Shown here: positions 1 through 45,202 of the stretch, in pieces
How positions within the stretch are numbered: position 1 is the first letter of the stretch
How the letters are laid out: each line of letters opens with the position of its first letter
From: Deltaproteobacteria bacterium
Lineage (GTDB): Bacteria; Myxococcota_A; UBA796; GCA-2862545
Direction: 5' to 3'
DNA length: 45,202 nt
Assembly: GCA_007693595.1 (NCBI GenBank)
Contig: REDI01000006.1
Coordinates: forward strand, 1 to 45,202
Translations under genes and position numbers: made by a program
The notes under the pieces: generated by a model
Seen by the model: the letters and a program-made list of their open reading frames with translations, nothing else
What the model was told of the DNA's origin: nothing
Databases searched by the model: none

Positions 1-2
1 TC

Positions 3-75
3 GACACGGACACCGACACGGACACCGACACGGACACCGACACGGACGTCGACACGGACACGGACACGGACAGTG
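3..75 (+). repeat. GACACG/GACACC hexanucleotide tandem repeat encoding (Asp-Thr)n
   Basis: About twelve near-identical 6-base units, first alternating GACACG and GACACC, then interrupted by one GTC codon. The repeat lies in frame in the partial surface protein and encodes its Asp-Thr stalk. A 12-base higher-order period (gacacggacacc) occurs about three times at the left edge. Length variation by slippage would change the stalk length in two-residue steps without shifting the frame. Confidence 0.85.
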
Positions 76-248
76 ATGCAGACGCTGACGGAGACGCCGA
101 TCTCGACGACGTCCCCCTCGACGATGGGGTCGCCAGCACCTTCTACCAAGGGGGCTGCGCCTGCGATGCCTCCTCTCCGGTGGGCCTTGGTTGGGCAGGG
201 GGCCTCTTCGGGGTGCTCGGCCTGATCCTTCTACGTCGGCGACGCTGA
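3..248 (+). CDS. C-terminal part of Asp-Thr-repeat surface protein with MYXO-CTERM-like tail
   Basis: Only the last 81 codons lie in the window; the 5' part is off the left edge. The visible protein starts with an Asp-Thr dipeptide repeat, passes into an acidic Asp/Ala stretch, and ends with the motif GGCACDASS, a hydrophobic helix of about 17 residues and a terminal run of four Arg before TGA at 246-248. This is the layout of the MYXO-CTERM sorting signal, in which a Cys-containing motif, a membrane helix and an Arg cluster direct processing and surface anchoring in Myxococcota. The Asp-Thr tract is a typical low-complexity stalk just before such a signal. The catalytic or adhesive part, if any, is not visible, so no function can be given. 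The frame was chosen because it is open throughout and ends in the recognisable tail. Confidence 0.85.
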   Translation, partial: DTDTDTDTDTDTDTDVDTDTDTDSDADADGDADLDDVPLDDGVASTFYQGGCACDASSPVGLGWAGGLFGVLGLILLRRRR

Positions 249-343
249 CGCTTGAGGTCGCCTATCTGGACGTTCGCCGGTCTCACCGCTCGGCCTCTGG
301 CGCTCGCACTTGGAGTCGCGGCTCTTTGCCTCGCCGAGCAAAA

Positions 344-1825
344 TCAAGGAAAGAAGGGTGATGTCTTGAGCTCGCCCGGACCCTCTACCTGGGTCTGCGC
401 CGACATGAGGACCGTGGCGGTCTCATCTTCATAGACGACCTCCCACGAAGCCTCTCTGGCGAGGGCTTCGATCAAGGGGGTGCCGGTCTGGCCCAGGAAA
501 GCCGTGGGCGGGGGCTCGGGCAGGGCGCTGAGATCGCCGGTATCCCAGGCGTGGCTGATCTGCTGGACGAAGGCGGGGGAGTAGACGGTGGTGTTTCTAC
601 CGTCGATCCCGACTCTCCAGCGAGGGCTGAGGTGGTAGATCGCGATCCCTCCCCACCCGAGCGGCGTCATCAGCGTTCCCTCGCGCGGGCTGCTCGCCCC
701 GTCGAGCCATTCGATCGCGCGGGTCGGGTAGAGCTTTGGATTGACCGGGATGCGTCCGGCGTGCTCCGGCCACATGGGGCTCCCGATCGCCAGCGCGAGC
801 AGAAGGGCGGCTCCGAGGCCGACGGGGCTGCGTCCCAGGAAGTCCAGATCGAAGTCGCGAGAGAGACGAGCGCGCAGGTCTGGCCCGAGGACCTCGGCCA
901 GGCAGATCGGAGCGAGCAGGAGGACGAGGGCTGTGAACTTGGCGTGCTGCAGGGCTTGGATCGTCGCGATGGCCAGCGCGATCCACGCCGTGGGGCGGAC
1001 CCTCCTGCGATTCAGCGCCCCGATCGCGAAGGGAAGCAGGGCAGCGCAGAGCAGGACCGCCAACATCGTCGGGGAGGGAGGGTTCCACTCGGGCAGACCG
1101 GGGTGCTCGACGGTGAGCTCCGTCCAGATATAGCGAGGGAGGTCCAGCCCATTCGGCGTAAGAAAGGGGGTGAGGGCTACGGCGAGGGCGGCACCGAAGC
1201 TCGCCAGTCGAAATCGGCGTGAGGTGGGCCCCTCGTTGGGCTGTCGGTCCGACTCGAAGCCCAGGGCCACTAGCCCCAGGCCGAGCCCCGCGACCCCCCA
1301 CCCGAACAAGAACCCCCCATGGGCGTTGGCCCAGAGCACGAGGGTGGCGGGCAGCGCGAAGAGGCTCCACCAGCGACCGCGCGCCGCCTGATCGACCAGC
1401 ACGACGGTCGCCGGCACCAGGGCCCAGGTCAGGGTCTGGGGTCTGAGGTTGGCGAGAATGGATAGCAGAGGCCAGGGCAGCCCGATCAGGAGGATCGAGG
1501 CGGCACCGATCTCGAGCCGGCGCTCGACCGCGAGCAGCCACGTCGTCATCAAGACCAGGAGCGTGGCGGCCCTCACCCCGAGCAGGCCGAGCTCGCCGCC
1601 GAGGGAGTGGGCAAGATAGAGGACGATCCCAGGCAGCCACTCATGGTTGATCCAGGGCTCCCCTTCGAAGGTATAGGACCAGGGGTCGGTCTCTGGCAGC
1701 CCGCCTCGCGTGACGATGAGGTCGCCTGCGGCCACGTGCCACCAGAGGTCGGCGTCGGCGCTCGCGCTCAGCATGAAGGGGAGCGCGAGGACCAGACCGC
1801 ACAGCGCTGCGCGTGGAAGTTGCAC
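344..1825 (-). CDS. Polytopic membrane protein with DxWWH motif, GT-C-like
   Basis: Codes for 493 residues starting at a GTG at 1825, with GGAG six to seven bases upstream. The protein has an N-terminal hydrophobic helix, then a loop with ADLWWHVAAGD and a downstream NHEWL motif, then about ten further hydrophobic segments and a soluble C-terminal domain of about 120 residues. An early Asp in the first periplasmic loop and multiple membrane spans are what is seen in GT-C lipid-linked sugar transferases and in uncharacterised membrane proteins with a D-x-WWH loop. Membrane location is seen from sequence; a glycosyltransferase role is an inference. It lies 207 bases downstream of the fatty acid hydroxylase gene, in the same direction, so it may be a separate transcription unit. 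No recognisable gene lies in that 207-base gap. Confidence 0.7.
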   Translation of the reverse strand: MQLPRAALCGLVLALPFMLSASADADLWWHVAAGDLIVTRGGLPETDPWSYTFEGEPWINHEWLPGIVLYLAHSLGGELGLLGVRAATLLVLMTTWLLAVERRLEIGAASILLIGLPWPLLSILANLRPQTLTWALVPATVVLVDQAARGRWWSLFALPATLVLWANAHGGFLFGWGVAGLGLGLVALGFESDRQPNEGPTSRRFRLASFGAALAVALTPFLTPNGLDLPRYIWTELTVEHPGLPEWNPPSPTMLAVLLCAALLPFAIGALNRRRVRPTAWIALAIATIQALQHAKFTALVLLLAPICLAEVLGPDLRARLSRDFDLDFLGRSPVGLGAALLLALAIGSPMWPEHAGRIPVNPKLYPTRAIEWLDGASSPREGTLMTPLGWGGIAIYHLSPRWRVGIDGRNTTVYSPAFVQQISHAWDTGDLSALPEPPPTAFLGQTGTPLIEALAREASWEVVYEDETATVLMSAQTQVEGPGELKTSPFFP

Positions 1826-2032
1826 CGTCTGCTCCGTCGAGAAGGGAAACGTAACGGTGTGGAGGGCCGCGATCCTGTCCGCGTGGCGATTCTTGGGGCT
1901 CGGCGATCGAGGGAGCGCGCTCAGCCGATCAGAGGCCCACGGAAGCCGCGCAGGTCGTCGATCATGACCTCGCCGACGGCCTGATCGCGGAGCGGATCGG
2001 CAGGGTCAGCCCACGAGGCAGGCGCGATGGGG

Positions 2033-2689
2033 TCAAGCCACGTTGCGGGTGGGGATCCGGGCCTCGGGCTCCATGGTCCCGAAGATCCGATCCCACAAGG
2101 TTGTCGTGACGCCGAAGCGGGCGTTGGTGTAGCGGGGATCGAGGTGGTGTAGCATGTGGTGGGCGCGGAGCTGACGCATGTGCCTGGACTTGAAGGGGCG
2201 ACAGTGCAGCGCCCAGTGCATGACGGAGTAGGCGACCCAGCCACACAGGGTGCCTGCGAACCACACCATCGCGTGGCCCCAGGGCAGTAGATCGGCGAGA
2301 GACCAGGACACGATCGCGTGGGGCGCGAAGAGTAAGAGCGCGAGCCAGCCGGTGATCAGCGGGCTGATTACGATGCGCAGGGGGTCGTCGTAGCGCTGGT
2401 GGTGGATGCCGTGCCAGAGCATCTGAAGGCGCTCACCACCGGGGATGGGCGGGGTCCAGTGGAAGAGGTATCGGTGCAGCAGGTACTCGTACAGGGTCCA
2501 GGCGATGATCCCGCCGATGAAGAGGAAGGGAGCGACCCACCAGGGGGTTTGGCCGTAGATCGTGGCGACGACGACGAGCAGAGCACAGATCGGAAGGTAG
2601 ACCGCTGGCGAAGCCCACCAGCGTGTGCGGGTCAAGAACTCGAGCAAGGGGTTGTCACTCATCCGGGATGATGTCGAAGCAGGGCGCAT
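2033..2689 (-). CDS. Fatty acid hydroxylase/sterol desaturase superfamily membrane protein
   Basis: 218 residues. The start at 2689 is preferred over an internal Met at 2662 because GGAGG lies seven bases before it. Four hydrophobic segments surround the histidine clusters of the di-iron membrane hydroxylase family: H72/H77 (LLHRYLFH), H93/H96/H97 (HGIHH), H158/H162 (HWALH) and H177/H178 with H181/H182 (HHMLHH). These His ligands bind the two irons that activate oxygen for C-H hydroxylation of lipid substrates. The length fits bacterial FAH1-like enzymes such as carotenoid hydroxylases or sphingolipid/fatty acid 2-hydroxylases; the sequence does not tell which. It sits 74 bases downstream of the phosphodiester glycosidase gene on the same strand. 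All key His are present, so the enzyme looks intact. Confidence 0.88.
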   Translation of the reverse strand: MRPASTSSRMSDNPLLEFLTRTRWWASPAVYLPICALLVVVATIYGQTPWWVAPFLFIGGIIAWTLYEYLLHRYLFHWTPPIPGGERLQMLWHGIHHQRYDDPLRIVISPLITGWLALLLFAPHAIVSWSLADLLPWGHAMVWFAGTLCGWVAYSVMHWALHCRPFKSRHMRQLRAHHMLHHLDPRYTNARFGVTTTLWDRIFGTMEPEARIPTRNVA

Positions 2690-2763
2690 GGTTCAGACCT
2701 CCGGGTTCGCCCGTAGCGTTAGACACAGATTTTCCGGTGGCAAGGGTGCGGCAGCCAAGCGAC

Positions 2764-4362
2764 TCAGTGACGAGTCTCCTTGCGACGTCCAGTGAGTAAC
2801 CCAAAGATCGCGAGGGCGAGCCAAGAGGCGGGAGCTGGGCTGCTCGTACAGCCACAGCCTGAGCGCGTGAGATCTAGACGCGCGGAGTCCTCGTCGTCCT
2901 CTGCTGAGGAGGAGTCTCCGTCGTGACTGTCGTCGTCCTCGTCTTGATCAGAGACGTCCGGTCCGTCTGAACCCTCGCTCTCTGCCTCGGTGTCCGAGCC
3001 CCCAGGCGCGGAGTCGCGGTTGGAGCCTTCCTCTTCGGTGCAAGGGGCGAACTCGCCGATCGACAGTCCGACCGCGATCATCTTCGCGGCTTCGGCCCGG
3101 CTGACCTCGTCGTCGGGGCAGAATCTTCCCTCGGCGCACCCTGATACCACGCAGGCTCGCTCCAGGGCCTCGACCAAGGGGGCCTGCGCCTCGGTGACGT
3201 CCGAGAAGCGGCCCTCGGGAGGCTCCAGAGGCAGCCCGATGGCGCGTACCAGAAAGGAGGCAGCCTCGAAGCGGGTGGCGAAGCGATCGGGGCAGTAGCG
3301 GTCGGTGGCACAACCGCTGGTGATCTCGGCTTCGAGCAAGGCCTCGAGGTGGCCGGCGTACCAGATGTCGGACGCCACATCGACGAAGGATCGCGACTCG
3401 GAGGGCTCCAGATCGGCAGCGCGCGCGATCAGCACTCCGAGGTGGGCTCGGTCGAGCACGCAATCGGGACAAAAGAGCCTTGGTTCGGCCTGACACCCTG
3501 TGGTAACGCCCTGGGTATAGAGCGCCTCGGCGTAGGGAAGGGCCCAGTGCCCGTCGGGGATGTCGGCGAAGAGCCCCGAGGCGCCGTCGACTGGCGCCCG
3601 CTCGCAGCAGCCTACGCGCTCGCCGGGCACGAAGCCGAGGTGAGACGCCACGAGCCGCTCCGAGCCGTCGGAGGGCACGTTGACGACGCCCCGCCCTCGT
3701 ACCCACAAGGTGGTCGAGCCCCCGCCGTCGAAGTTCAGCGCTCGGGTGGCTCCCAGATCACGCATTAGCTCCGCGAGCTCGATCCGCGTCATGCCGCTCG
3801 CTCCCGCCGTGCGACCGTCGACGGTCACCAGCAACACCTCGCCCGCGTCGGTCAGCCCGACCGCCGTCCGGGGGTGGCGCGAGCACATGTGGGAGTAGCA
3901 GGGCTCATGCACGACCTCGCCCCCGCGGAGCAGGACGGGATCGCCGGGCACCACCTGGGTCCACCAGTCCTCGAAGGGAGGGGGCAGCGGATCGGAGGGA
4001 TCCCAGATCCGGGCACGGCCCCTGGAGCCGAAGCCGATGGCGGTGAAATCTGGATGGTCCCAGGCAGTGGGCCAGGGCTCGCCTTCTCCTACCGAGTAGC
4101 CCACCGCGTCGTAGTCGGTGTAGCTGAAGAAGGCGCCGTTGATCGCGACCGAGGCCCCGACGTCCTCACCCCAGGCCGAGGTGCGCTGGCGCCGCTCGTC
4201 GTAGCGGGTGGCTCGCGCGTTCAAGCTGCCGCATCGATCGACGTAGGCGGCGGTGATCCGCTGTGCTGGGGCCGAGGTGGTGCGCTCGAGCAGGCTGACC
4301 CCGGGCTGGGGCTCGCTCCAGACATCGGCGCCGAGGGCGGTGAGGGCGAGGACGAGCAGCAT
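2764..4362 (-). CDS. Exported phosphodiester glycosidase with three SLH repeats and MYXO-CTERM tail
   Basis: 532 residues, ATG at 4362 with GGGAG seven bases upstream. Order: short signal peptide (1-12); NAGPA/phosphodiester glycosidase (DUF2233-type) domain (about 15-245) with the NGAFFS motif near 75 and the NFDGGGS motif at 210-216; three SLH-like repeats (about 262-320, 322-380, 383-435), each with an FxDV-like opening, a TxGC turn and an FCPD-like motif; an acidic Ser/Asp/Glu linker (442-495); and a tail with SGCGC at 501-505, a hydrophobic helix and basic residues. The family cleaves sugar-phosphate diester bonds, for example uncovering GlcNAc-1-P modifications. The domains indicate a surface-displayed enzyme, with SLH binding to cell-wall polymer and the tail acting as a sorting signal. 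The natural substrate is not deducible. Cys pairs recur in each SLH repeat, consistent with disulphides outside the cytoplasm. Confidence 0.88.
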   Translation of the reverse strand: MLLVLALTALGADVWSEPQPGVSLLERTTSAPAQRITAAYVDRCGSLNARATRYDERRQRTSAWGEDVGASVAINGAFFSYTDYDAVGYSVGEGEPWPTAWDHPDFTAIGFGSRGRARIWDPSDPLPPPFEDWWTQVVPGDPVLLRGGEVVHEPCYSHMCSRHPRTAVGLTDAGEVLLVTVDGRTAGASGMTRIELAELMRDLGATRALNFDGGGSTTLWVRGRGVVNVPSDGSERLVASHLGFVPGERVGCCERAPVDGASGLFADIPDGHWALPYAEALYTQGVTTGCQAEPRLFCPDCVLDRAHLGVLIARAADLEPSESRSFVDVASDIWYAGHLEALLEAEITSGCATDRYCPDRFATRFEAASFLVRAIGLPLEPPEGRFSDVTEAQAPLVEALERACVVSGCAEGRFCPDDEVSRAEAAKMIAVGLSIGEFAPCTEEEGSNRDSAPGGSDTEAESEGSDGPDVSDQDEDDDSHDGDSSSAEDDEDSARLDLTRSGCGCTSSPAPASWLALAIFGLLTGRRKETRH

Positions 4363-4442
4363 GGTGGGCTCCCTGGGGCCATCGTAGCTCGTTTCGACGC
4401 CAGGCGGCTGCCGGGGGAAGGAGGGCTGCGGTCGGACTCACC

Positions 4443-5981
4443 CTAGGCTCGATCCTCCAACAACCTCTCCTTCCCCAGGTAAATCAGCTTGGTATCTCGC
4501 TTGAGCTCCCGATCTTGGGAGGGGTTGATGACCTCGTCCTCTTCGCTCGTCTCGTGGACGCCGATCAGCATGGCGCCCCGCTGCCGGATGTAGGCGCAGG
4601 CCTCGGCGAAGGTCGTGCCTGGGGGCAAGGCTGCGGGGAGGGGGTCCTCGTAGAGGTTGTAGGAGCCGGCGCGCACCATATGGCTCACGACGGGGGCGGC
4701 GCCAGGGGCGATGACGGCGTGGGTGAGCAGAGAGAAGCCGACCTGGGTGGACTCGATGACCTCGTCGGCGCCGGCGGTACGAGCGTGCTGGACGTTCTCG
4801 GCGTCGAGGATCTCGGCGACGACGTGTAGGGGTCGCCGGCGCGACACCTTGGCCTGCCCCAGGTGGGCGCGTATCGTGAACAGGGTAAGGAGGGTCTGGG
4901 CGTCGGCCTGGTCGGGGCTGATGTCGCGCCGCCCGACCACCAGCACGCTCTCGGCGTGGGCGAGGCGAACCCGATCGAGGTGGTGCTGACGCGCCGGATC
5001 GCCGGAGATCCAGTCCATGACGCGAGGCAGGTCTTCGGGACGCTCATGGGGGGCCATAAGCGCGATGCGCAGCCCGCGCGGCACGGCCTCGAGCAGGGTG
5101 GGCAGGAGCAACCGGCTCCCCTCGGTGTAGCCGAGCACGACGAGATGACCGACGGTGTTGGACATGCGGAACTGCTCCACGCGAAAGTTCAATATCGAGG
5201 TGAGGAGGGTGCTGCCCACGAGCCCGGCGAAGGTCGCGAGGGTGAACATACCCGCGATCATCATGCCGGCCCCAAGCAGACGACCCAGGGGGGTGATAGG
5301 GGTGATGTCACCGAAGCCTACCGTGGTCAGGGTGACGAGTGCCCACCACAGGCCGTCGCCAAGGGTGTTGATGTCGGGGTTCTCGGTGCGCTCAATCAAG
5401 AAGATCGACAGTCCGCCCAGCAGGGTGACGGCCGCGAGGAACGCGAAGGCTGCGCGATAGAGGAGGCGATTGACCCAGAAGGCCTCGAGGATGTCGGTGA
5501 CCGGGTTGGCGTGCCGAAAGAGGTGCCACAGCCTCAAGAGCCGAAGCACTCGGAGGGCGCGCAGCCCGCGCAGGTAGGGATGGACCGCGAGGATCGCCAC
5601 GAGGTCGATGACCGACATCGGGCGAAGCAAGTAGCCCAGACGACGGACGAGATGCAGCCAGATCACCTCAGGGGCGTCGCGCTCGTAGAAGTCGAGGTCT
5701 GGTGGTCGCCACGAGAGTACCCGCGAGACGAGCTCCAACGAGAATAAAATGAGTATCAGCAGATCGACGAGCCGAAGAGTTTCGAGGAGACCCTCCCAGA
5801 GCGGCTTGTCGGCCACCGCGGTCAGCCACGAGGCCCATCCTCTGTCGGCGAGGGCCTCGGTGAGGATCAGCTCGACACCAAAGAGAAGGATCGAGAACGC
5901 GATGATCGTCCAGACCACGCCCTCGGTCCACCGGAAGGCGCGGGTGCCACGCTCGTGAAACATGCGGTGCAGGATCCTCAT
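4443..5981 (-). CDS. Voltage-gated-type potassium channel with C-terminal RCK/TrkA-N domain
   Basis: 512 residues, ATG at 5981. Six transmembrane segments fill residues 20-265. The fourth carries Arg roughly every third position (LRGLRALRVLRLLRLW near 138-153), the voltage-sensor pattern. The pore loop has the K+ selectivity filter TVGFGD at 220-225. After the membrane part a Rossmann-like regulatory domain starts near 278 (GHLVVLGYTEGS), the TrkA-N/RCK fold that gates on nucleotide or ion binding; its glycine motif is a variant of GxGxxG. The gene lies 21 bases downstream of the giant macroglobulin-like gene and may share its transcript. The Shine-Dalgarno at 5981 is weak, and Met at 5963 is an alternative start that removes six residues without touching any domain. 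A channel for K+ in the inner membrane is a confident call. Confidence 0.93.
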   Translation of the reverse strand: MRILHRMFHERGTRAFRWTEGVVWTIIAFSILLFGVELILTEALADRGWASWLTAVADKPLWEGLLETLRLVDLLILILFSLELVSRVLSWRPPDLDFYERDAPEVIWLHLVRRLGYLLRPMSVIDLVAILAVHPYLRGLRALRVLRLLRLWHLFRHANPVTDILEAFWVNRLLYRAAFAFLAAVTLLGGLSIFLIERTENPDINTLGDGLWWALVTLTTVGFGDITPITPLGRLLGAGMMIAGMFTLATFAGLVGSTLLTSILNFRVEQFRMSNTVGHLVVLGYTEGSRLLLPTLLEAVPRGLRIALMAPHERPEDLPRVMDWISGDPARQHHLDRVRLAHAESVLVVGRRDISPDQADAQTLLTLFTIRAHLGQAKVSRRRPLHVVAEILDAENVQHARTAGADEVIESTQVGFSLLTHAVIAPGAAPVVSHMVRAGSYNLYEDPLPAALPPGTTFAEACAYIRQRGAMLIGVHETSEEDEVINPSQDRELKRDTKLIYLGKERLLEDRA

Positions 5982-6002
5982 CGGCCGGGGGCATAACCCG
6001 GA

Positions 6003-9000
6003 TCAGAGGTCGGAGGCCCGAATGCTCTGCTCTACCTCTTCGCCGATGTAGTCGTAGGTCTGGATGTTGCTGCTTCGACGACTGCGCTCGCGCTGCTGCT
6101 GGCGCATCTGGAGCACGTCGGGCGCCGGCGCCGTGGAGGCTCGGCCGCGTCGAACTGGGCCGGTGAGGGCGATGGCATCGGGGGTGAACGCGACGTGATC
6201 CCCGCGCCAGGCCAAGCTGGGCGAGCCGGAAGGTACGAGGGCTACCCCGCGGGCATCGGTCTGGGCGGCGACGATCCCCGAGCCGCCCAGGGCGCGCACT
6301 CCCGCCTCGACAACCGGGGTGTTGCGCTCGCGGACCGCCAGGCGGCGCTGGGTTCCATCGACGGGGTGGACCTCGAGGTCGGATCGCACCACGAGCACCG
6401 ACGCGCTCGCGCCGTCCCCATCGATGCGCACCAGCCAGGCGCCCGGTCCTGAGAGGGGCACCGCGAGCTCCTGTCGCTCGGGGAAGGCACCGGCTCGGAG
6501 CCGGCGCGTGCCGGTCCACGTCGGGGAGAGCCCCTCGACCCGCAGGTTCTCGGGGCGCGGGATCCCGCTCTCGCGCAGGAAGAGGGTGCGCAGGTCGACG
6601 GCGAAGGCGCTGACGTGGACCTGATCGACGTTGGCGACCTTGAGGTCGAGGCGGGTTGGGCCTCGGGCGCTGAGGCGGACGACGGGCTCGGTGTCGAGCG
6701 AGACCGCCTGCAGGGCTTGCCGAGCCGCGCTCGCCTCGGGCACGGCGCTCGAGACCTTGCCGTACCAGTCCAGGGCGGCCTTGAGGTCGTCCTGGGCCTC
6801 CGCGAGTCGGCCTAGCCCGTAGCGGGCATCGTCGCGGAGCGGTGAGGGGCCGGAGCGCCCACCCCCGAGGGGGAGGTCGTCTTCGGCGATCCGAGTGAAG
6901 AGCGGTCGCGCGCGGCGGCCGTCTTGGAGCTCGGTTCGGGCCAGGCCTTCCAAGAGGAGCCAGTCGTCGAGCAGCTCGTGTTCGGGGAAGCGCCGCTGAA
7001 GGCGCTCGGTCCAGCCGACGGCGCGCTCACGGGCGCCGAGCTCGTACAGGGTGGTCGCCAGTCGCAGCCCCGCCTCGGGGGCTTCTTTGCTGTCGAGGTG
7101 AAAGGCGAGGTACTCTTGATCCCAGGCGGCGGCTTGCAGGCGTACGTCCGTCGCGGTCACGCCCGCCTCGATCGCTTGGGGCGGCAGGTTCTCGGCGAGG
7201 GCGAGCAGACGGTCTGGTAGCGCGAAGGTCGCTTGTTCTGCTTCCCGCACCGCGGGGGCGCGCCGGAGGGTCTCGCGTAGGGCCCGAATGGTCGCCAGCC
7301 GCCCGCTGGCCCGCTCGAGCTGGCGACTCACCCCGATCTCGGCGAGGAGGTCTTGGCCGAGCACCCGCTGCCAGAGGCTCCGCGCGCGGTCTGGTCGACC
7401 GATCGTCTGGTAGGCCTTGGCGGTCTCGGCGATCCGCTCCAGGGGGATCGGGGTGTTTGGGGCTTCGTCACGGAGGTTCTCGAAGGCAGCGACCAGGGCG
7501 GTCGCGTCCGTGGTGGGGGTGTGGGTGAAGCGGAGCCGCGCCACCGTAGCACGAAGGTCCTTAGGCCAGTTCTGGAGGGGGGCATCCCCGAGGGGAACCA
7601 GGGGGTCATCTCGGGTGGCTTCGGCCTGTTGCGCGAGGAAGACCGAAGGGCGGCTGCCGAGCGGGGTGTCGGCGTTCGCCCCGACCTCGACGTGGAGCCG
7701 GCTGCCTCGGCCATCTCGGTGGAAGCCGATCACCGTGTATCGCCCCGGCGCCACCGCCTGAACCTGCCCTGCCCGAGGGACGAGGGCGAGGCCTCCTTGG
7801 GGGTGGAGCACCCCGGGGGGCACCGACACGCCCTCGCCGATCTGGATCTGGCAGGGGGACTCCGCCGTCCCGCAGGATGTTCCAACGCGCTGGTCGGGGT
7901 GCGGCAGCCCGTCGGTTCGCTGTGGGATCCTGGCTGGGAGGCTCTCGGAGCTGGACAGCGTGGGGGTGTAGGTGTCGGGCTCTCGCTCTCGCCAGGTGAT
8001 CGCGCCATCGAGGGGCTGTAGGCTGCGCGCCACTCCGCCTGCGGCAGCTTGAGACGGCATGGCGGGCTTGGCCAGCTCGCGTGCGACTGCGCGGATCCAA
8101 GCGGGGCGGTCGCGATCCCCGAGCGCGGGTGGCCCGGCTGCGAGCAGGTCGTCGATCGTCGGTCCTCGCCACCCTCGAACCGCGCGCGCGGCGAGAAAGG
8201 CGTGAGGCCCGTCGGAAGCGAAGGGCTGCTCCGTTGGGGGCTCGCCGACCTTGATCAGCAGGCGCGCGAGCAAGGCGCGATCCTCCTCGAGGAGCTGATC
8301 GGCCTCGCGCACCAGCCGCCCCAGGGTGGCCTCGGGGGCCTTGCCGTCGATATGGGCGCGGGCCCAGGTCAAGGCGAGTCGGGTCCGGGCGTCGGCCGGC
8401 TCGATCGAGGCGAGCGGTCCGGTGAAGGTCGCTACGTCGCGTTGCGGCAGGCCCAAGACCGAGGCCGACCGAGCCATGAGCTCGATGGCCGCCGCGGCCG
8501 TCGAGGGGTCGAGGCGACCGGGGCTCTCCCGCAGGTCGCCGACGAGGGCTCGAAGGAGGACGAGCGCCTGGTCGCGCTCGTCGCCCGAGAGGGCAGGGAG
8601 GGCCTCCAGGGCGCAGAGTCCGGCGATGGCCGCCCTTCGAGGATCGCTCAGGAAGGGATCGGCCTCCAGAGCGATGGCGCCGAGCAGGGTGCCTCCGGGA
8701 CGGCCGACGAGGGCTGCGTAGATGGGGCCCTCCTCGTCGCGCGTCCCAGCCGCGACCTCGAACGAGAGCTCCTTGCGGGCCGAGACCACGCCGTCTACCT
8801 CTACTGAGACGAGGCGGCGATCTCCTGGGCTCATGGCGCGAAGCTCGTACTCGCAGACCTCGCCTGGCCCCTCGGCACAGCGGTGGGCGGTATCGCCGTC
8901 GATCACGCGCACCTCGGCTCCGCCTTCGGGGACGAGGACGCGGGCGCGGGGACGGGCCTCATCGCCGGGCCAGCCGGGCGCGAGGGGATCCACGACCAGG

Positions 9001-12000
9001 GCAGGTCCAACGGGGGGCTCGACCTCGACCTTGGCGTGCCCCACGGAGCCGCCCCCGAGCGCGATGGCCTCGACCCGCCACGTGGCGCGCGCAGAGGGAG
9101 CGGCCGCCTCGATCGAGAATCGCCCGGCGCGGTCGGTCTGGACGATCTCCCACAGCCCCGAGCGACGCGCACCGGGAGGGTGCTCCGACGGTACGGGCCC
9201 GCTCCCGACCTTCCCTCCGACCGTTCCCCCATGCACGGCTGACCCGGCGCCCCCGGCCCCGCGGCCAACCCCGGAGATGCCGAGCCCACCGAAGCCAGGC
9301 TCCGGCTCGGGAACGAACTCGTCATCCATCATCGCGTCGAGCTCGTTGTCGCGCAGAGACCCTCGCCGCGCCTTGCGCATGCGGGCCTGCTCCTTCACGC
9401 GGGCAGCCTCGGCGAGCAGGCTGGAGGAGACCCCGATGGACTCTGCGGCGCCGGTGAGCGTGCGCGCGGCGGCGGCGTAGGCGCGGCCTCCGCTGGGCTG
9501 GGTGAAGAGGTTCAGGCCTAGTCGCGACGCCTCCCCTTGGTCTTGGATCAAGGCGATGTCGGAGGCGCGGACCAGGACTTGGGCGCGTTGAGGTCGCCCT
9601 GAGGGATCCCGAACGACGCCTGATACGCTCCAGCGGCCCTCGTGGATCTCTGCATCGAGCGCGACTCCGAGGGCGGCGTCGAGCTCCCGGTCGTGGGCGA
9701 CCGATCCCTCGGGGGTGGTGGCGACGATCGAGACGGAGCCGTGCCAGCTCGGATCGGGCTGGGGTCTCCATCGCTGGCCGGCGCGGATCACGGCTGCGTC
9801 GAGGAGGGTGCCCCGCTCCGCCGTCACCAACGCGGCGCCCTCGCTCATTCCTATCGAAGCGGGCTGACCGATCTGCAGCGCTCCGTCGAGGAGCAAGCTG
9901 GCACCTTCGCGCACGTGGAGGGCGTGGTGCGTCGCCGCTGCGGCCGCGTCTTCTCGCACCGCCGTCAAGATGTAGTGGCCCGGTTCTAGGGTGGGAAGGG
10001 TGAAGGAGTGTTCCTCGTCGCTCAGGACCACCTTGCCATCGTGCACGAGTCGGAGGACACCTTGGGGCGGGGTGGGGCGGCCCAGGGGCTCGAAGGCTCG
10101 AAGAGGCTCCGGTCGGAGCTTGGTCTTGAGGACGATCGGCTCCGCTGCGGCGGGCCCGGCATCGCGTCGACGAACCTTGACGCGGACCACCCCTGCATCG
10201 CCGCGGAGCCGCACCTTCCCCCCATGGGCGGAGTGGAGGACCTCGCTGTCGAGGTCCAGCTCGAGCGCGGGCTGCTCGAAGAGCCGCTGACGTCGCGTTG
10301 TCACCGAGGACAGGGGGAGGGCAGCGTGGAGCTGCCAGGACAGGCCCTCGGCGGGGGCTAGCAGCGAGACGAGGCCTCGCGCATCGGTGCGCGCGACGCG
10401 GTCTTGACCGAGGTTGTCGGACAACTGGACAGGGTGGTTGGACAGGGGGAGTCCATCCGCATCCCGGACCTTGGCGTAGCGGGCTTCGGGGTCCCCTTCG
10501 AGGGTGAGGGTGTGGGGGAGCGGGCTCTCTGGGAGGGTCTTGAGGGTCGCGAGGCGGCGGGGGGAGTCCTCGCCAGGGGGCAGCGCCCACAGCTCGTAGG
10601 TGCTGGGCCCGTTCTGGCGCTGGGACCGAGGGAGGGTGAGGCTGCCCTGGATCGTGCCGTAGTCATCGCTGGACAGGCGGAGGGTCTGGTGTACGAGTGG
10701 ATCGCGACGCCCCGCGGTACGCAGCTCGACCGTCCAGCTACCCGAGATCGGATCGCCGTCACGGATCCCGGCGATGCGAAACCGTGCCTGATCTCCGGGG
10801 AGGTAGATCGGTCGGTCGAGATCCAGTCCGACCCGAAGCCCTGCGCTCGGTCGGTTCCTCTCGGAGCGGATCTCGAGCATGGCTGGCCCGCCGCTGGTCT
10901 CGGCCAGCACGACCAGACGCTGCCCCGGCGCCTCGAGCCGCGCCAGACCCGAGCCGTCGGCCCGGCCCTCGATAGCTCGCTCCCCGACCGCCAGGATGCG
11001 CGCGCGGGGTACGGGCACGCCGTCGCGTAGCGCGGTCGCCACCAGCTCCCCGCCCACGGTTCGCGCCACCAGCTCGATGTCCGACACCAAGACGAAGGTC
11101 CTGGCCTCTCGGTCAGGCAGGGCGGCCGTGACCGCGTACAGGCCGGGCCGGCGGAGGGGCAGCGGGACCTCGACCTCTCGCTCACGGCCCAGTTCGGCCT
11201 CTCCGAGATCTACGGTGAAGCTTCGATCGGGCGCGATGATGCCCACATCGAGGGCCTCGAGATCCGTCGGAGACCGGCCCGCCCGAACGTAGCCCTCGAG
11301 ATCGATGGCGTGCAGCCGGATCTCGACCTCGGAGACGTTGCGTACCGTGAGGGTCACCTTGGGGTCTCTCGGCTGACGACCGGGGCTTCGGATGACCAAG
11401 GCGGGCTCCGAGAGGGTCTTCTTGACCCTGTGTGCGTCGGAGCGGCCGGCGAGGATCTGAGCTTCGAGCCAGGCGAGTCCGCCAGCCTCGTCGAGCTCGA
11501 CGCGGGCCTGGATCGCCTGTAGGGCGATGGCTTGGCCGGCGAAGCGCGCCGCGAGCTCGGTGAGGGCCTCGAGACGCTCCTGCCCCTCGAGCGCGAGAAC
11601 AGCCTCGAAGGCGCGCTCTGGACTGTCGGGCCGGGCGTCGGCGAGCGCGCGCAGCCCCGCGGCGTCTCGGGCCTCGCGGGCCCGGTGGAAGCGCACCTGC
11701 TCCAGGCGGGCCTCGGCAGATCGCCGAAAGGTCGCCGAGGGGAAGCGCTGGAGCAGGTCGACGAGGCGACGCTCCGCTTCGGCCTGGTCGGGCCCCCGAG
11801 TCAGGAGCTGCGCCAGGATCCAGGCGGCTCGCTCCGCGTGGTCGTCGTCCTTGGCAGCCAGCGGCTCCAGGAGCTCCGAGGCTTCGGCGATCCACCCGGC
11901 ATCTGCCAGCTTCGCCCCGAGCTCGAGCCGAGCCTCCCGCGCCTGCTCGCTCTGAGGGTGGCGCTCGATCAAGGACCGGGCGACGATCAGCCCTTGGTCC

Positions 12001-12680
12001 AGCGAGAGCGCGCTCGACAGGAGCACCCGCGCCGCGAGGACCTCGGCGCTGTCCGGGAGGGGCGAGAGCATCGCCATGCCCTGAGCTGGGGGGAGCAGCG
12101 GCGCGAGGAGCAGCCGGTCCGCAGGAGCGCTCTGGCCGCCCTCCGCGATCGCTTCCTGCAGGGTCTTGATGCTGGCCGCGCTGCCCAGGGGCGCGAGCTT
12201 GCGGGCGATCGCGCGTCGACGTTCCAGGGGGAGCTCCAGCCGCAGCGCGGCTGTGAGCAAGGAAGCAGCTTGGTCGGTCCGATCCTGAGAGAGCTTCTCG
12301 GCCCAGGTCTCGAGCTGGTTCGCGGTGGCCTGGTGGCGAGAGGGTCCGAGGGAACTCACCCCCAGCGCCTCGTAGGCGGCGGCGGACTCTGGAGCTCGCC
12401 CTTGAGCCCAGAGGGCCTCCGCGCGCAGCGATCGGGCCGCCCGAGCGCAGGCCGCCTCGTCGGGCACCCGCTCGAGCACCTGATCGGCCTCGGCGGCTCG
12501 ACCTGCCCGGAGCGCCGCCCGACCGAGCATGCAGTGCAGCTCGTGGTCTGGATCGTCGCTCAAGGCTCTCCGCAGGATCGTGAGGGCGGCCTCGGTGCGC
12601 CCCTCGGCCAGGGCGCGGGTCGCGTCCTCGCTGGGGGAGCTCGCGAGAGAGAAGCCAAGCAGCCAGAGCCAGACGAACAT
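6003..12680 (-). CDS. Giant exported alpha-2-macroglobulin-like protein with TPR regions, no thioester
   Basis: 2225 residues. The ATG at 12680 is chosen because GGAGG lies four bases upstream and a signal-peptide-like hydrophobic start follows; the frame is open further upstream but without a better start. Order: signal peptide; TPR-like helical repeats (about 18-400); macroglobulin-type beta domains, including the family motif DRPIYLPGDQARF near 620-635; a Gly-rich linker (about 1120-1170); an A2M-like segment starting near 1173; a helical region where the thioester domain would lie (about 1310-1520); a second TPR region (about 1760-1990); and a final beta domain with an Arg/Gln-rich tail. 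No CxEQ thioester motif is visible anywhere, so covalent trapping of proteases as in classic alpha-2-macroglobulins is unlikely. A protein-interaction or envelope-defence role is inference. The K+ channel gene follows after 21 bases. Confidence 0.8.
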   Translation of the reverse strand: MFVWLWLLGFSLASSPSEDATRALAEGRTEAALTILRRALSDDPDHELHCMLGRAALRAGRAAEADQVLERVPDEAACARAARSLRAEALWAQGRAPESAAAYEALGVSSLGPSRHQATANQLETWAEKLSQDRTDQAASLLTAALRLELPLERRRAIARKLAPLGSAASIKTLQEAIAEGGQSAPADRLLLAPLLPPAQGMAMLSPLPDSAEVLAARVLLSSALSLDQGLIVARSLIERHPQSEQAREARLELGAKLADAGWIAEASELLEPLAAKDDDHAERAAWILAQLLTRGPDQAEAERRLVDLLQRFPSATFRRSAEARLEQVRFHRAREARDAAGLRALADARPDSPERAFEAVLALEGQERLEALTELAARFAGQAIALQAIQARVELDEAGGLAWLEAQILAGRSDAHRVKKTLSEPALVIRSPGRQPRDPKVTLTVRNVSEVEIRLHAIDLEGYVRAGRSPTDLEALDVGIIAPDRSFTVDLGEAELGREREVEVPLPLRRPGLYAVTAALPDREARTFVLVSDIELVARTVGGELVATALRDGVPVPRARILAVGERAIEGRADGSGLARLEAPGQRLVVLAETSGGPAMLEIRSERNRPSAGLRVGLDLDRPIYLPGDQARFRIAGIRDGDPISGSWTVELRTAGRRDPLVHQTLRLSSDDYGTIQGSLTLPRSQRQNGPSTYELWALPPGEDSPRRLATLKTLPESPLPHTLTLEGDPEARYAKVRDADGLPLSNHPVQLSDNLGQDRVARTDARGLVSLLAPAEGLSWQLHAALPLSSVTTRRQRLFEQPALELDLDSEVLHSAHGGKVRLRGDAGVVRVKVRRRDAGPAAAEPIVLKTKLRPEPLRAFEPLGRPTPPQGVLRLVHDGKVVLSDEEHSFTLPTLEPGHYILTAVREDAAAAATHHALHVREGASLLLDGALQIGQPASIGMSEGAALVTAERGTLLDAAVIRAGQRWRPQPDPSWHGSVSIVATTPEGSVAHDRELDAALGVALDAEIHEGRWSVSGVVRDPSGRPQRAQVLVRASDIALIQDQGEASRLGLNLFTQPSGGRAYAAAARTLTGAAESIGVSSSLLAEAARVKEQARMRKARRGSLRDNELDAMMDDEFVPEPEPGFGGLGISGVGRGAGGAGSAVHGGTVGGKVGSGPVPSEHPPGARRSGLWEIVQTDRAGRFSIEAAAPSARATWRVEAIALGGGSVGHAKVEVEPPVGPALVVDPLAPGWPGDEARPRARVLVPEGGAEVRVIDGDTAHRCAEGPGEVCEYELRAMSPGDRRLVSVEVDGVVSARKELSFEVAAGTRDEEGPIYAALVGRPGGTLLGAIALEADPFLSDPRRAAIAGLCALEALPALSGDERDQALVLLRALVGDLRESPGRLDPSTAAAAIELMARSASVLGLPQRDVATFTGPLASIEPADARTRLALTWARAHIDGKAPEATLGRLVREADQLLEEDRALLARLLIKVGEPPTEQPFASDGPHAFLAARAVRGWRGPTIDDLLAAGPPALGDRDRPAWIRAVARELAKPAMPSQAAAGGVARSLQPLDGAITWREREPDTYTPTLSSSESLPARIPQRTDGLPHPDQRVGTSCGTAESPCQIQIGEGVSVPPGVLHPQGGLALVPRAGQVQAVAPGRYTVIGFHRDGRGSRLHVEVGANADTPLGSRPSVFLAQQAEATRDDPLVPLGDAPLQNWPKDLRATVARLRFTHTPTTDATALVAAFENLRDEAPNTPIPLERIAETAKAYQTIGRPDRARSLWQRVLGQDLLAEIGVSRQLERASGRLATIRALRETLRRAPAVREAEQATFALPDRLLALAENLPPQAIEAGVTATDVRLQAAAWDQEYLAFHLDSKEAPEAGLRLATTLYELGARERAVGWTERLQRRFPEHELLDDWLLLEGLARTELQDGRRARPLFTRIAEDDLPLGGGRSGPSPLRDDARYGLGRLAEAQDDLKAALDWYGKVSSAVPEASAARQALQAVSLDTEPVVRLSARGPTRLDLKVANVDQVHVSAFAVDLRTLFLRESGIPRPENLRVEGLSPTWTGTRRLRAGAFPERQELAVPLSGPGAWLVRIDGDGASASVLVVRSDLEVHPVDGTQRRLAVRERNTPVVEAGVRALGGSGIVAAQTDARGVALVPSGSPSLAWRGDHVAFTPDAIALTGPVRRGRASTAPAPDVLQMRQQQRERSRRSSNIQTYDYIGEEVEQSIRASDL

Positions 12681-12856
12681 CGATCCTCCGATCTCTACGA
12701 GAGAACAGTACACCCCACGGGGCGGTGGTTCATCGCATCCCCTCGCTAACGCTGCCATTGACCGCACCTTTACACCCTGCGAGACGTTCCGTGACGCGGC
12801 TAGCCGAAGCGCTCGGACGTTTTGGGCGTCTGAGTACCTACTCACAAGGAGGCCTC

Positions 12857-13507
12857 ATGCTCGCCGGGCTGATCGTTCTCGCGTCGATGGCGCTCGCCCA
12901 CGGCCCGTCCGCTCACGGCGAGGCCGAGCGCGTCGAGCTCACCAGAGACCAGCCGGTCAAGGTGCGCTTCGGTGAGACCGAGGTGTATCTGGTCCGCGAG
13001 ATCAGCCACGTCCTCCTCCGCGACGCCGAGGGCTCGACGCTGGCCAAGCTACCGATCTCACCCCATGATCGTGTGCGGGAGCTCCACCTCGATGGACCGA
13101 TCCGCGATCGATACCGGGTCAGCTCCGGCTTCGGCTACCGCCATCACCCGGTGCTCAAGCAGCGGAGGTTCCACAACGGCATCGATCTCGCCGTCCCGAC
13201 GGGCACCGATGTCTTTGCCCCGGCCGATGGAGAGATCGTCGTGATCGACGAGAACGCGATCAGCGGACGGTACGTCACCCTCGACCACGGCGACGGGATC
13301 CGCACGTCGTATGCCCACCTCAACGCCCTGCCCGCCGTCCCGCTGGGGACCGAGGTTCGCCGGGGACAGCGCTTCGCTCAGACGGGGAACACTGGGCGGA
13401 GCACCGGGCCGCACCTGCACTACATGGTGCTGGTCGACGGCACGCCGATCGATCCTGCGCCTCACCTGCCCAAGCCCGAGTCCGACGCGGTGGCGATGCG
13501 GGACTGA
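12857..13507 (+). CDS. Secreted M23 (LytM-type) peptidase
   Basis: 216 residues. The start at ATG 12857 is supported by AAGGAGG five bases upstream; an upstream in-frame start would add 44 residues lacking signal-peptide character. A signal peptide (1-14) is followed by about 70 residues of beta-rich linker and an M23 domain (about 85-205). The zinc ligands are visible: H106 and D110 in FHNGID, and H188 in the PHLH motif, with H154 (YAHL) and H186 as catalytic His. M23 enzymes cut peptidoglycan cross-links, often Gly-Gly or D-Ala-mDAP bonds, in the periplasm, and some act only as regulators. With all active-site residues present this looks enzymatically competent. It is transcribed divergently from the macroglobulin-like gene and ends six bases before the AIM24 gene that faces it. 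Confidence 0.93.
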   Translation: MLAGLIVLASMALAHGPSAHGEAERVELTRDQPVKVRFGETEVYLVREISHVLLRDAEGSTLAKLPISPHDRVRELHLDGPIRDRYRVSSGFGYRHHPVLKQRRFHNGIDLAVPTGTDVFAPADGEIVVIDENAISGRYVTLDHGDGIRTSYAHLNALPAVPLGTEVRRGQRFAQTGNTGRSTGPHLHYMVLVDGTPIDPAPHLPKPESDAVAMRD

Positions 13508-13522
13508 GGGGGCTCAGCCCCC
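13508..13522. terminator. GC hairpin between convergent M23 and AIM24 genes
   Basis: A perfect 6-base stem (GGGGGC/GCCCCC) with the 3-base loop TCA starts directly after the stop codon of the M23 gene. The loop itself is the reverse-strand stop codon (TGA) of the AIM24 gene. The position between two converging genes suggests a shared transcription terminator, but no T-run follows on either strand, so an intrinsic terminator is not certain. Confidence 0.4.
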
Positions 13523-14242
13523 AGACTTCCCTTGAGGTACGGGCAGCTTCTTGAGGGACTGGAGCATGACCCACCCCGGCCCGGTCAGCTCGGTCATGAA
13601 CAGCCCCTCGCCGCCGAAGAGGGACTTCAGGCAGCCGCCTGTGCCGCGTACCCCGTAGTCCACGTCGCCCGAGAACACGGCGAGGTTTCCGGTACTAACG
13701 AGAATCTTCTCATTCTCGCCGAGCTGGACCGGCACGAAGTCACCCGCGCCGTGCACCACCGCGATCCCGCTACCTGAGAGCTTTTGGAGAAAGAGGCCCG
13801 CGCCCCCGAAGGCCATGGCGGCGGCTGAGCGGGCCATGGTGACGTTGATGTCGACGTCGCCGAGGGCGGCGACGAAGCTCCCTGAGGTGCACACGATGGG
13901 CCCCTTGGAGAGGTCCCAGGTCGCGAGCTTGCCCGGCTGGTTCGAGGTGATCACCACCGGGGCGCCGTCGCGCTCGGCGGTGACTCGAACGAGGGAGGCG
14001 GATTCCCCCGACATCATGCGTCCCACGGCCTTGCCAGCCCCACCGGGTACGCGGAGCTGCCACTTGACACCTTGGTACGCGAGCAGGCCTCCGCGAGAGA
14101 CCCAGAGCTGCTGGCCTTTGTTCAAGGTCAGGCGCAGGACCTGGGAGATGACGCCGTCGACCGTGATCGAGGCGCAGTATCGTTCCAGGGTGGCGGTCTC
14201 GAGGGAGAGCAGGCTGTCGAGCGCGTCGGAGGATTGAGTCAT
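13514..14242 (-). CDS. AIM24-family protein
   Basis: 242 residues from ATG 14242, with AGGAG upstream; an alternative start at 14299 would add 19 residues that overlap the end of arsS. The protein is made of repeating beta strands with many Gly turns (for example GGAGLFLQKLSGSG and GGEGLFMTELTGPG), which is the double-stranded beta-helix layout of the AIM24/TIM-barrel-unrelated DUF124 family. The C-terminal Gly-Ser-rich end is short. The family is widespread in bacteria and is found in yeast mitochondria, but no biochemical activity is established. There is no signal peptide, so it is probably cytoplasmic. It lies 37 bases downstream of arsS on the same strand and may be the third gene of the arsenosugar-type operon; that link is positional only. 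Confidence 0.85.
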   Translation of the reverse strand: MTQSSDALDSLLSLETATLERYCASITVDGVISQVLRLTLNKGQQLWVSRGGLLAYQGVKWQLRVPGGAGKAVGRMMSGESASLVRVTAERDGAPVVITSNQPGKLATWDLSKGPIVCTSGSFVAALGDVDINVTMARSAAAMAFGGAGLFLQKLSGSGIAVVHGAGDFVPVQLGENEKILVSTGNLAVFSGDVDYGVRGTGGCLKSLFGGEGLFMTELTGPGWVMLQSLKKLPVPQGKSGG

Positions 14243-14279
14243 GGTGGCGGGCTCCTGCCGAGGTTCTGTGGAGTGTACC

Positions 14280-15335
14280 TCAGGTGGTCGCCCCAGCACA
14301 CGAGCTTCCCGCTCCCGCCGTACAGCCGAAGCAGTGCCGGGCCGTGCGGATCGCGTGCGCCGACCAGACTGGGAGATCGAGGTCTGCGATGTGGGGACGC
14401 GCGATCGCTGAGGTCATGTTCAGCATCTGGTTGAAGTCACAGTCGTAGACCCGACCATCCCACCCGACCGAGATCGTGTCGCGGCACATCAGCCCTTCGA
14501 GGGTGGCGGGGTTGAACTCGCTCACGAGCCGTCGCATGTAGGGCTCGAGGTTTCCGCTCGTGTCGAGCCACTCTAAGAAGCGGGAGATCGGCATGTTGGT
14601 CAGGGCGATCAGCCGATCGAAGCTCACGCCGTGGTCGCGGTCGAGCACCCGCTTGTAGTCCTGCTCCAGCGCGGCCTGGCTGGCTGGGAGGAAGGCGCCC
14701 GCGGGGTTGTGGACCAGGGTCAGGCGACAGGAGGGATCTCCGGTGCCGTAGCCCGCGGCGTTCAGGCGGCGCAGCGCTTCGATCGACCGATTGAAGGCCC
14801 CATCGCCCCGCTGCGCGTCGGTGTTTCGCGGGCGAGGGTGGGGAAGCGAGGCGACGACTTCGACCTGGTGCTCGGCCAGAAAAGGGATCAGATCGGCGTT
14901 CTTTGCCAGGAGCAGGACCGAGAGGTTGCAGCGGTCGATCACCTGGACGCCGGACCTGTGGCAGTGGGCGACGATCCGTCGAAAGTTGGGGTTGAGCTCC
15001 GGGGCCCCCCCTGTGAGGTCCACCGTCTGGGGCTGGAGGCGCTCGATGGCCTGCATGCAGGCCTCGGCGGTCTCGGTGCTCATGTTCTGCGCGATCCGGT
15101 CGGGGCCGGCGTCGACGTGACAGTGGAGGCAGGCCATATTGCACAGCTTGCCCAAGTTGAGCTGCAAGACGCGGAAGGGTCCGGGCCGCAGCCCCTCGTG
15201 ACCGCTGTGGCGGAGCTGGTCTTCGAAGTCACCCCCCGGCAGGTCGAGCGCGTCGAGCATGGCGAGCTGGAGGGCGGGATCGGCGAGAGCGACGCGGCGC
15301 TTCGCGAGGGTCTGCGTCCTTCGAGGGCGGTTCAT
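14280..15335 (-). CDS. arsS: ArsS-type radical SAM enzyme of arsenosugar biosynthesis
   Basis: 351 residues, ATG at 15335. The radical SAM iron-sulphur motif CNMACLHC is at 65-72 (C65, C69, C72, the CxxxCxxC form). The C-terminal half carries further conserved Cys, including the HCFGCTAGAGSSC motif near the end, typical of the ArsS family (C-terminal DUF3641). ArsS joins a deoxyadenosyl group from S-adenosylmethionine to dimethylarsenite, a step to arsenosugar and arsenolipid precursors. The start overlaps the stop of the upstream peroxidase-like gene by ATGA, implying translational coupling. An open frame extends far upstream through that gene in another frame but has no coding character. 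The methyltransferase ArsM, which normally supplies the substrate, is not in this window. Confidence 0.9.
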   Translation of the reverse strand: MNRPRRTQTLAKRRVALADPALQLAMLDALDLPGGDFEDQLRHSGHEGLRPGPFRVLQLNLGKLCNMACLHCHVDAGPDRIAQNMSTETAEACMQAIERLQPQTVDLTGGAPELNPNFRRIVAHCHRSGVQVIDRCNLSVLLLAKNADLIPFLAEHQVEVVASLPHPRPRNTDAQRGDGAFNRSIEALRRLNAAGYGTGDPSCRLTLVHNPAGAFLPASQAALEQDYKRVLDRDHGVSFDRLIALTNMPISRFLEWLDTSGNLEPYMRRLVSEFNPATLEGLMCRDTISVGWDGRVYDCDFNQMLNMTSAIARPHIADLDLPVWSAHAIRTARHCFGCTAGAGSSCAGATT

Positions 15336-15667
15336 GTCATGCTCTTCTTGCGGGTATGTTCGAGCATCTGCGCGCCGTGCACCAAGGACGCCCCGCCCCG
15401 GATCGCCGCGGCGACGTGCACGGCCTCGGTCATCTGGTCGAGGTCGGCGCCGGCTTCGAGACAGCCGGTCGAGTAGGCGTCGATGCAGTAGGGGCACTGC
15501 ACGGCGTGCGCGACGGCCAAGGCGATCAGCGACTTCTCGCGAGCGGTGAGGGCGCCCTCTTCGAAGACCTTTTCGTACCAGCCGAAGAAGGCCTGGGCGA
15601 GCTCGGGGGCGCCGTCCGCGATCTCGCCGAACTGGGAGAGATGTTGGGGCTTGTAGTAGGTGTCCAT
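15332..15667 (-). CDS. Arsenosugar biosynthesis-associated AhpD-like peroxidase
   Basis: 111 residues from ATG 15667 (GGAG six bases upstream); an in-frame Met 11 codons further upstream and the open-frame limit at 15721 are less well supported. All-helical carboxymuconolactone decarboxylase/AhpD fold with the redox motif CPYC at 58-61 and the following helix with His/Asp. Such small CxxC proteins are regularly encoded next to arsS and are annotated as arsenosugar biosynthesis-associated peroxidase-like proteins. The gene stop overlaps the arsS start by four bases (ATGA). The exact reaction is unknown; thiol-dependent reduction of an arsenic or peroxide substrate is a guess. It is transcribed divergently from the DUF547 lipoprotein gene, with 116 bases between the starts. 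Confidence 0.88.
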   Translation of the reverse strand: MDTYYKPQHLSQFGEIADGAPELAQAFFGWYEKVFEEGALTAREKSLIALAVAHAVQCPYCIDAYSTGCLEAGADLDQMTEAVHVAAAIRGGASLVHGAQMLEHTRKKSMT

Positions 15668-15783
15668 GTCCGCTCCGGGTGACGCGGACTGGGGTAGCAT
15701 CTCCGGCTCCTCCCCGCCCACGGCGCTGTCGGGGTAGTCTCCTCGTCACCCGATCCGCTACAGCCGGAGGACCTGGAGTCATC

Positions 15784-16557
15784 ATGAGAGCGATCGTCCT
15801 GAGTCTGGCCCTCGTGCTCGCGCCTGCGTGCACCCGCGTCGTCGAACCTCGTGGGACCCCAGCGGTGGCCCCCGCAGGGGAGCCCTTCTCGCACGAGGTC
15901 TTCGCCGAGGTCCTCGCGGCCTCCGTCGATGAGCGAGGTCTCATCGACTATGCGGGGCTCCAAGCCGACCGCGCGAAGCTCGACACCTACACCGCGACCC
16001 TGGCGGCCGAGTCTCCCGCGAGCCACCCCGAGCGCTTCCCGACCAAGGACGCGGAGCTCGCCTATTGGATCAACGCCTACAACGCCCTGGCCATCACCGC
16101 GGTCATCGATCGCCCTGGGCTCGATCGGGTGATCGACAACCGGATCGACTTCTTCTGGCGCTCTCGGTACCCGCTGGGCGACCTCAAGGTCAGCCTCTAC
16201 CATCTCGAGAATGAGATCGTCCGCAAACACTTCGATGATCCGCGAATCCACTTCGCGCTGAACTGCCAGTCCGCGGGCTGCCCGAAGATGCGGCAGGAGC
16301 CCTTCCCGGCGATGGGCCTCGACGCGGTCCTCGACGCCGAGACGAGGGCGTTTTTGCAAGACCCACGGAACGTGCGCGTCGAGGGCGATACGCTCCATCT
16401 CTCGCAGATCTTCCAGTGGTACCCCAAGGACTTCGCCGCCGAGGGGGGGGCCGAGGCCTTCGTGCGAGCGCGGTTGGACGACCTGCCGAAGACCTCAGAG
16501 CTAGCTTATATCCCCTACGACTGGGCGCTCATCTCGCAGCCAGGCCGCAAGCCCTGA
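15784..16557 (+). CDS. DUF547 domain lipoprotein
   Basis: 257 residues from ATG 15784, with GGAG six bases upstream. The signal peptide ends in the lipobox LAPAC, so the mature protein should be lipid-anchored at Cys16. The DUF547 domain covers about residues 40-240 and contains AYWINAYNALAI, the family's central motif, and NCQSAGCP, where Cys residues are spaced for a disulphide or a catalytic site. DUF547 is common in marine and soil proteobacteria and its chemistry is unknown; it is distantly related to papain-like and transglutaminase folds. The gene opens a plus-strand cluster with two more exported proteins (51 and 56 bases between genes). Confidence 0.9.
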   Translation: MRAIVLSLALVLAPACTRVVEPRGTPAVAPAGEPFSHEVFAEVLAASVDERGLIDYAGLQADRAKLDTYTATLAAESPASHPERFPTKDAELAYWINAYNALAITAVIDRPGLDRVIDNRIDFFWRSRYPLGDLKVSLYHLENEIVRKHFDDPRIHFALNCQSAGCPKMRQEPFPAMGLDAVLDAETRAFLQDPRNVRVEGDTLHLSQIFQWYPKDFAAEGGAEAFVRARLDDLPKTSELAYIPYDWALISQPGRKP

Positions 16558-16608
16558 GCACGGTCAGTGCGCCTCGAATGAACCGCGCCCGCTCGACGTC
16601 CCAGGGAC

Positions 16609-17526
16609 ATGAAGAAGCTCATCCCATCGTTGCTGGCTTGGTTGCTGTTCTTAGCTCCCGTGAGTGCCTCGGCGGGACTGGGGCCTCAGGTCGCGCAGGT
16701 CGCGGAGCACTACCTCGACACCCGCCCTGCGCTGTCGATGGAGACCTGCAACGGCCTCATCGAAGACGTGCTGCGCGACACCGGCGTCGAGATCCGAGGA
16801 AGTGTGCGCATGCTCTACGCGGACATGCAGCAGCGAGGCTGGGTCCACACCCGCACCGTGCCGCGGCCAGGCGATCTGGTCTTCTTCGACAACACCTACG
16901 ACGCCAACCGCAATGGTCGTCAGGATGACCCGCTCTCTCACATCGCGATCGTGATCTCGGTCGACCCCGACCACACGGTCCACATGGTGCATCACGGGAG
17001 CCGCGGGATTACGCCCTTGACCATGAACCTTCGGTTCCCGAGCGACCACCGTGATCGAAACGGCAAGGTCGTCAACTCCTTCCTCGCCGCCAACGGCTAC
17101 GGCCGAGAGGGGCAACGGCTTTCGGGTGAGCTCTGGCGCGCCTTCGCGACCCCGGAGCGCGAGGGGCGTAACGCCTCGGTCGCCGCCATCGACAGGGAGC
17201 GCCTCAGCGCGCCGATCGAGCCCGTGACCTTGCCGGTGAGCCTCAGAGACCCTGCGCTCCGCCGGGCGTGGGAGGGGCGACGGGTCGCGCCGCGCCATCT
17301 GCGGGACCGGACCTGCTACGAGCTCTGGTTCCTTCGGAACGCGGTCTATGCCAGCCATGGCTTTGCCTTCAACACCTTCGAGGCGCAACGGGCCTTCAGC
17401 GCCATCTCGACCTATCGCCGCGATACCTCGATGACCGCCGAGAGGGTCAGGGATCGCCTCACGAGGGTGGACCACGCGAATGTGGAGCGGATCCTCAAAG
17501 CCGAGAGGGCGGCTCAGTGCCGATGA
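16609..17526 (+). CDS. Exported CHAP/NlpC-like amidase with C-terminal YARHG domain
   Basis: 305 residues, ATG at 16609 with AGGGA upstream. Signal peptide (1-22) is followed by a papain-like cell-wall hydrolase domain: C47 in METCNGL at the start of a helix, then PRPGDLVFF (about 85-93) and H111 in LSHIAIVI, the layout of NlpC/P60 or CHAP enzymes that cut peptidoglycan peptides. Between them lies an Asp-rich loop (DNTYDANRNG) that may bind Ca2+. The last 70 residues (about 235-300) match the YARHG type, with CYELWFLRNAVYASHGF; this extracellular domain often accompanies peptidoglycan enzymes. Active-site Cys and His are present. Periplasmic or surface peptidoglycan hydrolysis is the likely role; which bond is cut is not visible. 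Confidence 0.85.
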   Translation: MKKLIPSLLAWLLFLAPVSASAGLGPQVAQVAEHYLDTRPALSMETCNGLIEDVLRDTGVEIRGSVRMLYADMQQRGWVHTRTVPRPGDLVFFDNTYDANRNGRQDDPLSHIAIVISVDPDHTVHMVHHGSRGITPLTMNLRFPSDHRDRNGKVVNSFLAANGYGREGQRLSGELWRAFATPEREGRNASVAAIDRERLSAPIEPVTLPVSLRDPALRRAWEGRRVAPRHLRDRTCYELWFLRNAVYASHGFAFNTFEAQRAFSAISTYRRDTSMTAERVRDRLTRVDHANVERILKAERAAQCR

Positions 17527-17582
17527 CCCTCGGGTAGATGCGCAGAGCTCGAGGCGACGATAGGGGACGGCAGGAGGTAGGC

Positions 17583-18617
17583 ATGTCTCGACTGTCCTTG
17601 CTGTTGCTCTTGAGTGTCGCGGGCTGTGACCGCGGCTCGGCGGTCCAGGTCGACGGCAACGCCGCGTGGGCGCACGACGCCGACGCCATCCTCATCGCCT
17701 CGTCCGCTCGGGTGACGCCCAGCGACGCGCCCTGGTACGCGGACCCCCGAGCCGATTCCTGGGAGGTCGTCTTCTCTGAGGCGGGGCCCGAGCTCGACGC
17801 GCCCACCGAGCTGCTTCGCGTGCCCGACGTGAGCAGCAGTCAGGGCGGGGGGATCCTCAGCGCGCCTCTGTATTGGCTGCGCGACCACGACCTCGCCGTC
17901 GCCATCGAGTACCACCAGGCGGTGACCTACAACCTCTCGAGCGGCGTGCGGCGGGAGCTCACCCTGCCTTCTAGCATCCACCGCGAGCTCTTCGACCTGG
18001 GCGAGATCGATCTGCGGCCCTACGCGGCCCCCATGGCAGCCGTACCCTCCCCCGACGGCGAGACCATCGCCGTGCACTACTCAGCCCCCTTGCTGGGGGA
18101 CTCGGTCTTCGGCGACATGTACTTCTATCACGCCGTCGCCTTCTTCGAGCGCGACGGCACCTTCATCGCCCATAACGACCTGGCGCCATGGCGCGGCGGC
18201 ACGCACCAACTCCGGCGCACGCCTCAGCCCCCCTCCCGCAGCCTGCCGGTGGTGGAGCCCCCGGCGCACGACCCCCACGGCTTCGTCGCCTCCTTCTACC
18301 TCCTCACCTTCGTCTGGCAGCGCGAGAGCGAGGGGGTCGTCTTCGTCGCCTCCGACTGGGACGGCGAGGAGTTCCTTGGTGGAAAAGCGCTCTTCGTCGA
18401 CCGCGACACCGGCGAGGCCACCGAGGTCGACCGCGTCCCCCGCGTGGGTCAGGCTGCCCAGGGCGGCTTCGCCAACCACGACGGCACCTACCTCATCACC
18501 TACACCCCCGAAGGCGCCCCCGACGAGGTCGAGCTCCGCTTGTACAGCGGTGGCTTCCACCGCCCCTTCGGCACCGGCCTCGATGTGTCGATCGAAGAGA
18601 TCGGGTGGACGTACTAG
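17583..18617 (+). CDS. Orphan lipoprotein, probable beta-propeller-like
   Basis: 344 residues, ATG at 17583 with AGGAGG five to six bases upstream. The signal peptide ends in the lipobox SVAGC, Cys at 15. The mature part has alternating strand-rich stretches and repeated patterns of the kind DGxxxAxxY and DxDTGEATxVDR, suggestive of a small propeller or tandem-strand fold (an inference from composition only). I do not recognise the family. It ends at 18617, sharing the four bases CTAG with the stop of the convergent 217-residue gene, so the two genes abut with no space for a terminator. It is the last gene of the plus-strand cluster that starts at 15784. Confidence 0.75.
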   Translation: MSRLSLLLLLSVAGCDRGSAVQVDGNAAWAHDADAILIASSARVTPSDAPWYADPRADSWEVVFSEAGPELDAPTELLRVPDVSSSQGGGILSAPLYWLRDHDLAVAIEYHQAVTYNLSSGVRRELTLPSSIHRELFDLGEIDLRPYAAPMAAVPSPDGETIAVHYSAPLLGDSVFGDMYFYHAVAFFERDGTFIAHNDLAPWRGGTHQLRRTPQPPSRSLPVVEPPAHDPHGFVASFYLLTFVWQRESEGVVFVASDWDGEEFLGGKALFVDRDTGEATEVDRVPRVGQAAQGGFANHDGTYLITYTPEGAPDEVELRLYSGGFHRPFGTGLDVSIEEIGWTY

Positions 18618-19267
18618 CAGAGCTCCGCCTGCTTGAGGACCCCGATGATCCGGGCTTCCGCGTTCTTGTAGGAGGGCGCTTCACACGGCGGCAGCTTTTC
18701 GGAGAGGACGTCGGCGACCGCCTTGTCGAGATCGTGCTTCTTCTTGGCACCGAGGCTGCCGAGCGCGTGCTTAAGTGCATCGCGGTTGACCCAACGTCCG
18801 CTGCGTCGCTCCCTCAGCACCCCCGCGAGCCGCCTGGGCTGGATGCGATCCTTGAGCACCCGGCGCACCACCTCGGTGGTCTCGTCGCTGAGCAGGAAGG
18901 CAGACTCGGTCATCGGGTTCATGACCACGATGCAGACGGGGGCCGGTAAGCTTGTATTTAGCGTCTTTTCGAGCATACTTCCTCGCTCAAGTTTCCTGCT
19001 CCACACGGCTTCGCTCGTGCTCTCGGCATCGTAGAAACCGAGGACCGCCCGGACCTGCTCACTCCTCAAGTACTCGCGAAGTTTCTGCTTAATGGCTTGG
19101 ACCCTCTGCTGATTGAACGTCTTCAGTTCGACGTACGCGTGTCTTACGGAGGGGGAGGCATGCGCTGAATGGACTTCGAGCAGCCGGCTGACATAGGCCA
19201 CGTAGGACCGATGGTTCTCGCTCTGATCGCTGATGATGACGACACTTTGGCGAGCGGCCGGACTCAT
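18614..19267 (-). CDS. TOPRIM/DUF4276-like partner of AAA ATPase
   Basis: 217 residues, ATG at 19267, overlapping the ATPase stop by ATGA. The protein opens with a strand-helix (VVIISDQSENHRSYV), has a second strand followed by GFYDAEST at about 76-83, and a third element MNPMTESAFLLSDE near 115-130. Acidic residues after strands and the E-x(n)-LLxD pattern recall DUF4276, RloB and other TOPRIM-like nucleases encoded just after OLD- or PARIS-type ATPases. The match is partial and recognised by pattern only. The local DNA (for example 18950-19030) is visibly richer in A and T than the flanking genes, which fits acquired DNA. It is the third gene of the candidate defence module. Confidence 0.6.
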   Translation of the reverse strand: MSPAARQSVVIISDQSENHRSYVAYVSRLLEVHSAHASPSVRHAYVELKTFNQQRVQAIKQKLREYLRSEQVRAVLGFYDAESTSEAVWSRKLERGSMLEKTLNTSLPAPVCIVVMNPMTESAFLLSDETTEVVRRVLKDRIQPRRLAGVLRERRSGRWVNRDALKHALGSLGAKKKHDLDKAVADVLSEKLPPCEAPSYKNAEARIIGVLKQAELC

Positions 19268-20436
19268 TCCTCTGCCTCAGTTGCGAGGCGCTCCTCGTTG
19301 CGGGGGTAGTCTGCCCAAGACATCACCACGTCAGATAGTTCGCCTTCTGCCAAGATCTCTTCGTAGCCCTCGAGATCGGAGACATTTGTCCTTGTAGTAC
19401 CTTGGCCGGGGATCCTCCGGAGGGCGAAGGTCTTGGCTAGGGGCTCGAGCTCATCCATGAGGCCTGTGCTCTGCGTGGTCAGCACGAGCTGCATCGATAG
19501 GCTCAACTCATCGAGTAGCTCCGCCGCGAGCTGGCTGGCACGCCTGAACAGGCCGGTTGCGGGCTCGTCGAGCAGGAGGACCGATACACCGCTCGGAGGA
19601 TGGTTGGCGAGAGCCGCCAGGTATGTGTAGACGATGCTGCCGTCGGAGGCCGTATCGATGGGAAAGACCAGTCCATTATCGGCCTCGTTGATCTGGACTT
19701 GGAGGTGCCCGTCGCGCAGGGGGGTCTTGACCCTTCGCCAGCTCAGGTGTCGGTTCAAGGCGTCGTGGAAAGGACTCGCGTTGTCGGCCTCGGTCAGTAG
19801 GCGATGCAGCCGCCATTTGAAGTCCCGACCGTAGCGGTCAGGACGCTCCGCATCGACCTGTCCGCCGCGCATGAGAGGCGGCACGGGGCAGAGGAGAGTG
19901 ATGCCGGCGAGGAAGGTCGCGGGGCTAACGATGCGCGAAAACGGTGAATTTTCTTTGAGGCCTTCGCTAAGCGCGGGCTGAAGGAAGCCTGCGCCGACGG
20001 GGATGGTCGTTCCGTCTTCCAGGTAGACGCGAGCTCCTCGATCGTCGCGCTCAAGGAGCAGGTTGCCCGTGTCATCGAAGAGGTGTTCTTTGGTAATTAG
20101 CGGGCGCTCGGTGGGGGCGTCGACCGCCAGTTCCAGGACGTAACGATAGGAGCGGGCCCCTGTCTCGAAGGAGAGATCGAATGAGATTGGACCGCCCTTC
20201 CATGCCAGGGCGCGGTAGGGCATGCTCCTTGACCCCAGGACCCCTCGCAGCTCTCCAGACCAAGCCGTGGCCGGGTCTTGGAGGAGATCCGAGACGAACT
20301 GCAGGGCGTCGAGCACCGAGCTCTTGCCCGAGCCGTTGGCGCCGACGAGGAGGGTTAGCGAGCTTGAGAGCTCGAGTGTTAGGTCCTCGAGGCATCGATA
20401 CCCCCGGATCCTGACGCTTACTAGCCGACCGCGCAT
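19264..20436 (-). CDS. AAA_21/OLD-like ATPase of putative defence module
   Basis: 390 residues from ATG 20436, with GAGGAG upstream; the open frame extends 65 codons further but into the preceding gene's end. Walker A GANGSGKSS at 32-40, a signature-like SDGS motif before the second strand, Walker B LLLDEP at 287-292, followed by a D-loop-like ATGL and the TTQS motif where an H-loop His would stand. This ABC-type organisation with a long central insert (about 80-270) is typical of AAA_21/AAA_15 ATPases of defence systems such as the PARIS AriA or RloA families. Together with the small TOPRIM-like partner (ATGA overlap) it looks like a sensor/effector pair. The upstream nuclease gene ends 25 bases before this start. 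Confidence 0.85.
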   Translation of the reverse strand: MRGRLVSVRIRGYRCLEDLTLELSSSLTLLVGANGSGKSSVLDALQFVSDLLQDPATAWSGELRGVLGSRSMPYRALAWKGGPISFDLSFETGARSYRYVLELAVDAPTERPLITKEHLFDDTGNLLLERDDRGARVYLEDGTTIPVGAGFLQPALSEGLKENSPFSRIVSPATFLAGITLLCPVPPLMRGGQVDAERPDRYGRDFKWRLHRLLTEADNASPFHDALNRHLSWRRVKTPLRDGHLQVQINEADNGLVFPIDTASDGSIVYTYLAALANHPPSGVSVLLLDEPATGLFRRASQLAAELLDELSLSMQLVLTTQSTGLMDELEPLAKTFALRRIPGQGTTRTNVSDLEGYEEILAEGELSDVVMSWADYPRNEERLATEAEE

Positions 20437-20461
20437 AGGACCTTCTCCTCGCCAAGCCAGT

Positions 20462-23400
20462 CTAACCCAGTTCTTTGGGTTTGAGGCTCCGGACTTCGGA
20501 GTCTTGCTGGAGGGCGCGATCGAACTGTTCGGCTTCGGAACGGTCGATGGCGCCTCGGACCCGCTCCTTTCCGACGCGGTGCTGCAGCTCGCGCAGGATC
20601 GCGCGCCAGTGTTCAGTGAGCCGGCCATCACTCAGATGGAGGGCTGAGAGCGCGATGCCCACCGCCGTCTTCAGGGTAGGGGAGGCCTCCGGGTCGGCTT
20701 CGCTCAGCGTGGCTAGGATGGCCGCCACATCTCGGGAATCGGGCGAAGGATCCCCGTTCGCCCAGCGAAGAGTGGACGCCGTGACCACGGCGCGGCCCTC
20801 GGAGGTTGGATGCGCCGCCGCCTTGAACAGCAAGGCCCCGCGCTGGGCCGGAGCGAGGAGCTCCAGCGCGAAGTCGAGCATCTCTTGGAGATCTGCTACG
20901 GGCGCGGAGCTTGGGTCCCCAAGCACAGCACGCAGGCGCATGTTTTGCCGCGCGCTTCGTCCATCCACGGCGTCCTGTCCGTCGAGATGGCCCCGAAACA
21001 CCGCCTTTGCGGCGATCAGGAAGATCTCACGGATCGAGGCGGGCAGATCCTCGAAGTCACGGCTGACGATCAACTCCCACGCGATCTGTGCTCGATGCTC
21101 GATCATCATCGTGAGCGTCGTAGGGGCGAGCTCTCCGCGAAGGCCCAGGCCGCGGAGTGGGTCCTGGGAGGTCCTCGCGAGCCCGAGCTTCGTCAGCCGC
21201 TCGACCAGATCGGCGGGATGCTGGACCGCGGCGGCGACGCTCCGAGCGATAGCGGCGGCGAAGTCGGCATCGTTCCTGACTGGACCCACCCTTGCGCAGG
21301 ACCGCCGGATCGCATCTGGGTCCAGCGGCTCGCTGCGAGCGAGCTCTGCGAGGGCGATCGGGTCGATCACCAGGCCGTCGTTGTGGAAGAGGGCGCGATA
21401 GAGGAGGTAAGTCGGATCGCGAGGAAAGCTGGCGAGGAGCAACGCCAAGTCTTCTTGGGGCAGCACGGGAGAGGAGTCGTCGTATGTACGCAGTGTCGCG
21501 AACCAGAGCACGGCGCGCTCTACCTCAGCCCACTCCACCCATCGTTCAGGAGGTAGGGGGGATGACAAGACGCGGTTGGCCTGGGCGGCGAGGAGGTGAA
21601 CCAGCTCCACGATCTCGTTCAAGTAGACAGGGGGCGCAGAGGGCTCGCGCCAGATGCTTCCAGCGGCTCGCCATGCGCGCGCTCGCGTTGGACCGTCCCG
21701 AGCGTCGACCAGAGCGACGAGCAGGTCCCCAGCGGCGGCGATGGTTGGGCGGGTCTCGTCGTGGTGGAACCTGGTGGAGAAGATCCCGACGCCGCCGACC
21801 TGACCGCTGGAGACGAGGTTCGGACCGAGCCACCATGAGCAGACATCGGGCAACGTGCGGCTCATTGACGCACCGAGATGGTCGTGATCGTGTGCGAGGG
21901 CGACGAACAGTTCGCGCATACGAGGCGCCGGCGCCCGCACCTTGTTCGACTCTAGGAGCCTGAACACCTCTGCGTCGCGTTCGGAGAGGCCAAAGAGCCG
22001 TTTGAGCAGGGACACGACTTGAGGAGCCTCGATCGAGTCGCTGGCCACCAGGGTCTCTACCAGCGCGCGGATGCTCCAGCGCTCGGAGTGGGAGAGGGGG
22101 GCCCCATCCTCGGCCAGGGCGATCCGTCGTTCGAGGAGGTCGAAGAACGCGGGGTGCAGCTCCGAGAAGAGAACCCTGTGCTGTACGAGGGTCGAGAGCG
22201 CGGGAGGGAGCCTCTGCGCGGCGTCGAGGTTGGACGTCCAGTCAGCGAGAAGACTCTGGATTGGTCCGATGTTGCCCGTCGACTTGGCGAAGTGGATCGC
22301 TTGCGGTGGCTCTGCGAGGTAGGGGCGGATTGGGGAAGGGATCTGCTCACGGCCCACCAGCAGGCCGACCACCGGACGGAGGTTCAGGTAGGCATGGGGT
22401 TCGGAGTCTGGCACATCCCTTCCGTCGAGGTCACGTAAGGGCGGTACGGGTCGTTCCCAGAGCACCGTGTCGGCGAGGGCATCGAAGAGTTCACTGGCGG
22501 CCTCCACCGAGAGACCCGCGACCTCTGCCAGCCTGTCCATGGGGGGGGCGCGAGGATCTATCGCCCCCTGCATGGCGAGGGCGAAGAGTAGGCGTAATGC
22601 CCGTTTTGGGTGATTCGTTAGGCTCAATACTTCGCTCAGGCTCAGCTCCAGCAGGTCGCTCTGGCCTAGGAGCAGGAGGGCAGCCTCCGCAGGATCGTCG
22701 GCTGCGAGCTGCCAGGCGCTCTCGAGCGTTTGAACGGGTAATCGACGAAACCGCTCGAGCGTCCAGCGGATGCTAGCCTCCTGGGTGAGTCTAGGGATGG
22801 GGAGGGTGTCTAGACCCGCCGGAATGTTGGCCATCGCTCCGTAGATCTCCAACGCATGGAGCCTGTTCAGCCCTGGGTCAAGGTTCCTTGGCGGCCTCTC
22901 ACTCAGGACCAGCACTGTGCGGTCAGGGTCGAGCAGCGGTAGATCGCGCTCGAGCCGCGCCAAGTTTTCGCCGGCCTGCAACCCCTTGAGGGTAAGGATG
23001 TCTTGCCGTCGCAGCACGTGAGCCGCGCGTGCGAGCACGAACGTCGCTGGTCCGCGGGGACTTAGGGCGCGCCGCCGCGACGTGGTCCCGTCGCTCGCGA
23101 GCTCCTGTGCGATCTGTTCCCACGGCTCCGGAAGGGGCTCCGTCGAGATCTTCTCGAGGCCTGAGCCTTGCCGCGGCCAGTCTCGGAGTGCTGAGCCGGC
23201 GTCGAAGCCGTGACGGTGGAGGATCCAGGGATGCTTAAGGCCCCAAGACAGAAGCTCCGCTCGATCGATGACGTGAAGCGCGGCGGCGCGATGACTCCTC
23301 GCGTAGACCTGCAGGTCTCTGCGGTCATCCGGCGTAAGCGCCAGCGAAGTGACGAGCAGCCAGTGCTCCCCTTGGTATCGATCGAGATCCTTCTTCACCC

Positions 23401-23686
23401 TCTGCTTAAGGGCGCTGCGGCGTTCTGCGTGCGTTCCATTGACGGCCGTCTTCTTGATGGATCCTCGCCAGTCCCTCGTGTCTCCAGCGTAGGGGCCGCG
23501 ATAGTAGAAGTCGTAGCCCCCGTCGTTCACGCCCTCGCGAGTCTCGGTGCCGAAGGCCGAGCCTGGCCCTGCGACCTGGCACAGTTCTTCTACGACGACG
23601 TCTTTGGCCAGCGCCTCGAAGTCTTGCCACGTGCGCTCTGCGAGCCACTCCTCGAAGCGCGGTTCCAAGGCTGGCCCAACCGCCAT
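20462..23686 (-). CDS. Large putative defence protein: Mrr-like nuclease domain plus degenerate STAND-like helical body
   Basis: 1074 residues. ATG 23686 shares one base with the stop of the upstream M3 peptidase gene (TGATG); a GTG at 23689 is also possible. The N-terminal 160 residues have the order of a PD-(D/E)xK (Mrr-type) domain: WQDFEALAKD near 20-29, NDGGYD at 54-59, and SIKK at 76-79, followed by a helix and HPWI near 152-155. D59 and K78 could be the metal-binding aspartate and lysine; the usual E/Q before xK is replaced by S76. Residues 205-265 look like a STAND ATPase in strand/helix order but lack the GxxGxGKS Walker A (PRGPATFVLARA instead). A winged-helix-like region (about 365-420) and long helical repeats follow. 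No transmembrane segment. Probable cytoplasmic anti-phage protein; the call rests on domain pattern only. Confidence 0.6.
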   Translation of the reverse strand: MAVGPALEPRFEEWLAERTWQDFEALAKDVVVEELCQVAGPGSAFGTETREGVNDGGYDFYYRGPYAGDTRDWRGSIKKTAVNGTHAERRSALKQRVKKDLDRYQGEHWLLVTSLALTPDDRRDLQVYARSHRAAALHVIDRAELLSWGLKHPWILHRHGFDAGSALRDWPRQGSGLEKISTEPLPEPWEQIAQELASDGTTSRRRALSPRGPATFVLARAAHVLRRQDILTLKGLQAGENLARLERDLPLLDPDRTVLVLSERPPRNLDPGLNRLHALEIYGAMANIPAGLDTLPIPRLTQEASIRWTLERFRRLPVQTLESAWQLAADDPAEAALLLLGQSDLLELSLSEVLSLTNHPKRALRLLFALAMQGAIDPRAPPMDRLAEVAGLSVEAASELFDALADTVLWERPVPPLRDLDGRDVPDSEPHAYLNLRPVVGLLVGREQIPSPIRPYLAEPPQAIHFAKSTGNIGPIQSLLADWTSNLDAAQRLPPALSTLVQHRVLFSELHPAFFDLLERRIALAEDGAPLSHSERWSIRALVETLVASDSIEAPQVVSLLKRLFGLSERDAEVFRLLESNKVRAPAPRMRELFVALAHDHDHLGASMSRTLPDVCSWWLGPNLVSSGQVGGVGIFSTRFHHDETRPTIAAAGDLLVALVDARDGPTRARAWRAAGSIWREPSAPPVYLNEIVELVHLLAAQANRVLSSPLPPERWVEWAEVERAVLWFATLRTYDDSSPVLPQEDLALLLASFPRDPTYLLYRALFHNDGLVIDPIALAELARSEPLDPDAIRRSCARVGPVRNDADFAAAIARSVAAAVQHPADLVERLTKLGLARTSQDPLRGLGLRGELAPTTLTMMIEHRAQIAWELIVSRDFEDLPASIREIFLIAAKAVFRGHLDGQDAVDGRSARQNMRLRAVLGDPSSAPVADLQEMLDFALELLAPAQRGALLFKAAAHPTSEGRAVVTASTLRWANGDPSPDSRDVAAILATLSEADPEASPTLKTAVGIALSALHLSDGRLTEHWRAILRELQHRVGKERVRGAIDRSEAEQFDRALQQDSEVRSLKPKELG

Positions 23687-25719
23687 CACGACTCAGCAAA
23701 GCCCCGATCCCGCAGCAGGGCAGAGGGATCTGGATCGCGGCCGCGGAAGGCGCGGAAGCTCTCGGCGGGGTCGAGGGTGTCTCCGACGGAGAGCACCTTT
23801 CGACGTAGGCGATCGGCGGTGGCACGATCGTAGAGCGATCCCGCCTCGGCGAAGGCCTCGGCGGCGTCGGCGGTGAGGGTGTCGGCCCAGAGGTAGGAGT
23901 AGTAGGCGGCGGCGTAGCCATCGCCGGCGAAGACGTGGGCGAAGTGCTGCGGACGATGTCGCGGCGCGATCTCGACGGGCAGCTCGAACTCGTCGAGCAG
24001 GGTGCGCTCGAAGTCGCGGGCGTCGGTGATGGGCTCAGGGGCGAGGTGCATCTCGAGGTCGAGCATGGCGCTGGCGAGGTACTCCAAGGTGGCGAAGCCC
24101 TGGTTGAAGGTCCTGCTCTTCTCGATGCGGTCGATCAGATCGGCGGGCATGGGCTCGCCGGTCTGGGCGTGGCGGGCGAAGCGCTGGAGCAGCTCCCGCG
24201 AGCTCAGCCAGTGTTCGTTGAGCTGTGAGGGAAACTCCACGAAGTCTCGGGCGACGTTGGTGCCGGCGAGCCGAGGGTAGGTCACGTCCGAGAGCAGGCC
24301 GTGCAGCGCGTGGCCGAACTCGTGGAAGAGGGTGCGCGCGTCGTCCCACGAGATCAGGAGGGGCTCGTCTGGGCCGGGCTGAACGAAGTTGCACACGTTC
24401 ACCACGATCGGGCTGCGCGGCTCGGGGAAGCGAGCCTGGGTGCGGTAGGCCATCATCCAGGCGCCCGAGCGCTTGCCGGGCCGGGTGTAGGGATCGAAGT
24501 ACCACAGCCCGACGTGCTCGCCCTCTCGGGTGACCTCGAAGATGCGGACGGTGGGGTGGGGGATGGGCAGACCCTCGACCTGCTCGAAGTGCAGACCGTG
24601 CAGCCGTTCTGCGGCCCAGAACATGCCCTCACGCAGGCGCTCCAGATCCAGGTAGGGCTTGATCTCGGCCTCATCGAGGTCATAGCGTTCCCGGCGGACC
24701 TTCTCTTGGTAGAAGCGGAAGTCCCAGGGCTCGATCTCGGTGTCGTGCTCGAGCTGCTCGGCGAAGGCACGCTGGGCGTCCACCTCGGCACGGGCGCGCT
24801 TCAGGGCGGGGGTCCACACAGCCTGGAGGAGGTCGCGAGCCGCCTTCGGGGTGCGCGCCATCTGGTCGGCGATGGCCCAGTGCGCGTGGGTCTCGAAGCC
24901 CAGCAGGCCCGCCCGCTCGCGCCGCAGCCGCAGGATGGTGACGATGTGGGCGTTGTTGTCGTTGTCGTCCCGGTTGTCGCCCCGGCTGATGAAGGCGCGC
25001 CACACCGCTTCGCGCAGCTCTTGGTCCTCGGCGGTCGAGAGGAAGGTCTCGACCGAGGATCGGGTGTTGAGCACGACCCACTTGCCCTCGTGCCCGCGCT
25101 CCTTGGCCTGGGTGGCCGCGGCCCGCACAAAGTCGGCGGGCAGGCCTGAGAGCTTCTCCTCGCGGTGGATGAGGGTGAAGGTCTGCTCGTCGGCGAGCAC
25201 GTTCTGGGCGAAGGCGGTGTAGGCCTTGGCCAGCTCTTGGTGGATCGCCGCGAGGCGTGCCTTGGATTGGGCGTCGAGGGCTGCTCCTCCGCGCTCGAAG
25301 GACTCGTGCACGCGCTCCAAGAGTCGCCGCTGCTCCTCGCCGAGCTCGCCGGGATCGTCCACCACCGCCTTGATGCGGAGGTAGAGCGCCTCGTTCTGGA
25401 TCATCTCGTCTTGCAGCGCCGCGAGCTTGGGGGCGAGCTCGCGCTCGACGGCCTGCAGCTCGGGGGAGGTACAGGTGGAGAGGTGCACCCAGTAGACCGC
25501 GCCCACACGATCGAGCGCACCGCCAGCGGCCTCGAGGGCCTCGATGGTGTTGTGAAAGGTGGGCGGCTCGGCGGCGCTCGCGATGGCCTGGACCTCGGCC
25601 CTCCAAGCGGTCATGGCTTCGAGCATGGCGTCGTGCAGCAGCTTGGGCTGCCCCCGATCGAGCGGAGGGACACCTCCGAAGGGGCCGGTCCAGGTCGCGA
25701 GGTCGGCTGAGTCGGTCAT
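23686..25719 (-). CDS. M3-family oligopeptidase (PrlC/Dcp type)
   Basis: 677 residues, ATG at 25719 with TGGAG six bases upstream; an in-frame start 13 codons earlier is less likely. Zinc motif HEFGHALHG near residue 465, with the third ligand Glu downstream in the VEFPSQLNEHW region that is highly characteristic of the Dcp/OpdA subfamilies. The length agrees with E. coli Dcp and OpdA (about 680). These enzymes hydrolyse short peptides in the cytoplasm; there is no signal peptide. The gene is 69 bases downstream of plsC and its TGA overlaps the ATG of the large nuclease gene by one base, so the two are probably translated in tandem. OpdA versus Dcp specificity cannot be told from the motif. 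Confidence 0.93.
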   Translation of the reverse strand: MTDSADLATWTGPFGGVPPLDRGQPKLLHDAMLEAMTAWRAEVQAIASAAEPPTFHNTIEALEAAGGALDRVGAVYWVHLSTCTSPELQAVERELAPKLAALQDEMIQNEALYLRIKAVVDDPGELGEEQRRLLERVHESFERGGAALDAQSKARLAAIHQELAKAYTAFAQNVLADEQTFTLIHREEKLSGLPADFVRAAATQAKERGHEGKWVVLNTRSSVETFLSTAEDQELREAVWRAFISRGDNRDDNDNNAHIVTILRLRRERAGLLGFETHAHWAIADQMARTPKAARDLLQAVWTPALKRARAEVDAQRAFAEQLEHDTEIEPWDFRFYQEKVRRERYDLDEAEIKPYLDLERLREGMFWAAERLHGLHFEQVEGLPIPHPTVRIFEVTREGEHVGLWYFDPYTRPGKRSGAWMMAYRTQARFPEPRSPIVVNVCNFVQPGPDEPLLISWDDARTLFHEFGHALHGLLSDVTYPRLAGTNVARDFVEFPSQLNEHWLSSRELLQRFARHAQTGEPMPADLIDRIEKSRTFNQGFATLEYLASAMLDLEMHLAPEPITDARDFERTLLDEFELPVEIAPRHRPQHFAHVFAGDGYAAAYYSYLWADTLTADAAEAFAEAGSLYDRATADRLRRKVLSVGDTLDPAESFRAFRGRDPDPSALLRDRGFAES

Positions 25720-25788
25720 CGGGGCTCCAGGGATGCCGGGTGAGCGCGCCTGTAACACTCAGGCGCGTGGGTGGGGCCCCGACGGGGC

Positions 25789-26559
25789 TCAGCGTAGGAT
25801 CACCTCGTCACGGGGGAGCTCGCGCAGGCGCGCGAGCTCGTCGGCCATGCGCTGCCGCACGAGCTCGGCGAGGCGGGGGGCGTCGGGGGCTGCGTCGGGC
25901 GAGATGGGCTCGAGCACCGAGACCTTGATGCGCATAAACCACGGACTGAGGATGAAGAGTCCGTGCTTGGGCAGGGCCTCGAGGGTCCCGTCGATCACGA
26001 TCGGCGCGATCGGTACGCCGACCTTTCGGGCCAGGGTGAAGGCGCCGTGCTTGAAGGCTTTGAGCTTGCCCGTCGCAGACCGGGTCCCTTCGGGGAACAT
26101 CATGATCGACGAGCCCTGCTCGAGGTGTCGCTCGCAGTGGGCGAGCATGTCGGCGATGCTCTCTTTGTCGCCCCGAACCAGGCCGACGTAGTCATTGGCG
26201 ACCATGTTCCACCCGATCAGGGGCACCTTGAAGATCGAGGCCTTGCTCACCCACTTGTAGTGTCGAAAGAGCCCGAACAAGACCAGGATGTCGCCCAAGG
26301 ACTGGTGGTTCGCCACGATCATGTAGGTCCTGTCTTTCTTTATGCGGTCACGCCCGGACCACGAGGCGCGCCACAGAGGCAAGCAGGCGACGTAGTGGTA
26401 GCCCCACAGGCAACTGTAGAGGTGGAGGAGCCGGCGCCGCTTGTCGGTGAGGATGCTCACCGCGGCGATGGGCAAGGAGCCGAGCCACCACACGATGTTG
26501 CTCACCAAGAGGTAGGACCAGAGGAAGAACGTCGTGAACCAGATCCGAAGTCGGGTCAT
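25789..26559 (-). CDS. plsC: 1-acyl-sn-glycerol-3-phosphate acyltransferase family protein
   Basis: 256 residues, ATG at 26559. The catalytic motif NHQSLGD (NHxxxxD form) is at 84-90 and the substrate-binding motif FPEGTR at 155-160, followed by PIAPIVI. Hydrophobic N-terminal segments fit a membrane-associated acyltransferase. PlsC transfers an acyl group to lysophosphatidic acid to form phosphatidic acid, a step of phospholipid synthesis. It is the first gene of the minus-strand run PlsC, M3 peptidase, nuclease, ATPase, TOPRIM-like. The promoter must lie in the 96-base divergent gap to the CocE-type gene, which also contains a strong inverted repeat. Confidence 0.93.
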   Translation of the reverse strand: MTRLRIWFTTFFLWSYLLVSNIVWWLGSLPIAAVSILTDKRRRLLHLYSCLWGYHYVACLPLWRASWSGRDRIKKDRTYMIVANHQSLGDILVLFGLFRHYKWVSKASIFKVPLIGWNMVANDYVGLVRGDKESIADMLAHCERHLEQGSSIMMFPEGTRSATGKLKAFKHGAFTLARKVGVPIAPIVIDGTLEALPKHGLFILSPWFMRIKVSVLEPISPDAAPDAPRLAELVRQRMADELARLRELPRDEVILR

Positions 26560-26598
26560 GGGGCCTCAGGGGCTGTCTCGGACACAACATAACCGATG

Positions 26599-26620
26599 AA
26601 CAGCCCGTACAAGGGCTGTT
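26599..26620. promoter_or_regulatory. Perfect inverted repeat in plsC/CocE divergent intergenic region
   Basis: An 8-base perfect palindromic pair, AACAGCCC and GGGCTGTT, separated by GTACAA. It lies about 40 bases upstream of plsC and about 35 bases before the CocE-type gene on the other strand. No gene ends here, so a terminator is unlikely; a transcription factor binding site for one or both divergent promoters is the simplest reading. The binding protein is unknown. Confidence 0.5.
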
Positions 26621-26655
26621 GGCCCGAGTTATCGTAGGGCCTCGCCGGAGGGCCC

Positions 26656-28950
26656 GTGCGCTTCCTCGCCCCGTTTCTTCTGCTGGCCGCTTGTTCACCG
26701 ACCGAGCTCGACCTCGTGGTGCGCGCCGACTTCACCGTGCGTCCGGGGGTCGAGACCGCGACCGTGCTCGATGGCCGGCCCTTCACCCCCTACACCCTGC
26801 TCTCCGAAGATGGGGAGCGCCTCATCACCGTCACCTCCGACGATCTGGGTCAGGCTCACTTCGCCTACGTCCCTTCGAGCCTCGTGACGGTGCAGAGCGG
26901 CGAAGGCACCGAGTTCCCCTTCGCCGACGGCGAGGTCCTCGCCGGTGGGCGGTACTACGAGGTCGTCGACGAGGAGCGCGGTGAGACCTCGGCGCCCTTC
27001 CGAGTGCTCGCGCTGCGCGACGTACCCAGACCCGAGTTCTACCGCGCGCAGAGGGTCGAGGGCATGGAGTGGTCTCCTATCGAGGGACCGAAGGGGGAGC
27101 CCCAGGAGTACCTGACCTACCTGGTCATGCGCGATGGGGTGACCCTCTCCGCCATGGTGCGCTACCCGGATCACCGGCTCTATGGTGAGGGGCCGTGGCC
27201 TACGGTCGTCGAGTACTCGGGCTACTCCCCCTCCAGGCCTGACCGGGCCGACACGGGCACGATGATCGCCAACGCATTGGGCTACGCCACGGTGAGCGTC
27301 AACATGCGGGGCACGGGCTGCTCGGGCGGGGTCTTCGACGTGTTCAACCGCGCTCAGCACGCCGATGGCTACGACATCGTCGAGACCATCGCGCGTCAGC
27401 CCTGGGTGCTCGGGGGGCGCGTGGGCATGGTGGGCTTGTCCTACCCTGGGATCTCGCAGCTCTATGTGGCCTCGACCAACCCGTCCTCCCTCGCGGCCAT
27501 CGTGCCCAAGTCTGTCATCGCCGACGCCTGGGAGATGCAATGGCCCGGCGGCATCTACAACGTCGGATTCACCGAGCAGTGGGTCGACGAGCGGGAGCGA
27601 CAGACGGGGACGGGGCAGGGCTGGGTCCGTCGTCGCATCGAGGCGGGCGATGAGGAGTGCGAGCACAACGTGAGGCTCTCCCGCCAGAACTTCAACTTCG
27701 AAAGCTTCTTTCGTCAGCTCGAGTTTCGACCTCCGAACTCGGATGATCGCGATCTGCGTCAGCTCTCGGAGCCGATCGAAGCGGCGGTTTACCTGAGCGG
27801 CCAGTGGCAGGATGAGCAGACCGGAGCCCAGTTCGCCGAGCTCGTCCATCGCTTCCACTCCGCCCGCTACGTTCGGGCCTTCCTCGCGAATGGACGCCAC
27901 CCCGACGGCTATGCCCCCGACGTGGTCTTCGGCTGGTTCGAGTTTCTGGAGCTCTACCTGGCTGAGCGGATACCGCGCCTGAACGGAGCGATCCGGGTGG
28001 CAGCGGCGGGGCAGTTCGCGTCGAGCTTCGGCATCGAGAGCTATCGCTTCCCGGCGGATCGCTTCGACGACGCGGACGACTACGCACAGGCCCTCGCGCG
28101 CTACGAGTCGGAGCCCCCGATCACGGTCCTGTTCGAGAACGGGGCGGGCTCCCAGGTCGATGGGGCGCCGGTGGCGCGCTCCGAGATCCAGACGACAAGC
28201 TGGCCTCCCCCTGGATCCATGACCCGGACCTTTCACGCCACGCGTGACGGCCAGCTTGCAGACGACCCTCCATCCCAAGGCGGGGTCCATCGCTGGAGCC
28301 ACGATCCTCACGCCGGCTCTATCGACTTTTTCGGCCCGCGGGGCTATGAGCTCCTCCCGACGCTGTGGGACGAGGACTGGACGCGATTCGCTCCGGGCGA
28401 CGCGGTCTCTTACCTCACCGCGCCCATGTCGGACGACGTCGTGCTCGCAGGCCCCGGAGTCGTCGAGCTCTATGTCCGAAGCCCCGAGGTGGATGACGTG
28501 CACGTTCAGGTCACCCTCACCGAGGTCCGCGCCGATGGTCACGAGGTATACGTCCAGTCCGGCTGGCTCAGGCTGGGTCATCGGGCCGCGAGCCGCGATG
28601 GGCTCCGCGTCGAACGCTGGTTCGACGAGCGGGACTTCGCCCCGGTAGAGCTGGGGGCATGGACCCGGGCCGATGTCGAGATCCCAGCCTTTGCGCATCC
28701 CTTCCGGCAAGGTTCTCGCTTGCGCATGGTGGTGAGCAGCCCCGGCCGGGACCACGGAACCTGGCTCTTCGAGCCGCCCCCTTACGATGGTATCCCTCGT
28801 TTCGATCTCGGAGTCGGGGGGGGGCATCCCACACAGCTCGGCTTGGTCCAGATCCCCGGCGTGCCGATCGCCGAAGGGCTGCCTCCCTGCCCCTCGCTCC
28901 GCGGACAGCCTTGCCGCGTCTACGAACCCATCGACAACGTGTCGGACTGA
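26656..28950 (+). CDS. CocE/NonD-family hydrolase lipoprotein
   Basis: 764 residues from GTG 26656, supported by GGAGG four bases upstream. The signal peptide ends with the lipobox LLLAAC. An N-terminal beta domain (about 20-140) precedes the X-Pro dipeptidyl peptidase S15/CocE alpha-beta hydrolase. The nucleophile motif GLSYPG contains S262, with D386 (GQWQDEQ) and H415 (NGRHPDGY) completing a catalytic triad at a CocE-like spacing (D to H 29 residues). A C-terminal jelly-roll (about 545-745), the XPP_C domain, follows. The family hydrolyses esters or N-terminal X-Pro dipeptides; the substrate is not readable. The gene faces a likely terminator at 28954 and stands 174 bases before the caspase cassette. 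Confidence 0.9.
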   Translation: MRFLAPFLLLAACSPTELDLVVRADFTVRPGVETATVLDGRPFTPYTLLSEDGERLITVTSDDLGQAHFAYVPSSLVTVQSGEGTEFPFADGEVLAGGRYYEVVDEERGETSAPFRVLALRDVPRPEFYRAQRVEGMEWSPIEGPKGEPQEYLTYLVMRDGVTLSAMVRYPDHRLYGEGPWPTVVEYSGYSPSRPDRADTGTMIANALGYATVSVNMRGTGCSGGVFDVFNRAQHADGYDIVETIARQPWVLGGRVGMVGLSYPGISQLYVASTNPSSLAAIVPKSVIADAWEMQWPGGIYNVGFTEQWVDERERQTGTGQGWVRRRIEAGDEECEHNVRLSRQNFNFESFFRQLEFRPPNSDDRDLRQLSEPIEAAVYLSGQWQDEQTGAQFAELVHRFHSARYVRAFLANGRHPDGYAPDVVFGWFEFLELYLAERIPRLNGAIRVAAAGQFASSFGIESYRFPADRFDDADDYAQALARYESEPPITVLFENGAGSQVDGAPVARSEIQTTSWPPPGSMTRTFHATRDGQLADDPPSQGGVHRWSHDPHAGSIDFFGPRGYELLPTLWDEDWTRFAPGDAVSYLTAPMSDDVVLAGPGVVELYVRSPEVDDVHVQVTLTEVRADGHEVYVQSGWLRLGHRAASRDGLRVERWFDERDFAPVELGAWTRADVEIPAFAHPFRQGSRLRMVVSSPGRDHGTWLFEPPPYDGIPRFDLGVGGGHPTQLGLVQIPGVPIAEGLPPCPSLRGQPCRVYEPIDNVSD

Positions 28951-28953
28951 GAG

Positions 28954-29008
28954 CCCCCGTCTTTGGGCGTCTTCTCGATCCCGTCGCACGGAAGAGGGGG
29001 ACTTTTTT
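28954..29008 (+). terminator. Possible Rho-independent terminator after CocE-type gene
   Basis: CCCCCGTCTT (28954-28963) can pair with AAGAGGGGG (28992-29000) in nine base pairs with one bulged G, a 28-base loop, followed at 29003-29008 by six T. The arrangement begins four bases after the stop codon of the hydrolase gene. The loop is longer than usual, so the strength is uncertain. Confidence 0.45.
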
Positions 29009-29023
29009 GGTGAGCCCGGTCTA

Positions 29024-29069
29024 GGACCGAGCTATCCACGAGGCGGAAGTCGGTCCCGGATTTTTTTTT
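29024..29069 (+). terminator. Second hairpin with T9 run before caspase cassette
   Basis: GGACCGA (29024-29030) and TCGGTCC (29050-29056) form a perfect 7-base stem with a 19-base loop, followed four bases later by nine consecutive T (29061-29069). It may be a terminator that insulates the caspase cassette from the upstream gene. A T9 run is very rare in this GC-rich DNA and could slip, although it lies upstream of the preferred start codon. Confidence 0.4.
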
Positions 29070-29124
29070 GAATAGGTGGACGGGACGGGTCGTCTTTGCC
29101 ACCTTCGCACTTCTTGGAGCCCTT

Positions 29125-30426
29125 GTGTTGATTCTCTTTCTCGGCTGGATCCTGGCGGGCGTGGCGAGCGCCACAGAGCTGCCGGACCTCATGAAGCCCC
29201 TTCGGAGCGGGGAGCGCGCCGCAGGCGACGTGGCGGTAGTCATCGGCATCGAGTCCTACCCCTTCGCCTCCGACGTCCCCTACGCCGCCCGCGATGCCCA
29301 GGCGATGTATACTTGGCTGCTCCATACTCGCGGCATCTCCCAAGACCGCATCCGCTTGCTCGATGGGGGGGCCAGCCGAGAAGACATGATCGAGGCGTCT
29401 ACGTGGGCGGGTGAGCTGGCTGGGCCTGACGCCACGGTCTGGTTCACCTTTGCGGGCCACGGAGCGGCGGACCCCTCGACGGGGGAGCGGGTGTTGCTCG
29501 GCGATGACGTGCGGCGACAGGCGTCCTCGATCACCCACCGCGGGGTGGCGGTCTCGGAGCTGCGTCGAGCGGCCGGAGCGGGCGGCGCCGAGGTCTTCAT
29601 GCTCGTCGACGCGTGCTATGCCGGGGTGGGGCGTGACGGTGAAGAGCTGCTGGCGGGTACGCGCTTCTTGGTGCCCGTCGCTGAGGTCAACCCCGAGATG
29701 CGTGGTATCGAGTGGAGCGCGGCGGGGCCCAACCAACTCACGGGGCCTCTAGAGCCCGCGGAACACGGGGCCTTCACCTACTTCGCCATCGGGGCGATGC
29801 GCGGCTGGGCCGATGGTTTCCTCGACGGATCGCCCGACGGGCAGGTCACCGCCGACGAGGCCCGCGCGTACGTCAACCACGCCTTGCGGGTCGCGGGGGT
29901 CGACGATCAGCACTCTCAGATCGTCGCCCCCGATCCCTCTCGGGTCGTGCTCGCGAAGTCTTCGCGCTTCGAAGAAGCGCCCGACCTCGAGGTCTTGCAA
30001 CGAGCGAACACACCGCGCCGTATCGGGCCCCAGCGTCCCTCCGTCGCCGGAGAAGGCCTCGACCCCACGGATCGGCGCGCGTTGGTCGAGTGGGCCTCCG
30101 AGCTCGTCGACACGTGCTACGCTCGCCACGCCGAAGGAACCTTCGGTATTCGTCAGTGGCGAGTCGCCTTTCGGATCCATCCCGAGCGGGGTCTACGCAT
30201 GGTGCGCGTCAGAACCCAGATCAATCTGATCACGAACTTCTACCGCGCCCGCCGCAGAGCCACACGCCTCTGCATCCGCGACGAGATCCGTGACGCGGAG
30301 TTCGCGGTCCCCGCGTCGGTCGTCAAGTTCTCGACGAACCTCAGAGCGAACGTCAGCAGTGAGTCGGGCGCCGAGCGCATGGTGCCAGACTCCATCCCGC
30401 TCCCCTTGCTGGGAGGGTTCCTGTGA
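29125..30426 (+). CDS. Exported caspase-like (C14) peptidase, paralogue 1
   Basis: 433 residues from GTG 29125 with GGAG six bases upstream and a signal peptide (about 1-16). The frame is open up to TTG 29068, which lies in the T9 run without a good ribosome site. The caspase p20 region follows: a GIESYP strand (41-46), H112 in TFAGHG and C164 in VDACYAG, the catalytic dyad. Downstream an EF-hand-like loop, DGSPDGQVTADE, precedes the helix near 258-270. The C-terminal part (about 340-425) has two Cys about 55 residues apart (DTCYARH and LCIRDE) in a strand-rich domain resembling the AgmX/PglI C-terminal domain of myxobacterial motility proteins. Export is unusual for caspases, which are normally cytoplasmic. 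The next gene begins 101 bases after the stop, although its open frame reaches back to it (TGATG). Confidence 0.82.
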   Translation: MLILFLGWILAGVASATELPDLMKPLRSGERAAGDVAVVIGIESYPFASDVPYAARDAQAMYTWLLHTRGISQDRIRLLDGGASREDMIEASTWAGELAGPDATVWFTFAGHGAADPSTGERVLLGDDVRRQASSITHRGVAVSELRRAAGAGGAEVFMLVDACYAGVGRDGEELLAGTRFLVPVAEVNPEMRGIEWSAAGPNQLTGPLEPAEHGAFTYFAIGAMRGWADGFLDGSPDGQVTADEARAYVNHALRVAGVDDQHSQIVAPDPSRVVLAKSSRFEEAPDLEVLQRANTPRRIGPQRPSVAGEGLDPTDRRALVEWASELVDTCYARHAEGTFGIRQWRVAFRIHPERGLRMVRVRTQINLITNFYRARRRATRLCIRDEIRDAEFAVPASVVKFSTNLRANVSSESGAERMVPDSIPLPLLGGFL

Positions 30427-30527
30427 TGAGCTTGACCGCAACAGACCTTTATCCAGAGGGAAGTCATGCGAGGTCGGTGGGGTTACGAAGCTCCACCCTC
30501 CGACCCCTCTCCTCCCTTGGAGTGCTC

Positions 30528-32249
30528 ATGATCGCCTCGACCCTCCTTTCGGTCGTCCTCTCGTTGGCCCCGGCTCACGCGAACGACGCGCCCGACATCC
30601 TCGAGCCCCTTCGCACCGGCGAGCGGACTCCAGCCGACGCCGCCGTGGTGATCGGCATCGAGAACTACCCCTTCGTGTCCGACGTCCCTCACGCCCAGCG
30701 CGACGCCCAGGCCATGTACAACCTGCTCGTCTTCACCCGCGGGGTGCCGGCCGACCGGGTCACGCTCCTCGATCGCGGCGCGAGCCGAGAGCAGATCCTC
30801 TCGGCGGTCGAGCGCGCCGGGGGGCAGGTAGGCCGAGATGGCACCGTCTGGGTCTACTTCGCGGGTCATGGCGCGGCCGACACGGCGACCGGCGACCGTC
30901 TCCTCCTCGGCGATGATGTTCGTCAAGACTCTTCGGCCTTCAGCGCCCGCGGGGTCTCGGTCAAGGAGCTCAAGGAGCTCGCCGGCAAGGGGGGCGGCTC
31001 GGTCTACATGATGGTCGATGCCTGCTACGCGGGAGTGGGGCGTGACGGCGAGGAGCTTCTGGCGGGCAAGCGCTTCTTGGTCCCGGCGTACACGAACCAG
31101 GCCAACGCGCGCTTGCTCGAGTGGAACGCCGCAGGCGCCAACCAGCTCTCGGGTCCCATCGACGCGGTGAGGCACGGCGCCTTCACCTACTTCGCGGTGG
31201 GCGCGCTGCGCGGTTGGGCCGACGGCCACCTCGACGGTAAGCCCGACGGCAAGGTCACGGCCGAAGAAGCCAAGGTCTACGTCAACAGCGCGCTGCGTAC
31301 CCTTCAGAACCACGACCAGCAGTCTGTGCTCACCGCGACCGATCCGAGCCGGGTGGTCTTGTCGAGCTCCGATCGGCTCGAGTCGGGCCCCGATGTCCGG
31401 CTCATCTCTTCGCTCCGCGAGGCCCCGCCGGCCTCTGAGCCGTCGACGTCGCAGCCCTCGGCGCCCGCGGCGAGCGGTCCTCAGCCCCCGGCCGACTCGT
31501 CCAACCGCAACGCGGTCCAGGCTTGGGTCAACCATGTGGTGAACGAGTGCTATCACCAGCACGGTCAAGAAGACGCCTCGTTGCGCCAGTGGTACGTTCG
31601 CTTCCGTGTCCATCCCCGTCGTGGGCTCGGCGGCATGATCATCAGCGCCCCCGAGGCCTCGATGAGCCACAGCATGTCGGCGGTCCATACCTGCATCCGC
31701 GGCGAGATCCGAGGTCATTCCTTCGACCTGCCCCGATCGGCGGTGACGTACCAGAACTACCACACGGCCGAGGCGGCTCCGTCGCCGCCGCCTCCGCCGG
31801 TCGCTCAGCGAACCGAGCGCGAGCGCACGCCGCGGCAAGATCGCCCCCGAGGCGGCCCCGGCATCGAGATCGATACCCCAGACGGCCGGTTCTCGATGAC
31901 TATCCCTGGCGCGACCACCGGCCCCGAGCGGGACACGAGGCGCCGCTCCAGCCCGGCTCCCGCGGAGCCTCAGCTCCCCAACGAGGTCGAGATCGTGCTG
32001 CGTAACCCCGACAACGACTGGACCGATGTTCGGATCAACGGCGAGGTGGTCGCGGAGTTCCGCAACCAGCGCGAGATGACGGTCACCGTTCGCCCCGGCA
32101 CGCACTTCATCGAGTTTGTCCCCTTCATGAAAGACACCCCCTTCGCCTCTGGCCGTCTCGAAACGGGCACGGCCGACAACATCATCTTCGGGTTGAGCCA
32201 CAGTAATGGCGTGACCTGTTTCAACCACGATGGCTGGCAACCACGCTAG
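30528..32249 (+). CDS. Exported caspase-like (C14) peptidase, paralogue 2 with extra C-terminal domain
   Basis: 573 residues from ATG 30528 with GGAG five bases upstream and a clear signal peptide (MIASTLLSVVLSLAPAHA). H114 in YFAGHG and C166 in VDACYAG form the catalytic dyad. An EF-hand-like loop, DGKPDGKVTAEE, follows the p20 region. A Pro/Ala/Ser-rich linker (about 310-350) leads to the same two-Cys domain as in paralogue 1 (NECYHQH and TCIRGE), then a Pro/Arg-rich disordered stretch and a final beta domain (about 495-570). Residues 25-170 and the two-Cys domain are clearly homologous to the preceding gene, so tandem duplication followed by C-terminal extension is likely. Substrate and activator are unknown. 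Confidence 0.85.
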   Translation: MIASTLLSVVLSLAPAHANDAPDILEPLRTGERTPADAAVVIGIENYPFVSDVPHAQRDAQAMYNLLVFTRGVPADRVTLLDRGASREQILSAVERAGGQVGRDGTVWVYFAGHGAADTATGDRLLLGDDVRQDSSAFSARGVSVKELKELAGKGGGSVYMMVDACYAGVGRDGEELLAGKRFLVPAYTNQANARLLEWNAAGANQLSGPIDAVRHGAFTYFAVGALRGWADGHLDGKPDGKVTAEEAKVYVNSALRTLQNHDQQSVLTATDPSRVVLSSSDRLESGPDVRLISSLREAPPASEPSTSQPSAPAASGPQPPADSSNRNAVQAWVNHVVNECYHQHGQEDASLRQWYVRFRVHPRRGLGGMIISAPEASMSHSMSAVHTCIRGEIRGHSFDLPRSAVTYQNYHTAEAAPSPPPPPVAQRTERERTPRQDRPRGGPGIEIDTPDGRFSMTIPGATTGPERDTRRRSSPAPAEPQLPNEVEIVLRNPDNDWTDVRINGEVVAEFRNQREMTVTVRPGTHFIEFVPFMKDTPFASGRLETGTADNIIFGLSHSNGVTCFNHDGWQPR

Positions 32250-32313
32250 TCTTGCTCGGCGCACCGCGCCCAACCCTCCAACGGGCTACGGCCCACCGTA
32301 TCGGAGCTACATC

Positions 32314-33540
32314 ATGCGCACTGCGATGCTATTGACCCTTCCGCTCGTGCTGGCTGCGTCCTGCACTCCCAAGACCCAGGCGCCCGAGGGCGTAGGACCC
32401 ACGGTGGTGGCGCCGCAGAACCTGTTCCTGCGCAACGCCTTCGATGCGGATCCCACCATGTACCTCGGCCGGTTCGTGCCCGATAGCGACGAGCCCATCG
32501 ATGAGTCTTCGGCCATGCAGCTCCCCTGCTCGCAACACATCTCCTACCGCAAGATCGACGGCGGCGGGGTTGTCTACGACGAGATGTTCAACGCCTCCAC
32601 CGAGGCGGCCGCCCGCGTCGGCGTCCCGCTCATAGCCAACGCCTCGATCGGCGCTAGCGCCTCCCAGGTCGTGCGGGTCCGCTACGAGCTCACCGACAAG
32701 CTCGTCGCCGACATCCAAGACCCGGCTGCCTTCGAGGCCTGCTGCAGCCGGGCGCCCGACCAGTGCACCGAGCGCTTTATCGGCGAGTTCATCGGGGGTA
32801 CGGGCTCGGTCTTCTACTCCTCGGGTCAGAGCGCGGGGGCGAAGGGCTCCGGCGTGAGCCCCTCGGGAGGCTCGGGCGACCTCGAGTTCCGTCACGGCAT
32901 GGCCTGGCAGCGCTCGATCGAGTTCCCCCGCCCGATCTACTTCGCCTTCAAGACCTCGCGCAACCAGTTCACCGGCCAGCAGGTCGAGGGCGGCTGTGGT
33001 CCCTGGACCAACGCCCCGCCGCGTAGCAGCCAAGGTCGATACTTCGTCGGCATCTCCATGCCGATGCCTACTCAGATGGAGGCGCGCGACACGGCGCTTC
33101 GCAACGGGCGTGAGCAGGTAATCCGCTACATCGCCGAAGGGATCGACTCGGGCTCGCTCTCGGTGCGGGTCACTCAAGGCCTGTCCAATGCCTTGCAGAC
33201 CCAGGTCGAAGACGCGCGCGTCGTCGAGACGGCGGCCAGCGGGGTCGCTCGGCTTGTGGGCGATGAGGCGTGGTGTGTGGAGCCCACCGCGACCCCAGGC
33301 GGCAACGTCTACGTCGCCAAGGTCCTCATGTTCTTCCCCCGCGCCCAAGAAGAGGCGGCGATCCGCGCCTTCGCGGATGCGGCGGGCATCGAGGCCCCCG
33401 AGAACGAGATCGAGCGCGGCCCTCGGAACGAGGCCCCGCCCGATCCGACCCCCGGCCGTGATCGCACGCCGAGCGAGACCTCGCCGCAGCCCTCTGGGGA
33501 TCGCGGGGGCCGCACCACCACCCGTGGTGGAGGCCGCTGA
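32314..33540 (+). CDS. LPP20-like lipoprotein of caspase cassette
   Basis: 408 residues from ATG 32314, with GGAG eight bases upstream; the open frame extends back to 32230, overlapping the caspase gene, but the signal peptide with lipobox LAASC begins here. An N-terminal domain of about 200 residues with several Cys pairs (CC at about 155-165) is followed by an LPP20-type helix-strand segment (about 250-340: MEARDTALRNGREQVIRYI). The tail from about 350 is Pro/Arg-rich and probably disordered. Function unknown. Position directly between the caspases and the DUF4384 lipoprotein, on the same strand, suggests a periplasmic or outer membrane partner. Confidence 0.72.
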   Translation: MRTAMLLTLPLVLAASCTPKTQAPEGVGPTVVAPQNLFLRNAFDADPTMYLGRFVPDSDEPIDESSAMQLPCSQHISYRKIDGGGVVYDEMFNASTEAAARVGVPLIANASIGASASQVVRVRYELTDKLVADIQDPAAFEACCSRAPDQCTERFIGEFIGGTGSVFYSSGQSAGAKGSGVSPSGGSGDLEFRHGMAWQRSIEFPRPIYFAFKTSRNQFTGQQVEGGCGPWTNAPPRSSQGRYFVGISMPMPTQMEARDTALRNGREQVIRYIAEGIDSGSLSVRVTQGLSNALQTQVEDARVVETAASGVARLVGDEAWCVEPTATPGGNVYVAKVLMFFPRAQEEAAIRAFADAAGIEAPENEIERGPRNEAPPDPTPGRDRTPSETSPQPSGDRGGRTTTRGGGR

Positions 33541-33542
33541 TC

Positions 33543-34820
33543 ATGAAGGCGCAAGGTCTCCTCTCTGTGATGCTTCTGGGGCTGATCGGCTGTCCCTCCA
33601 AGAAGCCGCCTGAGGCTTCGGGGTCTCCTTCAGAGAATCCGGGGGTGACGGAGAAGCTCACAGTGGACCTGGAGGCCCTGTGCCCTACCGCCGACGTGGC
33701 AGGTTACCAGGTTCGCCGAGGCGAAGCCAGCGGTGTCAACGCCGGCGAGGCCATCGCGGCGGCCCGCGAGCAGGCGCTTCAGTCCTTGGGGCGTCATGTC
33801 TGCACCGGGGTCAGCGAGCTGCGCTGCGCGGCGATATTGCGCCACGTCAAGCCGTGGCGCGAAGGCTGGTTCGATCCCGCTGGGGGCTGGGCATGTGCGT
33901 CGGTCTCGATCGATCGGCGCGAGCTCGACAGCCTCGAGCAGGACGCGGCAGTCTTCGAGTCCAACCTTCGCAACCTCGCGGCGGCGGTCGCGGAGCGCAC
34001 CGGGCGGACGCCGGTCCAGGTCAAGGCGCCCACGTGGGCGAGCGGCTGCTCCTCGGGTGGGGTGGGGCAGGCGATCTCTGCCGGTTTGTTCAATCAGCTC
34101 GCCTCATTCCCCGATGTTCGGCTGATGCCGTCCGAAGATCGTGCTGATCGAGCGATGCGCGTCAGCATGGAGCTGGCTCCCGGTCGCGGTGGCGTCGCCC
34201 TGACGGCCGCCATCGCCCGACCCACCGAGTCTACCGTCGCGCCGTTGCCCGGCTTTAACTTCCCGCTCGACCTCTTCGAGATCGACGCCGATGAGCGCGG
34301 CCAGTGCCGGGGAGACCGCGAGCTCGGCCTGTCCAACGGGGAGCGCCTGGGCGAAGGTGGACTCCGGGTCATGGTCGAGGTCCCGGGCGTCGATGGCGAG
34401 GCCTGCGAAGGCCAAGATGTGGAGCCTGTCGTCCGGGTCAACCGTCCCGCGGATCTCCAGGTCTACTCGGTCGCGAAGGATGGTCGTAGCTTGCTCGTCT
34501 GGCCGCCCCCCGGCTTCGACTCCAGGGTCGAGGGAACCCTCTCGCTCGGCACGATGACCGCCATCGCCCAGCCCCAGACCGGCGATGAGCGCTTGGTCGT
34601 GGTGGCCTTGCCCTCGGGCGGCCGCTGGGAGAAGACCGATGGCTGGCACGGCTTCTGCGAAGTGGCGGGCGGCCTGCAGCCCGAGTACTACCCCAAGTCC
34701 GCAGCGGTGGGGACGGCGACGTTCACCGTGAACCGTTCAGGCACGGGGGACTGTCCAGCGGTACCCAACATCGAGGCGCTGCGCGATAAGGTGGTCCTGC
34801 CTCCGGCGTGTCCGCTCTAG
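33543..34820 (+). CDS. Lipoprotein with LPP20-like and DUF4384-like domains
   Basis: 425 residues, ATG at 33543, two bases after the preceding stop, with GGAGG nine bases upstream. Signal peptide with lipobox LIGC (Cys17). An LPP20-like part (about 45-150) contains AREQALQSLGRHVC. The C-terminal part includes VRVNRPADLQVYSVAKDG (about 295-312), the usual opening of a DUF4384 domain, followed by strand-rich sequence to the end. In many bacteria DUF4384 is fused to the C terminus of caspase-like proteins; here it is on a separate lipoprotein in the same cassette, which supports a functional link. The gene converges on the 5'-nucleotidase gene, 84 bases away. Confidence 0.78.
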   Translation: MKAQGLLSVMLLGLIGCPSKKPPEASGSPSENPGVTEKLTVDLEALCPTADVAGYQVRRGEASGVNAGEAIAAAREQALQSLGRHVCTGVSELRCAAILRHVKPWREGWFDPAGGWACASVSIDRRELDSLEQDAAVFESNLRNLAAAVAERTGRTPVQVKAPTWASGCSSGGVGQAISAGLFNQLASFPDVRLMPSEDRADRAMRVSMELAPGRGGVALTAAIARPTESTVAPLPGFNFPLDLFEIDADERGQCRGDRELGLSNGERLGEGGLRVMVEVPGVDGEACEGQDVEPVVRVNRPADLQVYSVAKDGRSLLVWPPPGFDSRVEGTLSLGTMTAIAQPQTGDERLVVVALPSGGRWEKTDGWHGFCEVAGGLQPEYYPKSAAVGTATFTVNRSGTGDCPAVPNIEALRDKVVLPPACPL

Positions 34821-34904
34821 CAGGCGGGAGGCTCGGCGAGCCCACAGGCGGGGTCGCGAGGCGCGCCGGGTGAGCGGGGGGCCTCTGACGAGGTCGCTGG
34901 CGCG

Positions 34905-36596
34905 TTACGGTGTGGCGCCGTCGAGCACGCACGCCTGCCCAGAGGGGTGCTTGGCGTTGCAGACGCGACCGGGTTGGGACGGGGCGAAACCCTGGCCCTC
35001 GGGGAGCGCCTTCCAGGCCTCTCCGACCAGGGGCTTGAGATCGGTCCCGTTGATGGGGTTGTCGACGACGGCATCGAAGGAGAGCATGGTGTAGCCGTCT
35101 TGGTCGCCCATGTTTGGATCGAGCAGGTAGTCGACGGTGACGACCCGGTAGGTGGCCTGGGGATCGATGGGCCTCCAGGAGTCGTTCTCAAGGACGCTCC
35201 CTTGAAGGGCGGCTCCGGCCTTGGTGTCGTGGCGGAAGGCGACGCCGCTGACCTGCAGCCAGTGGCCCTGGGCGGTCCAATCCTCGACGCTCCGATCGAG
35301 CACGGCTTGAAGGGTCTCTCCCGAGATCTCGATCAGGCTCATCTTGGTGGGGTAGGCGAAGATCTCTTCGAGGATCTGCCGCGTGATCGGCGTACCCGCC
35401 GAGATGTCTTGGTTCAGGCGAAGCGCGCCGCTGTTGATGACCGCGGCCTGCGCGCCGTGCTCCGCGAAGGTCTCGACCATGCGGTCGGCGATCCAGCCGC
35501 CGAGGTTGGTCTCGAAGCGTCGGATCGTCGTCTCTTCGGCGTGGAGGTCGACCCCAGCGGTGGTGTAGACCTGGTCGAGGCAGCCCGGTCCATCGTCGGC
35601 ACAGAACGTCTCTTCGAAGCGCTCGAGCCAGGTCTCGATTCGGGTCTGCACCAGGGGGTCTTCGGCGGGGGCCTCGGGGCCGAGGGCGATGTCTCCGTCG
35701 TCGTAGCGGAGGTCGAGCTGACCGTCGGGACCGATGCGGGCCTCGATGACGCGCACCCGCACCGCGTCCGCATCCCCCTTGAGGACCGGCCTGGTGCCCA
35801 CCACGCTGGTCTGGAGGCTGTGGTCGTGTCCACCGAGGATCATGTCGGGCCCGTCGGCCCCCAGTCGCTCGATGATCTGGCGGTCGTCGCTCGCGTCGAG
35901 GTGAGTGAGGCCGATCACGATCTCGGCGCCGTCGTCGCGAAGGCTGGCGACCTGGGTTCGGGCCACGCTCTCGTAGTCGGTGTCGATCATCGAGGCGTAG
36001 GCCGGCACTTTGGCGTCGATGGTGAGCCCGAAGAGCCCGACCTTGACGCCCCCGATCTCGACCACGGCGTTGGAAGCCAGGCGATCCCCTCCGATCAACG
36101 GGCCCTCGTCGCCATCGGCCCATGCGATGTTGGTGTCGAGCCACAAGAACTGGCTCTCGTCGATGCGCGCCTGGAGCATCGGAGAATCTTTAAGTTTTGC
36201 CTTGTCGAACTCGTGATTTCCCGGCGTGAAGAACATCAGGGTGTCGAAGGCGTCGGGGTTGCCGTCGAGGCTGTTGAGCACGTCGATCATCTGCTCGCCT
36301 TGAAAGACCCGAGAGAGCAACGATGGGAAGAGGGCGTCGCCAGCGTGCGTGATCATGACGCCGCCGGGACAGTCTCGCTCGAGCTCGGTACGAAGGGTGC
36401 GGACGCGCGCCAGGCCCCCCCGCCCATCCGCGAGCCCTTCGATCCGGTAGATGTCGTTGAGGTGCAGGATCTTGAAGGCTCGGCTGCCATCTTCGAGGAG
36501 CCCGCAGGCGGGAGGCGGCGGAGCGGGTGCGGCGGGCGGAGGGGTTTTGGTGCAGGACAGGGAGCTGAGGAGCAGCAGGGAGAGCGTGAGGCGCAT
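34905..36596 (-). CDS. 5'-nucleotidase/UshA-family metallophosphatase lipoprotein
   Basis: 563 residues, ATG at 36596 with GGAG five bases upstream. Signal peptide with lipobox LSC near residue 15, then a Pro-rich linker. The metallophosphoesterase motifs are present in order: LHLNDIY (44-50), AGDALF near 85, GNHEFD near 126, GLTHLD and GGHDHS. A 5'-nucleotidase C-terminal domain (about 330-530) carries the substrate-binding sequence NSGALR. The family hydrolyses nucleoside monophosphates and related phosphomonoesters in the periplasm. The gene follows the nucleotide pyrophosphatase gene by 12 bases, so stepwise breakdown of nucleotides outside the cytoplasm is likely. Confidence 0.92.
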   Translation of the reverse strand: MRLTLSLLLLSSLSCTKTPPPAAPAPPPPACGLLEDGSRAFKILHLNDIYRIEGLADGRGGLARVRTLRTELERDCPGGVMITHAGDALFPSLLSRVFQGEQMIDVLNSLDGNPDAFDTLMFFTPGNHEFDKAKLKDSPMLQARIDESQFLWLDTNIAWADGDEGPLIGGDRLASNAVVEIGGVKVGLFGLTIDAKVPAYASMIDTDYESVARTQVASLRDDGAEIVIGLTHLDASDDRQIIERLGADGPDMILGGHDHSLQTSVVGTRPVLKGDADAVRVRVIEARIGPDGQLDLRYDDGDIALGPEAPAEDPLVQTRIETWLERFEETFCADDGPGCLDQVYTTAGVDLHAEETTIRRFETNLGGWIADRMVETFAEHGAQAAVINSGALRLNQDISAGTPITRQILEEIFAYPTKMSLIEISGETLQAVLDRSVEDWTAQGHWLQVSGVAFRHDTKAGAALQGSVLENDSWRPIDPQATYRVVTVDYLLDPNMGDQDGYTMLSFDAVVDNPINGTDLKPLVGEAWKALPEGQGFAPSQPGRVCNAKHPSGQACVLDGATP

Positions 36597-36608
36597 GAAG
36601 ACTCCGGT

Positions 36609-37829
36609 TCAGGGACGAAGGAGTGTGGCAGGGAGCTGTCCGTCGCCTTGGTGCTCGGCGGGGTCGATCCCCAAAGCGGCGCAGACAATGGCATAGACGT
36701 CGACCGCCTCGAAGGGCGGAACCTCGTGGTCCAGGGCGAAGCGGGGACCTCGCGCGAGGAAGATCCCGTGCATGGGCGGCCACCGTGGGTCCCACCCATG
36801 TCCCCCGCCGCTGAGGCGCTCGGGGTGGCGCTCGGCGAAGCTCCGGCGAGAGATCTGCCAGCCTCCGTCGGCCAGGCAGAGCACTCTTGGGATGGCGCGG
36901 TGCGCTCGGTATCTCCAGGCCTCGGGGGTGGACTCACGGGGGAAGCAGCTCAGGCGCTCGACCTCAGCGAGCTGCGAGAGGAGCTCGGCGGTGCGTTCGG
37001 CGGGAGGGTTCAGACCGAGCAGCGGCGACCACTCCACGATGGGGATGTCGGTGAGATCGACTCCCTCTTCCTCGGGGTAGACCACCCGCTCGGGATCTTT
37101 GGCCGCCATGCCGTGGTCGCTCACCACCACCAGATCGATCCGACCCTCGAGGTCGCGCGCGCGGAGGCCCTCGATCAAGCGCCCGAGGGCCTGGTCGACG
37201 TCGCTCACCGCGCGACCGACCTGCTCGCTCTGGGGCCCCCAGGCGTGACCCGCGCTGTCGACGGCGCTGAAGTACAGCGTCATGAAGTGAGGGCGCTCGG
37301 CGGGCGGAAGATCTAGCCAGTCCAAGACTTGGTCGACCCGCGCGTCGTGGGGCAGATCGTGCTGGTAGGGCGTCACCCAGGTCGGACGCATCCCTTGGAT
37401 CTCGGCCTCAGAGCCGGGCCAAAACAAGGTGGCGGCGCGGAGGCCCTGGCGCTCGGCGGTGTTCCACACCGGCTCCCCGCCCCACCAGGTCCCATCGGTC
37501 ATCGAGGCGGGATCACCCAAGCGAAAGGTCTGGTCTCGATCGGGGTCGTAGAAGGTGTTGCTCACGATCCCGTGCCGCTCGGGGTGGAGGCCCGTCACCA
37601 GGGTGTAGTGCGAGGGGAAGGTCATGGACGGGAAGGGGGGGATCAGGGCCTCGGCTCGCACGCCCTGGGCGATGAGATCGAGGTTCGGGGTCGAGTAGAG
37701 ATCGAGATAGCTCGGATGAAAGCCGTCGATGCTGACGAGGATGAGGCCCGGCGGCCCAGCGTCGGAGGGGCTCGGGGCCTTCTTGGGGCAGGCCGTCAGC
37801 ACGGCCACCATCAACCCGAGCCACCTCAT
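36609..37829 (-). CDS. Nucleotide pyrophosphatase/phosphodiesterase (NPP family) lipoprotein
   Basis: 406 residues from ATG 37829; the frame is open further upstream inside glgP but the signal sequence with lipobox LTAC begins here. Alkaline phosphatase superfamily fold with zinc-binding D35 (SIDGFHPSYL), nucleophile T70 (FPSMTFPSHYTLVTG), and downstream DSAGHAWGP and SDHGM metal sites. A final GGGHGWDP completes the set. NPP enzymes cut nucleotide triphosphates, NAD or nucleotide sugars to monophosphates. The start overlaps the glgP stop by ATGA (37826-37829), and the nucleotidase gene follows. Together the pair could process extracellular nucleotides; a link to ADP-glucose turnover is possible given the neighbouring glgP, but is inference. 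Confidence 0.93.
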   Translation of the reverse strand: MRWLGLMVAVLTACPKKAPSPSDAGPPGLILVSIDGFHPSYLDLYSTPNLDLIAQGVRAEALIPPFPSMTFPSHYTLVTGLHPERHGIVSNTFYDPDRDQTFRLGDPASMTDGTWWGGEPVWNTAERQGLRAATLFWPGSEAEIQGMRPTWVTPYQHDLPHDARVDQVLDWLDLPPAERPHFMTLYFSAVDSAGHAWGPQSEQVGRAVSDVDQALGRLIEGLRARDLEGRIDLVVVSDHGMAAKDPERVVYPEEEGVDLTDIPIVEWSPLLGLNPPAERTAELLSQLAEVERLSCFPRESTPEAWRYRAHRAIPRVLCLADGGWQISRRSFAERHPERLSGGGHGWDPRWPPMHGIFLARGPRFALDHEVPPFEAVDVYAIVCAALGIDPAEHQGDGQLPATLLRP

Positions 37830-40252
37830 GAGGCGGGGACCTCGACGGGGGTGATCCCCCAGATCTCTTCGGCGTACTGACGGATCGTTCGATCGCTCGA
37901 GAAGTGCGCGACCCGGGCGATGTTCAAGCCCGCTCGATGGGACCAGGCCTCGGGGTCGCGCCAGGCGTCGTCGACCGCTGCGTTCGCGTCGAGGTAGCTG
38001 TCGAAGTCCGCCGTGACGAGCCACCGATCCTCAACGGTGAGGGCGTGCAGGATCGGGGCGTAGACCGAGCGGTCGCCCTCGCTGAAGAAGCCGGTACGGA
38101 TCAGGTCCACCACCTCGGCGAGGCGGGGGCTGGCCTCGATCGCCGGGGTCGGATCGTAGCCTCGGGCCTTGATCGCTTGCACCTCTTCGATGGTATGCCC
38201 GAACAAAAAGAAGTTCTCGGCGCCGACTCGCTCTCGGATCTCGACGTTGGCTCCGTCCAGCGTGCCGATGGTGAGCGCACCGTTCATGGCGAACTTCATG
38301 TTGCCCGTCCCCGAGGCCTCCTTGCCCGCCATACTGATCTGCTCCGAGAGGTTGGCGGCGGGGATGAGCAGCTCGGCCAGACTCACGCTGTAGTTGGGCA
38401 CGAAGGCCATGGTCAGCCGGTCCCCGATCTGGGGGTCTCGGGCGATCATGGCGGCGACGTCGTGAAGGAAGCGAATATGGAGCTTGGCGATGGCGTAGCC
38501 GGGGGCGGCCTTACCACCGAAGAGCACGACCCGAGGCGGGAGGTCTTCGCCGTTCTTGAGCCGGAGGTAGCGGTCGATCACTCCCAGGGCGCAGAGCAGT
38601 TGCCGCTTGTATTCGTGGATGCGCTTGATCTGGATGTCGAAGAGGGCCTCGGGGTTGACCTTCAGGTCCATCCGGTCTTGGAGCGCGTCGAGCAGCCGAA
38701 CTTTGTTGTCGTGCTTGATCTGTCGTAGCCGATGCAGGACCGCCGGATCACCGAGGTGGGACTCCAGGTCCGCCACCCGGTCGAGATCCGTGACCCAGCC
38801 GGTGCCGATCAGCTCGTCGAGCAGCGCCGAGAGGCCGGGGTTCGCGTCGAGGATCCAGCGACGCGGCGTCACGCCGTTGGTCTTGTTTTGAAACTTGGAA
38901 GGGTCGAGCTCGGCGAAGTCGCGCAGCAGGTTCGCGCGAACCAGCTCGCTGTGCATGGCCGCGACCCCGTTGACCGCGTGGCTCCCCACGGTGGCCAGGT
39001 GGGCCATGCGCACCCTCGGCTCGCCGTGGTTGCCGAGCAGGCTCATGCGGTCGAGCCGGCCCGGCTCTCGGGGCCAGCGGACCCGCACCTCGAGCAGGAA
39101 GCGGCGGTCGATCTCTTGAATGATCTCGAAGTGGCGAGGTAGGAGGTGACGAAACATGGACACCGGCCAGGTCTCGAGGGCCTCGGGCATCAGGGTGTGG
39201 TTGGTGTAGGCGATCGTCCCGCGGGTCAGGTCCCAGGCCAGATCCCAGGGGATCTGGCGGTCGTCCACGAGCACGCGCATCAGCTCGGCGACCGCGACGG
39301 CGGGGTGCGTGTCGTTGAGCTGAAGCGCGACCTTCTGAGGGAGGCGGCGCAGGTCGTCATGCTGTGCGTCGAAGCGCCTCAGGGCGTCGGCGATGGCGCA
39401 GGTGCAGAAGAAGATCTGCTGCTTGAGGCGTAGCTCTCGGCCCGCCGGGGTGTCGTCGGCGGGGTAGAGCACCTTGGAGATGGCCTCGACCATGGTCCGC
39501 TCTTCGACGGCGCGGCGGTAGTCCCCCGCGTTGAAGACGGCGAGGTCGAAGCCTTCGGTGGGCTGGGCGCTCCAGAGCCGCAGGGTGTTGACGTGAGGCG
39601 TGCCATAGCCGGCGACGGGCATGTCGTAGGGCACGCCCCACACGCAGCGGGCGTCGACCCAGCGCGGACGGAAGACCCCGTCGCTGGTGTGGTGCTCGAC
39701 GTGGCCGTAGAAGCGCACGGGGACGCGCTCGTCGGGACGCGATACCTCCCAGACGTTGCCGAATCTCAGCCAGTTGTCGCCGAGCTCCACCTGCTCGCCC
39801 TCTTCGATTCGCTGCTCGAAGATGCCGAACTCGTAGCGGATCCCCTGCCCGACGCCGGGCAGCCCCAGGGTCGCCATGGAGTCGAGGAAGCAGGCGGCCA
39901 AGCGACCCAGGCCACCGTTCCCGAGCCCAGGGTCGGGCTCATGCTCGGCGATCTCGGCCAGATCCAAGCCGTGAGCCGCGAAGCATGCGCGCGCCGTATC
40001 CAGCAGACCGAGGCTCTGAAGGTTCTGCGTGAGCATTCGTCCCAGGAGGAACTCGGCAGAGAGGTAGTGGACCTGCTTCGCGTCGGTCGCCTCGTAGGCG
40101 TGCTGCGTCCGATGCCAACGATCGACGAGCGCGTCGCGAACGGTGTGCGCGAGGGCGAGGTAGCGCTCGCGCGGGCTCGCGAGCTCGGGTCGAACGACCA
40201 GCGTGTCGTGGAGGTGGGCGTCGATGCGCTGCTGGAGGGTCTCTGGAGTCAT
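37826..40252 (-). CDS. glgP: Glycogen phosphorylase
   Basis: 808 residues, ATG at 40252, the normal size for bacterial and plant-type GlgP. The pyridoxal phosphate lysine lies in EASGTGNMKFAMNGALT near residue 645; GLGNGGLGRLAACF near 110 and the DTHPAVAVAELMR motif near 315 are family hallmarks. The enzyme releases glucose-1-phosphate from glycogen or maltodextrin in the cytoplasm. It is coupled by an ATGA overlap to the NPP gene downstream. The DDAH-like gene lies 46 bases upstream in the same direction. Nothing odd in the coding sequence. Confidence 0.97.
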   Translation of the reverse strand: MTPETLQQRIDAHLHDTLVVRPELASPRERYLALAHTVRDALVDRWHRTQHAYEATDAKQVHYLSAEFLLGRMLTQNLQSLGLLDTARACFAAHGLDLAEIAEHEPDPGLGNGGLGRLAACFLDSMATLGLPGVGQGIRYEFGIFEQRIEEGEQVELGDNWLRFGNVWEVSRPDERVPVRFYGHVEHHTSDGVFRPRWVDARCVWGVPYDMPVAGYGTPHVNTLRLWSAQPTEGFDLAVFNAGDYRRAVEERTMVEAISKVLYPADDTPAGRELRLKQQIFFCTCAIADALRRFDAQHDDLRRLPQKVALQLNDTHPAVAVAELMRVLVDDRQIPWDLAWDLTRGTIAYTNHTLMPEALETWPVSMFRHLLPRHFEIIQEIDRRFLLEVRVRWPREPGRLDRMSLLGNHGEPRVRMAHLATVGSHAVNGVAAMHSELVRANLLRDFAELDPSKFQNKTNGVTPRRWILDANPGLSALLDELIGTGWVTDLDRVADLESHLGDPAVLHRLRQIKHDNKVRLLDALQDRMDLKVNPEALFDIQIKRIHEYKRQLLCALGVIDRYLRLKNGEDLPPRVVLFGGKAAPGYAIAKLHIRFLHDVAAMIARDPQIGDRLTMAFVPNYSVSLAELLIPAANLSEQISMAGKEASGTGNMKFAMNGALTIGTLDGANVEIRERVGAENFFLFGHTIEEVQAIKARGYDPTPAIEASPRLAEVVDLIRTGFFSEGDRSVYAPILHALTVEDRWLVTADFDSYLDANAAVDDAWRDPEAWSHRAGLNIARVAHFSSDRTIRQYAEEIWGITPVEVPAS

Positions 40253-40298
40253 GGCGCCTCGGGGGATGGATGGGGCGCAGTCTAACAGGAGGGGAGCC

Positions 40299-41069
40299 TC
40301 AGTCGGGGCATGAGATCCGCACCGAGAGGCAGGTGAGGGAGCCGTCTGCTCGAGCGATGTGCTGGGTGGGGAGCGGGATCGGGGTGAGCCCGAGCGATTG
40401 GACCGAGGCGAGCACGCCAGGAAAGCCCTCTGCGATGAGCGCGCTCCCGCCGATCCGGACAGCGTTGGCGGCGTAGGCCTCGGCCGGAGCGACCCGTATG
40501 ATCTCTCCTTGATCCTCGAAGACGCGAGGGTCGACGAAGCCCTCCGTGAGCAGGAGGAGCTCGGGCCCGAGGGGGCTGGCGTGGCACTTGAGGTGCAGGG
40601 CGTCGCGCACGTCGACCTCGCGGACCTGGAGCCCCTCGGGCGCGAAGGCCTCGCGGAGCGCTCGGATCCCCGCGGCGTTCGTGCGCCCGCTCCGGCCGAC
40701 GAAGAGCACAGAGCCGAGCTGGAGCACGTCGCCGCCGTCGAGGGTGGCGGGCGCGGTCATGCGAACCGTTCGGAGGAAGGGAGGCAGGGCCTGGACCAGC
40801 CCCTCGATCTCGGACCTGCGGGACGGAGCCCCCGGGCGGGTGATGAGGGCGGTGCGGCCCGCCACGACGAGGATGTCTTCGACGAAGCAACCATCTGGCG
40901 CTTGGGGCAGCTCGGGCAGGGCGCGGACCTCGGCTCCGGCGCCGCGCAGCGCTTCGAGATAGGCGGCATGCTCCCGCAGTGCGGCTCCAGCGTCGGGCCG
41001 AGCGCGGGCAGGGGACCGGACCAAGGCCCGGTCGAAGCTCGGGGAGAGGGAGCGAACGAGGGCGATCAT
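40299..41069 (-). CDS. Dimethylarginine dimethylaminohydrolase (DDAH)/amidinotransferase-family enzyme
   Basis: 256 residues from ATG 41069; an open-frame extension of 40 residues upstream lacks a credible Shine-Dalgarno and any domain. Pentein fold with FVEDILVV (62-69), the DGGD motif (111-114), catalytic H159 in HLK and C247 in DGSLTCLS, the nucleophile nine residues before the end. DDAH converts asymmetric dimethylarginine to citrulline and dimethylamine; arginine deiminase-like homologues share the motifs. The short length and the position of the Cys fit bacterial DDAH. The gene precedes glgP by 46 bases; whether the two share a transcript is not clear. Confidence 0.9.
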   Translation of the reverse strand: MIALVRSLSPSFDRALVRSPARARPDAGAALREHAAYLEALRGAGAEVRALPELPQAPDGCFVEDILVVAGRTALITRPGAPSRRSEIEGLVQALPPFLRTVRMTAPATLDGGDVLQLGSVLFVGRSGRTNAAGIRALREAFAPEGLQVREVDVRDALHLKCHASPLGPELLLLTEGFVDPRVFEDQGEIIRVAPAEAYAANAVRIGGSALIAEGFPGVLASVQSLGLTPIPLPTQHIARADGSLTCLSVRISCPD

Positions 41070-41163
41070 GTTGAATCCAGCGGGACGTGGGGGCTCGAAA
41101 GGTACAGGCTGGCGGCTGGCGGCGGGTGGCTCGGTGTTAGGAGGATCGAAATCCGAGGCTACC

Positions 41164-42114
41164 ATGAATCGCGTCCTACTCGTCCTCACCTTGCTCGGGG
41201 CCTGTACCGTCGGGCCCCCATCCCTCGAACAGCTCGTCGATGGACTCGAGCTGCATCATCCAGCGGAGCGAGAGTGCCTCTTGTCGAGCTGCCGCGACGC
41301 GACCGATCCCCACGAGCTCGGCCTCTGTCGTATCGAGCAGTGCGCGGCCGAGCCCGAGACCTGGGTTCTGAAGCCGACCTCGATCCGTCACGAAGGCGAG
41401 ACCTTCTTCGTCCAAGCCTCCCTCGAGTATACGCCGGGCAGCTTCGGGGGCGTGCCTGCGCCCCGACCCCGTGAGGCCTATGTAGGGGTCACCGTGGTCC
41501 CCAGCGACGGCGACGAAATCGACCTCGCCGTCACGACGGTCTTCGCCGACAAGCTCGATGAGCCCTTCACGCTGTCGACCGACGTGGGTCCCGACGTGCG
41601 CGATGTCATCTTCGGGGTCTGGGACCGAAAGATCGAGCCGTGCGACAGCGAACGCTCAGGCTGTAAGGAGTTTGGCTTCGTCCTCGACGGGCCGCTCGCG
41701 ACCTGGCCTCCGACGGTCTATGTCGATGGGACTCGGCAGCGCGTTCCTCCCGCTGCCCTCGATGTGCTGGTCCTGGACGCCGGCGCGGGTCCAGATCTCG
41801 TCGAGCGCCGCCAGTCGGTCCTCGACGTGCTTCAAGCCAAGCTCAGCGTGTTTGGATCGTCGGTAGGCCGGGTGACCACCCGCCGAGCCAGCCGGTCGGT
41901 CCCTGGGAGCCACATCGCGGTCGCCGACAACCACGATTTACTTCTGGCGAAGCGCGCCTCAAAGGCACTCGATCATGACGTCTCGGCCGTGGTGGAGCCT
42001 CAGGCGGCCGCTCCGGTCGTCCTTAGGTTGGGCGGTCCCCACTTCGACCTGGTCGAGCCTTGCGCTGAGCTCACCGACGAAGCCTACGAGGCCTGTCTCG
42101 CAGAACAGCGGTGA
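41164..42114 (+). CDS. Orphan lipoprotein, Cys-rich
   Basis: 316 residues from ATG 41164; earlier in-frame starts overlap the DDAH gene on the other strand. Signal peptide with lipobox LLGAC (Cys at 14). The mature part contains Cys pairs (CLLSSC and CRIEQC near 40-60, CDSERSGC near 160), suggesting disulphides, and alternating strand-like segments up to about residue 210, then a helical part to the end. No family recognised. It lies upstream of, and nearly touches, the processive glycosyltransferase gene (5 bases), so it may be a partner in polysaccharide synthesis or export; this is positional inference. Confidence 0.72.
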   Translation: MNRVLLVLTLLGACTVGPPSLEQLVDGLELHHPAERECLLSSCRDATDPHELGLCRIEQCAAEPETWVLKPTSIRHEGETFFVQASLEYTPGSFGGVPAPRPREAYVGVTVVPSDGDEIDLAVTTVFADKLDEPFTLSTDVGPDVRDVIFGVWDRKIEPCDSERSGCKEFGFVLDGPLATWPPTVYVDGTRQRVPPAALDVLVLDAGAGPDLVERRQSVLDVLQAKLSVFGSSVGRVTTRRASRSVPGSHIAVADNHDLLLAKRASKALDHDVSAVVEPQAAAPVVLRLGGPHFDLVEPCAELTDEAYEACLAEQR

Positions 42115-42118
42115 GATC

Positions 42119-43390
42119 TTGGACCTCTTCTCGACCCTCAGCGGGGCGCTCGATGTAGGCCTCGTAGCCTTGGGCCTGATCCTCCTCTCTCGGTGGGTCG
42201 CGCTGGTGGTGCTGTCGATCGTCGATGTGGTTGCACGGGCCGTGAGGCCCGTGGCCTCGGCGCCACCCTCGGGGCACCCCTGGCCCACCATCGCGGTCTT
42301 GGTGCCTGCGTATAACGAAGAGCGGGTCATCGAAGGCACCATCCTCAGCGTGCTCGAGGGGGACTATCCAGCCCTCTCGGTTGTGGTCATCGATGATGGC
42401 AGCGCGGACGCGACCTGGGATAAGATCGAGGGTTGGCAGGCGCGAGACTCACGGGTTCAAGGGGTGATGCAGCGCCCGAACCAGGGCAAGGCCGCGGCCT
42501 TGAACACGGGTATCGACGAGGTGGATGCCGAGATCCTGGTGACGGTCGACGCCGACACCGTCTTGGAGCGGGACGCGCTTCGGCGGCTGGTCGCGCCTCT
42601 GCTGCATGATCCTCGCGTGGGGGGGGTCGCGGGCAACATCAAGGTCGGCAATCGGCAGAACCTCATCACGGTGCTTCAGAGCATCGAGTACGTCACCGGG
42701 CTGAACCTGGTTCGACGGGCGGAGCACCGCCTGGGATGCATCATGACGGCCCCTGGGGCCGCCACCGCGTGGCGCCGCAGCGCGATCGTGAGTGTTGGAG
42801 GCTTCTCGGCTGAGACCCGCGTCGAAGACACCGACCTGACCCTCGCGGTGCAGCGCGCGGGCTGGAAAGTCCTCTACCAGCCCGACGCGGTCGCGTACAC
42901 CGAGGCTCCGAGCACTTGGCCAGGGTTGGTCGCGCAGCGCACACGATGGATCTGGGGCTTTATCCAGGTCGCCTTCAAGCATCGGGGAGGCCTCTTTCGG
43001 CATGGAACCGTCGGCTGGCTGGGACTGCCCGATCTCATCTATCGAAACATCCTGGCCTTCTTGCTCCTCCCCTTGATATTTCCTGGCCTCTGGAGGCTCG
43101 TGGTCGCGTTTTCTTGGTGGGGCTTGCTCGAGCTGATGATCGGGCTGGTGGCTCTTGATCTTCTAGCCTCGATCCTCTCCTACGTCGAAGATCGGGAGCG
43201 GGTCGCCGAGCTCATCTGGGTGCCGCTGCGGCGGTTGATCTGGCCCTGGTTCCTGGCGGGCGTGCTCGTCAGGGTCCTGTGGATCACCGCGCGGGACGGA
43301 TCGGTGCCGTGGGCGAAGCTCGGCCGCACCGGCACCGTCGCGCGCGCTGCCCAGGAGCCCTCCGGCCCGCGCGTTGTCCGTAGACGTTGA
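42119..43390 (+). CDS. Processive family-2 glycosyltransferase (PgaC/IcaA/BcsA-like)
   Basis: 423 residues if started at TTG 42119, which has GGTGAG six bases upstream and lies five bases after the preceding stop; an ATG further upstream would overlap the lipoprotein gene. An N-terminal transmembrane helix (about 13-40), GT2 catalytic domain with IDDGS (91-95), DADT (144-147), ED (236-237) and QRTRW (273-277), and three or four C-terminal transmembrane helices. The QxxRW signature marks processive synthases of beta-linked polysaccharides, such as poly-GlcNAc, cellulose or hyaluronan. Which sugar is used cannot be told. There are no accessory polysaccharide genes in the window other than the adjacent lipoprotein. 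Confidence 0.9.
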   Translation: MDLFSTLSGALDVGLVALGLILLSRWVALVVLSIVDVVARAVRPVASAPPSGHPWPTIAVLVPAYNEERVIEGTILSVLEGDYPALSVVVIDDGSADATWDKIEGWQARDSRVQGVMQRPNQGKAAALNTGIDEVDAEILVTVDADTVLERDALRRLVAPLLHDPRVGGVAGNIKVGNRQNLITVLQSIEYVTGLNLVRRAEHRLGCIMTAPGAATAWRRSAIVSVGGFSAETRVEDTDLTLAVQRAGWKVLYQPDAVAYTEAPSTWPGLVAQRTRWIWGFIQVAFKHRGGLFRHGTVGWLGLPDLIYRNILAFLLLPLIFPGLWRLVVAFSWWGLLELMIGLVALDLLASILSYVEDRERVAELIWVPLRRLIWPWFLAGVLVRVLWITARDGSVPWAKLGRTGTVARAAQEPSGPRVVRRR

Positions 43391-43391
43391 C

Positions 43392-43745
43392 TCAGCCGCC
43401 GAGCGATCGCAGACACGCCATGCAAAGGGGGCTCTCTGGCACCACTCGCAGTCTTCGCAGTGCGATGGGCTCGTCGCACCGGGTGCAATAGCCGAAGCTC
43501 CCGTCGTCCACCCTCGATAAGGCCCGTCGGACGGCGTCGAGCCTCCGTTCCAACATCGCCTTCTCGGCGAGGGCCATCTGCTGTTGCTGCATGGCATCCA
43601 TGCGAGAGAGCCGTCCTTGTTCGGTGCCTAAGGCGACGGTCTGGGTTCGCCCTCCGTCGTCTCCACGTCGCGTCGCGAGCTCCTCATCGAGGTTGCGCAA
43701 GATCTCGATGATCGGGGCCAGCTCTTCGTCGGTCGGGTCGGGCAC
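43392..43745 (-). CDS. DksA/TraR-family zinc-finger protein
   Basis: 117 residues from GTG 43745, chosen because GGAG stands five bases upstream; a GTG at 43811 (139 residues) would overlap homoserine dehydrogenase by 22 bases and has no ribosome site. A coiled-coil N-terminal part (about 5-80, with MQQQQMALAEKAMLERRL) is followed by a C4 zinc finger: C87, C90, C108 and C111 (CTRC and CMAC). DksA/TraR proteins bind RNA polymerase through the secondary channel and modulate initiation with ppGpp. The acidic pair usually found at the coiled-coil tip (DxxDxA) is not obvious here, so it may be a shorter TraR/DksA-like regulator with altered activity. Confidence 0.83.
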   Translation of the reverse strand: MPDPTDEELAPIIEILRNLDEELATRRGDDGGRTQTVALGTEQGRLSRMDAMQQQQMALAEKAMLERRLDAVRRALSRVDDGSFGYCTRCDEPIALRRLRVVPESPLCMACLRSLGG

Positions 43746-43789
43746 GGGGGCTCCAGGACGTGGGGGTCGGGTAGGCGGAAGAGGGCGCT

Positions 43790-44815
43790 TTAGGAGCTGA
43801 ATCTGTTGCACGCCGCCCGGGCGTCGGCGAGCAGGGCCCTCGCGGTAGTCTCCGGGCCGAAGCCCGGGCCGGTGAGCCCGAGTGGGGTGGCGTGGAAGCG
43901 CTGGGTATGAAGGATCACGCCGTTGTCGCTCGGACCGAGACGGCCCAAGGGAGACTCGGCTGGCACAGGCTCGAGCGCGCACCGCACCCCCGTTCCGCTG
44001 GCGCGGCCGACGTAGCGCAGCCGCTCGCCAGCGTCCCTGGCTGCGAGGACTCTCCGAGCGAAGGAGCCGTCGAGCGTGCGTAAGGCGTCGTGAAGATCGG
44101 TGGCTGAGAGCCCGCGCCAGTTCGGAGGCGCCAAGGGCTCCACGTCGAGCATCGGCGCTCGCTGCCACAACGACGCCAGGTGACCCAGGATCGTGAGCTT
44201 GCGGCCGACGTCCGCCCCGGAGAGGTCCAAGGTGGGGTCCGGTTCGGAATAGCCCTGGTCCTTCGCATCGAAAACGGCGTCGCTGAAGCGCTGCCCGGCC
44301 GCGACGCGCTCGAGCACGAAGTGCAGGGTGCCCGAGACCACGGCCTGAATGCTGCGCACCGTGTCGCCCTCTTCACGGAGGCGCAAGAGGCAGGAGGCTG
44401 AGGGGACTCCCGCCCCGACGGTGCTCGCGAGACCCAGCGTGCGTCGCTCCCAGGCTGGCCGCCACAGATCCCAAGGAGCCGCCGGACGGGAGAGCGGAAC
44501 CTTGTTCGCTGTCACGACGGCGTGGCCGTAGCTCAAGGCCTCGAGCCAGAGCGTGGTGTTGTCGCCGACCGCAGCGTCGATGACGAGGCCAGCGGTCGGA
44601 GGGAGGGCCATCGGGCCAGCCCCCAGGCTCGAGAGGGGGCGACCCGCGAGCTTGTGCGCCCGGACGAGCGCGGGCTCCTGCGTGAGGAGCAAGCCCGAGG
44701 TGTCCGCCACTCCCCAGAGCTGGAGGTGCTCGGTCCACTTGGGGAGCAGGCCCAGCAGGGCTCGACCGACCTGCCCGCAGCCGAGCAGGAGGAGTGGGCG
44801 TGGAAAAGTGGACAT
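43790..44815 (-). CDS. hom: Homoserine dehydrogenase
   Basis: 341 residues, ATG at 44815 with GGAGG six to seven bases upstream. NAD(P)-binding GCGQVG at 12-17, TANKVPL near 102-108, TVGAGVPS near 132-139, SGTLHFVL near 160-167 and the family signature GYSEPDPTLDLSG near 188-200 with the catalytic Lys in RKLTILG. The enzyme reduces aspartate semialdehyde to homoserine, the branch point to Thr and Met, in the cytoplasm. No ACT domain at the C terminus, so there is no Thr-feedback domain in this copy, as in the E. coli ThrA/MetL dehydrogenase part. Its stop lies 45 bases upstream of the chosen DksA-like start. Confidence 0.94.
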   Translation of the reverse strand: MSTFPRPLLLLGCGQVGRALLGLLPKWTEHLQLWGVADTSGLLLTQEPALVRAHKLAGRPLSSLGAGPMALPPTAGLVIDAAVGDNTTLWLEALSYGHAVVTANKVPLSRPAAPWDLWRPAWERRTLGLASTVGAGVPSASCLLRLREEGDTVRSIQAVVSGTLHFVLERVAAGQRFSDAVFDAKDQGYSEPDPTLDLSGADVGRKLTILGHLASLWQRAPMLDVEPLAPPNWRGLSATDLHDALRTLDGSFARRVLAARDAGERLRYVGRASGTGVRCALEPVPAESPLGRLGPSDNGVILHTQRFHATPLGLTGPGFGPETTARALLADARAACNRFSS

Positions 44816-45202
44816 GCAGCGACCTCCTGTCGCATCATAGGCTAGGACCGCTCCTGAGGGCTACCAAGAGGGGGCAGGTTGGGTCCAGGATCGCCTGTCT
44901 CGCCGAACCGACCGCGCACGCGGGGTATGAAGCACCTCGGAGAGAAAGATCACGCACCGCGTTGCGCGCCTGCGCTAGCAGTCATTATAGGCGCTGGGCT
45001 TGACCGGGAGGCCGTCACGGTCGCCGTCGAGCAGACCAGCCACCCGCTGGTTCTTGACAGTCTCTTCGGAGTCTGATAAGCGGCGTCGGCGTCAACGAGG
45101 GTAACCTCGACGGCGCGGCGCGCTCCAGCGGGAACTGCGCGAGATCCTTGAAATTCAGGCAGCAGTGGAAGATGAGCGTTCTGTCATCTTGCGAGCGCAA
45201 GG
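44816..45202. other. Right-end region without an intact gene
   Basis: About 390 bases. No start-to-stop reading frame shows coding character. The minus strand contains a short frame with an LDGDRDGLP sequence (see the pseudogene entry). No tRNA, obvious terminator or long repeat was seen. The promoter of hom should lie near 44840-44900. Confidence 0.6.
44975..45091 (-). pseudogene. Possible decayed tail of an Asp-rich (Excalibur-like) exported protein
   Basis: On the minus strand an open stretch of 38 codons without a start, between in-frame stops at 45092-45094 and 44975-44977, encodes VAGLLDGDRDGLP and ends in YNDC. LDGDRDG is the calcium-binding core of Excalibur-type domains. A second reading frame just upstream, around 45140-45180, contains HCCLNFKDL, which may be the rest of a similar motif out of frame. 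A single frameshift would join them. The similarity is short and the spacing longer than in typical Excalibur domains, so this is only a weak suggestion. Confidence 0.22.

What the first reader, a model, noticed from the sequence alone, without database searches (positions are those of the whole stretch)
29125..34820. Exported double-caspase cassette with two LPP20-like lipoproteins
Seen: two paralogous C14 peptidases with signal peptides and intact His/Cys dyads, followed with short or no gaps by two lipoproteins, the last with a DUF4384-like domain. Known: DUF4384 is often fused to caspases. Inference: a four-component envelope or surface proteolytic system in which the lipoproteins anchor or regulate the caspases; it is unlike the cytoplasmic caspases of known defence systems.
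Basis: partly seen in the sequence, partly recalled or inferred. Interest (0 to 1): 0.8.

Follow-up and report, generated by a model that had tools for sequence, protein, structure and literature searches.

The report
Exported caspase with gasdermin-like partner
A gene cluster that recurs across the Myxococcota pairs caspase-type proteases that leave the cell with a secreted protein whose predicted shape resembles pore-forming killers (perforin, gasdermin), which hints at a caspase-and-pore machine acting outside the cytoplasm.

Summary
The four genes are real and belong together. The two C14 caspases are sister copies, exported, with intact His/Cys dyads. The two 'lipoproteins' (A, 32314-33540; B, 33543-34820) belong to families found together well beyond this genome: in 284 phylum genomes, 29 of 36 with B also have A (5.7 expected). 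23 of 40 A loci have an exported caspase within 3 kb, in varying gene orders, and the linked caspases are polyphyletic, so the association recurs independently.

Main correction: A is not just an anchor. Its C-terminal domain is LPP20-like. All 35 listed solved-structure matches to its N-terminal domain (aa ~30-226) belong to one superfamily, MACPF/CDC/gasdermin (best: a bacterial gasdermin pore, Z 6.2), although no profile finds that relationship by sequence. B is LPP20 + LpoB-like + an Ig-like DUF4384 domain. Lipoboxes are not conserved in either family.

Best reading: a three-family extracytoplasmic module in which an exported Arg/Lys-type caspase processes a pore-forming-fold protein assisted by an LPP20/DUF4384 partner. 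It resembles caspase-activated bacterial gasdermins and protease-activated CDCLs, but belongs to neither family. Cleavage and pore formation are untested.

The parts
29068..30426 (+). Caspase 1 (C14), signal peptide, catalytic H131 (nt 29458-29460) and C183 (nt 29614-29616), DGSPDGQVTADE Ca-loop-like motif (29824-29859), C-terminal tail similar to that of caspase 2
30528..32249 (+). Caspase 2 (C14; PF00656 37.9 bits), signal peptide, H114 (30867-30869), D164, C166 (31023-31025), Ca-loop-like motif (31233-31268), weak AgmX/PglI-like tail and a further C-terminal domain; alternative start GTG 30477
32314..33540 (+). Protein A, 408 aa, lipoprotein signal (lipobox Cys17), MACPF/CDC/gasdermin-like N-domain plus LPP20-like C-domain
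32401..32991 (+). A aa 30-226: predicted pore-former-like fold with two long hairpins (87-134 and 154-216) and the motif C72-S-Q-H-I-x6-GG just before hairpin 1
32995..33366 (+). A aa 228-351: LPP20-like domain (5ok8, Z 8.1); the linker ..GCGPWTNAPPR237SSQGR lies at its start
33543..34820 (+). Protein B, 425 aa, lipoprotein signal (LIGC)
33663..33953 (+). B aa 41-137: LPP20-like domain (5ok8, Z 9.6, 94 residues, 3.0 A)
33948..34268 (+). B aa 136-242: LpoB C-terminal-domain-like (4q6z, Z 9.1, 103 residues, 3.1 A)
34356..34745 (+). B aa 272-401: Ig-like beta sandwich, DUF4384 (PF14326 in 5 of 18 family members)

Best explanation
A three-family extracytoplasmic module: exported C14 caspase(s) (C), a secreted or OM-lipoprotein with a MACPF/CDC/gasdermin-like N-domain and an LPP20-like C-domain (A), and a secreted LPP20/LpoB-like/DUF4384 protein (B). 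Proposed working: A and B assemble in the periplasm or at the cell surface through their LPP20-type domains; the caspase, with an S1-type Asp two residues before the catalytic Cys, cuts after Arg/Lys and removes or rearranges the C-terminal part of A; the freed domain oligomerises and inserts hairpins into a membrane (a competitor's or prey's, or the producer's own outer membrane). Shown here: gene linkage, export signals, intact catalytic residues. Predicted: domain folds. Inferred: cleavage of A by the caspase, pore formation, target membrane.
For: Linkage: A, B and caspase lie together in most loci inside and outside the order, in varying orders; 23 of 40 A loci have a caspase within 3 kb; A/B co-occurrence p about 1e-21. 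Linked caspases are polyphyletic (11 label changes, at least 8 forced), yet 27 of 27 keep H, C and the Asp at -2. Fold of A: 35 of 50 structure matches lie in the N-domain and all are MACPF/CDC/CDCL/gasdermin/SNTX (9a84 bacterial gasdermin Z 6.2; 8jyy RCD-1 5.7; 6xd4 CDC-like 5.4; 7n50 bacterial gasdermin 5.0); Foldseek's own ranks 1, 2, 3, 5 and 6 are MACPF proteins, and viral MAC/perforin proteins appear in a second library. A motif C-[ST]-x-H-hyd-x6-GG, partly matching the MACPF signature (Y/W)-x6-(F/Y)GTH(F/Y)-x6-GG (PMC6089593), precedes hairpin 1 in 9 of 40 members and occurs in 0 of 819 other proteins. Hairpin 1 is amphipathic (mean z 1.8; regions outside the hairpins about 0). Precedents: bacterial gasdermins sit next to caspase-like proteases that activate them (PMC9612521); CDCLs are activated by cleavage after Arg by surface C11 proteases, with a protective surface lipoprotein in the operon (PMC11169675).
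Against: The fold of A rests on a predicted model (mean pLDDT 79, pTM 0.52) with Z below 8. HHalign of its N-domain against phylum MACPF proteins gives no signal, and no A member hits Pfam MACPF. The second hairpin is not clearly amphipathic. A conserved R/K in the A linker correlates with caspase linkage only weakly (p 0.01, third of 62 columns). In some genomes A-B pairs, and in others A alone, have no adjacent caspase.
Confidence: 0.5

Rival explanations
1. Envelope scaffold: A and B form LPP20/FlgT/FlgP-type rings or a periplasmic assembly, with the MACPF-like domain used as a non-lytic scaffold; the caspase matures the assembly.
For: LPP20-like domains in both proteins; ring-forming LPP20/SHS2 relatives in flagellar outer-membrane rings (PMC12222027); LpoB-like domain in B; second hairpin of A not amphipathic.
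Against: No other gene family recurs next to A and B across families, beyond local synteny; patchy distribution (A in 45 of 284 genomes) is unusual for a structural envelope machine.
Confidence: 0.25
2. One reading: surface proteolytic system whose effector is the caspase, with A and B as anchors or regulators.
For: Both window copies have lipoboxes; caspases are exported and intact; DUF4384 occurs at the C-terminus of some bacterial caspase-homologue proteins (PMC6426788).
Against: Lipobox not conserved; A has a whole domain of pore-former-like fold, and many A-B pairs have no adjacent caspase, so A-B is the constant core and the caspase the variable partner.
Confidence: 0.15
3. Antiphage or abortive-infection module analogous to bacterial gasdermin defence.
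For: Caspase plus gasdermin-like fold is the bGSDM logic; the PADLOC caspase model matches all 21 caspases; patchy distribution.
Against: Components carry export signals, so they would not sense phage in the cytoplasm; no PADLOC hit for A; the window's neighbours are not defence genes.
Confidence: 0.08

Closest known systems
Bacterial gasdermin-protease operons (bGSDM; PMC9612521, PMC10989679)
   Same: Pore-forming-fold protein encoded next to a caspase-like protease; the best structural matches of the A N-domain include bGSDM 9a84 and 7n50.
   Different: bGSDMs act in the cytoplasm and have a short inhibitory C-terminal peptide; A has an export signal, conserved cysteines, a whole LPP20-like C-domain and a second partner, B.
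Two-component CDC-like toxins of Bacteroidota (CDCL; PMC11169675)
   Same: Exported pore-forming-fold proteins activated outside the cytoplasm by a clan CD cysteine protease cutting after Arg; the operon includes a surface lipoprotein.
   Different: CDCL pairs have two CDC-fold subunits and use C11 proteases, which may be supplied by the target cell; here B is not CDC-fold and the protease is a linked C14 caspase. No Pfam relationship.
Orthocaspases / prokaryotic metacaspases (PMC3501461, PMC6426788)
   Same: C14 p20 domain with HC dyad, occasional FGE-sulfatase, EF-hand and DUF4384 associations; extracellular location had been suspected.
   Different: No conserved exported operon with these two protein families turned up in the papers searched here.
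LPP20 / FlgT / LpoB fold lipoproteins
   Same: C-domain of A and the first two domains of B share these folds.
   Different: No sequence-level membership; fused to a MACPF-like and a DUF4384 domain.

Membership tests
Peptidase C14 / orthocaspase | Caspase p20 domain with His/Cys dyad | tested here: met
   PF00656 37.9 bits for caspase 2; H and C in 27 of 27 linked homologues
Peptidase C14 / orthocaspase | Basic P1 specificity | not testable with these tools
   Asp at C-2 in 51 of 51 homologues is consistent; no substrate assay possible
Bacterial gasdermin (bGSDM) | Gasdermin fold of the N-domain | tested here: inconclusive
   Z 6.2 (9a84), 5.7 (8jyy), 5.0 (7n50), spanning aa 28-226; below the clear-match level, but all N-domain rows are one superfamily
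Bacterial gasdermin (bGSDM) | Cytoplasmic, no export signal | tested here: not met
   Signal-peptide-like N-terminus in 90% of A homologues against 47% background
Bacterial gasdermin (bGSDM) | Short C-terminal inhibitory peptide, cleaved about 20 aa from the end | tested here: not met
   A ends in an LPP20-like domain of about 120 aa plus a tail
Bacterial gasdermin (bGSDM) | Adjacent protease gene | tested here: met
   23 of 40 A loci with caspase within 3 kb
MACPF (PF01823) | Profile score over cut-off | tested here: not met
   No hit at E<=1 in any of 21 members; HHalign negative
MACPF (PF01823) | Signature (Y/W)-x6-(F/Y)GTH(F/Y)-x6-GG | tested here: not met
   Only H-hyd-x6-GG is shared, in 10 of 40 members
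CDCL | Two CDC-fold subunits | tested here: not met
   B is LPP20 + LpoB-like + Ig; no PF01289 hit for A or B
LPP20 lipoproteins | LPP20 (SHS2-type) fold | tested here: met
   Z 9.6 (B) and 8.1 (A) to 5ok8
LPP20 lipoproteins | Lipobox | tested here: inconclusive
   Present in the window copies and in 55% of A and 40% of B homologues
DUF4384 (PF14326) | Profile match | tested here: met
   5 of 18 B members, best 1.6e-6; window copy below the report level
AgmX/PglI tail (NF033768) | Score over 40 bits | tested here: not met
   12.5 bits for caspase 2

The most novel reading that the evidence does not exclude
An extracytoplasmic, pyroptosis-like or complement-like machine in Myxococcota: exported caspases activate a MACPF/gasdermin-fold protein, helped by an LPP20/DUF4384 partner, to perforate prey, rival or own outer membranes; it would, as far as the papers searched here show, be the first caspase-gasdermin-type pair known to work outside the cytoplasm of bacteria.
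Probability: 0.3. Interest if true: 0.95.

Novelty: new variant of a known kind. Interest (0 to 1): 0.74.

Why it matters
Caspase-controlled pores are known from animals and, with bacterial gasdermins, from the cytoplasm of bacteria; exported pore formers activated by clan CD proteases are known from Bacteroidota. This module would join the two outside the cytoplasm in a phylum that includes predatory bacteria, propose a function for a group of exported bacterial caspases that has none, and turn the long-standing guess that bacterial caspases act at the cell surface (PMC3501461) into a concrete test with a named candidate substrate.

Tried and rejected
Pfam, NCBIfam and PADLOC scans of A: no family for the window protein. 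HHalign of the A N-domain against ten MACPF proteins of the phylum: probability 0.25%, same as controls. Caspase cleavage site by linker conservation: R/K at A237 is associated with caspase linkage (14/23 vs 3/17, p 0.01) but only third of 62 columns, so not distinguishable from shared ancestry. Hairpin amphipathicity: positive for hairpin 1 only. Strict EF-hand loop in 24 of 51 caspases; the window copies have D1, D5, G6, V8 and E12 but no acid at position 3. Promoter and terminator scan of 28900-35000: nothing above chance. First genome-contig scan with caspase 2 gave no relatives; a gasdermin Pfam accession guessed from memory was not in the library. Literature: no paper found holding caspase + MACPF + myxobacteria, nor bacterial gasdermin + caspase-like + MACPF; the library is open-access only.

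Full report
OBSERVATION. Four consecutive + strand genes are present: caspase 1 (29068-30426, TTG start), caspase 2 (about 30528-32249), A (32314-33540) and B (33543-34820). Flanking genes are unrelated: an X-Pro dipeptidyl-peptidase (S15) upstream and a convergent 5'-nucleotidase downstream. Caspase 2 passes the C14 cut-off; caspase 1 is its 52% identical paralogue. Both have hydrophobic signal-like N-termini and intact dyads. The genome encodes seven such caspases.

CONSERVATION. Searching 58 relatives with three of the proteins and calling genes in the window and 64 fetched loci shows that A and B usually lie side by side, and that an exported caspase lies next to them in many genomes, in changing order: A-B-caspase (G011, G020, G031, G013, G048), caspase divergent from A-B (G007), caspases flanking a divergent A/B pair (G027, G046), A-caspase-B (G094, G130), and caspase-A with B divergent (G071 and relatives). 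Outside the order, 13 of 20 loci fetched by A alone hold A, B and caspase together. Over all 40 usable A loci, 23 have a caspase within 3 kb; with a deliberately high background (7 caspases per 3.5 Mb) the chance is about 3e-30, not allowing for relatedness. By genome, 29 of 36 with B also have A among 284 (expected 5.7). Named relatives are uncultured Myxococcota / deltaproteobacterial MAGs, one of them assigned to Nannocystaceae. The caspase tree puts the window's two caspases as sisters (100/98) and spreads A-linked caspases over the tree (11 label changes, at least 8 forced by supported branches), so different caspase lineages have been paired with A. All 27 linked caspases keep His, Cys and the Asp two residues before the Cys.

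EXPORT AND ANCHORING. Signal-like N-termini occur in 90% of A, 90% of B and 94% of caspases against 47% of other genes with the same permissive rule; lipoboxes occur in 55%, 40% and 18% against 19%. So export is conserved and lipid anchoring is not; several homologues have an ordinary signal peptide without the Cys. This weakens the 'anchor' idea.

WHAT B IS. AlphaFold2 on an 18-row alignment gives pLDDT 87. Domains: LPP20-like (aa 41-137, Z 9.6 to Lpp20), LpoB C-terminal-like (136-242, Z 9.1), and an Ig-like sandwich (272-401) that is DUF4384 by family.

WHAT A IS. The model (21 rows, pLDDT 79, N-domain core mostly above 90) has an N-domain with two very long hairpins whose tips are unreliable, and a C-domain that matches Lpp20 (Z 8.1), Tip-alpha and FlgT. 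For the N-domain, all 35 rows of the VIA list belong to the MACPF/CDC/gasdermin superfamily, led by a Vitiosangium bacterial gasdermin pore (Z 6.2), the gasdermin-like RCD-1 (5.7), a CDC-like protein (5.4) and MACPF proteins (5.3); no other fold appears. Foldseek's first ranks are likewise MACPF, and viral MAC/perforin proteins turn up in BFVD. Single Z values of this size are not proof; the uniformity is the argument. Sequence support is slight: a C-[ST]-x-H-hyd-x6-GG motif just before hairpin 1, which shares part of the MACPF signature (9 of 40 members, 0 of 819 others; signature from PMC6089593), and amphipathic alternation in hairpin 1. HHalign against true MACPF proteins of the phylum is negative. 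I put the fold assignment at about 0.85.

HOW IT MAY WORK. Shown: linkage, export signals, intact catalytic residues. Predicted: folds. Inferred: the caspase cuts A. Bacterial gasdermins are adjacent to and activated by caspase-like proteases (PMC9612521), and CDCLs are activated outside the cell by a clan CD protease that cuts after Arg (PMC11169675; that C11 and C14 share clan CD, and that the Asp at C-2 shapes an Arg/Lys pocket in metacaspases, is my own knowledge); the module has ingredients of both. The LPP20-like C-domain of A could be the inhibitory or assembly domain; proteins of this fold form rings at the outer membrane in flagellar motors (PMC12222027). A basic residue in the A linker (R237 here) is a candidate site, but its association with caspase linkage is weak.

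KNOWN OR NEW. No family model covers the window's A. It fails membership of bGSDM (exported; long C-domain), MACPF (no profile match) and CDCL (partner not CDC-fold). As a mechanism it works like these, if it works as proposed. Hence: new variant of a known kind, with two protein families that are undescribed as far as the tools here show.

Noticed in passing
G000 contigs C82, C11, C40, C5 (L089-L093): Five further caspases of this family in the same genome, none next to A or B; one (L091) has a lipoprotein-like start and an N-terminal extension of about 120 aa.
   Followed up: partly
L105/L106 (G046:C354), L182 (G280:C574): Clusters of several exported caspases around one A/B pair; some of those in L105 have FGE-sulfatase-like C-terminal domains.
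   Followed up: partly
L132 (G020:C50:7000-23734): A second, diverged A-B pair in a genome that also has the standard A-B-caspase set; it belongs to a subfamily without the FDTDPS motif.
   Followed up: no
L111 (G037:C86:7000-26000): An A homologue with a long C-terminal extension and no B or caspase nearby; one A member (probably this one) hits DUF4476 (PF14771, 6.7e-23).
   Followed up: no
G000:C61:9012-9332: A further LPP20-type relative of the N-terminal part of B elsewhere in the genome (E 4e-8).
   Followed up: no
window 16609-17526 (+): A CHAP amidase-type protein with a YARHG domain, possible cell-wall enzyme.
   Followed up: no
window 6003-12845 (-): A protein of about 2240-2280 aa with TPR and carboxypeptidase-regulatory-like domains.
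   Followed up: no
caspases 1 and 2, nt 29824-29859 and 31233-31268: DGxPDGxVTAxE, an EF-hand-like loop inside the caspase domain; the full DxDxDGxVxxxE type is in 24 of 51 homologues, suggesting possible Ca2+ control.
   Followed up: partly
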